This document shows, in pieces, positions 1 to 64,000 of a DNA stretch of 64,000 nucleotides; the first letter of the stretch is position 1; every line of letters begins with the position of its first letter. Source of the stretch: Pyropia yezoensis (taxonomy: Eukaryota > Rhodophyta > Bangiophyceae > Bangiales > Bangiaceae). Under the pieces are notes generated by a model that ran no database searches, was not told the DNA's origin, and saw only the letters and a program-made list of their open reading frames with translations. The DNA is taken from positions 22,615,346-22,679,345 of the forward strand of contig CM020618.1 in NCBI GenBank assembly GCA_009829735.1, read 5' to 3'. The position numbers and the translations under genes are program-made.

Positions 1-815
1 ACAGTCGTAGGACGCGAGCGGCGAGCCGCCCGCCCCGTCGGGCCGCGGGCCCCGCCGCCCGACGGGCGCCCCCACCGCCGCCGCGCCGGCAGCGGCGGCG
101 GCCGACGCGCCGCCGGGCGTGTCCGAGTCGGACGAGTGGTCGAGGTCAAACTCGACGGCGCTCGACTCGACGGTAATGACATTGTTGAGGTTCCCCGACC
201 CGTCTAGGGTAGTCGCCTGGTCCGTCGCGTGCCGCCAATTTCCGCCGTCAATGTACCTGCAGGTCGCCGGGGGCCAAGGGAGGGCAACAAGGAATGGCAG
301 GCAGGAGGGCCAGCGGACCAGGTGGGGGGTCACCCCAGACGTGAGCGTCAGTTGGCTGCAACACTACCAGCAAAGAGTACCCGACGGCACCGCACCGCCA
401 CAGCCCGTCTCTGCTGCAAAGCAAGACGCCGCCCATGGATGCGCGACGGCCTGCCGTCGCCGAGACCGCGCCATGCCGTACCACCCGGCCGGGAATCCCC
501 CCCCCTCCCAGCGTGTAGCCAGAACCCCCAGCCCCAACGCAGGACAAAACAAAAACAAAAAAAACAAGGGGCCCGCCCGCCCGCCGCCGCCGCCGCACAA
601 AAGACGCATGCCTCTGAACCCCCCCCCTCCGCCGGCCCTCGCACAAACGCACTTGTAGTGGTAGGTCCCAGGGAGGAGCGAAAACTGTGCGGTGTGCACG
701 TCGTGGTGCCGGTGCATCGGGGTGCGGCTGGTCCACGCGTCCCACGACCCACACAGCAGCACCGGCGACGCGGTCGGGACGGTGTACGTAAAGAGCGTCG
801 GCACCGCCGCAGTCT
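1..815 (-). CDS. CBM48 / AMPK-beta-like glycogen-binding domain protein, partial, one intron visible
   Basis: Two minus-strand exons together encode a carbohydrate-binding module of the CBM48/AMPK-beta type. The first exon (about 815-653) reads VPTLFTYT...LLCGSWDAW...FSLLPGTYHY, the typical start of the module with its G-S-W-D-x-W strand and the L-x-x-G-x-Y-x-Y-K strand. It stops after two bases of the Lys codon at a GT donor (652/651). The intron, about 396 nt, ends in CTGCAG (AG at 258/257). The second exon, from 256, completes the Lys codon and reads YIDGGNWRHATDQ...NLNNVITVESS, the expected end of the module, then an acidic Ser/Asp stretch (EFDLDHSSDSD) that leaves the window at base 1. 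The family binds alpha-glucans as AMPK/SnRK1 beta subunits or starch phosphatases, which would fit cytosolic floridean starch. The 5' end above 815 is unresolved; an AG at 817/816 may be another splice acceptor. AMPK beta or a CBM48 phosphatase are both possible. Confidence 0.72.
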
Positions 816-1389
816 CTACGTGAGGCACACGCCGCCACCAGCAGCAGCAACAACAGCCCCCCAGACGGCGCCGACAGGAGGCATCATCATCCACAGGCCC
901 CCCCCCAATCCCGCACCATCCGTAGAGCGCAGCCCACAACAAAACAAGCCCAACCGACCCGCTCAACAAACACACACACGCCCGTCAGCGTCGGCTCGGT
1001 ACCATCGTCCACGCACCAGAGGGGCGCCGCCGTAAAACCAGCCGGCGCCGTCACGGCACCCGCGCTCGCCCCGCGCGCGCCCTATCCGCTGAGGTAGCGG
1101 CGTGCAGGCCAGCGGCACGCCTTCGCCAACGTGAGGGGATACCGCCCCTACTCTTCCCCATCACCCCCCCCCCCCCTCCCATCACCAAAGCCACACCAAC
1201 GCCCTCTCCAGCCAAAAGGAGCCGCCCCCCCCCCCCCAACCGCCGCCGCTCCCATCCCCCACCCCCCCCCCCCCACCCCCACAGAAAACGGTCGCCCAAC
1301 GCACCTCGTGGAATGAAATGGCGGTTACTCGAGCGCCCCCCCCCTCCCGCTGGGTCGCCGCGCTCACCACCCCCCCCATCCCCGACGAG

Positions 1390-1434
<45 letters not shown>

Positions 1435-4400
1435 TGCCCCCCCCCGTCCGACGCCGACCGGGCGGCGGCGGCGGCGCCCGGCGGGTCCCCCCCGGCGGCA
1501 GCTCCCCCACGGTCGCCCCCCCCCCCCCCCCCCCCCCCCACCCCCCCCCCCAGGCTCCCCACCGGCGGCGGCGGTGCCGCCGCCGCCGCCCCCCCCCCGC
1601 CGTGTGTCCCCCCCGTCTGCCGGCCGCTTGCCGCCACGGGGCGCGCCGGCGGCGGCGTAGCCATCGTCAATGGACACCGCCGACGCCTCCCGGCCGGCGG
1701 CGGCGCCCATCGCGGCGGGGGGGGGGGGGGGGGGGGGTGGGGGGGGGTGGGGTGGGGGGTGGGGCGTCGGTCGGGGCGGCAAACGGCAGCGGCGGCGGCA
1801 GGCAGCGACGGGGAGAGCGGAGGAGGAAGCGGCGGGGGGGGGGGGGGGGGGGGGGGAGGGGGGGAGAGGAAGGAAGGGAGGCGCAGGTGTGCTCCCAGGG
1901 AGGAGGCGCGGTCAGTGCAATGGGCACAAGAGGCGGAGAGTATGTATGTAGAGGCGTAGAGAAAAAGGGGGGGGGGGGTGGCGGGGGAGGATGCGGCTGC
2001 ACCTGCACCGCACGCGCGCGGCCAAGCAGGCAGAGGCCGCCGCGAATCTGGCTGGCCAAGACGAAGGGGGCCGCGTCGGTATAGATGGCGCGGCGGGCGG
2101 GGGCCGCCGCGGGGCCGTGCGGCCTTGCCGGTGGTAACCGCCAGACGCCACCGCCGCGGCTGCGCCGGCGGTGGGGGGGGGAGCCTAGCTATGTAGTGGG
2201 GGTGTGTCTCGGCGACCACCCCCCCAATTGCGCGCGCGCGTCCCACAGACGCGATGCCCTGGACAGGCCAGATACAGAGGACTGAGGCGACGACACCCGG
2301 CAGGCATGCCGCGTTATTTCGTACTTTTCAGCCCCCAACACCTGTGGGCGGGGACACACCCAAAAATCCGGGGGGTGATTCATCCATCATTTTGGCCGAG
2401 CTCCCCGCTCCTAGGAGGATCCTCCTTGCCCCCCCCGTGCGTGACCGGGGCCCGCGCGCCGCTGCCCGCTGCGCTCCCGCCCGCGGCGTCGGGCGCCGCG
2501 ACCGCGTTCCGCAAGGGGGGGGCGCAGAGTATGTACGTGTAGCAACGCCCGCCGACTTTGGTTTCTTTCCGTGGAACAGGAAGGCGGTCAGCGCCCGGAC
2601 GGGAGAATCCCCCCGACGGCCGTGGCGGGGTCTCGGCCGCCAGGGCGGCTAGCGCCGCCGCTGCTGGCAGGCAGCCTACGACCCCCCCCCCCTTTCTCCC
2701 CCCCCCCCCACACACACGCCCCTTTGCCGCCGCCCGCCAGCAGGTGCAGCGGCAGGCACCAGCAATGAGCAGCCTGGGAGCGGCTGTGAATACTTCTGTG
2801 GCTGCGGCCTCGCTCTCGGGGTGCCCGCTCTACCGCACACCGCTTCATCGACGACCACCACCCCCAAGGCCGTTGCATGCGACGGGCGGGAAACGCAGCG
2901 TGCAGCGAAGCGGCGGTCGGGGGTGGCCCGGTCTGGTGGTTTTGGCCACCCGCGGCGCCGCCCCGAGTCGGTAGCAGCGTCGCAGCACCACTGGAAACCC
3001 CGAGTGCCGGTATCGCCGCCCCCCGGTGCCCGCAGATGGCAACGGTGGGGTGCTCCAAGCGTCGACGCCCCCTGCAACGGCAACGTGCCGGCTGCCCGCT
3101 GGCAGCCGGCGGGGGACCCTGCGTCCGCGGCGGCGTGCATCCCGCGGTTCGTTGCGCCACAGCATCGCAAGGCGCCATCTGTGGGTGCTGGGTGCGGGGC
3201 GGCCGAGGGCGATCATCGCCATGATGGTTCCCACCCGGGGGCAGCCCCTGGCCGACCCCCCACCCGCAGAGGACCCGCCAAGGGGGGTGTGTATAAATCT
3301 CGACGGTCGTTGGCTGTGCATCGAAATGGGCGCGGCTGTGGTCGGGGCTCCTGCCCATGTGCTTGGCACGAAGTCTACCCTTTTTCGGATATTAAAAGTT
3401 TAAATATATTTACCGTGGAACATGTGGAAAGACACTGAAATGAGGGAGACACGGATTGACGCTGACATTTTCAAAATATTTCGTTCAATACCCCGCCTCG
3501 GCACTTGGACTTCTCATGCCTCGCTCATCGACTCCAGCAGGGGCCGGGCAGCGTCACCCCGTCACCCATGCCAACCACTCGCACAACACAGATGGGAGAA
3601 AGGACCCCCCGGCCACCGCCAACGTCCCCCTTCGCCATGTCCGCGGCGCCTTGTTCCCCAGCCACCGGTGTACCCGCGCCCAAGCAGCTGCCAAAGATGG
3701 TGCGCTTCAGCCGACGAGACCTCCACGGCAGCCGCCGCCGCCGTTTCTGATGCAATTTCCGCTTGGGTCACCGTCACCAGCAGCGCGGCATCCCACCCGA
3801 CCACCCCTGCAGTAGCATCGAAAGCGGCCAGCGTCGCGGCCGCTGCGGCCGCCGCTCCACCCACTATGTTGCGTCGAGAGCCATCAAGGTTATCTGGCAG
3901 GCACCCGCGGTGGAGGGGTGACGTCTTGAGGTGCGCTGTTCAGGATGAGGCGTGTATGTATGTAGATGCCTGAGGGCGTTCCCGAAGCGGGGCACGGTCC
4001 AATTTCCACGTCGATCCTGGAGCTCAGTCGGATCGGCGGAAGCGTTCCCTGGTTTTCCCACGGAAAATGTACCAACTTCCTTTTTGGCCCAAAACCGGCA
4101 CCGTGTGTGTGAGCCTCGTCACGCCGAGCGCCCACTGGACCGTCATCATGACGAGAGATGATCTCTCGTGCGACCTTGGCGGTGCTGCCAGCCGCGCGTC
4201 GGACGAGCCAGCGCTGGCGTCATGGACCCTGAGCCTGCGTGGGGGGTGGGGTAAATAGACCCGCGCGTCGCCGTCGCCGAGGGGGAGGAGAAGCGGCCGC
4301 CGCCACTGCCGCCACTGCCGCTGCTGCGACGGCTGCATCCCGCGGCGGGTGCACCTGCCCCCCCCCCCCCACCCACCCACGCGGCTGCCTCGTTCGGCTG

Positions 4401-4736
4401 TGAGCTGTGCTTGACCGCATCCTTGGCCTCCTCTCGTGCCGTCCCTGCAGCCCTCTGTCTTGCGTGGGTCCTTGCTGACGCTCCCGGCTACGCGTTCGCC
4501 CCCCCGTTGGTGGCACACCGCCCGTATCTCATCATTGCTGCCGCTGCGGCTGCACTCCCCGGGTGGCGGGCGCGGCAAATCTTCACCGCTCTGGCTCCAG
4601 TGGCTGTCGTCGAGGACTGGACGGTGGTGCGGCCCCCTCAGTTCCCCTGCCGCTGCCGCTGTGTGCCGCCGCTGTCGCTGCGGCAGTGTGCCGCCACAGC
4701 GGCCGCTGCCGCAGTGGACGCCTGCCGGACGGGGCC
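816..4736. other. Intergenic, no convincing gene; C/G homopolymers
   Basis: Long open frames exist on both strands, but they are Pro/Arg/Gly/Ala translations of C and G runs and show no domain. The 1.1-2.0 kb part holds runs of more than ten C or G (near 1215-1275, 1505-1555, 1717-1760, 1835-1862). Beyond 2.2 kb the sequence is GC-rich without a recognisable protein. A short motif resembling TATGTATGTAGA recurs near 1940, 2530 and 3955. The missing 5' exons of the CBM48 gene could lie at the left end of this stretch. Confidence 0.5.
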
Positions 4737-5684
4737 ATGGCCAACTCTGCCTTTACGGTCCAAGGCGGGGTTCTGCGGCGGAATGGCAAGCCCTTCCCCA
4801 TCCGCGGCGTCAACTGGAACCCGGTGCCCAGGGGCAAGACGCAGGCTGGTATCGACTTTGTGCGCGCCGCGAAGAAGGACATCCCGCTCATGGCCGCGGC
4901 GGGTATCAACGCGGTGCGGACGTACCAGGCGCTGTCTGACGCGGGCGTCCTCGATCAGCTGTATGCCGCGGGGATTTTTCTCTTTACCACCGTCTACACC
5001 TATGGGCCGGACCACCCGTCCGTGGTCACGGCCAAGGTGGCGGCGGTGCAGGACCACCCGGCCATCGCGGCGTACGTGCTGGGCAACGAGTGGAACCTCA
5101 ACCGCCTGTACACAGACCAACTCGGATCGATGGCGAAACTGTCAGTGAAGGAGGCGCGGGACAAGCTCAACGAGGCCGCGGAGCTGGTGCACGCGGCCGA
5201 CCGGACCCGGCCGGTAGCGTCCATTTGGAGCGACTCGCGAGACGACCTTGGCGACACCGTCAAAGCCATGCGGCGGGTGGACCTGTGGGGGGTCAACGCG
5301 TACCGGGGGGACAGCTTCCAGGGCCTGTTTGACGAGTACCGCGCCGTCCTGCCGGACCACGTACCCCTATTCATCGGCGAATTTGGCGTCGACGCGTACC
5401 ATGAGAGGTCGCCTCAACAGGGGCTGCTCAAGCAGGCCGACGCGACCGCCCTGCTGGCGGGGGAGCTCCACGACCGCACCGCCGCCTCGGGGGGGGACGT
5501 TGCCGGCGGCTTTTTGTTTGAGTGGTGCGACGAGTGGTGGAAAGCGGGGCCGGGCAACGAGGACTCCCACGCGTCGGGCGGCGTTGGCTCGTTCAACGAG
5601 GCGTGGTTTGGGCTGGTCGACATCGACCGCAACTGCCGCCCCGCCTACGACAAGATCAAGCGCCTGTGGGGTGGTGGCCGCTAA
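4737..5684 (+). CDS. Glycoside hydrolase, TIM-barrel type (clan A-like, GH2/GH5-like)
   Basis: This single-exon frame encodes 315 residues. The ATG at 4737 is preferred because of its GGGGCCATGG context and because the domain starts at once; the frame stays open upstream, so an N-terminal extension cannot be excluded. Residues 10-30 (GGVLRRNGKPFPIRGVNWNP) are the first strand of retaining TIM-barrel hydrolases of the GH2/GH5 type. Glu118 in the motif GNEWN is the predicted acid/base and Glu215 in IGEFGVDAYH the predicted nucleophile, about 97 residues apart as usual for clan A. FEWCDEWWKAG (261-271) forms part of the active-site cleft, and FGLVDIDRNCRPAYDKIKRL closes the barrel. The natural substrate is probably a beta-linked wall or storage glycan, but the sequence does not show which. 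No signal peptide is visible from this start, so it is either cytosolic or has an unseen upstream exon. Confidence 0.82.
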   Translation: MANSAFTVQGGVLRRNGKPFPIRGVNWNPVPRGKTQAGIDFVRAAKKDIPLMAAAGINAVRTYQALSDAGVLDQLYAAGIFLFTTVYTYGPDHPSVVTAKVAAVQDHPAIAAYVLGNEWNLNRLYTDQLGSMAKLSVKEARDKLNEAAELVHAADRTRPVASIWSDSRDDLGDTVKAMRRVDLWGVNAYRGDSFQGLFDEYRAVLPDHVPLFIGEFGVDAYHERSPQQGLLKQADATALLAGELHDRTAASGGDVAGGFLFEWCDEWWKAGPGNEDSHASGGVGSFNEAWFGLVDIDRNCRPAYDKIKRLWGGGR

Positions 5685-5885
5685 CTACTTAGTCATACGT
5701 GGGCGGCCCGCCCGCCGCGCGCGCGCGCCCTCCGCGGCCCGAGCATGACGTAGAGGGAGCAGCCGTGGAGACACTGGTTTCTCTGTGTGAAGCTGGTGCG
5801 AGCACGTAACCTCGGGACGGCCGTGGTCGAGTTGTGCTACATATCGCTGTGGAGCATGGTCGGCGAACAGTGGCTGCCGCTCATA
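5685..5885. other. Short spacer after the hydrolase
   Basis: This is the GC-rich 3' flank of the hydrolase, with a CGCGCGCGC run near 5720. I see no coding feature in it. Confidence 0.5.
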
Positions 5886-6170
5886 TCACAAACTTTTCTG
5901 ACGCCCCCGGTGGAGCCAACGGCGGCCATCCTCAGAGCGCTCTCGCGTCGACGGCCCGGGGAGGGGGGGCTCCCGCGTTGACGCGCGCTCGCTCCTACAG
6001 CCGCTGACTGCTTGTCGGGCATCGGAGGGGGAGAGAGCGCTGTGCCTGAGAAGAAGAGTTGCCCTGTCGGTGCGTCCCTCCAAGGCGGCATAGTGATGAG
6101 GCGTCAGGCCATCGTGGTCGACCGCGTTTGCACCAACGTCAGATGGCCACGTCGCAACATCCAGTGCCAT
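5886..6170 (-). CDS. Possible ankyrin-repeat exon
   Basis: The minus-strand frame contains DVGANAVDHDGLTPHHYAAL followed by EGRTDRATLLLRHSA, a good match to one ankyrin repeat (G-A-N-x-x-D-x-D-G-x-T-P-x-H-x-A-A-x-x-G...LLL). Directly upstream on the minus strand, just before 6170, is a run of seven C followed by ACCAG, which resembles the C-rich 3' splice sites of other genes here, so this may be an internal or last exon. The rest of the frame to the stop at 5886 is Arg/Ser-rich. A minus-strand open frame at about 6420-6964 could hold upstream exons, but I cannot place a splice junction in matching phase. It could also be a decayed fragment. Confidence 0.38.
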   Translation of the reverse strand: MALDVATWPSDVGANAVDHDGLTPHHYAALEGRTDRATLLLRHSALSPSDARQAVSGCRSERASTREPPLPGPSTRERSEDGRRWLHRGRQKSL

Positions 6171-7672
6171 CTGGTGGGGGGGACCGCCATACAGTATTTA
6201 ATGGGCACCAGCCTTGCCCCGCCCCTCTACACCCCCCAGGTCCTCTTTCCGCTCGCGTCAACCCACAGAGGGAAGGGCAGACTTCTCAGCGGACGCCAAA
6301 CCCTCAACACCACACCATCCCAATCCATCCGCCGGGGGGGGGGCGCGGACGCGAGGCCGGCCGCAGCGAGTATACAGGCAGGGGGGTGGGGTGGCGGGCA
6401 GCGGCGGCGGCGGCAGTAGGGCTCTGTGGGAACGGCGGCGTCGGGAATACCAGCTCGTGTGGCATCCGCGACGCGGGGGAGCCGCTGGCGCCGGCCCTTC
6501 CCGCCGGTGCGCCACAGCTCGCAGGGGCGCATCGCGACAGCGTCGCTGATGGCGGCGGGCTGCGGCGCCGCCGGCCCAGCCACCTCATTGGACGCGATCC
6601 CCAGCGCTACCACCAGCTTAGCGGTTGGGCGGCGTCCCGTCAGAGGACGTCTGTTGAGTCGCTCATACTCGTGCTCAACCACGTGGACAAGACCATACTG
6701 TGGTCGTACTATGACCCATGTCAAGGCGCCAACAACGGCGGTGTCCTTGGTGACGACGTCCACTCCCCACCGCGCCGCTCGGCGGGGCCAGAATAGCTCC
6801 GCCGGCCCCGACGCTAATACTTGCCCTACTTTTAACCCGCGCCTGCCTGTCGTCATGGCGAAAGCCACGATGAATCCCCCTCCGGCATGGGCTGGCCGGC
6901 TCAGCATGCCCATGCCGCCAAGCCTGCTGTGCAGGCCGCAAAGACAGAATATCGGCGGCGGCAATTCCAGGGGGGTGCATCCGGTGGAGCCCGAGCCTGC
7001 CCGAGCAGCGCCAAGACTGCCAAAGCGATTGCCAGGCCTTCAAGGATGCTGCCAAGCCTCTCAAGGAGGCGGTCAAGGCGGCGGCCGAGGCAGCCAGGGG
7101 CGCACGAGCTGCCGCCGGGGTGGCTCCGGTGGCGGGACGCAGGCGCCCTCAGCTGCCGGCGTCCGCCGCGAGGGCCGCCCCACTCCCCTCCCAGCCGGCC
7201 AGCTGTCCCCGCGCGAGGCCAACCAGGTGGCTAGGCGCGCGCCGCCTCGGCGCCGAGCAGCAACGCGGCCGCCCCGGCCACCGCTCGTCGCAATGTGGCC
7301 ACCCCGGCCGCCGCCGCGTCCACTCCCGCCGCCGCCCCCACCCCCGCCGCCGATCCTACCCCCGCCGCCGCCCCCACCCCCGCCGCCGATCCCACTCCCG
7401 TCGCCGACCCCACCCCCGCCGCCGAATCCACCCTCTCAGGCGCCACCGCCGCTGCGGTGACTGCTACCCTGGCAGATGCCGCACCGACTGGCGCAACGAA
7501 CCCGACCGCAGCGCCGCCGCCGGCCCTCCTGTGCCGCTGTGGGGGTGGTCACGGTCGCGGAACAAACAGGCGGCCGCCCTGCCCCTGCCTGGCGACGCCC
7601 GCCACATCCGCCTCCCAGCACCCGCGCGCTCGACCGCAGGGCAACCGCGGCGGTCGCAGGCGGGAGGGCCTC
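6171..7672. other. Unassigned region with open frames and an 18-bp repeat
   Basis: Open frames on both strands between 6420 and 7460 lack recognisable domains. A minus-strand frame (6420-6964) has fairly balanced composition and could be an exon. A plus-strand frame near 7010-7120 reads as an Ala/Lys-rich helix. From about 7320 to 7440 there is a six-unit 18-bp tandem repeat of the CCCCCGCCGCCGATCCTA type. No gene model can be supported. Confidence 0.4.
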
Positions 7673-10600
7673 TCATCCCGATGACGGCCCCTGCCGGGGG
7701 AGGGAGGGGCCACGACTCGCCGCGGCGACGGTCGCCGCCCGCGCCGCCGCCCCCGGCAGCCCGCCGGCCGGCGCGGCCGCGCCGCCGCCGCCGCCCCCTC
7801 CCCTGCCCCCGGCGACGCCATTGCCCCACACCTCCCGCGGCGCGTCGGCACGGACCGCGCGGGCGGCGGTGGCGGTGGCGGGGGCCCGCAGCTGCCCCCC
7901 CCCCCCGCGGTGGACGAGCAGCTCCTCCCCCGCCTCCCCACACGAGCCACACAGCACCAGCTCGTACGCGCCAGGGACCTCCCAGCCCACCCGGGCAGAC
8001 CGGCGGTCCATGCCGTCGAGGGGCATCACCTTGCGTGGCGGTCGCGCAGCCGCCGTCGATGCGGCCGCCCCCCCCGCCCCGCCCCCCACCCCCCCCCCCC
8101 GGGGGGGCGGGAACCCCACCGCGCCGACGCACCCGTCACACCACGACTGCGGGCACGCGGCGCAGCGGTAGAGGAGGGCGCCCACCTCTGACGCCCCCCG
8201 CCGGCAGCCGTCACACCGGTGGGCGGGGCAGGCGTAGCCCGGGATGGGAAAGGTGCGGAAGGCCCCCGCCCGAGCGGCCGCCGCGTCGGCAGCCACCAGC
8301 AGCGCCCCGCCCGTCGGCGGCGCCGTCCGCGGCGCCGCGCGGGCGGCAGCGACAATGTCGGCCGCCGCCGCGGCAAGCGCCAAAGCGTACGAGTCGCCAG
8401 CGGCGCCAATGCAGCGGCGGTGGATGACGTTGGGGCACAGCTTGCAGGGGGTGGCGTCGATGGGGGGGGACGGCCGGGGGGGGGGGGGGCGGGGGGAACC
8501 CGTACCCGCACCGCCCGCTCCAGGGGGGGCGAGGGGGGCGGCGGCGGCGGCGGCGGCGGCGGCGGCAACCCGGCGGCCGCAGCGGCGGTTGCCACGGCCG
8601 CGGCGCTCGCGGCGCGGGCCATGGCAGCGGCAGAGGCGGTCGCGGCCGCCTCCCTGTCTGCCGCGGCGGCCGCCGCGTTGATGGCCCGCGCGGTGCGGAT
8701 GGCCTCGATGGCGGCGGCACGGCGGTCGGCGTCGGCGGCGGCGGCCACCGCCGCCGCAACGGCGGTGGTGGCGGGCCGCTCGCACACAAAACACCGCCGC
8801 CGGTGGGACCACGGATGGCCAGTGCGTTCGGGGCCCGACTTGCGGGCGGCAGCCGCAGCCGCGGCGGCCGCCTCCATTTGCGCATTGCGGGCGGCCTGGG
8901 CGAGGGACCACCGGGAAACGCCCATCTCGCCGACGCCCGTCACCCACGCGGGCTGCACCACCGCCACCCCGCGGCGCAGCGTCTTGCGGCTGTTTGGAGA
9001 GGTCAATGCGCCGCCGCCGCCAGTGGCACCCGCGCTGCCAGCTGCACCGTTGGCCTCTTCGGCCTCGGCAATCGCAGCGGGCACCCAGTAGTCGGGCACC
9101 CCTCTGTCCCGCACCCGCTCCAACCGCCGCCCGCCAAACGCGCGCACGTCGGTCTGGAGCGTCAAGGACGACTTGGCCGCGGCGGCAACCCCCGTGGAGC
9201 CACCCGCACCACCAGTGCCCCCAGCATCACCATTGGCAGCCACGGCCGCCGCCGAACCACCCCCCCCATTCCCTGGCCCGTTGGCAGCGACGGCCGCGCC
9301 GGGGAGGACAGCCGCGCCGTCGGTAATCGCGTCGGCCAGCGGCTGGCGGAGGAAGGCGTCAAAGGCCGCCGCGGTTGCCTCAGGGCTTTCGGCGAGCCGC
9401 AGTTCCGCCCCGTGGGTGAGCATGCTGCTCAACGCCTGAGCATCGTACAAGGAATTGTCAGTCACGGCGGGCTTGACGCTCGGGGAAGCCCCGTCGTCGT
9501 CCATACCAGAGGCAGACCCGCCTGCGCTGCCCCCGTTAGCCGACTGCGTCGAAGACAGCAGACGATCATCGCGCAAGACACGGGCGCCAAGCTTCGCCTT
9601 CTCCCCCGCAAAAAAAAGGATGCGCTCCTCGCAGGTATGGCGAGTCGCCAGCCGGTACACTGTCACCGGCCGTGTTTGACCAATGCGATGGACACGGTCC
9701 TGCGCCTGTCTGTCCATCGTCGGGTTCCAGTCACTATCAAACATAATAACGACATTGGCGCTCTGTAGGTTGAGCCCCACGCCGCCAGCCCGGGTCGATA
9801 CGAGCAAGACCCGCTTCACGTCGTCGGGGTCAGAGAAGCGGCGCACAACGTACTTGCGCCGCCCAAAGCCCGTCCCACCGTCCAGCCGCAGATGTGGAAC
9901 GCGGCGATAGTTAAGGAGGTCCTCAAGCACATCCAGCGTCTGCGTCCACTGCGAGAAAATGACGACCCGGTCGCCAGAGGCCGCGGTGCTGGTTAGAATC
10001 TTGTCCAACACCGCTGCCTTACCCGAGTCCGCCACAAGCGACTCGGTGAGCTCGCCGGGGTGCATGTCAAACGCAGGCAGCAGGCACGGGTGGTTGCAGA
10101 CCTTGCGGAGCTGTATGAGGATGTTCATAATTCCTGCAGGCCTGTACGCCCGGGCGCCTCCCCCTCCGCCAGCCTCCTTCGCAAGTTGTATCGCCTTGCG
10201 GGCCGTTTTGAGCACGTTCGCATCGGCCTCTAGCACTGTCTTGTACGCTTCGTGCTGCAAGGGCGACAGCGGCACGAAAAGCAGCCGCTCAATCTTGGGC
10301 GGCAAGCCCAACTGAACCGACGCTTTGGTCCGCCGCATCATCAATGGAGCGAGCAGAGAGTGCGCAGCGTCCACCAGCTCTGGGTTCATGACCACCTGCG
10401 TCGTGCCTCCGTGACCCGACGACGTCGACGTGAGCGCAAACGCAGACGCAAAGGCCGACTCGGCCGCCGATCCCCCAAACACCTCTGGAAAGAGCAACCG
10501 CAACAGAGCCCGAAGCTCCGTAAGGTTGTTCTGCAGCGGCGTCCCCGTCAGGAGCAGCTTGCAACCACTCTGTCTGCGCGCCACGGCAGACACGCCGCTG

Positions 10601-12987
10601 TCCCAGTTCTTGAGCCGCTGGGCTTCGTCAAACACCACATAGCGCCAGGTCATCATGGCGCCACCAATCCGCGACTCCGAGACCAGCTGCTCGTAGCTGG
10701 TGAGCAGCACGTCAAACTTGCCAGGATGGACAACCGACGACAGCAGCCGCGACCGTTCCGCGTGGTTACCGTAAAAGAGAAGCACGCGGAGGCCCGGTGC
10801 CCAGCGCGCCAACTCAGCCTGCCACGACGGCAACACAGAGAGCGGAGCCACGACCAGGTGGGGCCCCCGCACGCCTCGCTCTACAGCCAGGTATTCGAGG
10901 AAAACCGCCACTTGCATCGTCTTGCCCAGTCCCATTTCATCGCCGAGGACCCCCCCCGTGGCGGCCGGGTGGTGGCGCACCAGCCACCGGACGCCGTCCA
11001 GCTGGTAGGACCGCATGGTGCCGCCCTGTACCCAATCTGGCTGGGTTCGAAAAACGTCGACGTCAGGCAGGGGCAAGCCGGAGTCGCTGCCCACCGCCGC
11101 CCGGAGGGGGCCCAACAGCCGCGCTGCTATGGGTCCGCCCAGCGACGTGTCCGCATCGGCGGAACCGAGGAAGGGCTCAAAGCACCGCCAGTGGGCAGAG
11201 AGAAAGCCCAGCCGATACGGCGCAGCGGCAACCGCATCGCGCTTGAGCGCCCGGTTGAGCGCCAGCCGCGCACTGTCGTCCTCTGCGGCACGGCTCTGCG
11301 CCGCAGCGGCACGGCCGCCATTGGCAAGCTCTCCGTCGCTCCCACCGCCCGCCTCCGCGGCGGCCGCCTCAGCCACAGCGATGCGCGCCAGTGACCCGGC
11401 CACGTCTGGCGCCGAGTGGGTCCCACAGCACGCCACATGCGGCGCAGACAGACCTGGGATGTACTCGGCTACCCAGCCACAGCGGCGTCCACAGAGAAGA
11501 TGAAAGGTGCGGGTGCAGGCCGCGTCTGCAGACAGCGGCTCGCCGCCTCTGGCCGCCTCGGACAGGGCGTCGAGCGCGCGGCAGGACACCACCCCAAACC
11601 GCTGGGGCTTGAGGCAAACGCAGCAGGCGGCAGGCGGACCCAACGACGCCCCCGCCACCGTCCCCCGAACCAGGCGGGCAGCCCAGTCCACCGATAGGCC
11701 TGTCCCCCACGCAGCGCATGCGATGTGGACCCAGCGGACCTTCTTGCGCAGCACCGCCGTCTGAAAGACCGCACCCCCGACGGTGGGACAAACCGCACAC
11801 TCAACGGACCGCGGCGGAACGCCCGCTGAACAGGCGTCGCAACGAAAGGCGTTACGCGTACCGCCCCTGCGGCTGGCCGCCACACCCCGCGGTGGGGTGG
11901 CCGCCGTCGGCGACGCCGTCGTTGACACTGCCGCCGCCACATCAAGGCCGTAGCACTCGCGGTGGACGACCACCCCACACGCGGTGCACACCGCCAGAGG
12001 GTCCCCCTCGCCGCCGCCCTTGCCGCAGCAGTGGCACACCCGCGCAGCCGCCGCCGCTGCCGCCCGCGGGGGGGTGACGGGGGAGGCGACCGCCGCCGCA
12101 CGACGGGCGGCGGCCTTGCGCACCAGCTGCGCCGCCCGCACCAGATCCAGCGGGGCACCCGCCTCGCCCTCCGAGTCATCCGACACGGTGACCGCGTCGG
12201 CCGCCACGGCAGCGGCCGTGGCGGCCGCCGCTGCCGCCGCGGCCGCTACCGCCGCCGTGGCCGCCGCAGGCGCGCGCCGGGCCCACGGGCTGGGCACCTC
12301 ACTATCCTGGGCGGCCGGTGGCACCGCCGGCTTGGCCGCCCGTGCTACCGCCGGCCGTGCGGCCGGCGGTGGCCGCGCCTTGGCGGCCGCAGCCGCGGGG
12401 ACGGGGACAGTGAGGCTGCGGCCACGGCGGGGTGGCCGGCCGGCAACGTTGGCCGGTGCGGCGGCCGCCGCGGCAGTGGCGCCCGCTGAGGGCGAGCGGC
12501 GGGGTCGAAGGCTGTCCACCATCAGGCCGGGCCGTGCCGCCCGTGCCGGCCCGCGGCGCCCGCCTACGCGGCCGCCCCGCGCCGCCGTGCCCGCTACCCC
12601 CCCGGGCGACCCCCCCCCGGCCGTGGGGCCCCCCGCCGCGGTGTCATCCTCATCATCGGCCTGGCCCCCGCCATCTTCCTCCGCTGACGCACTCGACGAG
12701 CTGGCATAACTGCCGCTGCCGCTGCCGCTGCCGTCGTCACTCGACACGAGCACAACAACATCGCCACCGGCCACACCGTTACGAGACTCCCCGTCTACCG
12801 CAGCCGCTGCCGCCGTCGCCCCGAGCGGCGCCGCGGGCCGGCGCCTCGACCGGCGAGGCCGGCCACTCTCGGGCGTGGCGCCCGCCGCCGCGGCACCAGT
12901 GGTCGACCCGGCGTCGACGGCGAGCGCCGACGGATCGCGCATCGCCGCCGCCGCCCCCCGGCGCCGGCGCTTGGCGGGTGGTGCCAT
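7673..12987 (-). CDS. SNF2-family chromatin-remodelling ATPase with PHD/ePHD modules; one frame break
   Basis: The ATG at 12987 starts a nuclear protein of about 1,750 residues (MAPPAKRRRRG, basic and NLS-like). Residues 1-310 are Ala/Pro/Ser low complexity. Residues about 318-525 hold a C4HC3 PHD finger (CHCCGKGG...VVVHRECYG), a second Cys/His cluster and an extended PHD (VRWVHIACAAWGTG...), an arrangement like the PHD-knuckle-ePHD block of BRPF/JADE proteins. The SNF2 ATPase follows: GDEMGLGKTMQ near 685 (Walker A), DEAQ near 786 (motif II), FSQWTQTLDVLEDLL near 1005, STRAGGVGLNLQ near 1064 and HRIGQTRPV near 1102. These residues predict ATP-driven nucleosome remodelling guided by histone-tail reading. 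A C-terminal Cys/His module starts at CFVCERP (near 8790) and continues in another frame as CKLCPNVIHRRC...CDGC...CAACPQSWCDGC (8450-8150). The frame change lies in the G-runs at 8463-8501, so it is a homopolymer indel, real or from sequencing. No intron is needed elsewhere. Confidence 0.88.
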
Positions 12988-15535
12988 CTCGGGAACGTGG
13001 GCAGTCGCCGCAGCGGACCGTCAGCCAGCAGGAGGAAGTCCGCCTAGACAGACAGCGATGCGTGGTGTGCCGTTCCGCGGGGCCCGCTGCAGTAGCCAGG
13101 AGCAGACCACGAAAAAAAAAAGAGGAAAAAAAAGAAGGGAGAAAGCCAAAAAGCAACGTCGGCCGAGCCACCTACGACGGGGGCCCACGGGCGGCTGGCG
13201 TGGTGGATCGTCGCCCTCACGCGCCGTCGCGCAGCCGACCGTGGATCGCGCCTCCGTTGACGCCGCCGTCGTCACCGACGCCACGCGGGGCGGTTGGGGT
13301 TAGGCGCGAGAGGGACCCGCGGCCGCCGTGGTGTCGCCGTGACGAGCCCCGGCCGGCCACGTGGCGCATCAAACGGCGCGCAAATTCTGGGTGCACTGCG
13401 CGAGGCCACTGATTTGGGATCGGAAGGCGGCTGCGTCCGAGGGCTCGCGCGAGCTCACACTTGCCGGCCGTCGCCCCTTTCGTACGTACTGTACGGTACT
13501 GTATGTACGTACGGTACTGTATGTACAGTACTGTACAGACATTCCAATTGTTCTGGTTCTCGGTGAGGGAGGGGTGGTTGGCCATCTTCGCTCCGCGTGG
13601 CAGCGCCTACGGCGATGGATGATGGGCCCCCGTGGGTCGACCGGCAGCCGGCAGTCACTGTTTGCCGCCGCGCGTGTGACGGCGGCGGCGGCACAGACTG
13701 CAACGACAGCTGCCGCCGGCCGCGGCAACGACGGTGGCGGCTGCGTCGGGCGATATGCGGGGCAGACGCCGGCGACGGCCGCGACGGCCCCCGACGGTGG
13801 TGTAACTGGCGATGACGTGACCGCCGCGGGGCGGGGGGGTGCGGCGGTGGGACATGCCCAGGGCGAAGCGGGGAGGGGGTGGGTTGCCATTCCCCCCCAC
13901 TTGCGGCGGGCACTCTCGCGATCACTCGACTGCCGCGGTCCACCCGGCAGAAGAGGAGCGGTCCCCCCCGCTGCAGCGGCTGCACCCACCGCCTCCCGGC
14001 CAGACAGGGTGGTAGACAGAGGGCCGTTTTGGACGGCGTGACACCACGGGTGCCAGGTGTCGGGGCTAGACACTCAGTATACGGCCTACCTTTCCTCTCC
14101 CCCTTGGCTAGTCCACGGGGGTTGCCCTACTTGTACACTGGGCACCGCTCGGACCTCACTGCCCCGCTCCCCCCTGCGTGTCTCGCTGCGCCGTCGTCCC
14201 TTTTCCGCGCCCTCCTCCCAGTGTTGCGGTCCTTCTCCCTGTGTCGTCCCGACTCCCACCGAGTGGGTGCATCGTCCCGGCTCCCACCCGGTGGGTGCCG
14301 CAGTTGCACTCACAAACAGCTGGGCCCGCCACTGTGACAGAGGACCTTGCGGGTACGGGCGCTGCCGCGGCCGCGGTCGGCGACAGCGGGCATGCGTGTC
14401 AACACGTGACACCTCTTTCCCCAGAGGTGGCTGTTTGCGAGCGACGGGACGCGTGGGGGCAGGGGTGGTGTGACGGCGGGACCGCCGCGGGCCGCGACGG
14501 CGGCGGCCGCTTTCGGGGGGGTGGCCGCCACGGCAGCAGCGGCGGCGGCCGCCGCTCCTCGCGCGGGCGCACCCAGCCGGTGGGGCGCTGCCGCCGCGGG
14601 CCGTCACCGCCGAGGCGGAGCCGCGCAGCTGTGGACGGCAGTGCAACGGCGAGCGGCAGCGGCGGCGGGGGGAGTAGCACTCCCAACGGAGCCAGTGGGC
14701 CCCGACGTCGCCACGCCCCCGCAACGGCTGGCAGGGGGAGGCTGCTCAAGGCCCAGTGGGTCTGCCATCCATGACCTAGAGAGTGTGCAGTCCATGGGTA
14801 CAAACTCGGCGTGACGTATTGTGCATGACCAAGAGACCCTCGGGGGCTGTCCACCACCAGGGACAGATGGTGCAGTACAGCGAAACAAGCAGGCTGCCCC
14901 GTGACCGTGTCGGAGCTTGCCGGGCGTGCGTGCGCGGGAGGGGCGGGAGCCACCCAAAATCTTGCCGTTGAGGCGCGTGCCCCAATCGCGCGACCCGACG
15001 CACGGCCCCCCCAGCGATGCGCTGTGCACCCCGCTCGCGCGCCTCGACGGGGCGCACGCACGTGGGCGCGCACGCACGGGGGCACACGCACACGGGGGCG
15101 CGCGCCAGCACAGCCCACCTCTCCGCGTGGGCCCCTCCCCTCCCGGCAGCCTCGTCACGCCCTCCCCCCCTCCTCTCACGGGTGTCGGTGTGTCTCCCTC
15201 TTCTGCGGTGCGTTTGCCCTTTCTCCTCTGCTGCCCGGCTGTCCAGCCGCCCCTAAAAGCGAGAGCAGCGCAGACACCCCCACCCCACCCCGCCCCGCCT
15301 TTCCCGTGCCGCCGGGTGGTGCCTGCCGCGCCCCCCTTCCCCCCCCCCCCGCTACGTCTCCGTCGCCATTTTCAGCCCGCCCGCCGGCCCGGCCACCCGC
15401 CTGCCCTCCCGGGTCTTTCCACCTTGCACTTCCCCCCCCCCGGTCGGCGGGCCTGTACTCCATCCTTGCTGATTCCCCCCTTCCCCCCCCCCACCCCCCC
15501 CCTCCAGGTTCTCGTTCCGCCGCGGGAAGTTGGCC
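12988..15535. other. Intergenic; upstream of the SNF2 gene, GTAC cluster
   Basis: This is the 5' side of the SNF2 gene and the approach to the next plus-strand gene. An A-rich stretch lies at 13110-13150 and a GTAC-dense palindromic stretch at 13481-13540. Open frames at 13361-14041 and 14178-14814 (+) are Ala/Gly/Arg-rich and show no domain; they could be unrecognised exons, but I do not call them. A C-rich tract ending CCTCCAG just before 15507 looks like a splice acceptor, so a leader exon of the following gene may be in this stretch. Confidence 0.45.
13481..13540. promoter_or_regulatory. GTAC-rich palindromic cluster
   Basis: Ten GTAC tetramers lie within 60 bases, including a perfect 18-bp direct repeat (13491-13508 and 13509-13526). 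GTAC is its own reverse complement, so the stretch can also form hairpins. It lies about 500 bp upstream of the minus-strand SNF2 start. GTAC is the core of copper-response elements bound by SBP-domain factors in green algae; whether it acts that way here is only a guess. Confidence 0.35.
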
Positions 15536-15992
15536 ATGGACGCGGGGTCCCCCCGCTTCCCCACCTCCCCCACCCTCGTGGCGGGGTGGGCGGCCAAGGA
15601 GCTGCCACCGGGGGTGGTCGCCGAGCACCTGCCAGGGGTGGTGGCCGCCGCCGCCGCCGCCGTGGCCGCACGGGGGCGCCCGCCGCCGACCCCACCGCCG
15701 CCGCCTCCGCCGTGGCCCCTCGGGGAGAACTGCCGCGTCGGCGACGGCGGCGACGACGACGAGGACGGCGGCGGCGGCGGCGACGGCACCGTGACGGCGG
15801 TAGCGCCCCCGGCAGACGCCGCCACGCTGCTGGCGCGCAAGGGCGCCGCCGCCACCTACGCGGCGTTTGTGGCGGCGGCCACCGCCGCCACATCGCGGCC
15901 GGTGGTGGCGGGGGGGGCGGCGACGCCGCCCCCAGCCTTGGCGGTCAGCGGCGCGAGGCGTCTGCAGCTGCTGCGGGGCTTTGCGGCTGCCA

Positions 15993-16023
<31 letters not shown>

Positions 16024-16219
16024 GGCGCCCCCCCCCCTGGCGGCGATTGCGGCCGTTGTCGCTGCGTTTGCCGATCGCCTTGCCGCCGCTGGCGTGGCGG
16101 TGTACGTGTGCAGGCGGCTCGAGTGGGCGCACGAGGGGTGGGTCACCCACGGGTGGCTCGAGTGGGTGGACGTGGACGTGGCGGGGGGCTACGTGCCAGC
16201 CGAGGCGGTCAAGGGGTGA
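15536..16219 (+). CDS. Uncharacterised Ala/Pro-rich protein
   Basis: From the ATG at 15536 the frame gives 227 residues, starting MDAGSPRFPTSPTLVAGWAA. The middle is low complexity (Pro run, Asp/Gly run, Ala-rich helices). The C-terminal 50 residues look ordered: FADRLAAAGVAVYVCRRLEW followed by AHEGWVTHGWLEWVDVDVAGG. I do not recognise the family. A C-rich tract ending CTCCAG at 15506 suggests an upstream exon. The stop lies in GGGGTGAGCC, which also reads as a splice donor, with a poly-C tract and CAG at 16252-16264, so the true protein may continue. Third-position GC is very high, like its neighbours. No signal peptide or membrane segment is visible. Confidence 0.5.
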
Positions 16220-17334
16220 GCCACCGGCGGCCCTGGGGCGTGGTGCCCGCCCCCCCCCCCCCCAGGCGTCGGGTCGGGCGGGCACGCCGCACGAGGCGCG
16301 CGCGTGTGTCACGCCCGCGGTTGGGGGGTTGGGGGGGGGGGGGGATGGGCAGTCTCTGGAGGGAGCGACGCGGGGAGGGGGGCGGCAGAGGTCTCGGCCC
16401 CGCCAGGGCGGCTTTGCGCGTGGCGGTCGCCGCCGCGCAGCCGGCCACAGCCGCGAGGGGCCGCCCAGCGGGGTATCGCTGGCCGCTGCGGGCACTGTGG
16501 GCAACGCCCCCGCGGCGGCGGTGACGACCGCGGCGGCGGCGGCGGCGGCGACGGTGGTGGTGGGTGTATGCGCAGATGGCAACGGGCGCGGGGGATGGGC
16601 GGTTGGGGTCCGGAAGTGGGGGTTGGCGGGAGGAGGGCGGGCGCGGGGGGATGCGACTCTGGCCAGCGCCCCCCCCTTCCCAAACCCCAGCTCTCCCTCT
16701 TGCCCCCCCGCCGCCGCCCACGGGCACGCCGTGATACGACGGTTCGCTGCCTACCGCGGCCGCGACTGCGCCCTCAAAGACGCTGCCGTGACAGAGGCCC
16801 ACACAACGGCGGACAGCGCGGCCGCAGCACCGGCGGGGCGCCGAGCACCGCGGCGGGCGCGGCGGCCGGCCGCCACACGGAATGTCAATGGGCGCGCACG
16901 CCCGCACCGCCGCTCGATTACAACATGTGGCGATGGGCGGCGGTAAGAGGGGCGGAGGGGCGGAGGGGGAGTGAGAACGCGGCACACGTCGCGGCGGCGG
17001 CTGTCATGGCGGACCACACGACACGAGGGTGGCGGAGAAGCACGACGCGCACGGGCGTGGGAGCGCGCCCCCCCCGGCAAAGGTTGAGCAGCACGCATGC
17101 AGGGAATAAAAAACACGTACACGCGCGCACACACCAGGCACGCGTTCCTATGGCGAGGGCAGAAAATCCAGCCGCCCGCGCCATCCCGAGGCACAAGAAA
17201 GAGGAGGATACCACCGGGAGGAGACTCCAAAAACAGGGCGAAGAAGAAAAGAAAAAAAGCGGAGGAAAAATGCCTGACGATATGGACGGCAGGCGTACGG
17301 CCGGGCGGCAGCGGCGGGGGCGGCAGCGGAACGC
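16220..17334. other. Intergenic, no convincing gene
   Basis: GC-rich with a poly-C run at 16250-16263 and G runs near 16325-16345. It becomes A/G-rich toward 17280, which would be the 3' side of both flanking genes. Open frames here are compositionally biased and have no domain. Confidence 0.45.
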
Positions 17335-18268
17335 TCAGTCGGCGCTCGCCTTGGTCACGTCGTAATCCTCTGTCGGCAGGTCGTCGGTGGCCATGACGAG
17401 GCTGAAGAAGCCCACCGCGTTTTCCGGCTCCATCGGGTGCTCGGCCTGGAAGATGTAGCCCTGGACGGTAACAAGGGAGGAGCCTTCACGCCGCTCATAG
17501 TGGCCCTGTGCAGATGGAAAACATATGACGAAATGACATTGGCACATAGTGGACAGGGAAGGTGCAAGAATACGAAGACAAAACAGCACGACAGCAAGAT
17601 GAGTTCGGCGTCCAGGCATCCGGCACACAAAACACACGCACAGGGCAGATCCCCAACGGGTGCACCCCGGCAACGACCCTCACACGAGGATAAGACAACC
17701 GACACAACACACCACAAGGGCAGCAGGGCCACCCCCGGGCAAGGTCCTCACGAGTGGCGCCCCCCCCCCCTCTGTCCAAACGCACCTTGTAGAACCGGGT
17801 GACGGAGAAGCTAAAGTCCCCATCATAGTTGCGTGTCAGCGCCAGCCCCAGTGTGCCATCCGCCTCGTTGAGCGCCCACTCCCCCGTCACCGAGTCTGGC
17901 ACCGGCCCGCTGGTGGCGCCAAAGTCCACACCCTTGTCCGCCGCGCGGAGGTAGAGCGCCGACACGGCCTGCTCCGAGTCCTCCATCTCGATGAGCTGAA
18001 AGCTGCGGTTCCCCACATCCGCATCCGTCACGGGCGCCGTCGGGCCACCACCGCTGCCGGCCGACCGGGGGGGTGCCACCGACGCCGCACCCGGCGCAGA
18101 CGTGTTCTCTGACGACGACATGCGCAATACCGCACTGGGCGAGGCCGCGGCAGCAGCGGGGCAACCAGCAGGGGAGGGTGGCCGGCGGGTGGCCAGCCGG
18201 CCCGCGGCGCGTGGCGCAGCGCCGGCGCGCAGGTGCGCACAGAGCGGGGTACCGACGACAAAAGCCAT
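17335..18268 (-). CDS. Putative plastid-targeted protein, two exons, unknown function
   Basis: The ATG at 18268 starts exon 1 (18268-17786). The intron (17785-17506, 280 nt) begins GTGCGT and ends CTGCACAG, in phase 0. Exon 2 (17505-17335) ends at TGA. The product is 217 residues. Residues 1-50 (MAFVVGTPLCAHLRAGAAPR...) are rich in Ala, Arg and Ser, without acidic residues and with an early Phe, like a plastid transit peptide of a primary red plastid. The mature part has the alternating pattern of a small beta-rich domain: RSFQLIEMEDSEQAVSALYL, then VTGEWALNEADGTLGLALTR, FSFSVTRFYKGHYERREG and VTVQGYIFQAEH...VGFFSLVMATDD. I recall similar small proteins in plastid-bearing red-lineage algae but cannot name the family. 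Both exons keep the frame open across the junction, which supports the splice model. Confidence 0.72.
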
Positions 18269-21200
18269 GGTGAGGGGACGGTAGATTGGGGGGAGGGGGG
18301 GGGGATGAGCAGACGGTACGAAGAGTCAGGCGGGGGTGCTAGGAGGCGGTGGCGAGATGACAATAGCACAAAACAACGGCCCCGGGCACAATGGCGCCAG
18401 ACGACAAGTGCGGGAGTGGTGGTTGTGGTGCAGGAAGGCTGTTGCCAATGACCCGACGCGTACAAGACTTTGAGCGCGATGGGGCCACGTTCCGGCGAGA
18501 ACGTGCTCCAGCTTCTCGTCAGGGCTGAGCGGGACGTCCTGGACTGCCATTCCACGGCGGCCAAAGATATGTCTGTTCAGAAAAAAATCCCACTTCCCGC
18601 CAGATCTCCCATGCAGACCAATCAGCGGCGGTAGTTATACACTCTCATGTGCCAAGCTAGCTAGACAACCGTTCAAGTTCTTGCTGCAATTGGACGGCAA
18701 GAGTAACGATCAGCACCTCGACTTCACAGCGATCCGTACAGTTTACGTGCATTGGTTTGCGCGGGCTTATGGACGCAACCTTGTGAGATCGCTATGGTTC
18801 CGTCCTTAGGCCAAAGACCTTGGCTCATCTCTCTAACCGAACCGCGACTCATATCCATTTCCACATTTCAGCTGCAGTACAACCCCTATCTGAGCCTTCG
18901 CCTCCGCATGCGTACTAGAGTAGCGCAACATGCCCTGGGCGTGTTGAATGTACCGCCTCAGGCGTGCTTTACATGTGTTTTATGACGTGCCCCGACTCAC
19001 GCCCAGCGTTGAGGGGCGTGTTATCTGTGCTTTAAAAAAATAATACTACTGCAGCCGTTCTTTTTTTCGATCGCACCGGGCGCATAGAAGCGACTGGCAT
19101 CTTCTCGCGAGGCACGGCTTGTCAGCTCCTAGTATTGTACCCACAACTGATAACACGCCTGAGCACTACGACCTGCTCTGCTTCAATGGGCCTCCTCCAT
19201 GAAACCGACTGCTGCGGCTGCACACCCCCCGTACTCTTCGCCTTAGCTGCAGCCGTCGTCGCCAACCCTACCAACCCATACCAGCAGCCAGCCCACGACT
19301 GACAACACGCGTGAGCAGTACGCCCTGCGCGGCTTCCTTGGGCATCCTCCCTGCAGGCCAAGACTCTGTACGGAATGGATCAAACGCAGTGTTCTTGCTC
19401 ATTTTCATGTCGTTTTCTCACGACTGGTATCAGCATCACGACAAACTTGCTGGATGTGGCGGAAGGGAGTAGGAGACGGTGGAGAGCTGCGTGAGGCGAG
19501 GAGGAGGGGACACCTTAGGGCAACAAGGACGTGGGGGTCCAGGCTGGCTGGCCATCGATGTATGTGTCGGGGCAGAGCAAAAGGCGTCTAGGTGTTTCCC
19601 GCCTTGCCAAACACGCTGAGGCGGTCCATAATGGGCCTTGCCTCTTCCGATGCGCGCCATCCTGATGGTGGCGGTGAGAAGGTGCCGATGAGAGGGACCA
19701 GCACGCGTTGCCGGGGGATGGAGCCGTCAGAGAGAAGGGGACCGCCACCCAATGCTTCGAAGTGACGCGCCCAAGAGCCGAACAAGGCTAAATTTACTAT
19801 ACAGAAACGTACGTAACAGGCGCTTCCTTACTAATAAGGGGGGCTACATACTGATTAGAGAAGGCGTGTTTTGCGTGCTTCACGTGTTTTACGTGGTCAC
19901 GCCTCACGCATTGGCCAAGGAGGGCGTGTTGCGCAACCCTCATGCGTACACATTACTGACACCGTGGGGACCAGTCGCCCTCCCATCGATCGCGCTCACG
20001 CCGCCAGCGATGACAAAAGCTCGTTGTAGTCATCTCCTTGAAAATAACGGTCAGGCAAGTAGAATTCGAGCGTAACAACGGCGGACGGCGTCCGGGCGGT
20101 GGCAGCATCGACGGTGGCTCCACATACGATTTGAAAAAAGGGTCTTCATGGCAACGTGTAAATTGATCTCGGGGCGTCGTAGATAACGGTGATTCCCTAC
20201 AAGAGTGAAGTGATGCCACGTCTAATTCAGGGCCCTGAGAGCAAAACAGTCATCTCGTGCTCAGCGTGACCGTCCGATGTGGGTCGCGTCCGACATGAAT
20301 GAAGGCCTCCACTGTCCAGATACGCGTGCCTCATCTCTTGTTGGCCACTGGTCATGATCTCTGTCTGCACGGAGTTGGAGAATGTGAAGTAGCGCCGTCT
20401 ACACTATCACGTGAATTATTCGCCACCCCGGCTTCGAGCACCGTACCACGGGATAGCGTTACGGTACAGACGGAGGGGCTACACGTAGGGTTGCGCAGCA
20501 CGCCCGGGGCGTGCTCTAATGAGCACACCGGGGGCGTGATAAGGCGCGATTTAGGTGATCCGCCCTCACGCACCCAGTGAAAAGGGCGTGCTGAGGGCAG
20601 GATGTGTCGTACCAATACTTAATCACATATTTTCGATCCATGAAGCTTCCTCAGTGCAAGACTATCTATTCTACTCGTAATGTTGGCGCTTCGCGTCTCA
20701 ACAACGATGCTTATCGGTGAGACGGCGGTCGCGCGCAGAAGCCTCAGATGTGCAACGTCAAAAGGCCACCAATCCTGTTGAAGACAGTGCCTGCGTCAGA
20801 AATTGGCCGTTCTACGTCGCACACCCGAGGCTTCTGCGCGCGATGGTCGCCTCACTGATCTGCATCGTCATCTGTCGACTTCACTTGGGGGGTGTTACAA
20901 CAATGTTCAGCCATTAACTGAACAGTTTGGGGGCGCTAGGTTTTGGGCGGGATGGGCATGCTTGACTTCGTGGGGTGTGCCCCGGCGTGCTCTAAGACGT
21001 GATCCGCCCTCGCGCCCTCCAAAAAGGGGCGTGCTGTGCAACCCTAGCTCCACGTATTGCACATAGGTAGAGAGATAAGCACATCCGTGGTCGTTCTCCG
21101 AGACGGGTTTCAAAATGTTTTCATTTTGGTTTCGCCCTACGCAGTTCCTCGGGCAAGCATGAGCTTCAAAGGTGGCTTTTGACAATGTTTACGGAGAGCT

Positions 21201-21506
21201 CCGATCGGGCCAGGAACACACACACACTTGAGAATTCCAATCACGTGGGAAGCAACTGACCAGTGTCTGCTCCTCGTTGCGGTCCGCTCTTGTGCAAAAA
21301 GATGGATCTGGGGCTCTCTCCGCGTTCCCGAAGAACACGACGGGCGAGCAGGTAGTAATGAAAGCTACATGTCGGGCATCGCGGCACACGGCATGAAAAT
21401 GGACGAGAAAGTGCCAGATCGCCGGAGAAAGTACCTGCGCTGTGACCGAGCAGCGCTGTAAGTATGCCATAATCAGGCTTGAGAGGTGACAATCTCACTT
21501 GAAAAC
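18269..21506. other. AT-richer, gene-poor region with small dispersed repeats
   Basis: Base composition drops sharply from the gene block. No frame longer than about 110 codons shows protein-like character. The stretch holds a diverged duplication of about 60 bp (19141-19201 and 19292-19352) and several short palindromic units built around GGGCGTGCTG and GCAACCCT near 18.9-19.03, 19.9, 20.5 and 21.0 kb. No tRNA or rRNA is seen. Confidence 0.5.
20486..21046. repeat. MITE-like unit(s) with near-perfect terminal inverted repeats
   Basis: The left end TAGGGTTGCGCAGCACGCCC (20486-20505) is the reverse complement of the right end at 21027-21046 with one mismatch. Next to each end lies a related body containing GGCGTGCTCTAA, TGATCCGCCCTC and AAAAGGGGCGTGCTG. 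This means the interval may be either one element or two roughly 100-bp palindromic copies that each lost one end. A further half copy, AGGGCGTGTTGCGCAACCCT, is at 19921-19940. No coding capacity and no clear target duplication are visible. Confidence 0.4.
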
Positions 21507-22078
21507 TGTAGCATCCCTGGCCCTGACTTGGCGCCGACCCGGGATGGCGACCAAGGGACACCAGGTGCCAGGACACGCCCGCCGTGTGGGGATGGTTGGC
21601 GGCCGTGGCCCGTGCCCGGCACTGGGATGCGGTGGACTACGCTACCCACACGTGAGAGAGGGACTTCTGATGGGTTTTTGCATATTTGTGAGGGACTCGA
21701 TTTGAGAGAATTTGAATGTGAGATTTGTGAGGGAGAATAGAATTAGTAGTGATAGTGGCCCCGGACCTGACGAGGACAGACTCGGGTCGGGGCCACTCGT
21801 GGGTAGGGGGGGGCTACCTCGCCAACGTGCCGAGGCTCCCCCAGATGCACGTCAAGAGGAACAGCGAGGCGCCCTTGGCCCGCGCCCTCAGGGAGAAAGA
21901 CAACTGCGCGTTTGCTTTCCTCTTCCCCGTGTGCACTACCGTGCGTATCTGTTCGCTCTGCCAGCAGGCACGTGAAGCAACAGGCATACCACTCTCGTAG
22001 TTCCCGTTTCTGTGTTACCTGTCCGTCTCCCCCGAGGGATACTGACACGTGTCTGAGAGGATCGAGTTTTATACCACA
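21507..22078. repeat. Solo LTR-like repeat, family D, copy 1
   Basis: A 572-bp sequence begins TGTAGCATCCCTGG and ends TATACCACA. It is a close copy of 62789-63358, which has a clean target duplication, so both are read as solo LTRs of one family whose internal part is absent from the window. The flanks here (AAAAC on the left, CGTCG on the right) do not match, so this copy is either old or recombinant. Confidence 0.6.
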
Positions 22079-22540
22079 CGTCGCCGTTGTCACTGAGCTC
22101 CGCCGCCATCGAATGGGGCGAGAGCAGCTTGCTCACGAAAGCCGGGCTGTGTCTCACACAACCAATACGGGTGCGCGTTTTAAATGAGGACACTATTGGC
22201 AGAGGGGTACTCGAGTGTCACGGCAGCGTCGCTGCAGAATCCGCTTCTGCGAGTAGGCGTATGCGTGCACCACTGGGCGGGGAGCTGTTGGATGTCCAGG
22301 GTATTTGCTCGCCGGATCGGCCCACCTCTCGCACAACAAATGGTCGACCTTCTCCAGAGTCGTGTCGGTTCCCAATCAACTTGCCTGTCGCAGTGGCAAG
22401 TGTGTATTCGAAAGCTGTCGCTGACGCAAGCCGCAAGTCCGCGCACGAGATTCAGTTGCCGCTGTGGTGACGTCAGCCGAGGCGCCCCAGTGCACGGCGC
22501 TCGACAGCATGGTCGTCTCTCGGTGCTGTTCGTGTCGGTG
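22079..22540. other. Spacer between a solo LTR and element A
   Basis: About 460 bp of mixed composition without a recognisable gene. TCGGT at 22535-22539 recurs at 37925-37929 on the far side of element A and is its likely target duplication. Confidence 0.5.
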
Positions 22541-22903
22541 TGTAGCACAATAGGAATCCGTCGCACGTCCACTCTCAGGGAACACTCACCAAGGGGGATC
22601 GGCACCAACGTCACCGGGAGGCCAAGGTTGCTGTCCTTGGAGCGCAAGCCACGGGACCAAGATGGGAGCCCAAATGGGAGGGGTTTGTTGTTCTACCTTG
22701 GCCGGCGGTGGATTCGCCACCGGCCCCCTCGTTATAAACCCTCGGAGACACTACTAACTACCCTCCACCCCAAGATGCAAGTCCCTCTGGTCATACGTAA
22801 CTTATAGATACCGTGACCAGTACGGACTCTCAAATTGAAAGTTAAGGATTAGAAGTAGCCCCCCCAATATTAGGGTCACAATACGGACAACCATATTGCT
22901 ACA
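22541..22903 (-). repeat. Element A 3' LTR (left)
   Basis: 363 bp, TGTAGCACAA...ATTGCTACA on the plus strand. On the minus strand it contains GGTTTATAACG (TATA at about 22731-22738). Confidence 0.93.
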
Positions 22904-22915
22904 TATCCCCCCCTT
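22904..22915 (-). other. Polypurine tract of element A
   Basis: On the minus strand AAGGGGGGGATA lies directly against the left LTR, as expected for the plus-strand primer of a minus-oriented retrotransposon. It fixes the left LTR as the 3' LTR. Confidence 0.8.
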
Positions 22916-23489
22916 AGATTCGGCCCGTCCTCGGGTCGAGTTGCATTCGGGTTACCGAATGTAAGTGGGTCGCGTGACTGTTTACCCGTCGGGTGGGGCT
23001 TTGCGCCCCGTCGCGACAGACACCCCTTTTCGAGGTTGTCCGAGGGGGGTGCCCCCCTTTGTGTGGTACACACACGATCCGTTTTCCGGACCGTTAATTT
23101 CCCGATGCGGGTTTTTGTTCACGACCCCCCTTTCAGAGGGGTGGTGCAAGCGGATCCGCCACCAGGTGCCTGGTGGTAGGGGGGCCCCTCTCGTGTGGAC
23201 GATTGAGTGGGGGGCGGGGGCTGCCCGCGTTGCGTGGGGGCGGTTGGGGGTGACCCCCCTTTGCTTACCCCGTGTGTGGGGGTGGCCCCGTCCCGCCCAG
23301 GTGCCTGGGTGGAGCGCGTTCGTAGCCCCGTGGGGCGCGGGTCGACCCGCGTGTTTGTGGCGCTTCTCGTAGCCGTTTGTGGTCATAAGCGCGGGTGCCC
23401 GCGCTTCCCTGGCTCGTCCCGGTTATCCCACCGTACCGGGTCGTAGCCGTCGACGGCTTGTGGGCGTGGGGGACTCCGCACCCGTTATC

Positions 23490-25934
23490 ATGTCCTATCC
23501 CCAGGTGCTTGGAGAGGAGGAAGACCTCCTGATCGGGGAGGAGATGGAGGACGACGCGCCTGTCGGTCCCGACGCCGCGCGTTACGGGGTGAGCTCGTCT
23601 GACGACGACGGGCCTGCGGTGTCCGTCCGTCTGTCGGCCGGAAGACTGTCGTCCGTGTGCAGCGGCACGACGGTGCCGTCGGCCGGCGGTCAACCCGGCG
23701 GTCAACCGCGCGTGGCGGCTTCTACCCCCTCTCTGCCGGCTGCCCGGATGGAGCCTGGTGCAGGTGCCGGCTCACCGCAGCTACCTCAAGATGGTCCGCC
23801 CTGCGGCGGAGGTGGCGACCCGCAGCCGACTCCGGCTGGTCAAGGTGGTCCGGGTGTCCGGGCGGTGACTCCTCGAGGCGGTCCCGACGTTGACGCGGGT
23901 GGTGGTGGCGGTGCGACACCCGGTGCGGCGGGTCAAGACGGTGCGGGTGTCCGCACGGCCGGGGCTCCGGCTCCGGAGGCTGTCCAAGTGCCTTCCCCTT
24001 CCGCGGCGGGGGCTACGCCGACGGGTGGTGCCGGCACCGGTACCGTACCTGCGGTGCCGCGGGTGTCGAGCGGTCAAGACGCTCCTTCTCCCATGGCGGT
24101 TGACACCGGGAGTTACTCCGGGCGGGCGCCCGCCCTTCTTCTTCCTCCTCGGCCTCGTCAATCTCCGACGTCGGCCCCTCTGCCGGTGGTGCGTCCCCCG
24201 GCGCCCCCGATTCTTCCTGGTCCTGCCCGGGTTGCCCCGTTGGGTGGCGGCGTCGCCGTGGCGGCGGGTCAACCCGCCATGTCGGTGTCCGACTTGGTGG
24301 CTCGGGTTCGAGGCCTCACGGTGCAAGAGTCGATGGAGTCCGATGGGCGTATGCGGGTGGACTTCCACCTGGTGCATCCCCGTGGAGAGTCCTCCCGGCG
24401 CGTCAAGGTGGACCCGAGCTGGGAGCGGGAGTTGGTGCGGCTGGTCAACCAGCCGAACGCGGTCCGGGTGGAACACCATTGGATCCTGAGTCAGCCGGAC
24501 GACCGGCATGCGCAGCTCTGGCGCACCCGGGTGGGACGGGGTGAGGTCTACCTCGACCCCAACTTCGGGGTCTGCGACCTGATTGCCCCCGCGTTGCCGC
24601 GGGAGATTGACTACCCGGCTAGTGCTCGGGGATTGCGGCGGCGGCGGAGCCGGTTGCGTTTGGGGAGACGGTGAGCCGTACCGGTCGGTATCCCGACTAT
24701 GACTACTACCCGGGGGAACCCCCGTATCTGTCGTTGACGGCTCCCTACCCGCCCATGGCGGGGTTGAAGTCGGCGTCGAGTTGGCGACGTAACCATGGTG
24801 TCATGGCCGATGCGTTCCGCACGGATATAACGTGTGCGTTGCAGACCGGCAACGGTCGTGCTCCGGTATACACTCCCGTGCGCCCGCCGCTATGGCAGGA
24901 GGGGTGGGAACCCGCCCCTGCTTTCCGGTTTGACACCGGCTCCTGCCTTCGCTACTTCGGGAGTGTGTTGGCCTCGCGACCGGTCCACCCGTTGCAGGGT
25001 ACCTTCACCCTTGAGGTTACCCTCGGGCAGGCTTCATCCTTCTTGCTGTCCGTCCGCCGGCAGGGTCGTCTGTTTCATCTTCCGACGGGTGTCCGTCGGC
25101 ACATCGCGCAGTTGGGCGTGGATCTGATAGCTGCCAAGACCGGGTTGGCCCGGGAGTTCGAAGCCCTGCTGGCTGTTCACGATGCCGTGAACTGGGCTGG
25201 GGTGTTGGCCCTTCCCCCGTACCGGGACCCGCAGGCTGGGGCTTCCCCCTTGCCTCGTCACTCGTTGCGTGTCCGGCGTACTCAGCCGGGTGAGCCTAGT
25301 TGCCATGGGTGGGCGTCCACCGAGGCCGTTCCTGACCTGGGTATTCCCATGGTTATCCATGACCCTCTTCAGGTCCTTGCTCCGTGGTTCGGTAACCCGA
25401 TGCCGGCGGCGGTTGGCCGTCGTCCCCGAGAGTGGGGCTCTGTGGGTGGGGAGCGTGAGGTGTCCCGTCGTCGGGCGGAGTACCGCCGTGGTTACGGTGG
25501 AGCCCCTTCGGTAGGGTCCTACCGGGCCTCGTATCAGGTGCCACCGGCTCCGGTGGTAGCCGTGTCGGCTCCTGTGGCTCCTCTGGCTGCGCCAGTGTCA
25601 CCTCCCGCCCCTGTCCTACATGACGGGGGTCCCCGTCTCTGGTATGAGGGCGTTGACGCCCTTGTTACCCGCGCAATGCGTGGGGGTCTCTCTGTTAGCT
25701 GGGGGATATCCCCCAGGTGCTGCGCTGGTTGGGTCAGCGCGTTGCTTCGGTGGCGTCCTGGACCGCCTCCAGAAAGCTCTGGAGGACGTGGAGGCTGGCC
25801 GCAGCACCCTCGTCCAGCTATGCACCGAGGTAACTCGGGTGGTCGACCGTCGTGACGTTGCCGACCGGTGGAGCACGGAGGTCTACGCGCTTACGCGTGA
25901 GTGGCCTCCCTCGGGCAGTGGGTCTACCCACTGA
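23490..25934 (+). CDS. Antisense ORF protein of element A, copy left of the gap
   Basis: This frame lies on the strand opposite to gag-pol, between the chromodomain end and the 3' LTR. From ATG 23490 it reads MSYPQVLGEEEDLLIGEEME, an acidic start shared with element C (MSDPQVPGGEDDLLFEEEE). Residues up to about 280 are Gly/Pro/Ala-rich; the conserved core starts at SDLVARVRGLTVQESM and includes VRLVNQPNAVRVEHHWILSQ, MAGLKSASSWRRNHGVMADA and a C-terminal helical part (CFGGVLDRLQKALEDVEAG). The stop is at 25934, giving about 815 codons once two breaks are allowed for: a missing G near 24630 and a lost base near 25708, both in G runs that are one longer in the copy at 28047. No membrane segment, zinc motif or known domain is visible, so it is not an envelope gene. 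Function is unknown. Confidence 0.75.
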
Positions 25935-26247
25935 GGAGTGCTATTGTTTGTGCGGGAGAGGGCCCCGGCAACCCTTATGGTAGCCGGGTAGTAGTGAGTA
26001 TAAACTCATCCCCCGCTGGGGGCATTGCTTGCCTCTGTTTGCTGCCCTGGGGAGTACCCCTTCTGGCTCAGTGGTGCCTTGCCTCCCGTCCAAATTCTTC
26101 CGGTTGGTTCATGCTTGGGGAGGTTATCCTCCCTCACTTTGTGTCTTGGCTTTGGGAGGTCATCCTCCCGTGTAAGCCCCCTAGTTACTTCGATATTATC
26201 GGAGTTAGCCTTTACCTTTAAGTTACCTTATTAAGGTTCAGGTTTTT

Positions 26248-26338
26248 ACTTAGTTACCTAAGCTTAGCTCTACTTAGTTACCTAAGCTTGGTTCGACTTA
26301 GAAACCTAAGTCTGATTTGACTTAGAAACCTAAGTCTG
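26248..26338. terminator. Hairpin cluster at the tail-to-tail junction (left copy)
   Basis: Four short palindromes follow one another: CTTAGTTACCTAAG twice and GACTTAGAAACCTAAGTC twice. They lie between the antisense-ORF stop (25934) and the pol stop (26415), so both convergent transcripts would run into them. The copy right of the gap is at 30809-30897. Element C keeps two related units at 52934-52975. A role in 3'-end formation is inferred from position only. Confidence 0.45.
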
Positions 26339-26414
26339 CTTTAACCATTTCACACCCTACTTAGTAGGTATAAGCCTCACCCCCCAACAGCCGAAGTCGG
26401 TGTCGGTTGGGTTG

Positions 26415-27327
26415 TTACAGTAGGCGTCGTCGCCTCATGTAAGGCATGAGTAGTTGGCGGGGTATATTTGCCGCCTGTTCCCAGGTGGGTGAGTCGTATC
26501 CGACCCACATAACCTTGACGTACCAGGGTCCTGGTATGTCCGGGTCGGTGTGTCCGACCACGCTCTCTACTTGGTATGGAATCCCATCCGGTCCCACCGG
26601 GTCATCCGACCGGTGGGTTGTAAGAGCTTCATGTAGCAACCCAGCCGGTACCGGCTGAGGCTGTTCCGGCTTCGGAGCAGGTGTGACATCATTCATACTG
26701 ATGCGTTGGATCTCCGTATCGGAGTGTAAGATAACAGAGTGGTCATCTCTGTGGAGGATCTGGTACGGTCCCTTGACCGGTTGCATAAGCTTGTTCCCTC
26801 GGAACTTTTGGTGTCTGATATAGACCCAGTCACCTGTTACCAGGGTTGCGTGCGCACCCGTAGTCGGGCGTCGAAGTTCTTCTTATACCGAAGTTGTGTT
26901 CTGTCAAGGGCACCCTTGAGCTTAGGAATCATCCACGATAGCTTGGCCAACCAAGCTAGGTGGATGCGTTCGGCGGGTCGGCCCTTCGGTGTATCATACC
27001 GAGTGCACCTGCCGGGTGGCAGCGTCAGGTTACCGACGCCTAGTGGCATGACCCACTCCAGCGGAGCAATGTTTGTGCTCCGATGTGGCCTGGCATTGTA
27101 TGCCAGGGTGAGTACGGACAGAAGCCTGTCCCAAGTGTTCGTGTGCTCGGCCACGTAGCACTGTAGCATCTTTACGATGGTGCGGGTTGAACCGCTCCAC
27201 CTGCCCGTTGGACTGCGGGTGGTAGTCGGATGCCCGACGTGGTTCGATACCGAACATGCCCAGGACCTTCGTGCAGAATGCCGACGTAAGGTTTGCTCCG
27301 TTATCGGAGAGGAGTTGCTTCATGACT
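26415..27327 (-). pseudogene. Element A pol 3' part (integrase to chromodomain), truncated by the gap
   Basis: This is the C-terminal third of pol, nearly identical to 30976-31888. It reads the integrase core around NGANLTSAF and the chromodomain ending IPRQLLMPYMRRRRLL. Compared with the second copy it has a missing T near 26852 and an extra G near 27184, which break the frame. It stops at the N run at 27328. It is most likely the same gene as at 30976, seen twice because of the scaffold join. Confidence 0.85.
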
Positions 27328-27827
27328 NNNNNNNNNNNNNNNNNNNNNNNNNNNNNNNNNNNNNNNNNNNNNNNNNNNNNNNNNNNNNNNNNNNNNNNNN
27401 NNNNNNNNNNNNNNNNNNNNNNNNNNNNNNNNNNNNNNNNNNNNNNNNNNNNNNNNNNNNNNNNNNNNNNNNNNNNNNNNNNNNNNNNNNNNNNNNNNNN
27501 NNNNNNNNNNNNNNNNNNNNNNNNNNNNNNNNNNNNNNNNNNNNNNNNNNNNNNNNNNNNNNNNNNNNNNNNNNNNNNNNNNNNNNNNNNNNNNNNNNNN
27601 NNNNNNNNNNNNNNNNNNNNNNNNNNNNNNNNNNNNNNNNNNNNNNNNNNNNNNNNNNNNNNNNNNNNNNNNNNNNNNNNNNNNNNNNNNNNNNNNNNNN
27701 NNNNNNNNNNNNNNNNNNNNNNNNNNNNNNNNNNNNNNNNNNNNNNNNNNNNNNNNNNNNNNNNNNNNNNNNNNNNNNNNNNNNNNNNNNNNNNNNNNNN
27801 NNNNNNNNNNNNNNNNNNNNNNNNNNN
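27328..27827. other. Assembly gap of exactly 500 N
   Basis: A placeholder of 500 Ns. The sequence before it ends where 31888 lies in element A, and the sequence after it begins where 23271 lies, so the two contig ends overlap by about 4.06 kb instead of abutting. Confidence 0.99.
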
Positions 27828-28046
27828 CGTGTGGTGGGGTGGCCCCGTCCCGCCCAGGTGCCTGGGTGGAGCGCGTTCGTAGCCCCGTGGGGCGCGGGTC
27901 GACCCGCGTGTTTGTGGCGCTTCTCGTAGCCGTTTGTGGTCATAAGCGCGGGTGCCCGCGCTTCCCTGGCTCGTCCCGGTTATCCCACCGTACCGGGTCG
28001 TAGCCGTCGACGGCTTGTGGGCGTGGGGGACTCCGCACCCGTTATC

Positions 28047-30495
28047 ATGTCCTATCCCCAGGTGCTTGGAGAGGAGGAAGACCTCCTGATCGGGGAGGAG
28101 ATGGAGGACGACGCGCCTGTCGGTCCCGACGCCGCGCGTTACGGGGTGAGCTCGTCTGACGACGACGGGCCTGCGGTGTCCGTCCGTCTGTCGGCCGGAA
28201 GACTGTCGTCCGTGTGCAGCGGCACGACGGTGCCGTCGGCCGGCGGTCAACCCGGCGGTCAACCGCGCGTGGCGGGCTTCTACCCCCTCTCTGCCGGCTG
28301 CCCGGATGGAGCCTGGTGCAGGTGCCGGCTCACCGCAGCTACCTCAAGATGGTCCGCCCTGCGGCGGAGGTGGCGACCCGCAGCCGACTCCGGCTGGTCA
28401 AGGTGGTCCGGGTGTCCGGGCGGTGACTCCTCGAGGCGGTCCCGACGTTGACGCGGGTGGTGGTGGCGGTGCGACACCCGGTGCGGCGGGTCAAGACGGT
28501 GCGGGTGTCCGCACGGCCGGGGCTCCGGCTCCGGAGGCTGTCCAAGTGCCTTCCCCTTCCGCGGCGGGGGCTACGCCGACGGGTGGTGCCGGCACCGGTA
28601 CCGTACCTGCGGTGCCGCGGGTGTCGAGCGGTCAAGACGCTCCTTCTCCCATGGCGGTTGACACCGGGAGTTACTCCGGGCGGGCGCCCGCCCTTCTTCT
28701 TCCTCCTCGGCCTCGTCAATCTCCGACGTCGGCCCCTCTGCCGGTGGTGCGTCCCCCGGCGCCCCCGATTCTTCCTGGTCCTGCCCGGGTTGCCCCGTTG
28801 GGTGGCGGCGTCGCCGTGGCGGCGGGTCAACCCGCCATGTCGGTGTCCGACTTGGTGGCTCGGGTTCGAGGCCTCACGGTGCAAGAGTCGATGGAGTCCG
28901 ATGGGCGTATGCGGGTGGACTTCCACCTGGTGCATCCCCGTGGAGAGTCCTCCCGGCGCGTCAAGGTGGACCCGAGCTGGGAGCGGGAGTTGGTGCGGCT
29001 GGTCAACCAGCCGAACGCGGTCCGGGTGGAACACCATTGGATCCTGAGTCAGCCGGACGACCGGCATGCGCAGCTCTGGCGCACCCGGGTGGGACGGGGT
29101 GAGGTCTACCTCGACCCCAACTTCGGGGTCTGCGACCTGATTGCCCCCGCGTTGCCGCGGGAGATTGACTACCCGGCTAGTGCTCGGGGGATTGCGGCGG
29201 CGGCGGAGCCGGTTGCGTTTGGGGAGACGGTGAGCCGTACCGGTCGGTATCCCGACTATGACTACTACCCGGGGGAACCCCCGTATCTGTCGTTGACGGC
29301 TCCCTACCCGCCCATGGCGGGGTTGAAGTCGGCGTCGAGTTGGCGACGTAACCATGGTGTCATGGCCGATGCGTTCCGCACGGATATAACGTGTGCGTTG
29401 CAGACCGGCAACGGTCGTGCTCCGGTATACACTCCCGTGCGCCCGCCGCTATGGCAGGAGGGGTGGGAACCCGCCCCTGCTTTCCGGTTTGACACCGGCT
29501 CCTGCCTTCGCTACTTCGGGAGTGTGTTGGCCTCGCGACCGGTCCACCCGTTGCAGGGTACCTTCACCCTTGAGGTTACCCTCGGGCAGGCTTCATCCTT
29601 CTTGCTGTCCGTCCGCCGGCAGGGTCGTCTGTTTCATCTTCCGACGGGTGTCCGTCGGCACATCGCGCAGTTGGGCGTGGATCTGATAGCTGCCAAGACC
29701 GGGTTGGCCCGGGAGTTCGAAGCCCTGCTGGCTGTTCACGATGCCGTGAACTGGGCTGGGGTGTTGGCCCTTCCCCCGTACCGGGACCCGCAGGCTGGGG
29801 CTTCCCCCTTGCCTCGTCACTCGTTGCGTGTCCGGCGTACTCAGCCGGGTGAGCCTAGTTGCCATGGGTGGGCGTCCACCGAGGCCGTTCCTGACCTGGG
29901 TATTCCCATGGTTATCCATGACCCTCTTCAGGTCCTTGCTCCGTGGTTCGGTAACCCGATGCCGGCGGCGGTTGGCCGTCGTCCCCGAGAGTGGGGCTCT
30001 GTGGGTGGGGAGCGTGAGGTGTCCCGTCGTCGGGCGGAGTACCGCCGTGGTTACGGTGGAGCCCCTTCGGTAGGGTCCTACCGGGCCTCGTATCAGGTGC
30101 CACCGGCTCCGGTGGTAGCCGTGTCGGCTCCTGTGGCTCCTCTGGCTGCGCCAGTGTCACCTCCCGCCCCTGTCCTACATGACGGGGGTCCCCGTCTCTG
30201 GTATGAGGGCGTTGACGCCCTTGTTACCCGCGCAATGCGTGGGGGTCTCTCTGTTAGCTGGGGGGATATCCCCCCAGGTGCTGCGCTGGTTGGGTCAGCG
30301 CGTTGCTTCGGTGGCGTGCTGGACCGCCTCCAGAAAGCTCTGGAGGACGTGGAGGCTGGCCGCAGCACCCTCGTCCAGCTATGCACCGAGGTAACTCGGG
30401 TGGTCGACCGTCGTGACGTTGCCGACCGGTGGAGCACGGAGGTCTACGCGCTTACGCGTGAGTGGCCTCCCTCGGGCAGTGGGTCTACCCACTGA
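28047..30495 (+). CDS. Antisense ORF protein of element A, copy right of the gap
   Basis: This is the same protein as at 23490-25934. Here the core from MEPGAGAGSPQLPQDG (28306) to SGSGSTH at the stop (30495) is one uninterrupted 729-codon frame. The acidic N-terminus (ATG 28047) is in another frame because of an extra G near 28276; the left copy and element C both lack that G, so it is probably a base-call error. Conserved core blocks: VKVDPSWERELVRLVNQPNA, RVGRGEVYLDPNFGVCDL, FRFDTGSCLRYFGSVLASRP, LREFEALLAVHDAVNWAGV-like (AREFEALLAVHDAVNW) and WYEGVDALVTRAMRGGLSVS. Expression would need a promoter on the plus strand, perhaps in the left LTR; I see no certain one. I recognise no domain. Confidence 0.78.
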
Positions 30496-30808
30496 GGAGT
30501 GCTATTGTTTGTGCGGGAGAGGGCCCCGGCAACCCTTATGGTAGCCGGGTAGTAGTGAGTATAAACTCATCCCCCGCTGGGGGCATTGCTTGCCTCTGTT
30601 TGCTGCCCTGGGGAGTACCCCTTCTGGCTCAGTGGTGCCTTGCCTCCCGTCCAAATTCTTCCGGTTGGTTCATGCTTGGGGAGGTTATCCTCCCTCACTT
30701 TGTGTCTTGGCTTTGGGAGGTCATCCTCCCGTGTAAGCCCCCTAGTTACTTCGATATTATCGGAGTTAGCCTTTACCTTTAAGTTACCTTATTAAGGTTC
30801 AGGTTTTT

Positions 30809-30897
30809 ACTTAGTTACCTAAGCTTAGCTCTACTTAGTTACCTAAGCTTGGTTCGACTTAGAAACCTAAGTCTGATTTGACTTAGAAACCTAAGTC
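30809..30897. terminator. Hairpin cluster at the tail-to-tail junction (right copy)
   Basis: The same four palindromes as at 26248-26338, between the antisense stop (30495) and the pol stop (30976). A further larger hairpin made of CCCAACAGCCGA and TCGGTTGGG lies just before the pol stop, near 30945-30972. Confidence 0.45.
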
Positions 30898-30975
30898 TGC
30901 TTTAACCATTTCACACCCTACTTAGTAGGTATAAGCCTCACCCCCCAACAGCCGAAGTCGGTGTCGGTTGGGTTG

Positions 30976-33900
30976 TTACAGTAGGCGTCGTCGCCTCATG
31001 TAAGGCATGAGTAGTTGGCGGGGTATATTTGCCGCCTGTTCCCAGGTGGGTGAGTCGTATCCGACCCACATAACCTTGACGTACCAGGGTCCTGGTATGT
31101 CCGGGTCGGTGTGTCCGACCACGCTCTCTACTTGGTATGGAATCCCATCCGGTCCCACCGGGTCATCCGACCGGTGGGTTGTAAGAGCTTCATGTAGCAA
31201 CCCAGCCGGTACCGGCTGAGGCTGTTCCGGCTTCGGAGCAGGTGTGACATCATTCATACTGATGCGTTGGATCTCCGTATCGGAGTGTAAGATAACAGAG
31301 TGGTCATCTCTGTGGAGGATCTGGTACGGTCCCTTGACCGGTTGCATAAGCTTGTTCCCTCGGAACTTTTGGTGTCTGATATAGACCCAGTCACCTGTTA
31401 CCAGGGTTGCGTTGCGCACCCGTAGTCGGGCGTCGAAGTTCTTCTTATACCGAAGTTGTGTTCTGTCAAGGGCACCCTTGAGCTTAGGAATCATCCACGA
31501 TAGCTTGGCCAACCAAGCTAGGTGGATGCGTTCGGCGGGTCGGCCCTTCGGTGTATCATACCGAGTGCACCTGCCGGGTGGCAGCGTCAGGTTACCGACG
31601 CCTAGTGGCATGACCCACTCCAGCGGAGCAATGTTTGTGCTCCGATGTGGCCTGGCATTGTATGCCAGGGTGAGTACGGACAGAAGCCTGTCCCAAGTGT
31701 TCGTGTGCTCGGCCACGTAGCACTGTAGCATCTTTACGATGGTGCGGTTGAACCGCTCCACCTGCCCGTTGGACTGCGGGTGGTAGTCGGATGCCCGACG
31801 TGGTTCGATACCGAACATGCCCAGGACCTTCGTGCAGAATGCCGACGTAAGGTTTGCTCCGTTATCGGAGAGGAGTTGCTTCATGACTCCGTATGCACTG
31901 ATCCAGTGGTCAACCACTGCGTTCATGATCGTGTATGCCGTATCATTCGGGATGGCTGCCGCTCTTGACAGCTTAGTGAAGCGGTCAGACATGACCAGGA
32001 TGTACCTGTTCCCTTCTTCCGTTATCGGAAGTGGCCCGAGTATGTCGATAGCGACTTGCTCGTTGGGCCCATCAGGTGGGAATAGCTTCATGGCAGACGC
32101 CCGCCTATGTAGACTCATGCGGTTACGTGCACAGGGGTGGCATCCCCTTACGCGGTCGACCACGTCGACGGCCATTGCTGGCCAGTAGAAGAACCTTCGC
32201 ATTGCTGCGAACATACGTGAACCCCCCGGGTGTCCGGCTGTAGGGTTCTCATGTTCTCGTTCCATGACGGCTTGCCGTAAGGACACGGGAACCACGACTT
32301 GATGTCGTCCATCGGCGGGTGCCCGCCGGTATATGAGTCCGTCTTCGTTCTCGGAGAAGATGCCGGCCGTACCGGCCAGGAGGTTAGCACGATGACGTCT
32401 ACAGTCATCGTCGTTGGCCTGTGCCTCGCGGAAGTCCGCGAGAGTCAGTGGGCATGCTTGGTGTGCCATGGTATGGTCAACCATACCTTGGGTGGCGTTA
32501 CCCACCATGCAGACCGGTACCACCGGGACGTCCTCGTCCACCGGGCGGGTATCCCCGCTCGGGGTGTCGAGTCGAGACAACGCGTCTCCGAGGTGGTTGG
32601 TTGACCCAGCCTTATACACCGTGCGGTAGTCGTGCTCGGCCATCTTCAGCCTCCATCGGGCTAGCCTCCCATGGCTATCGGAATCCTTGTCACCAAGGTT
32701 GAGGAGCCATCGTAGGGGTTCGTGGTCGGACCTCACGATGAACCTGGAGCCCTCCAGGTATGGACGGAGCAGTTGCACTGCCCATATAACTCCGAGGCAT
32801 TCACGCTCGGTGGCACTATAGTTCCGCTCAGCCGGGTTGAGTGTCCGGCTGAAGTACCCTACCGGACGTAGGTCCGGGATAACGTTATCGGTACCGATCA
32901 ACGTCTCTCCCTGTAACAGGGTGCATCCCACTTGTGTATCACACGCATCGACATCGATGACGAAGGTACCCCGTCTATGCGGTAACGCAAGGACGGGTGG
33001 GGCTAGTAGGGTTCGCTTCAGCGACTCGAATGCCTCCTCTTCGCTAGGCGAAGGGGGTTGGAGTACCTTGGGTAAGGTACTGCTCGTAAGAACCGTTAAC
33101 GGTTTAGCTATCCGAGCGAAGTCCTTGACGAACCGTCGGTATACATTGCACATTCCCAGGAAGCTCTTGAGCTGCGTCTGGGTGTTAGGGAACCGGGCAT
33201 CCCAGAGTGCCCGGGTATTGGCTTCGAGTACCCCTAGCTTACCAGGGGTTATCTGGTGGCCCAGATACTCGACCGTCTGTTGGAAGAAGGCGCACTTCTT
33301 CAGACGCAGGGTTACCCCGGCGTTCCTCAAGAGGGTAAGTACCTCGTCAACATGTTGTACATGGTCATCCATGTTACGCGAGAAGACGATGACGTCATCG
33401 AGACACACTAGGCAGTTACGCCACTTCACCCCCGACAGTATAATGTCGATAGCCCGCTGGAATGTAGCGGGGGCGTTGGACAATCCGAAGGGCATCCTTA
33501 GGAACTCGTACACTCCACTGTGACAGACGAATGCCGTCTTGGGGATATCCTCGTCCGCCACCGGGATCTGCCAGTATCCGGCATTGCAGTCGATGGTGGT
33601 AAACACCGTAGCCTCCCCCAGGGAGTCGATGCATTCATCCATCCTTGGTAAAGGGTATGAGTCCTTCTTGGTAACCAAGTTGAGGCGTCGATAATCGATG
33701 CAAAACCGAGGAGTTTGATCCTTCTTCGGCACAATAACGACTGAGGCACCCCATTCCGACATCGAAGGTCGGATCACCTTAGCTTCACTCATCCTCTTCA
33801 CTTCTCCATCAACGATCTCTCGTTGCATAGGTCCCGCTCGGTGCGGTTGTGAGCGGGCGGGTCGTGCGCCTGGTACCAGGTCTATACGATGTTGGGTTGC

Positions 33901-35142
33901 CCCAATGGTCCCCAAGGCCCCGCCTGTCCACATAACGTCATGCTTTCTTAGCATCCGTCGTACCCCTTCGGCTACCGAAGGGGGAAGGTGGTCGAGGTCA
34001 GCCTCGGCCAGTGCCTTCAAGGCCTCTTGGTCCTTTGGCGGCAGGTCCGCCGGAGCCGCCGATGGGTTAGGCTTCCCGTCATCTGTTTGCTGTCGCTCGG
34101 TGGTCTCGGCGACCGTCAGTACTTCAAGTGGTTCCACTTGACCTTCCTTATCAGGGGTAAGGATATCTCCTTCGTAGAGTTCGGCAATCCCGAGGATAGT
34201 TCCCTTCGGGAGGGTGACTGCCTTACGGCGATAGTTCGCCATCACTAGGAGGGACGACCCTCCTGCTGGGAGGTCTATGAGACCGTTGGCCATGGTCAAC
34301 CCATGGCGCTTGTACGTCCGTAGGTTGGACTGGACACTGCAGATGCCTGCGAGGTCGCAGTTAACCGGGAGGACTGTCTCTGACAACGGCTCAAAGCGAG
34401 TTCGCTTGGCCAACCGAAGTGTCTTCGGCTCGACGCTTGCGTACACCTCAGCCACGTTAACGTGGCTTCCTTGTAGCGTCAGGTCCCTGACGATAGCCGT
34501 ATGTCCTCGCTTCGTCCCGTCGGCTTCTTGAAGCTCGACGGTCCTCCGGCCTGGCCGGATTGCATCAACGTGAACGTTGATGAAGGTGCACCCCAGTATG
34601 CAGGGCACCGATAGCGTTTCACATACCAGGAAGTCAACTTCCGTGGTGAGATCCCCGATGGTAACCTGCAGCGACATCGCTGCGGTCGTACGAATGAGTC
34701 GACCATTCGCGTCCTTGATGGTGGGTCCCCGAGTCACTCTGACTCGTGGAAGCCACTTGTCCGGGAGGGTATCCTTCCGGATAAGGTTGGGTCCAGCCCC
34801 TGTGTCCAGTACAGGGTAGTACGATCGTGTCGACTGGGGGTCAACCCCCAGTGTGGCTGATACCTTGAAGTTCTCCAAGGTAAACAACACATGTCCTACA
34901 CCGATATCCGGTGTAGCTCGGGCATCCTGAACAGGGCCCTTGTCTGGTTCAACGTGACGGGGCTTCCCGTCCTCTCCTCCCAACCTTGGAGGTTGGTCAT
35001 CAATCCCCTGACGCCGTGTCGTCGGGGCCGGAAGGTGTACCCGGGGGTTGATGCGGCGTCGGCTCAACCGCGCTCTCCGTGGGGCTTTCCCCGCGGTACT
35101 CCGGGGTGGCTTGCTTGGGTGACCCCAGCGCCCCCCGGTCAT
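30976..35142 (-). CDS. pol: Element A pol polyprotein: protease, RT, RNase H, integrase, chromodomain
   Basis: An intact 1,388-residue frame. The ATG at 35142 lies 8 nt after the gag stop in another frame, so translation may use reinitiation or frameshifting. The aspartic protease has DTGAG at 113-117. RT follows: the RIDLVPGARPARSQPHRAG entry, IDYRRLNLVTKKDSYPLPRM and the catalytic LDDV near 580. RNase H has VIDVDACDTQVG and RSDHEPLRWLLN (near 805). The integrase has the HHCC finger (HENPTAGHPGG...CHPCARN near 965) and a DDE core: IDILGPLP near 1034, SDNGANL near 1091 and NGQVERFN near 1128. Residues about 1330-1388 form a chromodomain (VESVVGHTD...WYVKVMWVGYDSPTWEQA), which in chromoviruses directs integration to modified histones. 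All catalytic residues are present, so the copy could be functional. The family is Metaviridae (Ty3/gypsy). Confidence 0.95.
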   Translation of the reverse strand: MTGGRWGHPSKPPRSTAGKAPRRARLSRRRINPRVHLPAPTTRRQGIDDQPPRLGGEDGKPRHVEPDKGPVQDARATPDIGVGHVLFTLENFKVSATLGVDPQSTRSYYPVLDTGAGPNLIRKDTLPDKWLPRVRVTRGPTIKDANGRLIRTTAAMSLQVTIGDLTTEVDFLVCETLSVPCILGCTFINVHVDAIRPGRRTVELQEADGTKRGHTAIVRDLTLQGSHVNVAEVYASVEPKTLRLAKRTRFEPLSETVLPVNCDLAGICSVQSNLRTYKRHGLTMANGLIDLPAGGSSLLVMANYRRKAVTLPKGTILGIAELYEGDILTPDKEGQVEPLEVLTVAETTERQQTDDGKPNPSAAPADLPPKDQEALKALAEADLDHLPPSVAEGVRRMLRKHDVMWTGGALGTIGATQHRIDLVPGARPARSQPHRAGPMQREIVDGEVKRMSEAKVIRPSMSEWGASVVIVPKKDQTPRFCIDYRRLNLVTKKDSYPLPRMDECIDSLGEATVFTTIDCNAGYWQIPVADEDIPKTAFVCHSGVYEFLRMPFGLSNAPATFQRAIDIILSGVKWRNCLVCLDDVIVFSRNMDDHVQHVDEVLTLLRNAGVTLRLKKCAFFQQTVEYLGHQITPGKLGVLEANTRALWDARFPNTQTQLKSFLGMCNVYRRFVKDFARIAKPLTVLTSSTLPKVLQPPSPSEEEAFESLKRTLLAPPVLALPHRRGTFVIDVDACDTQVGCTLLQGETLIGTDNVIPDLRPVGYFSRTLNPAERNYSATERECLGVIWAVQLLRPYLEGSRFIVRSDHEPLRWLLNLGDKDSDSHGRLARWRLKMAEHDYRTVYKAGSTNHLGDALSRLDTPSGDTRPVDEDVPVVPVCMVGNATQGMVDHTMAHQACPLTLADFREAQANDDDCRRHRANLLAGTAGIFSENEDGLIYRRAPADGRHQVVVPVSLRQAVMEREHENPTAGHPGGSRMFAAMRRFFYWPAMAVDVVDRVRGCHPCARNRMSLHRRASAMKLFPPDGPNEQVAIDILGPLPITEEGNRYILVMSDRFTKLSRAAAIPNDTAYTIMNAVVDHWISAYGVMKQLLSDNGANLTSAFCTKVLGMFGIEPRRASDYHPQSNGQVERFNRTIVKMLQCYVAEHTNTWDRLLSVLTLAYNARPHRSTNIAPLEWVMPLGVGNLTLPPGRCTRYDTPKGRPAERIHLAWLAKLSWMIPKLKGALDRTQLRYKKNFDARLRVRNATLVTGDWVYIRHQKFRGNKLMQPVKGPYQILHRDDHSVILHSDTEIQRISMNDVTPAPKPEQPQPVPAGLLHEALTTHRSDDPVGPDGIPYQVESVVGHTDPDIPGPWYVKVMWVGYDSPTWEQAANIPRQLLMPYMRRRRLL

Positions 35143-35150
35143 CCTTCCTC

Positions 35151-37334
35151 TTACTCGTTTCCCGCCCTTGGTAGGGTGCTGTCCGCCGGGACATCCGGCT
35201 GAGGAGGTGCCCCCTCGACGGCCAGTACTCCACCTGGAGCTGGCTGCCTACCCGGTGCGGGTCCGGGTGCTCGGGCGGGATACCCCCCGGTGGATGCCTT
35301 GCGTTGCGCCGCTGCCCGCCGAGACTCCTCGGGGATGAGTGGGCAGGAAGACACCCAGTGCTGGGGATCCCCACACAACATACACCCGGACGTGCCGGTC
35401 CCCCCTTGAGGTCGCATCGGGGTAGCCCCGTAGCTACGGTTGCCTCCCTCGGGCGCCCGAGTGCCTGCTCCCTGGTAGGCCTTGGGTCCTTGGGTCAACC
35501 GGAACATGGACTCCCCCAACCGGTTGGGTCGGCCCGCAATCTGCGGAGGTGCCTCCGTGCGCACCGCCCATGTTGGCAAGGGTTGGTGAGGGTTACCCGT
35601 CACCGGGGAGTACCCCGTAGTCCGCACATACGGGACGCGCCGTCCCGTTCCTTCGTTGACCTGGAACTGGGTTCCAGCCGGGGCGATGTACGCTACCGTA
35701 CCGTGTTCATCAATCACCGGCGTCGCCGGTAGCAACAGGTGGCCCTGTTGGTCGACTAGAGGGTCATCCTCACCAATAGGGGTATGTTCGGTCGCCACCA
35801 GTACTGGTGCGGCCTTGCGTTCCACCTTCTCTTGCCTCGGTACCGGGGTAAGACTGGGCTTGCCTCCCTCACCCTTGGGCTTCGGGGCCAAGGCACACTC
35901 CGGGTGTAGAACCCGGTATGCGTCCCCTAGGGACTTGCACATATGCATCAGTCGACTGAAGTTCGTCCGTGCCGTGTTGGCGCCCCGTGCGGATATCCGC
36001 ACGTAGTTGGGTACTCCTGCGAACAGGATGGCCCGTAGCTCCCCTTCTCCGAGGAGCTTCCCCAGCTCGTAGTCGAGCTCTTGGATCCGGCGTCCAAACA
36101 TCTCCTCATCCTCCCAGGACTGGGCGGTGGCAGTGCGAAGGGCCCGATAGTGGTCCTCGCACTTGTCCTCACTGAGGTAGCTGCTCAGCAGCTCCTTCAA
36201 TATCCCACGGTAATCCATGGGGGTGGCCGCGACCCTCATTCCCGGCATCGGGGATGCCTGGCGAAGAATGCCTCGCACCCGTTCATCAACAAAGAACGGG
36301 AGGATCTCCAGGGCCAGCCCCTCGTTAACGAGCGCCTTGTCTGCGGCTGCCTTGAAGCTAGTCAAGAAGCCGATGACTGCCAACGGGCGTCCGTTCGGCC
36401 CCCCGAACATAGGGACTCCCTTCATAAGGGTCTGCATAGAGCGGATCGCCCGATGCGACGTATTACGCATCGATTCCGATACGGTGGTAGAGCGGTCCTC
36501 CAAACGATAACGTTCCGGAGTAAGAACCGACCGGAAGACCTCGTTGACGATCTCCGTGTCAGCGTCCTGGATATCCAGTCGCTTAGCCAGTTGATGAGCG
36601 AACTCATCGGACTCCATCCGCTTCAGTAGGCTCGCAGTTACCTGCGCGGTCATAGCTTCCACCACTGAAGATGGTACTTCAGGCGTCGGCACCTCGGGAA
36701 CCCGAGTTGCCTGGCCTCCTTCGTCGTGGGGGTACTGCGAGAGGGTACCCCCTCCACCAATAACCGACTCTCCCCCGGCGTAAGTATCCGCCGGGTCGTG
36801 TCCGCGGAGTCCGCTTCGGGTGCTCCGAGCGTATCGCTCCGTGTGACTCCGTTCCAACTCTGCCGACGAGTCGGACCCATATCCCATTGTGTCCGGGGGT
36901 TGTCCAGGAGTAGCAACCCCGGGATTGACCCTGGTGGACTCCGAAAGTAGTCCGGCCGGTTCGAACCGTACCGGTGTGGGAGGAACACGACGGGGTCCCG
37001 TCGTGTGCCGTGTTGACATCAACACTGCCATTGCGTCCTCCGTCCGATCTTGACGGGCGTCGAGCCCGGAAAACCGGGCCTCGATGCGGGCCAATGATGC
37101 CATCAGGGAATCCCCTGGTGAAGGAGGCGGCGGAGTTAGGTCGGTCGACGACAGTTGAGGCGGGCCCCCGCCTCCTGCCGTCCGAGCCGTGCCAAACGTC
37201 GATCCGGCACCGGAAAGCATTGGCGTCTCAATGTTATCGATCGGGTTCCCGATCCCGGTTCCCGTAGTCACCTCCGGGGTCGGCGTCGACGCCGATCCGT
37301 CATCTTGAACGTTCCCCGTCTCTTGGGTAGACAT
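35151..37334 (-). CDS. gag: Element A Gag protein
   Basis: From ATG 37334 (MSTQETGNVQDDGSASTPTP) the frame gives 727 residues to the TAA at 35151. A GTG six bases upstream is in frame but not needed. The N-terminus is Ser/Thr/Pro-rich. A short coiled-coil (ARIEARFSGLDARQDRTEDA) and a helical capsid-like middle follow (WEDEEMFGRRIQELDYELGK, AILFAGVPNYVRISARGAN). Near residue 650 is a CCHC zinc knuckle, C-M-L-C-G-D-P-Q-H-W-V-S-S-C, for RNA packaging. Gag would form the virus-like particle in the cytoplasm. The stop lies 8 nt before the pol ATG. Confidence 0.92.
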   Translation of the reverse strand: MSTQETGNVQDDGSASTPTPEVTTGTGIGNPIDNIETPMLSGAGSTFGTARTAGGGGPPQLSSTDLTPPPPSPGDSLMASLARIEARFSGLDARQDRTEDAMAVLMSTRHTTGPRRVPPTPVRFEPAGLLSESTRVNPGVATPGQPPDTMGYGSDSSAELERSHTERYARSTRSGLRGHDPADTYAGGESVIGGGGTLSQYPHDEGGQATRVPEVPTPEVPSSVVEAMTAQVTASLLKRMESDEFAHQLAKRLDIQDADTEIVNEVFRSVLTPERYRLEDRSTTVSESMRNTSHRAIRSMQTLMKGVPMFGGPNGRPLAVIGFLTSFKAAADKALVNEGLALEILPFFVDERVRGILRQASPMPGMRVAATPMDYRGILKELLSSYLSEDKCEDHYRALRTATAQSWEDEEMFGRRIQELDYELGKLLGEGELRAILFAGVPNYVRISARGANTARTNFSRLMHMCKSLGDAYRVLHPECALAPKPKGEGGKPSLTPVPRQEKVERKAAPVLVATEHTPIGEDDPLVDQQGHLLLPATPVIDEHGTVAYIAPAGTQFQVNEGTGRRVPYVRTTGYSPVTGNPHQPLPTWAVRTEAPPQIAGRPNRLGESMFRLTQGPKAYQGAGTRAPEGGNRSYGATPMRPQGGTGTSGCMLCGDPQHWVSSCPLIPEESRRAAAQRKASTGGYPARAPGPAPGRQPAPGGVLAVEGAPPQPDVPADSTLPRAGNE

Positions 37335-37540
37335 GGTCACAATCAGTCAACCGACGTATCAATCACCACGAACAAGAGAGCGAGGGGGTAGATTGGGGAG
37401 CGTAACAGTAGATCACAGTCACAGGTAAAATCTCAACACAATCGATCAGGTCGCAACACCACGAGTACAAGAAAAGGACCAGATCCCTATCCGTGTGCCA
37501 GGGCCGAAGACGGCGTCACCACAAGGGTGACGGAAACCCG

Positions 37541-37558
37541 TCCCCTGCTGCTCCACCA
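37541..37558 (-). other. Primer-binding site of element A
   Basis: One base inside the 5' LTR, the minus strand reads TGGTGGAGCAGCAGGGGA, complementary to a tRNA 3' end ending CTGCTCCACCA. The same 18-mer is at the matching place in element B. I could not assign the tRNA. Confidence 0.7.
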
Positions 37559-37559
37559 A

Positions 37560-37923
37560 TGTAGCACAACAGGAATCCGTCGCACGTCCACTCTCAGGGA
37601 ACACTCACCAAGGGGGATCGGCACCAACGTCACCGGGAGGCCAAGGTTGCTGTCCTTGGAGCGCAAGCCACGGGACCAAGATGGGAGCCCAAATGGGAGG
37701 GGTTTGTTGTTCTACCTTGGCCGGCGGTGGATTCGCCACCGGCCCCCTCGTTATAAACCCTCGGAGACACTACTAACTACCCTCCACCCCAAGATGCAAG
37801 TCCCTCTGGTCATACGTAACTTATAGATACCGTGACCAGTACGGACTCTCAAATTGAAAGTTAAGGATTAGAAGTAGCCCCCCCTAATATTAGGGTCACA
37901 ATACGGACAACCATATTGCTACA
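37560..37923 (-). repeat. Element A 5' LTR (right)
   Basis: 364 bp. It differs from the left LTR by about one substitution (ACAACAGG against ACAATAGG) and one length difference in the C run. The minus-strand TATA box GTTTATAA lies at 37751-37758, about 170 nt into the LTR. Confidence 0.93.
37751..37758 (-). promoter_or_regulatory. TATA box of the element A 5' LTR
   Basis: The minus strand reads GGGTTTATAACGAGG, a good TATA box in the position expected for the U3 promoter. In both LTRs of element C the same site reads GGTTCATAACG. Confidence 0.55.
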
Positions 37924-38009
37924 TTCGGTGGCCGTTGCGCGCCAGAATCCGTGGAGTCTAGAGAGAAGCCCTTAACGACCGCATACCACGGCAGTTCAAG
38001 CACATGAAT

Positions 38010-38661
38010 TTGGTACTCGTTGCAAGCTCTCCTCCCCCATCGACCACCGCACGACCCGCGGCTGCCCCGCGGCACTCTCCTCCGCGGCTGGGAGCCCTTC
38101 CCACCCGATGTTGCCGCCCGACAACCTGCCGAAGCTAGCACGCCTCCTCACCATGCCGCCCCTCGGCACTTTCTGCCGCGGCTGGCACCCCTGTCCCCCC
38201 GCTTCTGCCACGCTTCACCCTGTGCCGCGGCGGGCACCTGGCCCCACCCGCTGCTGCCGCGCGATGCCGCAGCTGGCACGCCTCCCCACCCGGTGCCGCC
38301 CCTCGGCACCGTCTGCCACGGTTGGCGCCACTGTCTACCCGCTGCTGCCGCGCTTCACCCTGCGCCTCGGCGGGCACCTGTCCCCACCCCCTGCTGCCGC
38401 GCGGCACCCTGCGGCTCAGCAGGCACTCCTACCTAACCGGTGCTGCCCATCGGTACCGTTTGATCGGCCTGGCACCCGCGCTGGCACCAATCCTCGCTCG
38501 CTGCAGCCCCGGGGCACCCTCCGTCGTGCCTCTGTCGGGCGGCGACCGACGGCACGTTGGCGAGGCCGCCCGCGCTTCACCATGCATGGGTGCCCTCTGC
38601 TGAGGCCAGCACCGCTCCCCACCTGCTGCTGCCCATCGGCACCTTGCGCCGCGGCGGGCAC
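38010..38661. repeat. Degenerate 49-bp minisatellite, left part
   Basis: Imperfect tandem units of 49 bp start CCGCTGCTGCCGCG and carry a GGCACC...GGCGGGCACC core. Four consecutive units at about 38201-38434 measure exactly 49 bp. After 38500 a longer unit appears (TGTCGGGCGGCGACCGACGG) that recurs right of element B near 46905 and 47072. Open frames across it are by-products of the repeat. Confidence 0.65.
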
Positions 38662-39130
38662 TGTGGCAATAACCACTCGAACACGCGACACCCAAGTTGG
38701 GGCGGTGCGCAAGGGCTGCCCCCCGTGTCGAGGGAACCGGAAGAAGTGCAAGTCGCACACACTCTGTCCCTGTTGTGGGGCATTCCCCCCACTGACAATC
38801 AAGAAGATGGTGTGTGGGCCAACAGTTTCTTGGTCGGGACGGGGACGCAAGGCCAAACCCCGCTGTCCCCCCCCTTATCCCCCCAGGGTCCTCTCAGAAT
38901 CTCGCCGCTCAGAATCTCCCACCCCAGCACCAGCCCACCGGGCCACACGAAAACTTAAGACGATAAATGCAGAAAACCCTCAAATCCAAGTTGGATTTAC
39001 TACTAAGCTAACTATCCCAAACTTAGGGAATATGGACCCGAATGCAGGGGGAGGAACGGGTCAGGCTAGTGGCCTGCCGCCCCTTGCATGGCAAGTGTTG
39101 CCCCGCTACCTGGGGGTCAATACTGCCACA
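38662..39130 (-). repeat. Element B 3' LTR (left)
   Basis: 469 bp, TGTGGCAATA...CTGCCACA. It differs at scattered positions from the right LTR. The minus-strand polypurine tract GAGGAGAGGGGAG adjoins it at 39131-39143. Confidence 0.92.
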
Positions 39131-39476
39131 CTCCCCTCTCCTCAGTTCCGACCGACCCGGTCGTCCCTGCGAGGGGGCGTAGAAACGCACATCGCGGCGT
39201 TGGGGGCGCGACTTGCTGTCCCCCTGGTACGTCACGTGGACGTGGAGGCCGTCACGTTGACCGCCCCTCTCCTCAAGCTTGCCCACTCGGCAGCTTGCTC
39301 TCCCCGGTTCGCACTTCACCATCACCACCACCTCCCCTTCACCTTCCACTGGGCCGCCCCACGCTGGGGAGGCCACCCGTCTTACCCACGATCCGAGTCC
39401 CCCTCAACTCGGGGCGGGTCTCGTGCCGCTGTAGTCAGGGCGTCTCTCCCCAACTTGGGGAGAGCCATGGCGACCC

Positions 39477-40393
39477 CGGGGGTGGAGACGGACTCCCTGG
39501 ATGAACGTATGGAGGACACGTCCTACGATGCAGCGCCCGCCGGGACTTCCGGCGGGGGCTCTGCGATCGCTCCGGGGGATGGGACTCCCGCGTCACCCGG
39601 CTTTGGGTTGACGGCGGGATCTCCCCCGGAGACGGGCCGCGTTATCCCACGGGAGGTCTTGGGGCGGTGGTTTTACCCCGCTTGGCCTCTGTATGAGGAG
39701 GGGTTGACTGTTCTCCGCTGTGGCCGACTTGGCACAGCGATGAGTCGTGTATGGGTCCGCCTACGGTAGAAGTTCCCCCGTAGGGTCGGGTTTCCTCCCG
39801 ACTTCAGGACGGACCAGTTTGCCTTGCTGGATGAGGACGAGTTCGAGGACGTGCAGCGGGCCAACGCCATGGTGGACCGCGGGGGAACGATCCCGGGCAC
39901 CGGCGACGTGCCGGCATTCACTTGGGACGCGGTGGCAACTCGCCCCCCGTACCTTCGTGACGTCGATCCGCACACACATCACTTTGATGTGCGGATGGAG
40001 AAGGACTTCCGGCGAGGTCCCTACTTGGTGACCTCGGCTCAACTCGAGTTTTCGCAGCAGTCCGCTGCTAGCAAGGAGCAATACTACCCTGAGAAGACCG
40101 AGTGGTGGCCTCAAGTTGAGGTCCCATAAGGGATTCCGGCTTTACTTCCACGGTTTCTCGATCACTTCGGCTCCACCATGTTGGCGGCTAGCCCAGACCA
40201 CGCCGTGTTCGCCATGTTGGCAACCCAGTGGCTCCTCGAGGCCATGTCGACCTTGGTGTCTTGTGTTCAGCGGCGGGGAATGCTCTGGCATCTCGCCCCC
40301 CGGCTTATCCAAGGTTTGGAACAGCTCACTTCTCAGCTAGTTGCTGAGGGGTGCTCATCAAGACAGCTCACTCTACGTACCACTTCGACTTGA
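39477..40393 (+). pseudogene. Decayed antisense ORF of element B
   Basis: In the same place as in element A, between pol and the 3' LTR and on the opposite strand, lies a protein-like frame. It starts at ATG 39477 (MATPGVETDSLDERMEDTSY), changes frame near 39769, continues through FRTDQFALLDEDEFEDVQRA and FDVRMEKDFRRGPYLVTSAQ, meets a TAA at 40127-40129, and goes on in the same frame (GIPALLPRFLDHFGSTMLAA...) to 40393. The acidic start with DERMEDTS, a conserved VP-x-x-GIP block and a C-terminal helical part with a TLV...RRGM segment echo the element A protein, so distant homology is plausible. The stop is 33 bp from the end of pol on the other strand. Confidence 0.6.
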
Positions 40394-40426
40394 AGCACTC
40401 TCTTGGCACTGTCACTTGGCCTTCCC

Positions 40427-43400
40427 TCACGTTGAGGGAGGGCAGTTTGGGTCGATGTCATTCCGGGCGCAGTATGCCCGGACCTTCTCAGCGGGAAGGT
40501 ATTCCACGTATTCCCACGTATCATCCTTCGCCTTATAGCCGAACCAACGCACCCTCAACATGAGGCGGTCAGTGTCCTCATCCCAGCCGTGGTCGATGAA
40601 CTTATCGAACACGTACTCCTGCGGGCCCTGTTTGGCCGCAGGTAGCGAAAGCAGGCGCCACGCTTTCAGTGCACGCGCCCAAGCTGGGTCGCCTGCAGGA
40701 GGTGGTGCAACTCTGACCACGTCCTGTCCGTTTACTGTGCGGAACCCATCGTCAATTTCGATGGTGAACCGCCGTCCATCTGTACGAAGAACCTTGTATG
40801 GCCCCTTCGTCTGGAACACCAACTTACCCCCAGTTGGGGTGTGTGAGTGAGCCAGTACGCAGTCACCCTGCTCGGGAACGTGCTTGGCGTTACGCACCTT
40901 TTTGTCAAAAGTACGCTTGTAGCGCTGTTGCGCTTTGTCCATCTCAGCCTTGACTTTAGGGATGAGTTTTTCGAGCCTAGCAGCGAACTCCGCCTTACTC
41001 TCAGAGGGAGTAGGTGTACTGCCATCGGCCTCCCTAGTTGTGAGCGGCCGCCGTACGGCAATAGGCCGCACGCGACGGGGGGTCACAAAAGCGAGGGGTA
41101 CTTCCCCGGTAGATGAGTGAACCTGCGAATTGTAGGCAGTCGTGAGAATAGAAATGTATCGGTCCCATGTTTTCACGTGCTCACTGACATAGTGGCGCAG
41201 CTGCCGAACAATAGTTTTGTTGAAGCGCTCCACCTGCCCATTAGTTTGTGGGTGGTAGGGGGTGGCATAGTTGGCCTGAACCCCCAACATATCCAGCACT
41301 CCCTGAAGCAGTACGGACGCAGACTGCGGTCCATTGTCCGATGGTGTACTGTCCGGGATGCCGTACGCGGCGACCCAGTGATCTAGGAAGGCTGACACGA
41401 CCGACATGGCCGTGATCTCTGCCAGAGGGATCGCTCGCGTAAGTTTCGTGAAGCGATCGCAGATGACCAGGAGGTACTGGTTGCCCTCCTCGGTCACTGG
41501 CTGGAGCCCAAGGATGTCCATTGCCAACGCGGCAAAAGGGCTCCTTAGCCGGGAACAGTAACAAAGCCGAGGGATGCGGGGACGACAAGTTGTTCGGTCC
41601 CCTGGAATACCCCCCTCCTCATGAGGAAGCCATCGTCTCCGATGAAGAACTGCGTCTCCGCCACCGTATCTAGCGTATCCCTCCGCGACTTGCAGAAGGA
41701 GTCCTCGACCTGGGCCTCCACCACCTCGTCCAGGGACAGGGGCAAGTACTTCTTGTTCCCTGGCGCCTCGGGGTCCAACGCCTGACCCGAGCGCGTGACA
41801 ACCCCCACGATGGGGATGTCCTCATCGACTGAGTTAGTGTCCAGCCCCTCGGTAGGTACCCGAGAAAGGCCGTCGGCAAGGGCATGTTGCCTGCCAGGTC
41901 GGTACTCAATATCAAAGTTGAAGGGTGCCAGTCGCACCCTCCACCTGTTGAGGCGGGTGTTCGTGCAATCCGTCTTAAAGATTAACTGCGAGGTGCGGTG
42001 TTCACAGCGGATGAGGAACTTCTCACCCTCCAGGTAGTGACGAAATGACGTCACCGCTCACACCACTGCGAGTCCTTCCAACTCGGTGACTCCACAGTTC
42101 TTCTCAGCCGAGTTGAGCCCCTTGCTGAAGTATCCTACCGGAAAGTACTCCTTGTCCGGCTGCTGGTGAAGCAACACACAACCAAGTTGGTCGTAGCTTG
42201 CATCCACGTCTAGTATGTAGTGGCCTCCCAACCTGGGAATAGCCAAAATACGGGGCTTCAGCAGTAGGTCCCGAAGAGCCTCAAAGGATTCCTGCTCCAC
42301 CCGACTTGAGGGAGGCAGGTTCTTCGGTAGCGTCGGGCTAACTAGCTCTTTCAGCGGCTTCGCCACCTTGGCGAAGCCTTTGGTGAAACGTCGGTGCACG
42401 TTACACATCCCGAGGAAACTCCTCATCCGGGTCTGTGTCCGGGTGTACTGAGCCTTTCGGATGGTCCTCAAGTTCTTCTCGTTGACACTGAGGCGCCCCG
42501 GACGGACAACATGTCCCAAGTATTCCACCTCCTCAGTGAAGAGGTGGCACTTGCTCGCCTTCAGTGACACACGGGCGTCAGCAAGTAGCTTGAACACCTG
42601 ACAAAGATGGCCAATGTGCTCCTCCGGACTTCGGGAGAACACAATGACATCGTCTAGGTACCCAATACAGATCTGCCACCGTACTCAGCCCAGAATCATG
42701 TCCATGGCGCGCTGGAAAGTTGCCGGCGCGTTGCACAGTCCAAGCGGTAGTCGTTTTCACTGGTAGGTACCACAGTGACAGGTAGCTGTAGTTTTCTGCC
42801 TGTCTTCCGGGGCAATGGGAATTTGCCAATACCCCGCGTCACAGTCTAGGGTAGAGAACACCTTTGCCTCCCCCAGTGAGTCCAGACAGTCGTCCATCCT
42901 AGGGAGGGGATGACTATCCTTCACCGTGCTCTTGTTGAGCTTACGGTAGTCGATACGGAACCGTGGGGTCCCATCAACCTTGGGGACAACGACCACCGGA
43001 CTCTCCCACTCGGCGTTGCTGGGCTCAATCATATCGAGGGCCTCCATGCGAGCGACTTGCTCCTTGACGAGGGCCCTTGAATGGGGCCCTCCCCTGTACG
43101 GTTTTTGACGTATAGGGGGGGCACCGGGTTTCAACTCGATCCGGTGTTCGGTGGCTCTCATGAGTCCCAAGTGACCATCCCACAACTTGTGATATTGGTC
43201 CAAGAGGCGTTCATCTTGAACCCTCAACCTGGGAGGAACACTCTCCATGTTCACATGGGGTCGACGAGAGGCAGCCGGCTTGGCTTGGTGCTTCTCCTTT
43301 CCGGACTTCGGGTCGCTACTCGCGCCCGCGTTGAGGGTGACAGCTACTACTGGTCCCTCATGTTGGTCGGTATAGCCGAACTTGGCTCCCGACTTGAAGT

Positions 43401-43581
43401 ACTTGGGCGAAGAGCTCGGGTTCATCACCTGAATCCTCCACGGGACTCCGGCTTTGGAGTCCATCGTGCCAAGGGCAACATGCACCTGGTGCTTGCGAGC
43501 AAGACGGGGGTGAGGGTGCACCAACCCGCTCCCCGTATAATCAGTTACAACGTCAACGTGCGCCACGGAGTTGGGGGGCAA
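40427..43581 (-). pseudogene. Element B pol: RT, RNase H, integrase, chromodomain, broken frames
   Basis: Four frame segments in order. The first (43581-42757) is the RT N-terminal half (DYRKLNKSTVKDSHPLPRMD). The next (42642-42058) starts beside the catalytic YLDD, which reads I-G-Y-L-D-D-V-I-V-F-S across 42640-42670, and ends in the RNase H part (ILDVDASYDQLGCVL). The third (42054-41545) covers the rest of RNase H (IRCEHRTSQLIF). The last (41527-40427) is the integrase core (AMDILGLQPVTEEGN, SDNGPQSASV, TNGQVERFNKTIV) and a chromodomain (FIDHGWDED...RVRWFGYKAKDDTWEYVE). Frameshifts or stops separate them, so the copy cannot make one polyprotein. Confidence 0.88.
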
Positions 43582-43620
43582 CGTGACTTTACGGGCTAAA
43601 CGCAGGGTAGCAGTAAACCC

Positions 43621-44343
43621 TTATCTCGCGGAGCAAACAGGCTTCGACTGAGGAACTGTCACAGGAGCCACAGACGTTCCCTTACCAAGGATGGGGATGG
43701 TCTCCCCATTCATCAACTTGACCCAATACCCCGGGCCACAAATCAAAGGCACTTGTGTTACAACATAAGGGCTGCCCAGAAGCAGGGGTACCGATATATT
43801 CTCGACCACTCTATAGGTCACGTCGACCTCATGGGTTCCCAACCTAGTCGGTAGGGTCACGGCACCAACAACGGGAAGTACCCCACCATTGATGTCAATC
43901 ATATGGTCGGCCTTAGACCTCCAGCGTTGGAGCTTCATCTCCTTGGGTAATAGCGACTTGCGTATCAAGGAGGCTCCTGACCCGGTATCAAGTACGATGC
44001 GGGCAGAGCAGGCGCGGCCGGGGGCAAGTTGCACCCGTCCAGCTACCTGGAAGTTCTCACCCGTCAGCACCGCGATGACCCGACGTGGGTTTACGTTCTT
44101 GGGGAGTCCTACCCGAGGTGGGCGGACTCCCTTAGGTCGCCGCAGTATCCGGCACGGTTGGTTCGTCCTCCTGGCCCACTTGGCCGAGGCTGCCGTTGTG
44201 AGCATAGGACAGCCAGCTCCAACGGTCATTCGTTTCCCGCCGACTTGGCGTCGGAATCCGAGGACGAAGGGGAAGACGACGAGTCCGAGGACGACGTGTC
44301 CGCCCCCTCCGCCGCGGGTGTGGCGACCGCCACCACCGGTCAA
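43621..44343 (-). pseudogene. Element B protease region
   Basis: The frame contains IVLDTGSGASLIRKSLLP, an aspartic protease active site (DTGSG), and a flap-like YRVVENISVPLLLGSPYVV. It lies between the zinc knuckle and the RT segment, in an order normal for Ty3/gypsy. Confidence 0.85.
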
Positions 44344-46172
44344 GACCCACCCTCGCGGCGTGAACGTACTTCGTTCGTAGCCGACTTCTTACTCGCATTC
44401 CTAACAAGTTGTTGGATGCGTTTACCCAACTTGGGGCAATCATATGCCCAGTGTCCATCGGAGTTGCAGTTCCAACACCGATTGTCAGTTCCCGGAGGGG
44501 TCTTCCCAACTGGGGAAGACGAAGAGATACCCTGGGAAGTTCCCACGGCAGCTACCACCCTCTCCTTGCGGATTCGGCGTGCCTCTCTCAACTCTCTGGC
44601 CTGGCGCGCCTCCTCCCGTTCCTTGGCCAACTCGGCTTGACGCTCCTGGCGTTGATCCCCCCGCAACTTGCGGTAGGCCTCGCCTCTGCGGTAGGCGAAC
44701 GTAGCCAACTCGGCCAGTGTCGCCCGGGCAGTATTATGCTCCCGGGTCTCCATACGGACTGACCAATGGAGTCCCTCCACGAACCGACTCTTCACCACAG
44801 CTTGTGGATGAAGAAAGCCACAACGATTGTTGAGCTTACGAACCCGCTCCGCAAAGGACAATTCGTTCTCAGTCTCTTCCTAATGAGCTTGCGTGAACTC
44901 CTCGACTTGAGAAGCCAACGCTGCTTCATCCACCATAGCTCTGAACAACGAGTTGACGAGCTCCAAGTAGAACGTCACCTGACCAGCACCTCCACTTGAG
45001 GAACTGGGCATGACGGACATAAGTTCTGTCCGTAGATCGCCCTTGGTAAACTACTGTAGCATATAGAAAGCCATGCCTTCACTTATGGCATTGTCGTCAC
45101 TGGCTTTTGTGAAACGATGAAGAAACTCAAAGACACGGGGGGGGGGAGTTCCATCCCACTCTGCTTTGTGCCCAAAAGAGTGAAGTGCATTCTTCTTGGC
45201 ACGGCCCATAGCTCAGGCCTGAGTAGGACCGTACGCCACCGACTTGTTGTGGACGGCGTAGGTCTCACAGTCAAAGATCCTCTGGTAGACCGGGTTGGCT
45301 ACCTGGATCTTGGGCGGCACCTCACGCTGAGGGAAAAGCCGCTGGAGCAATGGGGTGAGTTGACCCGCAGTGCCTGTTGTCTGCCGCGGCGAGCTTGGTA
45401 CAGCCACCGGCGCTTCCGAGGGGAGCTCCCCCGTGAAGGGCGTACGCCCCACCGAGAATGGTGTGGCTCCCTCGTTGAGAGTCACAGGGGTCGCCCCCGG
45501 TGCGGGGCGACCCGAGACAGGCGTAGGGAGGGATTCCCCCTGCGTCTGAGGGCTCGAAAGCCCCAATCCAATCTGGACATTGAGACCATCTGGCAAACTC
45601 GCCACAGTGTGATTCAATATAGTATTCGTCATCGTGACCACCAGGTCCGGCAAAGTCTACCGCAACACATTGGCCGCCTCCCGACGGACAGTTTCCGCGA
45701 GGAGTGGATTGTCGACTCCAGTTGAGTCTCGGTCCGCCTCCAGAAGTCCACTTGAGGGGTAACCACGATCCTCAGGGGTCTCAACTGGAGGCATGGGCGC
45801 GAGCTCATCGCCGACCAACGGAGGTCCGCCGTCCTCCGAAATCCTAGTTGGCGACGGCTCCAAGCCAAAGTTTGCTCCAACCCGAGTGGTACCCGCGGGG
45901 ACAGTCCTCTCACCTTGGGACGTTCCCGTTGAGTGTCCCACACGGTGGCCGGACTTCAGCCCACCAACATCAGAAGTGTCACCCGAATGAACTCCCGACT
46001 GAGTCGGGGTGGCCTGTTGCCCGCCCGTACTCCCAGTCCTGCAGGCTTGAGGGGCCTCTAGTCCCTCTGCGACCCCAGGTACACCTACCTGTGTCTCACC
46101 AGTATTCAAAGGCACTGAAGTACGTGCGTCACCCATGTACTCCCCAGACGACGGGGGGTCCGAACCAGCCAT
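44344..46172 (-). pseudogene. Element B Gag, broken
   Basis: The start is probably ATG 46172 (MAGSDPPSSGEYMGDARTSV). Two further frame segments follow, ending in one (44861-44340) with a coiled, charged stretch and a CCHC knuckle C-W-N-C-N-S-D-G-H-W-A-Y-D-C. The 5' half is Pro/Gly/Thr-rich. The frame is interrupted near 45655 and again near 45000. Confidence 0.8.
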
Positions 46173-46271
46173 GTTGGCAAACGATCCGTATGACACGGCC
46201 CAAGTCGTCCGTGTCTCTGAGACAGAGGGCCCCCTACACCCGGGTGCACCCGGAGGGAAAGTTTACCTCTG

Positions 46272-46289
46272 TCCCCTGCTGCTCCACCA
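46272..46289 (-). other. Primer-binding site of element B
   Basis: The minus strand reads TGGTGGAGCAGCAGGGGA two bases inside the right LTR, identical over 18 bases to the site of element A. Confidence 0.7.
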
Positions 46290-46291
46290 AA

Positions 46292-46760
46292 TGTGGCAAA
46301 AACCACTCGCACACGCGACACCCAAGTTGCGGCGGTGCGCAAGGGCTGCCCCCCGTGTCGAGGGAACCGGAAGAAGTGCAAGTCGCACACACTCTGTCCC
46401 TGTTGTGGGGCATTCCCCCCACTGACAAACAAGAAGATGGTGTGTGGGCCAACAGTTTCTTAGTCGGGACGGGGAAGCAAGGCCAAACCCCGCTGTCCCC
46501 CCCCTTATCCCCCCAGGGTCCTCTCAGAATCTCGCCGCTCAGAATCTCCCACCCCAGCACCAGCCCACCGGGCCACACGAAAACTTAAGACGATAAATGC
46601 AGAAAACCCTCAAATCCAAGTTGGATTTACTACTAAGCTCACTATCCCAAACTTAGGGAATATGGACCCGAATGCAGGGGGAGGAACGGGTCAGGCTTGT
46701 GGCCTGCCCCAGCTTGCATGGCACGTGTTGCCCCGCTACCTGGGGGTCAATACTGCCACA
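46292..46760 (-). repeat. Element B 5' LTR (right)
   Basis: 469 bp, TGTGGCAAAA...CTGCCACA. A short left/right comparison shows about ten or more substitutions, so the insertion is older than element A. Confidence 0.92.
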
Positions 46761-47990
46761 GGGACCCCTCCCCTCCTGCTGCTTCGCCGGGGCACCCTCT
46801 GCCATAATAGCACCCCTGCCCACGCGCTTCCGCCGCGCGGCAGTCTGTGCCGCGCCGGGCACCCCTCCCTACTCGCTTCTTCTCCACGGCACCCGCTGAC
46901 TGTGCCTCTGGGGCGGCGCCCGAAAGCGCGTCATCGCGGGAGCCCGCGATTTACCCGTGCTGCCGCAGCACACGCCCCGCCTCGCCACCTGCTGCCCCGC
47001 GAAACCTTGCGCCGCGGCTGGCACCCATCCTTGGTTGCTGCTGCCGCGGGCGCCCTCCTCTGTGTCTCTGTCGGGCGGCGACGGACGGTGCGCTATCGCG
47101 GCCGCCCGCGCTTTCAACCCTTGCTGCTACTGTTTGTACTCCCTTACCGGCTGTTGCCCCGCGCACCGTGCATCCCGGCTCATTTGGGAGCGGGCTGCCA
47201 CCGGGGGCGCGGGGGGGCTGCCGGTACGATAAGCCCTCATGCTGATACGGCTCGCGCCCCGCGGACTGGTGCTACCGGACGGCAATGTCTGTCGCCCCTT
47301 GTCCGAGGACAGCCCGCCTGCGCATCACGGCGCCCGCCAACGCGTCAACGACTGGCCCTCCAGTGAATGACACTCCCGTCGCTCCCTGGCGGACCCGATT
47401 TCGGGGCTCCCGCAGGCGCCACCGACCTGCGCTAGCCACTGCGTCAATCCACGGTCGCTGCCGTGGCAGACACTCCTCCCCTCCAGCTGCTGCCCCTTCT
47501 CTCCCCCCTGCCCGCCTGCTGCAGCTGCTCGGCATCCTGCGTCGTGGCTGCCGACGGCAGCGCCCGCCGATGGCCCAAGGCGCCGGAGTTGGCGCGTGAT
47601 GTTCCCCGAGGCACCTCTCCAAACCCGTTGCTACCACGCGCCGCGCCGCGTCGTGACCGCACCACCTTCCAGCACATCGCGACGGCCGCCGGCCCCTCAA
47701 GCCAACCACGTTCCGCGGCTGGTCTTCCTACCCACCCGCTGCTTCCACGCGCCACCCTGCGCCGTGCCTCCCGCCCGCACCAGCGTCGGGTGCATCGCCA
47801 AGACTGCCGGCCCGTCTAGCCACCAACGGTGCCGGGCCAATTCCCGCCATCCACACGTTGCTTCCACGCGGCTCCCTGAGCCAAAGACACCTCCCTGCTA
47901 CGCGTCGGCGCATCCACACGCCCTCTGACGCGTGACTTCGCCCACACTGCAGCAGTTGGCCACCTGCTGCTGCGCTGTACACCGTCTGTG
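46761..47990. repeat. Degenerate minisatellite, right part
   Basis: The continuation of the array split by element B. The 49-bp type units (CACCC...CTGCTGCCGCG) alternate with longer units carrying TGCCTCTGGGGCGGCG or TGTCGGGCGGCGACGG (46896 and 47065). The periodicity fades toward 48,000, where the host gene begins. Confidence 0.55.
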
Positions 47991-48904
47991 CGCGCCTGAC
48001 AGGCAGCTACCAGCAAAAAGCCTGTTCCCGCCACAATGAAGGCACCACAATCTACCAGGGCGTCGGCTGCCGCCAGTGCTGCCGGCGCACGATCAGCAAG
48101 AGTGGAAAAGAGCGGCCGGCGCAAGGGCAAGACTAGGGCACAAAAGCCTCCGAGGCCGCCCATGGGCGCATTCGCGGGGCAGCACGGGAGTTGCACGCCG
48201 CGCGCTCAGGTTGCGGACTACACGCGCCCATCCCGCTTGCGTCCTCTCAAGGCCCATCGCATCCAGACTATGATGATCCCCCTCATCCAGGCGCTGTCGA
48301 GCCAGTCTCTCCTATCGGGCCCATGTCCCCTGCCGGGGAAAAGCCTGCTTTGCAAGCTCCACCTTCGTCTTCTCGGCCGAACGCGGCTATGTCTCCTACG
48401 CCTCTTTCAAGGCCAAGTACATCCCAGGCGCTGCCTGCCGACTCTTCTGCATCCGCATCGGACGCTGTGGGCGCAGCGGCGCCTGGCCCTGGCCCTGCAT
48501 TGCAGTGGACCCGTTGGCAGAAGCTCCACTTCCAGTCCCCGAACTGCCACCGTTGCCTCCTGGAGCTGCGGGGGGCGGAGATGGCGACGGTGGTGAACAT
48601 CTGGTGGATTTCCAGCAGCCCACCCAGACTTTTTCGGTCGACTTGGCCAAGGGCCTAGTCGAACTACTGATGCATAGCCGTGGCGTGGCAGGCTCTCTGG
48701 CCTCCGCCCGTACTGAGGCCAACACAGCAGCTGACAAGTATGAGGCCATCCTGCGGGAGCTCAGGGCAAACACTGCGGTTGTCGTAGACTTGGGGACGGA
48801 GAACAAGGCCTTGACAGAGGTGGTGATTGAGCTGAAGAAGGTTGTCGAGGGTGGCACACCTGAGGCACGTGCGCAGACGGAAGATGAAATCACGCAGTGC
48901 CGGT

Positions 48905-49116
48905 CGGCTTACGCTGCCACTCTCGTCCAGCTGGTTGCCAAGGCTGCTACCACGGCCGATGTTTGGAAGGGACAGGCCGATACCACCGCTGTGGTTCAGC
49001 GTAAGCCGGACGGCTTACGCTGCCACTCTCGTCCAGCTGTTTGCCATGGCTGCTACCACGGCCGACCTTTAGAAGGGACAGGCCGATACCTCCGCTGTGG
49101 TTCACTCGATCATTGC
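48905..49116 (+). repeat. 106-bp tandem duplication inside the host gene
   Basis: Two copies start CGGCTTACGCTGCCACTCTC at 48905 and 49011. The second differs at a few positions, one of which makes GACCTTTAG from GATGTTTGG, giving both a stop and a sequence like a splice acceptor. Confidence 0.8.
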
Positions 49117-49287
49117 CAAGACGTTGGGGCTGTCGCTCAAAGAAGCGGAGGAGCGGGTGAACGGGATGAGGGAGACCACGAGGGTGGCCAGAATCGCGGC
49201 CAACTCGCGCTCTGTGCCCAGGACCTCCCCTATCGTCAAGGTCTTTAGCAATCGCCGCGCTACGTTCTTCTTTCACCTGAGTGACGC

Positions 49288-49292
49288 CATTG
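49288..49292. repeat. Target-site duplication of element C, left
   Basis: CATTG here and at 59743-59747 directly flank the LTR ends. Confidence 0.9.
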
Positions 49293-49655
49293 TGTAGCAC
49301 AATACGTATCCGCTGCACGTCCACTCTCAGGGAACACTCACCATGGGGGTTCGGCACCAACGTCACCGGGAGGCCAAGGTTGCTCTCGTTGGAGCGCAAT
49401 CCACGGGACCAAGATGGGAGCCCAAATGGGAGGGGTTTGTTGTTCTACCTTGGCCGGCGGTGGATTCGCCGCCGGCTCCCTCGTTATGAACCCTCGGAGA
49501 CACTACTAACTACCCTCCACCCCAAGATGCAAGTCCCTCTGGTCATACGTAACTTATAGATACCGTGACCAGTACGGACTCCCAAATTGAAAGTTAAGGG
49601 TTAAAAGTAGCCCCCCTTATATTAGGGTCACAATACGGTCAACCATATTGCTACA
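49293..49655 (-). repeat. Element C 3' LTR (left)
   Basis: 363 bp, TGTAGCACAATACG...ATTGCTACA, roughly nine-tenths identical to the element A LTR. Confidence 0.93.
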
Positions 49656-50245
49656 TATCCCCCTCTTGGATTCGGCCCGTCCTCGGGTCGAGTTGCATTC
49701 GGGTTTCCGAATGTAAGTGGGTCGCGTGACCGTTTACCAGTCGGGTGGGGCTTTGCGCCCTGTCGCGACAGACACCCCTTTTCGAGGTTGTCTGAGGGGG
49801 GTGCCCCCCTTTGTGTGGTACACACACGATCCGTTTTCCGGACCGTTGAATTCCCGATGCGGGTTTTTGTTCACGACCCCCCTTTCCGAGGGGTGGTGCA
49901 AGCGGATCCGCCACCAGGCGTCTGGTGGTAGGGGGGCCTCTCTGGTGTGGACGATTGAGTGGGGGGCGGGGGCTGCCCGCGTTGCGTGGGGGCGGTTGGG
50001 GGTGACCCCCCTTGATTACCCCGTGTGGGGGGGGCGTGGCCCCGATCCAGGTGCCTTTGGTGGAGCGCCCTCGTAGCTCGGCTGGCGCGGGTCGTCCCGC
50101 GCTGCCGTATCGCTCGTGTTGAGCTGTGTCGTTGTAAGCGCGGGTGCCCGCGCTTCCCTGGCTCGTCCGCGCGAGCGTTCGTTGTGCCGGGTCGAGCCGG
50201 CTGCGGCTTTTTGGCACGGGGCGCCCCGGCTACCCCGGCTCCACC

Positions 50246-52605
50246 ATGTCGGACCCCCAGGTACCCGGGGGCGAGGACGACCTCCTGTTTGAGGAGGAGG
50301 AGGTGATGCAGGACGACGTTCCCGTCTCCGCCACCGCTGCCGAGTGCTTCTTGGCGAGCTCGTCGGAGAACGAAGACGACCGGGTATCCGTCCGTGTGGC
50401 CCCGAGAGGCGCGCCGGGCGGGTTGTCGTCCGTGTGCAGCGGCACGACGGCTCCGTCGGGCGGCGGTCAACCGCGTGTGGCGGCTGCCCCTACTCCTACC
50501 CCTCCGGCGGCCCGGATGGCTCCTGTCGCCGGTGCCGGCGCCGCTTTACCTCAAGATGGCGCAGCCGGTGTGTCGGATGGTCGTGGCGGCACCCCGGCCG
50601 GGACGGCGGGTCAAGACTGTGCGGGTGCCCGCCCTGTTGGTGGTGTGTCCGTGGAGGCGGGTAACAGGTCTACCCCCTCCGTCCCCGTGGTGCTCACGTC
50701 GGGGCCGGGTGGCAGCGATGCTCTGCCCGCGGTGCCGCGGACGACAGGTGGTCAAGAGGTGTCTTCCCCGATGGCGGTGGACTCCGAGGGCTACTGCGGG
50801 CGGGCGGGCGCCCTTCTTCTTCCTCCTCGGCCCCGTGCACCTCAGGCACCAGCCCATCTGCCTGCGGGGCTTCCCCCGGCGCCCCCGGTTCTTCCTAGAC
50901 CCGCCCGGGTTGCCCCGCTGGGTGGCGGCGTCGCCTTGGCGGCGGGTCAACCTGCCGTGTCGATGTCCGACTTGGTGGCTCGGGTTCGAGGCCTAACTGT
51001 GCAGGAGTCCATGGACTCTGCTGGGCGGGTGCGGGTGGACTTCCACCAGACGCGTCACCGTGGAGGGTCCTCCCGGAGCGTCAAGTTGGACCCGAGTTGG
51101 GAGCGGGAGTTGGTGCGGCTGGTCAACCAGCCGAATGCGGTCCGGGTGGAACATCATTGGGTCCTGAGTCAGCCGGACGACCGGCATGCGCAGCTCTGGC
51201 GCACCCGGGTGGGGCGGGGTGAAGTCTTCCTCGACCCCGCCTTCGGGGTATGCGACTTGGTTGCCTCCGCGTTGCCGCGGGAGGTTGACTACCCGGCTAG
51301 TGCTCGGGGGGTTGCGACGGCGGCGGCTCCTGTGGCGTTTGGGGAGACGGTGGGCGATACCGGCTGGTATCCCGGGTTTGAGTACTTCCCGGGGGTATCC
51401 CCGTATCTGACGTTGACGGCTCCGTACCCGCCCATGGCGGGGTTGAAGTCGGCGTCGAGCTGGCGACGCAACCATGGTGTCATGGCGGATGCGTTCCGCA
51501 CCGATATAACGTGTGCGTTGCAGACCGGTAACGGTCGTGCGCCGGTGTACACTCCCGTGCGCCCGCCTCCGTGGAAGGAGGGGTGTGAACCCGCCCCTGC
51601 TTTCCGGTTCGACACCGGCTCCTGTCTCCGATACTTCGGGAGTGTGTTGGCCTCCCGGCCGGTCCACCTGTTGCAGGGTACCTTCACCCTTGAGGTTACC
51701 CTCGGGCAGGCTTCCTCCTTCTTGCTGTCTGCCCGTCGGCAGGGGCGCCTGTTTCATCTTCCGACGGGTGTCCGTCGGCATATCGGGCAGCTGGGCGTAG
51801 ACATGATAGCTGCCAAGACCAGGTTGGCCCGGGAGTTCGAGGCCCTGCTGGCCGTTCACGATGCCGTGAACTGGGCTGGGGTGTTGATTCTTCCCCCGTA
51901 CCGGGATCCGCAGGCTGGGGCTGCCCCCTTGCCTCCTCACTCGTTGCGCATCCGGCGTACTCAGCCGGGTGAGCCCAATTGCCGTGTGTGGGCGTCCACC
52001 GAGGCTGTTCCTGACCTGGGTATTCCCATGACCCTCTTCAGGTCCTCGCCCCGTGCTTCGGTAACCCGATACCGGTGGCGGTTGGCCGTCGTCCCCGAGA
52101 GTGGGACTCTGCGGGTGGGGTGCGTGAGGTGTCCCGTCGTCGGGCGGAGCCCCGCCGGGCTTACGGTGGAGCCCCTTCAGTGGGGTCCTACCGGGCCTCG
52201 TATCAGGCGCCACCGGCTCCGGTGGTAGCCGTGTCGGCTCCTGTGGCCCCTCTGGCTGCGCCAGTGTCACCTTCCGCCCCTGTCCTGCGTGACGGGGGTC
52301 CCCGTCTATGGTATGAGGGCGTTGACGCCCTCATTGCCCGCAAGATGCGGGAGGGTGTCTCTGTTAGCTGGGGGGATATCCCCCAAGGTGCTGCGCTGGT
52401 TGGGTCCGCGCGTTGCTTCGGTGGCGTGCTGGACCGCCTCCAGGCAGCTCTGGAGGACGTGGAGGCTGGTCGCTGCACCCTCGTCCAGCTATGCACCGAG
52501 GTAACTCGGGCGATTGACCGTCGCGAGATTGTTGACCGGTGGAGCATGGAGGTGTACGCGTTTACGCATGAGTGGCCTCCCTCGGGCAGTGGGTCTACCC
52601 ACTGA
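50246..52605 (+). pseudogene. Antisense ORF of element C, broken by a 10-bp deletion
   Basis: From ATG 50246 (MSDPQVPGGEDDLLFEEEEV) the frame runs without a stop through the conserved core (SDLVARVRGLTVQESMDSAG, VRLVNQPNAVRVEHHWVLSQ, MAGLKSASSWRRNHGVMADA, FRFDTGSCLRYFGSVLASRP) to GIPM at 52030. There 10 bases present in element A between two CATG repeats are missing, and the frame is lost; the C-terminal part continues in another frame (VGRRPREWDSAGG...SGSGSTH) to the stop at 52605. Apart from this deletion the protein aligns with element A over its whole length, with most nucleotide changes in third codon positions. Confidence 0.78.
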
Positions 52606-52933
52606 GGAGTGCTATTGTTTGTGAGGGAGAGGGACCCGGTGACCCTTTTGGTGGCCGGGTAGTAGTGAGCATAAACTCATCCCCCGCTGGGGCGTTCGCA
52701 TGATACCAATGCCTGCCTTTGGGGAGCACCCCGTCTGACTTAGCCGTGGCCTGCCTCGGTTCTTTCTCGCGCCCCCAACCCATCCTGGTTGGTTAATACT
52801 CATGAACGTCAACCTTCCTTGGTCCGTCACTTGCCCCATGGATGAAGGTTTACATTGGTGTAAGGCTCAGGTTACTTTGAAATTATCGGAGTTAGTCATC
52901 TCCTTCAAGTAAACTTGTAAAAGTCAGTAGCTT

Positions 52934-52975
52934 ACTTAGTTTGCCTAAGTCCGCTCCAACTTAGTAAACCTAAGT
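52934..52975. terminator. Paired hairpins between the convergent ORFs of element C
   Basis: ACTTAGTTTGCCTAAGT and ACTTAGTAAACCTAAGT are two short palindromes in the same position as the four in element A. Loop sequences differ but stems are kept. Confidence 0.45.
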
Positions 52976-53055
52976 CTTGCCTAATCCATGTGACACCCTA
53001 CTTAGTAGGTATAAGCCTCACCCCCCAACAGCCGAAGTCGGTGTCGGTTGGGTTG

Positions 53056-56000
53056 TCACAGTAGGCGTCGTCGCCTCATGTAAGGCATGAGAAGTTGGCG
53101 GGGTATATTCGCCGCCTGTTCCCAGGTGGGTGAGTCGTATCCGACCCACATCACCTTGACGTACCAGGGTCCTGGTAGGTCCGGGTCGGTGTGTCCGACC
53201 ACGCTCTCTACTTGGTATGGAATCCCATCCGGTCCCACCGGGTCATCTGACCGGTGGGTTGTGAGAGCTTCAAGTAGCAACCCAGCCGGTACCAGCTGAG
53301 GCTGTTCCGGCTTCGGAGCAGGTGTCACATCATTGAAGTTGATGCGTTGTATCTCCGTATCGGAGTGCAGGATGACAGAGTGATCATCTCTATGTAAGAT
53401 CTGGAACGGTCCCTTGACCGGTTGCATAAGCTTGTTCCCTCGGAACTTCTGGTGTCTGATGTAGACCCAGTCACCTGTTACCAGGGTTGCGTTGCGTACC
53501 CGTAGCCGGGCGTCAAAGTTCTTCTTGTATCGAAGTTGAGTGCGGTCAAGGGCACCCTTCAGCTTCGGTATCATCCACGATAGCTTGGCCAACCAAGCTG
53601 AGTGGATCCGTTCGGCCGGTCGGCCCTTCGGTATGCCATACCGAGTGCATCTGCCCGGTGGCAGCGTCAGGTTACCGATGCCCATCTGCATGACCCATTC
53701 CAGTGGGGCAATGCTGGTACTCCGGTGGGGCCTGGCATTGTATGCCAGGGTCAAGACGGACAAAAGCCTGTCCCACGTCTTCGTGTGCTCCACCACATAG
53801 CATTGGAGCATCTTAACGATGGTGCGGTTGAACTGCTCCACCGGCCCGTTGGATTGTGGGTGGTAGTCGGATGCCCGACGGGGTTGGATACCGATCATGC
53901 CCAGGAGCTTAGTGCAGAATGCTGACGTAAGGTTTGCTCCGTTATCGGAGAGGAGTTGCTTCATTACTCCGTAAGCACTGATCTAGTGGTCAACCACTGC
54001 ATCCATGATCGTGTAGGCCGTATCGTTCGGGATTGCGACTGCCCGTGACAGCTTAGTAAAGCGGTCCGACATGACAAGGATGTACCTGTCCCCTTCTTCC
54101 GTTACCGGAAACGGCCTGAGTATGTCCATAGCGACTCGCTCGTTGGGCCCATCCGGGGGGAACAGTCTCATAGCGGATGCCCGCCTATGAAGACTCATAC
54201 GATTCCGTGCGCACGGGTGGCATCCCCGCACGTGGTCGATTACGTCGACGGCCATTGCTGGCCAGTAGAAGAACCTTCGCATTGCTGCGAACATGCGCGA
54301 ACCCCCCGGGTGTCCGGCTGTGGGGTTCTCGTGTTCTCGTTCCATGACGGCTTGTCGTAATGACACGGGAACCACGACCTGATGCCGTCCATCGGCGGGT
54401 GCCCGCCGGTATATGAGTCCATCCTCATTCTCGGAGAAGATGTCGGCCGTGCCGGCCAGGAGGTTAGCACGATGGCGTTTACAGTCATCGTCGTTGGCCT
54501 GTGCCTCGCGGAAGTCCGCGAGGGTCAATGGGCACGCAAGGTGTGCCATGGTATGGTCAACCATACCTTGGGTGGCTTTACCCACCATGCAAACCGGTAC
54601 AACCGGGATGTCCTCGTCCACGTGTCGGGTAGCCCCGCTCAGTGTATCGAGTCGCGACAGCGCGTCTCCCAGATGATGGGTAGAGCCGGCCTTATATATG
54701 GTCCGGTAGTCGTGCTCAGCCATCTTCAGCCTCCACCGGGCTAGCCGACCGTGGCTGTCGGAATCCTTGTCACCAAGGTTGAGAAGCCATCGTAAAGGTT
54801 CGTGGTCGGACCTCACGATGAACCTGAAACCTTCCAGGTATGGCCGGAGCAGTTGCACTGCCCATATGACTCCGAGGCACTCGCGCTCGGTGGCACTATA
54901 GTTACGCTCAGCCGGGTTGAGTGTCCGGCTGAAGTACCCCAGAAAGCTTTTCAGCTGTGTCTGGGTGGTAGGGTATCGCGCATCCCGGAGTGCCCGGGTA
55001 TTAGCTTCGAGCACTCCCAGTTTACCTGGTGTGATTTGGTGACCCAGATACTCGACGGTCTGCTGAAAGAAGGCGCACTTCTTGAGGCGCAGGGTCACCC
55101 CGGCGTTCCGCAAGAGGGTGAGTACCTCGTCGACATGTTGCACATGGTCATCCATGTTGCGCGAGAAGACGATGACATCGTCAAGGTACACCAGGCAGTT
55201 ACGCCACTTAACTCCCGACAGTGCAATGTCGATGGCCCGCTGGAATGTGGCGGGGGCGTTGGACAATCCGAAGGGCATCCTTAGGAACTCGTACACGCCA
55301 CTGTGACAGACGAACGCCGTCTTGGGGATATCCTCCTCCGCAACTGGGATTTGCCAGTACCCGGCATTGCAGTGGATAGTGGTAAACACTGTGGCTTCCC
55401 CCAGCGAGTCGATGCACTCGTCCATCCTTGGTAAAGGGTATGAGTCTTTCTTGGTAACCAAGTTGACGCGTCGATAGTCGATGCAGAACCGAGGCGCTTG
55501 ATCCTTCTTCGGTACGATAACGACTGGGGCGCCCTACTCCGACATCGAAGGTCGGATCACCTTAGCTTCGCTCATCCTCTTCACTTCTCCATCAACGATC
55601 TCTCGTTGCATAGGTCCCGCGCGATGCGGTTGCGACCGCGCTGGTCGAGCACCTGGTACCAGGTCTATACGGTGTTGGGCTGCCCCAATGGTACCCAGCG
55701 CCCCGCCGGTCCACATGACGTCATGCTTTCTTAGCATCCGTCGTGCCCCTTCGGCTACCGAAGGGGGAAGGTGGTCGAGGTCAGCCTCGGCCAGTGCCCT
55801 CAAGGCTTCTTGGTCGAGGTCAGCCTCGGCCAGAGCCTTCAGTGCTTCTTGGTCCTTCGGCGGTATGTCCGCCGAAGGCGCCGATGGGTCAGGCTTCCCG
55901 TCATCGGGTTGCTGCCGCTCGGTGGTCTCGGCGACCGCCAGCACCTCAAGTGGTTCCACTTGACCTTCCTTTTCAGGGGTGAGGATATCTCCTTCGTAGA

Positions 56001-56895
56001 GCTCGGCAATCCCTAGGATAGTTCCCTTCGGGAGGGCGACTGCCTTACGGCGATAGTTCGCCATCACCAGCAGTGATGACCCCCCTGCTGGGAGGTCTGC
56101 GATACCATTGGCCATGGTCAACCCATGGCGCTTGTAGGTTCGTAGGTTGAACTGGACACTGCAGATGCCTGCGAGGTCACAGTTGACCGGGAGGACGGTC
56201 TCCGACAACGGCTCAAAGCGAGTCCGCTTAGCCAGCTGGAGTGTCTTCGGTTCTACGCTTGCGTATACCTCAGCCACGTTAACGTGGCTCCCTTGTAGCG
56301 TCAGGTCCCTGACGATAGCTGTCTGTCCTCTCTTCGTCCCGTAGGCCTCTTGCAGCTCGACGGTCCTCCGGCCCGGCCGGATTGCATCAACGTGAACGTT
56401 GATGAAGGTGCACCCCAGTATGCAGGGCACAGATAGAGTCTCACACACCAGGAAGTCAACTTCCGTAGTAAGCTCCCCGATGGTGATGGTGACCCGCAGC
56501 GACATCGCTGCGGTCGTACGAATGAGGCGACCATTCGCATCCTTGATCGTGGGTCCCCTAGCAGCTCAGACTCGCGGGAGCCACTTGTCCGGGAGGGTAT
56601 CCTTTCGGATCAGGTTAGGTCCAGCCCCTGTATCCAGTACAGGGTAATACGATCGGGTCGACTGGGGGTCAACCCCCAGTGTGGCTGATGCCTTGAAGTT
56701 CTCCAAGGTGAACAGTACGTGGCCTACCCCGATATCCGGTGTAGCTCGTGCATCATGAACAGGGCCCTTGTCTGGTTCCATGTGACGGGGCTTCCCGTCC
56801 TCTTCTCCCAACCTTGAAGGTTGGTCATCAATCCCCTGACGCCGTGTCGTCGGGGCCGGAAGGTGTACCCGGGGGTTGGTCCGGCGTCGGCTCAA
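53056..56895 (-). pseudogene. Element C pol, interrupted
   Basis: The order is as in element A: protease (DTGAG), RT, RNase H, integrase and a chromodomain ending at 53056. Breaks: a TGA just below 56566 in the protease, TAG at 55534-55536 and TAG at 53983-53985, both of the latter at Trp codons of element A. An in-frame deletion near 54940 removes about 98 codons between the RT connection (LKSFLG) and YFSRTLNP, including the first RNase H aspartate region (VIDVDA in A). The copy cannot be autonomous. Confidence 0.9.
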
Positions 56896-56947
56896 CCGCG
56901 CTCTCCGTGGGGCTTTCCCCGCGGCAGTCCGGGGTGGCTTCCTAGGG

Positions 56948-59156
56948 TTACCCCAGCGACCTCGTGTCGTCCTTCCTCTTACTCGTTTCCCGTGCTCGGC
57001 CGGGTACTGTCTTTCGGGATATCCGGGAGAGGAGGCGCCTCCTCGACTGCAAGTACTCCTCCTTGAACTTGCTGCCTACCCGGTGCGGGGCCTCTGGCGG
57101 GATACCCCCAATAGATGCCTTGCGTTGCGCCGCTGCCCGTCGAGACTCCTCCGGGATGAGCGGGCGTGAGGATACCCAGTGTGGGGGGTCTCCGCACAGC
57201 ATGCATCCGGACGTGCCGGCCGTCCCGGGCGTCCGCGTCGAGTTGGCTCCATAGGTCCGGTTGCCTGCCTCGGGTGCCCGAATGCCTGCCCCTTGGTAGG
57301 CCTTGGGTCGTGGTGCCAACCGGAACATGGACTCCCCCAGCCGGTTGGTTCTACCAGCGATGTGCGGAGGTGCCTCCGTGCGCACTGCCCATGTCGGCAG
57401 GGGTTGGTGGGGGTTACCCGTAACCGGGGCATACCCCGTAGTCCGCACATACGGGACGCGCCGGCCCGCTCCCTCGTTGACCTGGAACTGGGTCCCAGCC
57501 GGGGCGATGTACGCTGCCGTACCATGCTCATCGATCACCGGCGTCGCCGGTAGCAACAGGTGGCCCTGTCGGTCGACTAGAGGTTCATCCTCACCCGTAG
57601 GGGTATGTTCGGTCGCCACCAGTACTGGTGCGGCCTTACGTTCCACCTTCTCTTGCCTCGGTACCGGGGTAAGACTGGGCTTGCCTCCCTCACCCTTAGG
57701 CTTCGGGGCCAAGGCACATTTCGGGTGTAGCACCCGGTAGGCGTCCCCTAGGGACTTGCAAATATGCATCTGTCGACTGAAGTGCGTCCGAGCCTTATTG
57801 GCTCCCCGTGAGGATATCCGCACATAGTTGGGTACTCCTGCGAACAGGATGGCCCGTAGTTCCCCTTCGCCGGGAAGCTTCCCCAGCTCGTAGTCGAGCG
57901 CTTGGATCCGGCGTCCAAACATCTCCTCATCCTCCCAGGACTGGGCGGTGGCGGTGCGAAGGGCCCGATAGTGGTCTTCGCACTTTTCCTCACTAAGGTA
58001 GCTGCTAAGCAGCTCCATCAGTATACCACGGTAATCCATGGGGGTGGCTGCGACTCTCATTCCAGGCATCGGGGATGCCTGGCGGAGGATGCCTCGGACC
58101 CGTTCATCGACAAAGAACAGGAGGATCTCCAGCGCCAGCCCCTCGTTGACGAGTGCCTTGTCCGCGGCTGCCTTGAAGCTAGTCAGGAAGCCAATGACTG
58201 CCATCGGGCGTCCGTTCGGGCCCCCGAACATAGGTACTCCCTTCATAAGGGTCTTCATAGAGCGGATCGCTCGGTGCGAGGTCGTACGCATCGATTCCGA
58301 CACAGTAGTGGATCGGTCCTCCAAACGATAACGTTCAGGAGTCAGTACCGACCAGAAGACTTCGTTGACAATCTCCGTGTCCGCGTCCTGGACATCCATT
58401 CGCTTGGCCAGCTGATGAGTAAACTCATCGGACTCTATCCGCTTCAGTAAGCTCGCAGTAGCCTGCGCTGTCATCGCTTGCACCAGTGACGCTGGAACTT
58501 CCGGCGTCGGCGCCTCGGGTACCCCAGTTGCCTGGCTTCCGTCGTTGAGGGGGTGCTGCGAGACGGTACCGTCTCCCCCCATCGCCGACTCTGTTCCGGT
58601 GTAAATATCCGCCGGACCATGTCCGCGGAGCCCACTCTCGGTGCTCCGAGCGTAGCGCTCCGTATGGCTACGTTCCAACTCGGCTGACGAGTCGGATCCA
58701 TAACCCGCCGTGTCCGGGGGTTGTCCAGGAGTAGCAACACCAGGGTTGACCCTGGTGGACTCCGAAAGTAGTCCGGCCGGTTTGAACCGCACCGGTGTGG
58801 GAGGAACACGACGGGCGTACCGTCGTGTGGCGTGTTGACATCAGCACAACCATTGCGTCCTCCGTACGCTCTTGACGGGCGTCGAGTCCAGTGAACCGGG
58901 CTTCGATACGAGCCAATGATGCCACCAGGGAGTCCCCTGGTGAACGTGGCGGCGGCGTGAGGTCGGCAGAGGACGGCTGCGGCGGTCCGCCGCCCCCGGT
59001 CGTCCGTGCCGTGCCAAACGTCGATCCGGCACCGGAGAGCATCAGCGTCTCAATGTTGTCGATCGGGTTACCGATCCCGGTTCCCGGGTTCAGCTCCGGG
59101 GTCGGCGTCGACGCCGATCCGTCATCTTGAACGCTCCCCGTCTCTTGGGTAGACAT
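56948..59156 (-). pseudogene. Element C Gag, frameshifted
   Basis: The start is ATG 59156 (MSTQETGSVQDDGSASTPTP). The frame changes near 58800 within the stretch after MSTRHTT, continues as the capsid part (58792 down) with the CCHC knuckle C-M-L-C-G-D-P-P-H-W-V-S-S-R, in which the last Cys is Arg, and changes again near 57100. Element A has an intact knuckle at this place. Confidence 0.88.
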
Positions 59157-59362
59157 AGTCACAATCAGTCAACCGCCGTAACAGTCACCAAGAATAAGAG
59201 AGCGAGGGGGTAGTTGGGGGAGAGTAACAGTAGATCGAAGTCAAACGCAACCACTCAACACAATCAAACAGATCGCAGCACCACGAGTACAAGAAGAGGA
59301 CTCGATCCCTATCCGTGTGCCAGGGCCGAAGACGGCGTCGCCACAAGGGTGACGCAAATCCG

Positions 59363-59380
59363 TCCCCTGCTCCTCCACCA
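59363..59380 (-). other. Primer-binding site of element C
   Basis: The minus strand reads TGGTGGAGGAGCAGGGGA, one base different from the shared site of A and B (C to G at the ninth position). Confidence 0.65.
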
Positions 59381-59381
59381 A

Positions 59382-59742
59382 TGTAGCACAATAGGTATCC
59401 GCTGCGCGCCCACTCTCAGGGAACACTCACCAAGGGGGACCGGCACCAACGTCACCGGGAGGCCAAGGTTGCTCTCGTTGGAGCGCAATCCACGGGACCA
59501 AGATGGGAGCCCAAATGGGAGGGGTTTGTTGTTCTACCTTGGCCGGCGGTGGATTCGCCGCCGGCCCCCTCGTTATGAACCCTCGGAGACACTACTAACT
59601 ACCCTCCACCCCAAGATGCAAGTCCCTCTGGTCATACGAAACTTATAGATACCGTGACCAGTACGGACTCCCAAATTGAAAGTTAAGGGTTCGAAGTAGC
59701 CCCCCAATATAGGGTCACATTACGGTCAACCATATTGCTACA
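59382..59742 (-). repeat. Element C 5' LTR (right)
   Basis: 361 bp. The site that is TATA in element A (GTTTATAA) is GTTCATAA here (59573-59580) and in the left LTR, so the promoter is probably weakened. Confidence 0.93.
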
Positions 59743-60760
59743 CATTGTCAGGGCATGGAAAGAGGCGGTGAACTTTCCGACCAACTCCGAAGGGATCCTC
59801 GCCGCCGCGGTGGCGCGGCTAGACCAGGGCAAGTATGTGATGTCCGAGGACGGCTTGAAAGCACTTGAGGCAGCCATCCGCCCCATGTTCACTGTCCTTG
59901 GCTGTGAAAAGACGTTTGTTGTGCAGGGAGAGGTGGGCGTCTCCAGCTATGTCTGCGCTCTACTGGGGCACTGCTCGGTGGCTTCTACCAAGGTAAGTTG
60001 GATGCTTCTCGTGGGATGCTCGGTTGAGGGGGGGTGCAGAGGTCATGGAGATTGGACGACTCACGCAGGGGTGGGGGGGGGGGGCTGCTCAATGCCAGGA
60101 CGTACACCGGTATGAGAGGAGTTTCATTCCGTGGTGTGTACCGTTTGCCAGACTCTCCATGTTGAACTTGCCTGGCAGCTTGCTTGTGTTGATGCTTTTG
60201 GCCGTTCCATTCCGTTTGTTCTCTCTCCGCGACCAGGTCGCGTCGAGCTTATCAAGATCATTCGGCAGCACAAGCAGCCGCATTACAAGCTCAAGAATCA
60301 CAGAAGGAACTGGCTGGTTGAGAATCATCGTCTGCACTTCTATCTCCCCACGCATGGCAATGTGCAGAGCGGGTTGCTGCTGATTGACGGGAAGGACAAG
60401 AATCGGGCGGTGGTCGACCGCATCGTAGCTGTGAAGCCTTATCCAACGTGGGCGGTGTCCCCGGACGGCATGGACGTGACGGAGCCTATTGGGGTTACTG
60501 AGCCGCCACACCAAGGACCTGCCCCTGGGGCGGCCTCTGGCGCTGCCGGTGCTATAGCGACGACGGGTGCCGTTGTTGCTGTTCCTGCTGAGGGAAGCGG
60601 TGAGGGCACGACTAGGGCGGCCGCAGGGGCAGCTGTTGCTACGGCTGCTGCGGCGGCAGCGTCCGCAAGCTCACCTGCCATTCCATCCGAAGACCCTGCA
60701 GCCGATGCGGCACGCGCTGCCGCTGCTGCCGTGATTGCAGCTGGAAATGCTAATGCGTAG
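59743..60760 (+). pseudogene. Host gene of unknown function, 3' part, after element C
   Basis: The right CATTG copy opens this part, and the frame runs VRAWKEAVNFPTNSEGILAA...HCSVASTK to a GT donor at 59993 (AAG/GTAAGT). A pyrimidine tract ends in AG at 60236, but only the next AG (60247) keeps the phase, giving LIKIIRQHKQPHYKLKNHRR... The protein then passes through YLPTHGNVQSGLLLIDGKDK and an Ala/Gly/Ser-rich tail to the TAG at 60760. With one CATTG removed the join reads SDAI-V-RAW in frame with the 5' part. The family is unknown. Confidence 0.6.
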
Positions 60761-61403
60761 ACACGTCCTCCTTCGCGGCTTTATTGCTTGATGTGTGGCG
60801 CAGGGAGTCGGGGGTTGCCGAGGTCGCGTGGTTTCTGTAAGCTTTTATGTTTGAGGGACGGTGTGGATCTTGTTGGGTATTCCCACGTGTGCCTGTATTA
60901 TACGGAGAGCTTGACGGGGGAACGCGGAGGTATTGTGTCCGTGCGTTGGTGTGAGTGTTTGTCCAGTGGATGGGGACACAGGAGCGGGTGTGTGTGCGTG
61001 AGTGTGTCATGATGTTTGTAACTTCCAAGGGGAGGAGCTCTCGGAGGGCGCCCTTGCCAGCGCCTCTGGCGCTACTCGGACGCCCCAGTTGGACGCGTCG
61101 GCTAGCTCCATGGCGGGAGCGGCGACAAAGTCCGCAGCGCCGGCACAAGGGGCGGCCAAGGCGGGGACGTCCAAGGGGTCAGTGGAGTGTGGGTGGGTGC
61201 GTATGCATTATGGGTGTGTGTCTGTCGTGTGTGTCTGTGTGTCATGTGTAGCGGACGGTAGAGGCGAGGAGAGGTAGGTAGCCCGGTCGAACGCGCGCAG
61301 TGGGAGCCGTCAGTGGCTGCCAGCGAGGTCGCCATCGCCTGCCACCCGACCTAAAGCATGGCTTCAGTTGTGTCGCAATGCTAGCTCTTGAAGTGCTCTG
61401 AGA
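60761..61403. other. Spacer with a possible small exon
   Basis: T/G-rich, with GTGTGT runs near 60985-61005 and 61205-61245. Between about 61037 and 61180 a plus-strand frame reads EELSEGALASASGATRTPQL..., Ala/Ser-rich like the tail of the gene before it; it could be an exon of that or the next gene. Confidence 0.35.
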
Positions 61404-61859
61404 GTGGCAGGAAAGCGGCTCTCCATTGCATGGTACATACTTCACAAAGCTGGGTCTCCAGTGACTGCGAAAGACATGTGCAATACAGCTCTGCAGGGGC
61501 TCGGAAAGTCCCCGTGCATACGGTCTTACGCCCTATTGCGGACACGCCCAGAAACCAGCTTCGCAGCAGCCGCCGAACCGGATTTCAATAGCTCTCTGCA
61601 GAGGATCTCAGAGCCAGCAAAAATACAGGATTATATTTTCAAACACTGGACCCCAAAGCATCTGCAGAGCCAGGTGCTGAAGGTCCCTGAGATCCCCGTT
61701 GAGTACCCAAAGGAGACCCCTTACGATGTAGTATGTACCGTCTCACAGCTCATGAGGGCATTTGGCCTTCAGCCAATAGATTCCCCGGAATACTGCATTC
61801 ACATATTTTACCGTGTATGGGAACAACAGTGTGACAGATCATCATCGTCTCGACTTTGA
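61404..61859 (+). CDS. Uncharacterised protein exon, possibly winged-helix-like N-terminus
   Basis: The frame has balanced composition unlike its surroundings: KRLSIAWYILHKAGSPVTAK, then NTALQGLGKSPCIRSYALLR, ISEPAKIQDYIFKHWTPKHL and PYDVVCTVSQLMRAFGLQPI, ending at TGA 61859. There is no ATG at the start (61404 is GTG), and GTGGCAG just before GAAAGCGG looks like a splice acceptor, so this is probably an internal or last exon. The segment with a helix, a turn with G-S-P-V-T and a second helix resembles small winged-helix domains, but I cannot name it. It lies in the same orientation as the disrupted host gene and may even belong to it. Confidence 0.45.
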   Translation: MAGKRLSIAWYILHKAGSPVTAKDMCNTALQGLGKSPCIRSYALLRTRPETSFAAAAEPDFNSSLQRISEPAKIQDYIFKHWTPKHLQSQVLKVPEIPVEYPKETPYDVVCTVSQLMRAFGLQPIDSPEYCIHIFYRVWEQQCDRSSSSRL

Positions 61860-62788
61860 AATAATATTTTGCCCAGGGGCGGTTTCTGGTGGTCGCCGCG
61901 CCCCTCACTTCACCCTTCCGTCCCTAGGGCTGCCCCCATACCTCGTCCCGTCGGGTGTCCAGGCTCCCCGACCACATTCACCGCCATCACCATTCGCACC
62001 CCGCGTCATGCCGAGAGCCCCCCCCCCCCCCCCCAGCATGGCCACCGCTGCAGACGGCCGTCGTCGCCGGAACAGCCGCCGACGACGCCGCCGCTACCGT
62101 CGCCGCGACCACCGCCTGTCCCCATCTCGGCGGCGGCAAACACCACTGCCGCAGCCCCCGCGTCGATACAAGCCTCCACCTGGTCGGCGCCGCCCACACT
62201 GGCGGCGGCGCGCGTGGCGGCAGGGGCACTGGCAGCAGCGCCGGCCGAAAGGCTCCCAGCCGCAGTCACCGCCGCTGACGAGGAGGAGCCACGGCCACGG
62301 ACGGGGGCGAGTCACCGCACATGGGGCCGCCGCCACCCCCTTCTACATTTGTCAGTGCGTCCGCGAGCGCCGTTGTCGCCCCGCCGGCCGCGTCGAGGCC
62401 CCCGCCTCCTGCCGGTGGCGGACACCGGCGCTCACGCCCCGGCCCCGTCGCACCCTGCGGCGCAGGCTCCTCGGAAGCGGCGGGGTTGGCAATGGACCTC
62501 CGTCCGGGAAGCGCGGTTGAACGGGCGGAGGGAGCGCCGTCGACGCTTTCGGCACCTCTTTGCCCCTCCTTTCGTTTTGCTTCATTGCGTGCAGTAGGGG
62601 GGGAAGGTTGCTGGACAGCCGCGACCCTCTTCGCCGCACCCTGCGCCCTCGCTCCACTCAATGACTCGCCCATTTCTATATTGCAAGAGACCTTTGTACT
62701 CTGCGTCCTCGCACGATCTCTTCTCTCGCTCCATTCTTCCCCGCTCACGTGAGAGACCTGCGCCAGGACGCCTCACCACGCAGCCACC
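61860..62788. other. GC-rich stretch, no assignable gene
   Basis: Pro/Arg/Ala-rich frames on both strands. The minus-strand frame from ATG 62748 (MSGEEWSERRDRARTQSTKV) to 62266 is the most protein-like but has no domain. CCACC at 62784-62788 is the left target duplication of the next repeat. Confidence 0.4.
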
Positions 62789-63358
62789 TGTAGCATCCCT
62801 GGACCCGACTTGGCGCCGACCCGGGACTGCAACCAGAGGGCACCAGGTGCCAGAACACGCCCGCCGTGTGCTGATGGCTGGCGGCCGTGGCCCGTTCCCG
62901 GCACTGGGATGCGGTGGACTACGCTACCCACACGTGGGAGAGGGACTTCTGATGGGTCTTTGCATATTTGTGAGAGACTCGATTTGAGAGAATTTGAATG
63001 TGAGATTAGTGAGTGGGAATAGAATTAGTAGTGATAGTGGCCCCCGGCCTGACGAGGTTAGACTCGGGTCGGGGCCACTCGGGAGTATGGGAGGGCTACC
63101 TGGTCAACGAGCCGAGGCTCCCCCAGATGCACGTTAAGAGGGACAGCGAGGCGCCCTTGGCCCGCGCCCTCAGGAAAAAGACAACTGCGCGTTTGCTTTC
63201 CTCTTCCTCGTGTGCACTACCGTGCGTATCTGTTTGCTCTGCGAGCAGGCACGTGAGGCAAGAGGCATACCACTCTCGTAGTTCCCCTTTCTGAGTTCCC
63301 TGTCCCTTTCCCCCGAGGGATATTGACACGTGTCTGAGAGGATCGAGTTTATACCACA
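62789..63358. repeat. Solo LTR, family D, copy 2
   Basis: 570 bp, TGTAGCATCCCTGG...TATACCACA, flanked on both sides by CCACC (62784-62788 and 63359-63363). The TG...CA ends, the 5-bp duplication and the absence of internal sequence indicate a solo LTR left by LTR-LTR recombination. It is closely similar to 21507-22078. Confidence 0.8.
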
Positions 63359-64000
63359 CCACCCTCAAACCCCATTGAGTTCACGGTGGTGCCATCTCCT
63401 TATTCCCCCCGGCGGGCCCTCTCCACCATACTGTGCTTCCTGTAAAACGTGGATGTTGAAGAGACGTGAGAGGTGGGATTCATTGGTCCAGACATCGATT
63501 TTCATCACGTTCAGGTAACGTCAACATCCATTTTTTACAGGAAGCACTACTATACATCGCCATCATTAGTGCCAACAATTTTGCAGCTTCTGGAAGTCCG
63601 ACGACCGCAGTCATGCGAGAGGACGCCGTTCACTCCACTGCCTCCTTCCTGGACAAGCAAGAACATTTGAAAACCTTAAAACGTTTCATGTAGCCCGGAA
63701 AGCGCAAATCAATAATCAAAAGCATGCCTTATTAAAAAAAAAAACTTGTGTGTGCATGGTACCCGAGCCTATGCAGTAACTATTCGATTGTATCGTGTTC
63801 GTTTATGTACCACCTGGTATATAAACGAATACCGATCGACCGCACAAGCTTCATCCATGTATTGACGATCGGTGCCGAAACTAAACGATTGATCAAAAAC
63901 AAGTCGAGCGTCCACGATTGACAGCCCGTGCCCCACCTCACCGTCGCCGACTTCACGCCGACGCAACGCCGTCATCCACCACCGTGAGCATCCGCACCAG
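63359..64000. other. AT-richer right end with a hairpin and no certain gene
   Basis: It contains the hairpin at 63433-63547 and an A-run near 63735. A minus-strand frame 63975-63769 (SIVDARLVFDQSFSFGTDRQ...) has balanced composition and could be the end of a gene entering from the right, but nothing supports it further. Confidence 0.35.
63433..63547. repeat. Long imperfect hairpin
   Basis: Arms of 27 bp (63433-63459 and 63521-63547) match at 25 positions: GTGCTTCCTGTAAAA...GGATGTTGA against its complement. The 61-base centre has a weaker inner stem (GACGTGA with TCACGTT). It may be a small MITE or a stem-loop RNA. Confidence 0.6.

Follow-up and report, generated by a model that had tools for sequence, protein, structure and literature searches.

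The Locus

The window, a 64,000-nucleotide stretch of Pyropia yezoensis DNA from contig CM020618.1, contains elements A and C of an LTR retrotransposon family (Table 1). As the initial annotation had noted, both have a long open frame on the plus strand, situated between pol and the 3' LTR, and gag and pol of element A lie on the minus strand. This antisense gene, opposite in strand to gag-pol, is approximately 2.45 kb long. Upstream of it in element A is a purine tract (minus-strand AAGGGGGGG). In the left flank of element A is CGGTG, found again on the right only past two extra bases. Between pol and the stop of the antisense gene, element A has a short array of repeats of approximately 24 bp. 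Rfam and tRNA scans of the window gave no matches.

Table 1. Coordinates of elements A and C and their parts within the window.
Feature	Position	Strand	Remarks
Element A 3' LTR	22541..22903	-	363 bp, TGTAGCA...TGCTACA
Element A stretch from 3' LTR to antisense ATG	22904..23489	+	Purine tract and presumed leader/promoter
Left copy of the 4.06-kb stretch	23271..27327		99.78% identical to 27828-31888; probably a contig overlap left unmerged
Antisense gene, left (duplicated) copy	23490..25934	+	ATG 23490, stop 25932-25934; frame interrupted
Assembly gap	27328..27827		Exactly 500 N
Antisense gene, right copy	28047..30495	+	ATG 28047; interrupted near 5' end
Conserved core and C-terminal part of antisense protein	28840..30495	+	551 aa
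Element A pol	30976..35142	-	1388 aa: protease, RT, RNase H, integrase
Chromodomain-like pol C-terminus, element A	30979..31230	-	E 0.0058, below cut-off
Element A gag-like ORF	35151..37340	-	729 aa; weak zinc-knuckle match, E 0.072
Element A 5' LTR	37560..37923	-	Primer-binding-type TGG just downstream, minus strand
Element C 3' LTR	49293..49655	-	Preceded by CATTG
Element C antisense gene	50246..52605	+	ATG 50246, stop 52603-52605 by alignment with A
Element C 5' LTR	59382..59742	-	Then CATTG (target duplication)

The initial annotation gave the span 23490-30495 and, for elements A and C, an ORF of about 815 codons. This span joins the ATG of the left copy to the stop of the right copy, and the window holds no uninterrupted single frame of 815 codons. 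The left copy is split into two ORFs, 23379-24674 (431 aa, a count that includes pre-ATG residues as the ORF begins upstream of the ATG) and 24671-25855 (394 aa), and the longest open part of the right copy is 28306-30495 (729 aa, hereafter P0001). The two 4.06-kb copies are probably overlapping contig ends that were left unmerged; a real tandem duplication inside element A was rejected in favor of this assembly overlap because the gap measures exactly 500 N and the edges of the duplicate coincide with no feature of the element. The antisense ORF of element C was listed as 50144-52228, and a short deletion breaks its frame in the last third. The length of 815 codons does hold for whole A-type copies elsewhere in the genome; whole B-type copies have 843 codons and C-type copies 787-790 (four of four extracted).

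Comparison of A and C within the window reveals seven gaps inside the frame. In the assembled sequence five of these have lengths divisible by three; using the left A copy adds a sixth, and the remaining one is the deletion that breaks the frame of C. Beyond the stop, divergence rises from 7-9% to 34% within approximately 300 bp. Before the ATG, A and C are 95.7% identical over 22904-23279 and 66.7% identical over 23280-23489.

Class of the Element

The Pfam domain order of pol is aspartyl protease, RVT_1, RT_RNaseH, H2C2 and rve, the protease match (gag-asp_proteas, E 2.3e-5) being slightly below its cut-off. Together with TG...CA LTRs, a purine tract and a primer site, this protease-RT-RNase H-integrase order is that of Ty3/gypsy elements. 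The tail of pol matches the chromodomain PF00385 at E 0.0058 and 17 bits (curated cut-off 25.1), and PF00385 is absent from the matches for the whole of pol at E up to 1. The end of pol does align collinearly with a relative bearing PF00385 (P0016). The elements thus belong to a high-copy Ty3/gypsy family of a Bangiales red alga, which is probably, on the evidence of its pol end, a chromovirus family. The additional gene does not resemble an ENV-like third ORF: it is antisense, its highest 19-residue mean hydropathy is 1.37 in A and C and 1.33 in B, and hydropathy reveals no membrane-like stretch in any of the three proteins.

Copies and Linkage in the Genome

In most of the copies sampled, the antisense gene and pol are arranged tail-to-tail, and the antisense frame is kept in many. 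In the 107.5 Mb of genome searched, a degenerate motif from the core of the antisense protein has 769 exact matches (371 + 398) and a pol-tail (chromodomain) motif has 377 + 373, with 0 for the controls. Among the first 100 pol tails listed on contig C1, 80 have the antisense motif on the opposite strand at a distance of 1622-1700 bp; decay of a 29-base motif could account for the 20 without it. Conversely, of the first 100 antisense motifs listed on the same contig, two lie beyond the range of the other list and 80 of the remaining 98 are opposed by a pol tail. The first 40 loci, which represent 38 places, include 37 with pol downstream on the opposite strand and 37 with an LTR upstream.

Conservation of the frame in other copies had been set beforehand as a test that could overturn the reading, and the frame has persisted: the matched part is free of stops in 58 of 61 matches to the A query and 35 of 64 to the C query, counts that leave frameshifts aside and are biased toward whole copies because matches were ranked by score. 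One count of in-frame stops was not used because the query alignment overran the natural stop of the B-type copies.

Coding Status and Selection

The antisense frame is protein-coding and is under purifying selection between subfamilies. In six of six intact representatives, the +1 frame alone is open among the six possible frames. When a 3470-bp stretch of L002 was dinucleotide-shuffled 1000 times, no shuffle reached 815 open codons; the longest frame was 494 codons, compared with 854, stop to stop, for the real one. When one intact representative of each type (A, B and C) is aligned with the other two, giving three pairs, every gap is a multiple of three. Substitutions in the core concentrate at third codon positions (by position: 123, 86, 221; 33, 25, 73; 128, 87, 216; 20, 12, 52), an excess with p from 3e-7 to 2e-15.

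A dN/dS near 1 was likewise to count against the gene, and values for the core between types are 0.20-0.34 (A-B 0.27-0.29, A-C 0.31-0.34, C-B 0.30-0.31, A-A' 0.20). Within types the core gives 0.40 for C and 1.7 for one B pair, the latter on 22 differences. The N-terminal part, at approximately 0.47-0.60 between types, is therefore weakly constrained. The core of the antisense protein evolves faster than the pol tail.

Features and Relatives of the Antisense Protein

Natural A-type copies that are intact, found in other parts of the genome, do have the acidic start described initially, and the first 60 residues contain 13-16 acidic and 2-3 basic residues in A, B and C. An [ED]DLL motif occurs near the start in five of 15 sequences, those that apparently hold the N-terminus, and a double-arginine linker in 12 of 13. 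Acidic starts and arginine clusters are common in G+C-rich coding sequence. Both AlphaFold2 models failed, with a mean pLDDT of 29 for P0001 (eight sequences) and 30 for residues 200-546 (21 sequences), and no fold therefore backs DNA or RNA binding. Within the otherwise failed P0001 model, C-terminal helices at 661-720 form a block with pLDDT of 63-85.

That the protein has no familiar domain was borne out: searches of Pfam, PHROGs, NCBIfam and PDB sequences gave no match above cut-off. The sole Pfam match to the antisense proteins, DUF6214 (E 0.032-0.074, with approximately half the cut-off bit score), falls on the arginine-rich linker (P0001 residues 534-606) and was discounted as a probable effect of composition.

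Relatives of the protein are found in Pyropia vietnamensis (37-56% identical), the best being 50% identical over the whole core. Searches of 5.8 billion proteins, limited to relatives sharing five-residue words and scoring the candidates with most shared words (7990 in one search, 7994 in the other), gave no homolog outside P. vietnamensis and some other contigs. Scans of the viral_contigs and genome_contigs sets, from which records very near the source genome were possibly excluded, gave no relatives, and a homology search with pol gave no P. vietnamensis name among the 120 of 1651 matches listed.

Possible Roles of the Antisense Gene

What does this gene do for the element? The reading favored here, held with about even confidence, is that the element has in this ORF a true accessory gene, which probably encodes a nuclear regulator acting in trans. 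Transcription opposite to the genomic RNA would start from the gene's own promoter, presumed, like the leader, to occupy the conserved sequence that separates the 3' LTR from the ATG. The protein would begin with an acidic, leucine-containing part, followed by a probably disordered linker rich in Pro, Gly, Ala and Ser, then the conserved core, a second linker that is arginine-rich and similar to a bipartite nuclear signal, and a helical C-terminus. Such a protein would probably be nuclear and could regulate LTR transcription or the balance of sense and antisense RNA. We infer that regulation is the likeliest function.

A role in the particle or in integration, e.g., as an RNA- or DNA-binding cofactor, in assembly, or in import or targeting of the pre-integration complex, is a lesser possibility, to which perhaps one chance in four might be given. 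The linkage of the gene to the element in most sampled copies is consistent with such a role, and import or assembly would fit the arginine-rich linker and the C-terminal helices as well. The zinc-knuckle match of gag is weak (E 0.072), so an extra nucleic-acid-binding partner is conceivable. However, profile comparison of the antisense protein with gag and pol gave probabilities of only 0.2% and 0.1%, and a separate antisense transcript would be an odd route by which to supply a particle protein.

It is unlikely that the gene was captured from the host, or from a virus, and acts on the host, e.g., against silencing of the element, now being kept by the element. Its silent-site usage is poor in A (5%), as in a presumed, unverified host ORF (7%), compared with 25% in pol, and no likeness to other retroelement proteins was found. 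As a sign of capture this pattern is ambiguous, since the strand bias of the element would produce the same on the opposite strand, and the comparison covered a single host ORF. Against capture, the word-based searches of 5.8 billion proteins yielded no homolog beyond the P. vietnamensis and contig relatives, no single-copy host relative was identified among the places read, and no sign was found that a known host gene had been captured.

The core appears to have been passed from element to element as a cassette, and its A/C and B versions are approximately 70% identical. It may have been swapped between otherwise similar elements, with breakpoints inside the gene and just past the stop. An unlikely but novel proposal is that the gene serves modular compatibility or self-limitation. 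The exchanged core would then set which elements the protein recognizes, through their own LTR, RNA or particles, each subfamily would receive its own regulator or copy-number control, and tandem arrays of LTR plus antisense gene that lack gag-pol would act solely as trans-acting regulators.

It is also conceivable that the antisense RNA is what matters, through dsRNA/siRNA or noncoding regulation, with the frame a passenger. Since the entire antisense unit is the complement of the 3' portion of the genomic RNA, dsRNA could arise from any transcript of it, an idea proposed in the literature (PMC7264820). As the sole function this is strongly disfavored, given selection at the codon level (dN/dS of 0.2-0.34 between types, third-position excess and frame-preserving gaps) and a protein approximately 50% conserved in another species. 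Finally, long chance frames do occur in G+C-rich DNA and part of the window is duplicated in the assembly around 500 N, but the hundreds of copies elsewhere, the shuffles, none as long, and the selection refute a chance or artefactual frame, a reading that is valid only for the doubling in the window.

Comparison With Known Systems

Flowering plants and a fungus have elements with an antisense gene between pol and the 3' LTR, and retroviruses have antisense genes of another form; a 2020 review describes the function of retrotransposon antisense genes as not known (PMC7264820). Grande gene23 and the RIRE2 antisense ORF ("aORF-3R") of plant Ty3/gypsy elements occupy this position, and aORF-3R is described as present in most copies with conservation similar to that of other element proteins; for Grande, the gene is reported to have its own promoter and to encode a protein located in the nucleus (PMC7264820). 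The Pyropia gene is likewise placed between pol and the 3' LTR in most sampled copies. In contrast to these grass elements, its host is a red alga, the pol of its element has a chromodomain-like end, and the antisense core evolves faster than the pol tail; the likeness is one of arrangement.

In the Retand lineage, antisense ORFs in a long pol-to-3' LTR region are proposed to be DNA-binding regulators, and Retand is described as a non-chromovirus with a TRP28 domain (PF04195) (PMC11963269). Position of the antisense ORF and the repeat array of element A recall this lineage. PF04195 has no Pfam match in P0001-P0004 at E up to 1, nor in B, C and two related proteins at E up to 10. Boty brtn of Botrytis provides an additional antisense gene in a non-plant Ty3/gypsy element (PMC7264820; PMC8365987).

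HBZ is an antisense regulatory protein of HTLV-type retroviruses with an acidic start and basic nuclear-signal regions. In the regulator model, the Pyropia protein would probably act as such retroviral proteins do, and as has been suggested for the Grande and Retand antisense genes. The likeness to HBZ is an analogy of arrangement and not kinship, and no bZIP model is among the Pfam matches of the antisense proteins. The HTLV 3' LTR contains an antisense promoter (PMC7264820).

By position and strand, the Pyropia gene is an antisense extra ORF of the Grande/Retand kind, in line with the initial comparison with Grande, and adds a red-algal variant to those of Grande, Retand and Boty. The question of function is testable in a 107-Mb genome that offers hundreds of copies, many whole frames, measurable selection and natural core-swapped subfamilies. 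If the protein is indeed a regulator in the nucleus, LTR elements of separate lineages would have reached an antisense regulator, either convergently or through an old shared arrangement.

The Antisense Gene in Elements A and C

Elements A and C align at 84–89% identity over long stretches. The gag and pol genes of A lie on the minus strand, and its pol has Pfam matches to protease, reverse transcriptase, RNase H and integrase; the pol tail is chromodomain-like (E 0.0058, below the Pfam cut-off) and collinear with that of a chromodomain-bearing relative. In C, the minus-strand pol region is broken up into several ORFs. The LTRs of A are more alike (99.45% identity) than those of C (95.9%), which points to A as the more recent insertion. 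CATTG is found on both flanks of C, and the left-hand CGGTG of A recurs on the right side only past two extra bases.

In both elements a long plus-strand frame lies in the interval that separates pol from the 3′ LTR. The initial annotation gave the span 23490–30495 and, for the frame in A and C, about 815 codons. The frame itself is real, but this span takes in two copies of a 4.06-kb stretch (99.78% identical) around a gap. Neither edge of the doubled stretch coincides with an element feature, and we read it as overlapping contig ends that were joined with a gap and left unmerged, so that the assembled length of A is inflated by about 4.6 kb. The frame is interrupted at differing places in the two A copies and broken in the last third of C by a short deletion; thus the window alone holds no single 815-codon frame. 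That length stands for the family: among copies chosen for being whole, 815 codons were found in all six A-type or A-like copies extracted, 787–790 in C-type copies (n = 4) and 843 in B-type copies (n = 3).

Features of the window and of related loci in the same genome (G000; C1 and C2 are its contigs, L numbers are loci fetched from it)
Feature	Position	Strand	Basis or remark
Element A (LTR element)	22541–37923 as assembled	minus	LTR comparison
Element C (LTR element, same family as A)	49293–59742	minus	LTR comparison
Doubled 4.06-kb stretch in A	23271–27327 and 27828–31888
Gap of exactly 500 N	27328–27827		between both 4.06-kb copies
Short array in A	30808–30903 (duplicate 26247–26342)		between antisense stop and pol end
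Repeat pair	38662–39143 / 46292–46775		96% identical, between/around elements
Repeat pair	21506–22079 / 62788–63359		92% identical, between/around elements
1653-aa open frame	8026–12987	minus	G+C-rich DNA outside elements; perhaps host gene
B subfamily	L011–L015, L019, L020, L025, L031, L034		N-terminus, LTR, pol tail A-like; core only about 68–70% identical
Tandem array	L016, L017, L018, L032 (C2:9878567–9893899)		3489-bp unit
Possible second array	C1:3594911–3602639		inferred from motifs about 3.86 kb apart

Copies Across the Genome

The core motif SWRRNHG(V/I)MA, as a degenerate 30-base pattern, has 769 matches in the genome (107,475,971 bases in 11 contigs, the three large ones of 43.6, 34.3, and 29.4 Mb) and a pol-tail pattern has 750, with 0 for the control in each case. 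Among the first 100 places listed of each, 80 of 100 pol tails oppose an antisense motif on the other strand at 1622–1700 bp, and 80 of 98 antisense motifs oppose a pol tail (two lie past the range of the other list). In a set of the first 40 loci fetched (38 places), pol follows downstream on the other strand at 37, and an LTR stands upstream of the antisense gene at 37. Loci L016–L018, where pol is absent, are all part of one tandem array whose unit is the LTR plus the antisense gene without gag-pol; three stretches fetched from it differ by 3–6 bases and have one stop codon in common.

The frame is kept in many family members: its matched part lacks in-frame stops in 58 of 61 matches to the A query and 35 of 64 to the C query, in score-ranked lists that lean towards whole copies and with frameshifts ignored. 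In the first 40 loci, the best-aligned piece has stops at seven positions, none of them shared between places except in the array; such scattered stops fit decay after insertion.

Coding Capacity and Selection

The antisense frame is a selected, element-borne protein gene. In codon comparisons of natural intact copies, dN/dS of the core is not near 1: 0.27–0.29 for A–B (dS about 0.73), 0.31–0.34 for A–C, about 0.30–0.31 for C–B and 0.20 for A against the A-like copy L038. Counter-results come from one within-C pair (0.40) and one within-B pair (1.7 on 22 differences). The pol tail of these copies gives about 0.06–0.22 between types: constraint acts on the antisense protein, but more loosely than on the pol tail. 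Its N-terminal part, with 0.47–0.60 between types, counts among the counter-results, being no more than weakly constrained. Core substitutions at the first, second and third codon positions number 123, 86, and 221 for A–B (chi-square p = 2e-15), 33, 25, and 73 for A–C (3e-7), 128, 87, and 216 for C–B (7e-14), and 20, 12, and 52 for A–L038 (1e-7).

When one intact gene of each type (A, B, and C) is compared, every gap is a multiple of three; A and L038 show none between them, and the remaining five frames carry 4–27 stops in six representatives. Of the seven gaps that fall within the frame between A and C of the window, five have lengths divisible by three in the assembly and a sixth does when the left A copy is taken; the seventh is the deletion that disrupts C. 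Beyond the frame, gaps measure 1, 2, 13, and 23 bases, also 3 and 6, and divergence climbs from 7–9% to 34% within about 300 bp beyond the stop. None of 1000 dinucleotide shuffles contained an 815-codon frame. Four-fold silent sites hold 5% A and 23–29% T in intact antisense genes and 25% A and 17% T in pol, a contrast reflecting either element strand bias or host-like codon usage. In the window it concerns 28047–30495 and 30976–37340.

Mosaic Structure

When one representative per type (A, L002; B, L019; C, L052) was scanned over about 5 kb in steps of 200 bp, divergence jumped abruptly within the antisense gene and just beyond its stop. A and B differ by 3.5–12% in the LTR, leader, N-terminal part, 3′ flank and pol tail and by 19.5–31% across the core, with one in-between step (15%) at the core edge. 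A and C differ by 2.5–10.5% in the leader, most of the core and the pol tail; their divergence is 20–39% in the N-terminal part, and the 3′ flank shows 34%. Compared with these representatives, leader and core are nearest to the same type in 59 of 60 loci (58 places), one having no leader match. On the simplest reading of these alignments, parts of the region would have been exchanged between lineages by recombination, e.g., template switching of co-packaged RNAs; the core of the B subfamily would be a cassette-like exchange.

The Protein and Its Possible Role

Searched twice against 5.8 billion proteins, with 7990 and 7994 candidates scored, the protein gave 6 and 12 hits. Eight of the 12 belong to Pyropia vietnamensis and bear the name hypothetical protein (37–56% identical, E 3e-274 to 1e-97) and the other four come from contigs; no relatives were found in viral_contigs and genome_contigs. 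As first annotated, the protein has no familiar domain, with zero matches above cut-offs in Pfam, PHROGs, NCBIfam, and PDB, and an acidic start (13–16 acidic vs. 2–3 basic among the first 60 residues in A, B, and C). Comparison with the gag and pol of the element showed no relationship either. The acidic start contains [ED]DLL in five of 15 sequences (A, B, C, the protein P0008 and P. vietnamensis P0012); the remaining ten seem to start farther along. In the A type a Pro/Gly/Ala/Ser-rich linker follows. The core, from about residue 265, is most conserved near SWRRNHG, RTDIT, ALQTGNG, and FRFDT, and leads into an arginine-rich linker (double-arginine cluster in 12 of 13 sequences) and a C-terminal stretch predicted to be helical. 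The A, B, and C proteins have no membrane-like stretch, and two attempts at structure prediction for the core gave no usable model.

Between the 3′ LTR and the ATG, 376 bp are 95.7% identical in A and C, and the 210 bp before the ATG 66.7%. The gene could be transcribed from this conserved stretch, and its product would act in the nucleus and regulate the element, a role to which we give an even chance. A particle or integration cofactor seems unlikely, and a captured gene acting on the host quite improbable. The short array of A consists of near-palindromic units of about 24 bp, and two of its 23-base stretches are absent from C; it may serve the two converging genes as a terminator or processing region.

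Comparison With Known Systems

For Porphyra yezoensis, a 2012 survey reported no retrotransposon chromodomain in the data then available (PMC3350952). The initial remark that no such antisense ORF was known from a red-algal chromovirus agrees with the titles and abstract beginnings of the open-licence literature, where none was found for a red-algal element. The class of antisense extra ORFs is itself known in plants and, among fungi, in the Botrytis element Boty (PMC7264820; PMC8365987), so what is new here is the red-algal host group, the protein family and the apparent cassette-like evolution. The mechanism proposed here has its parallels in gene23 of Grande, for which a separate promoter and a nuclear protein are reported, and in retroviral antisense proteins (PMC7264820; PMC11963269).
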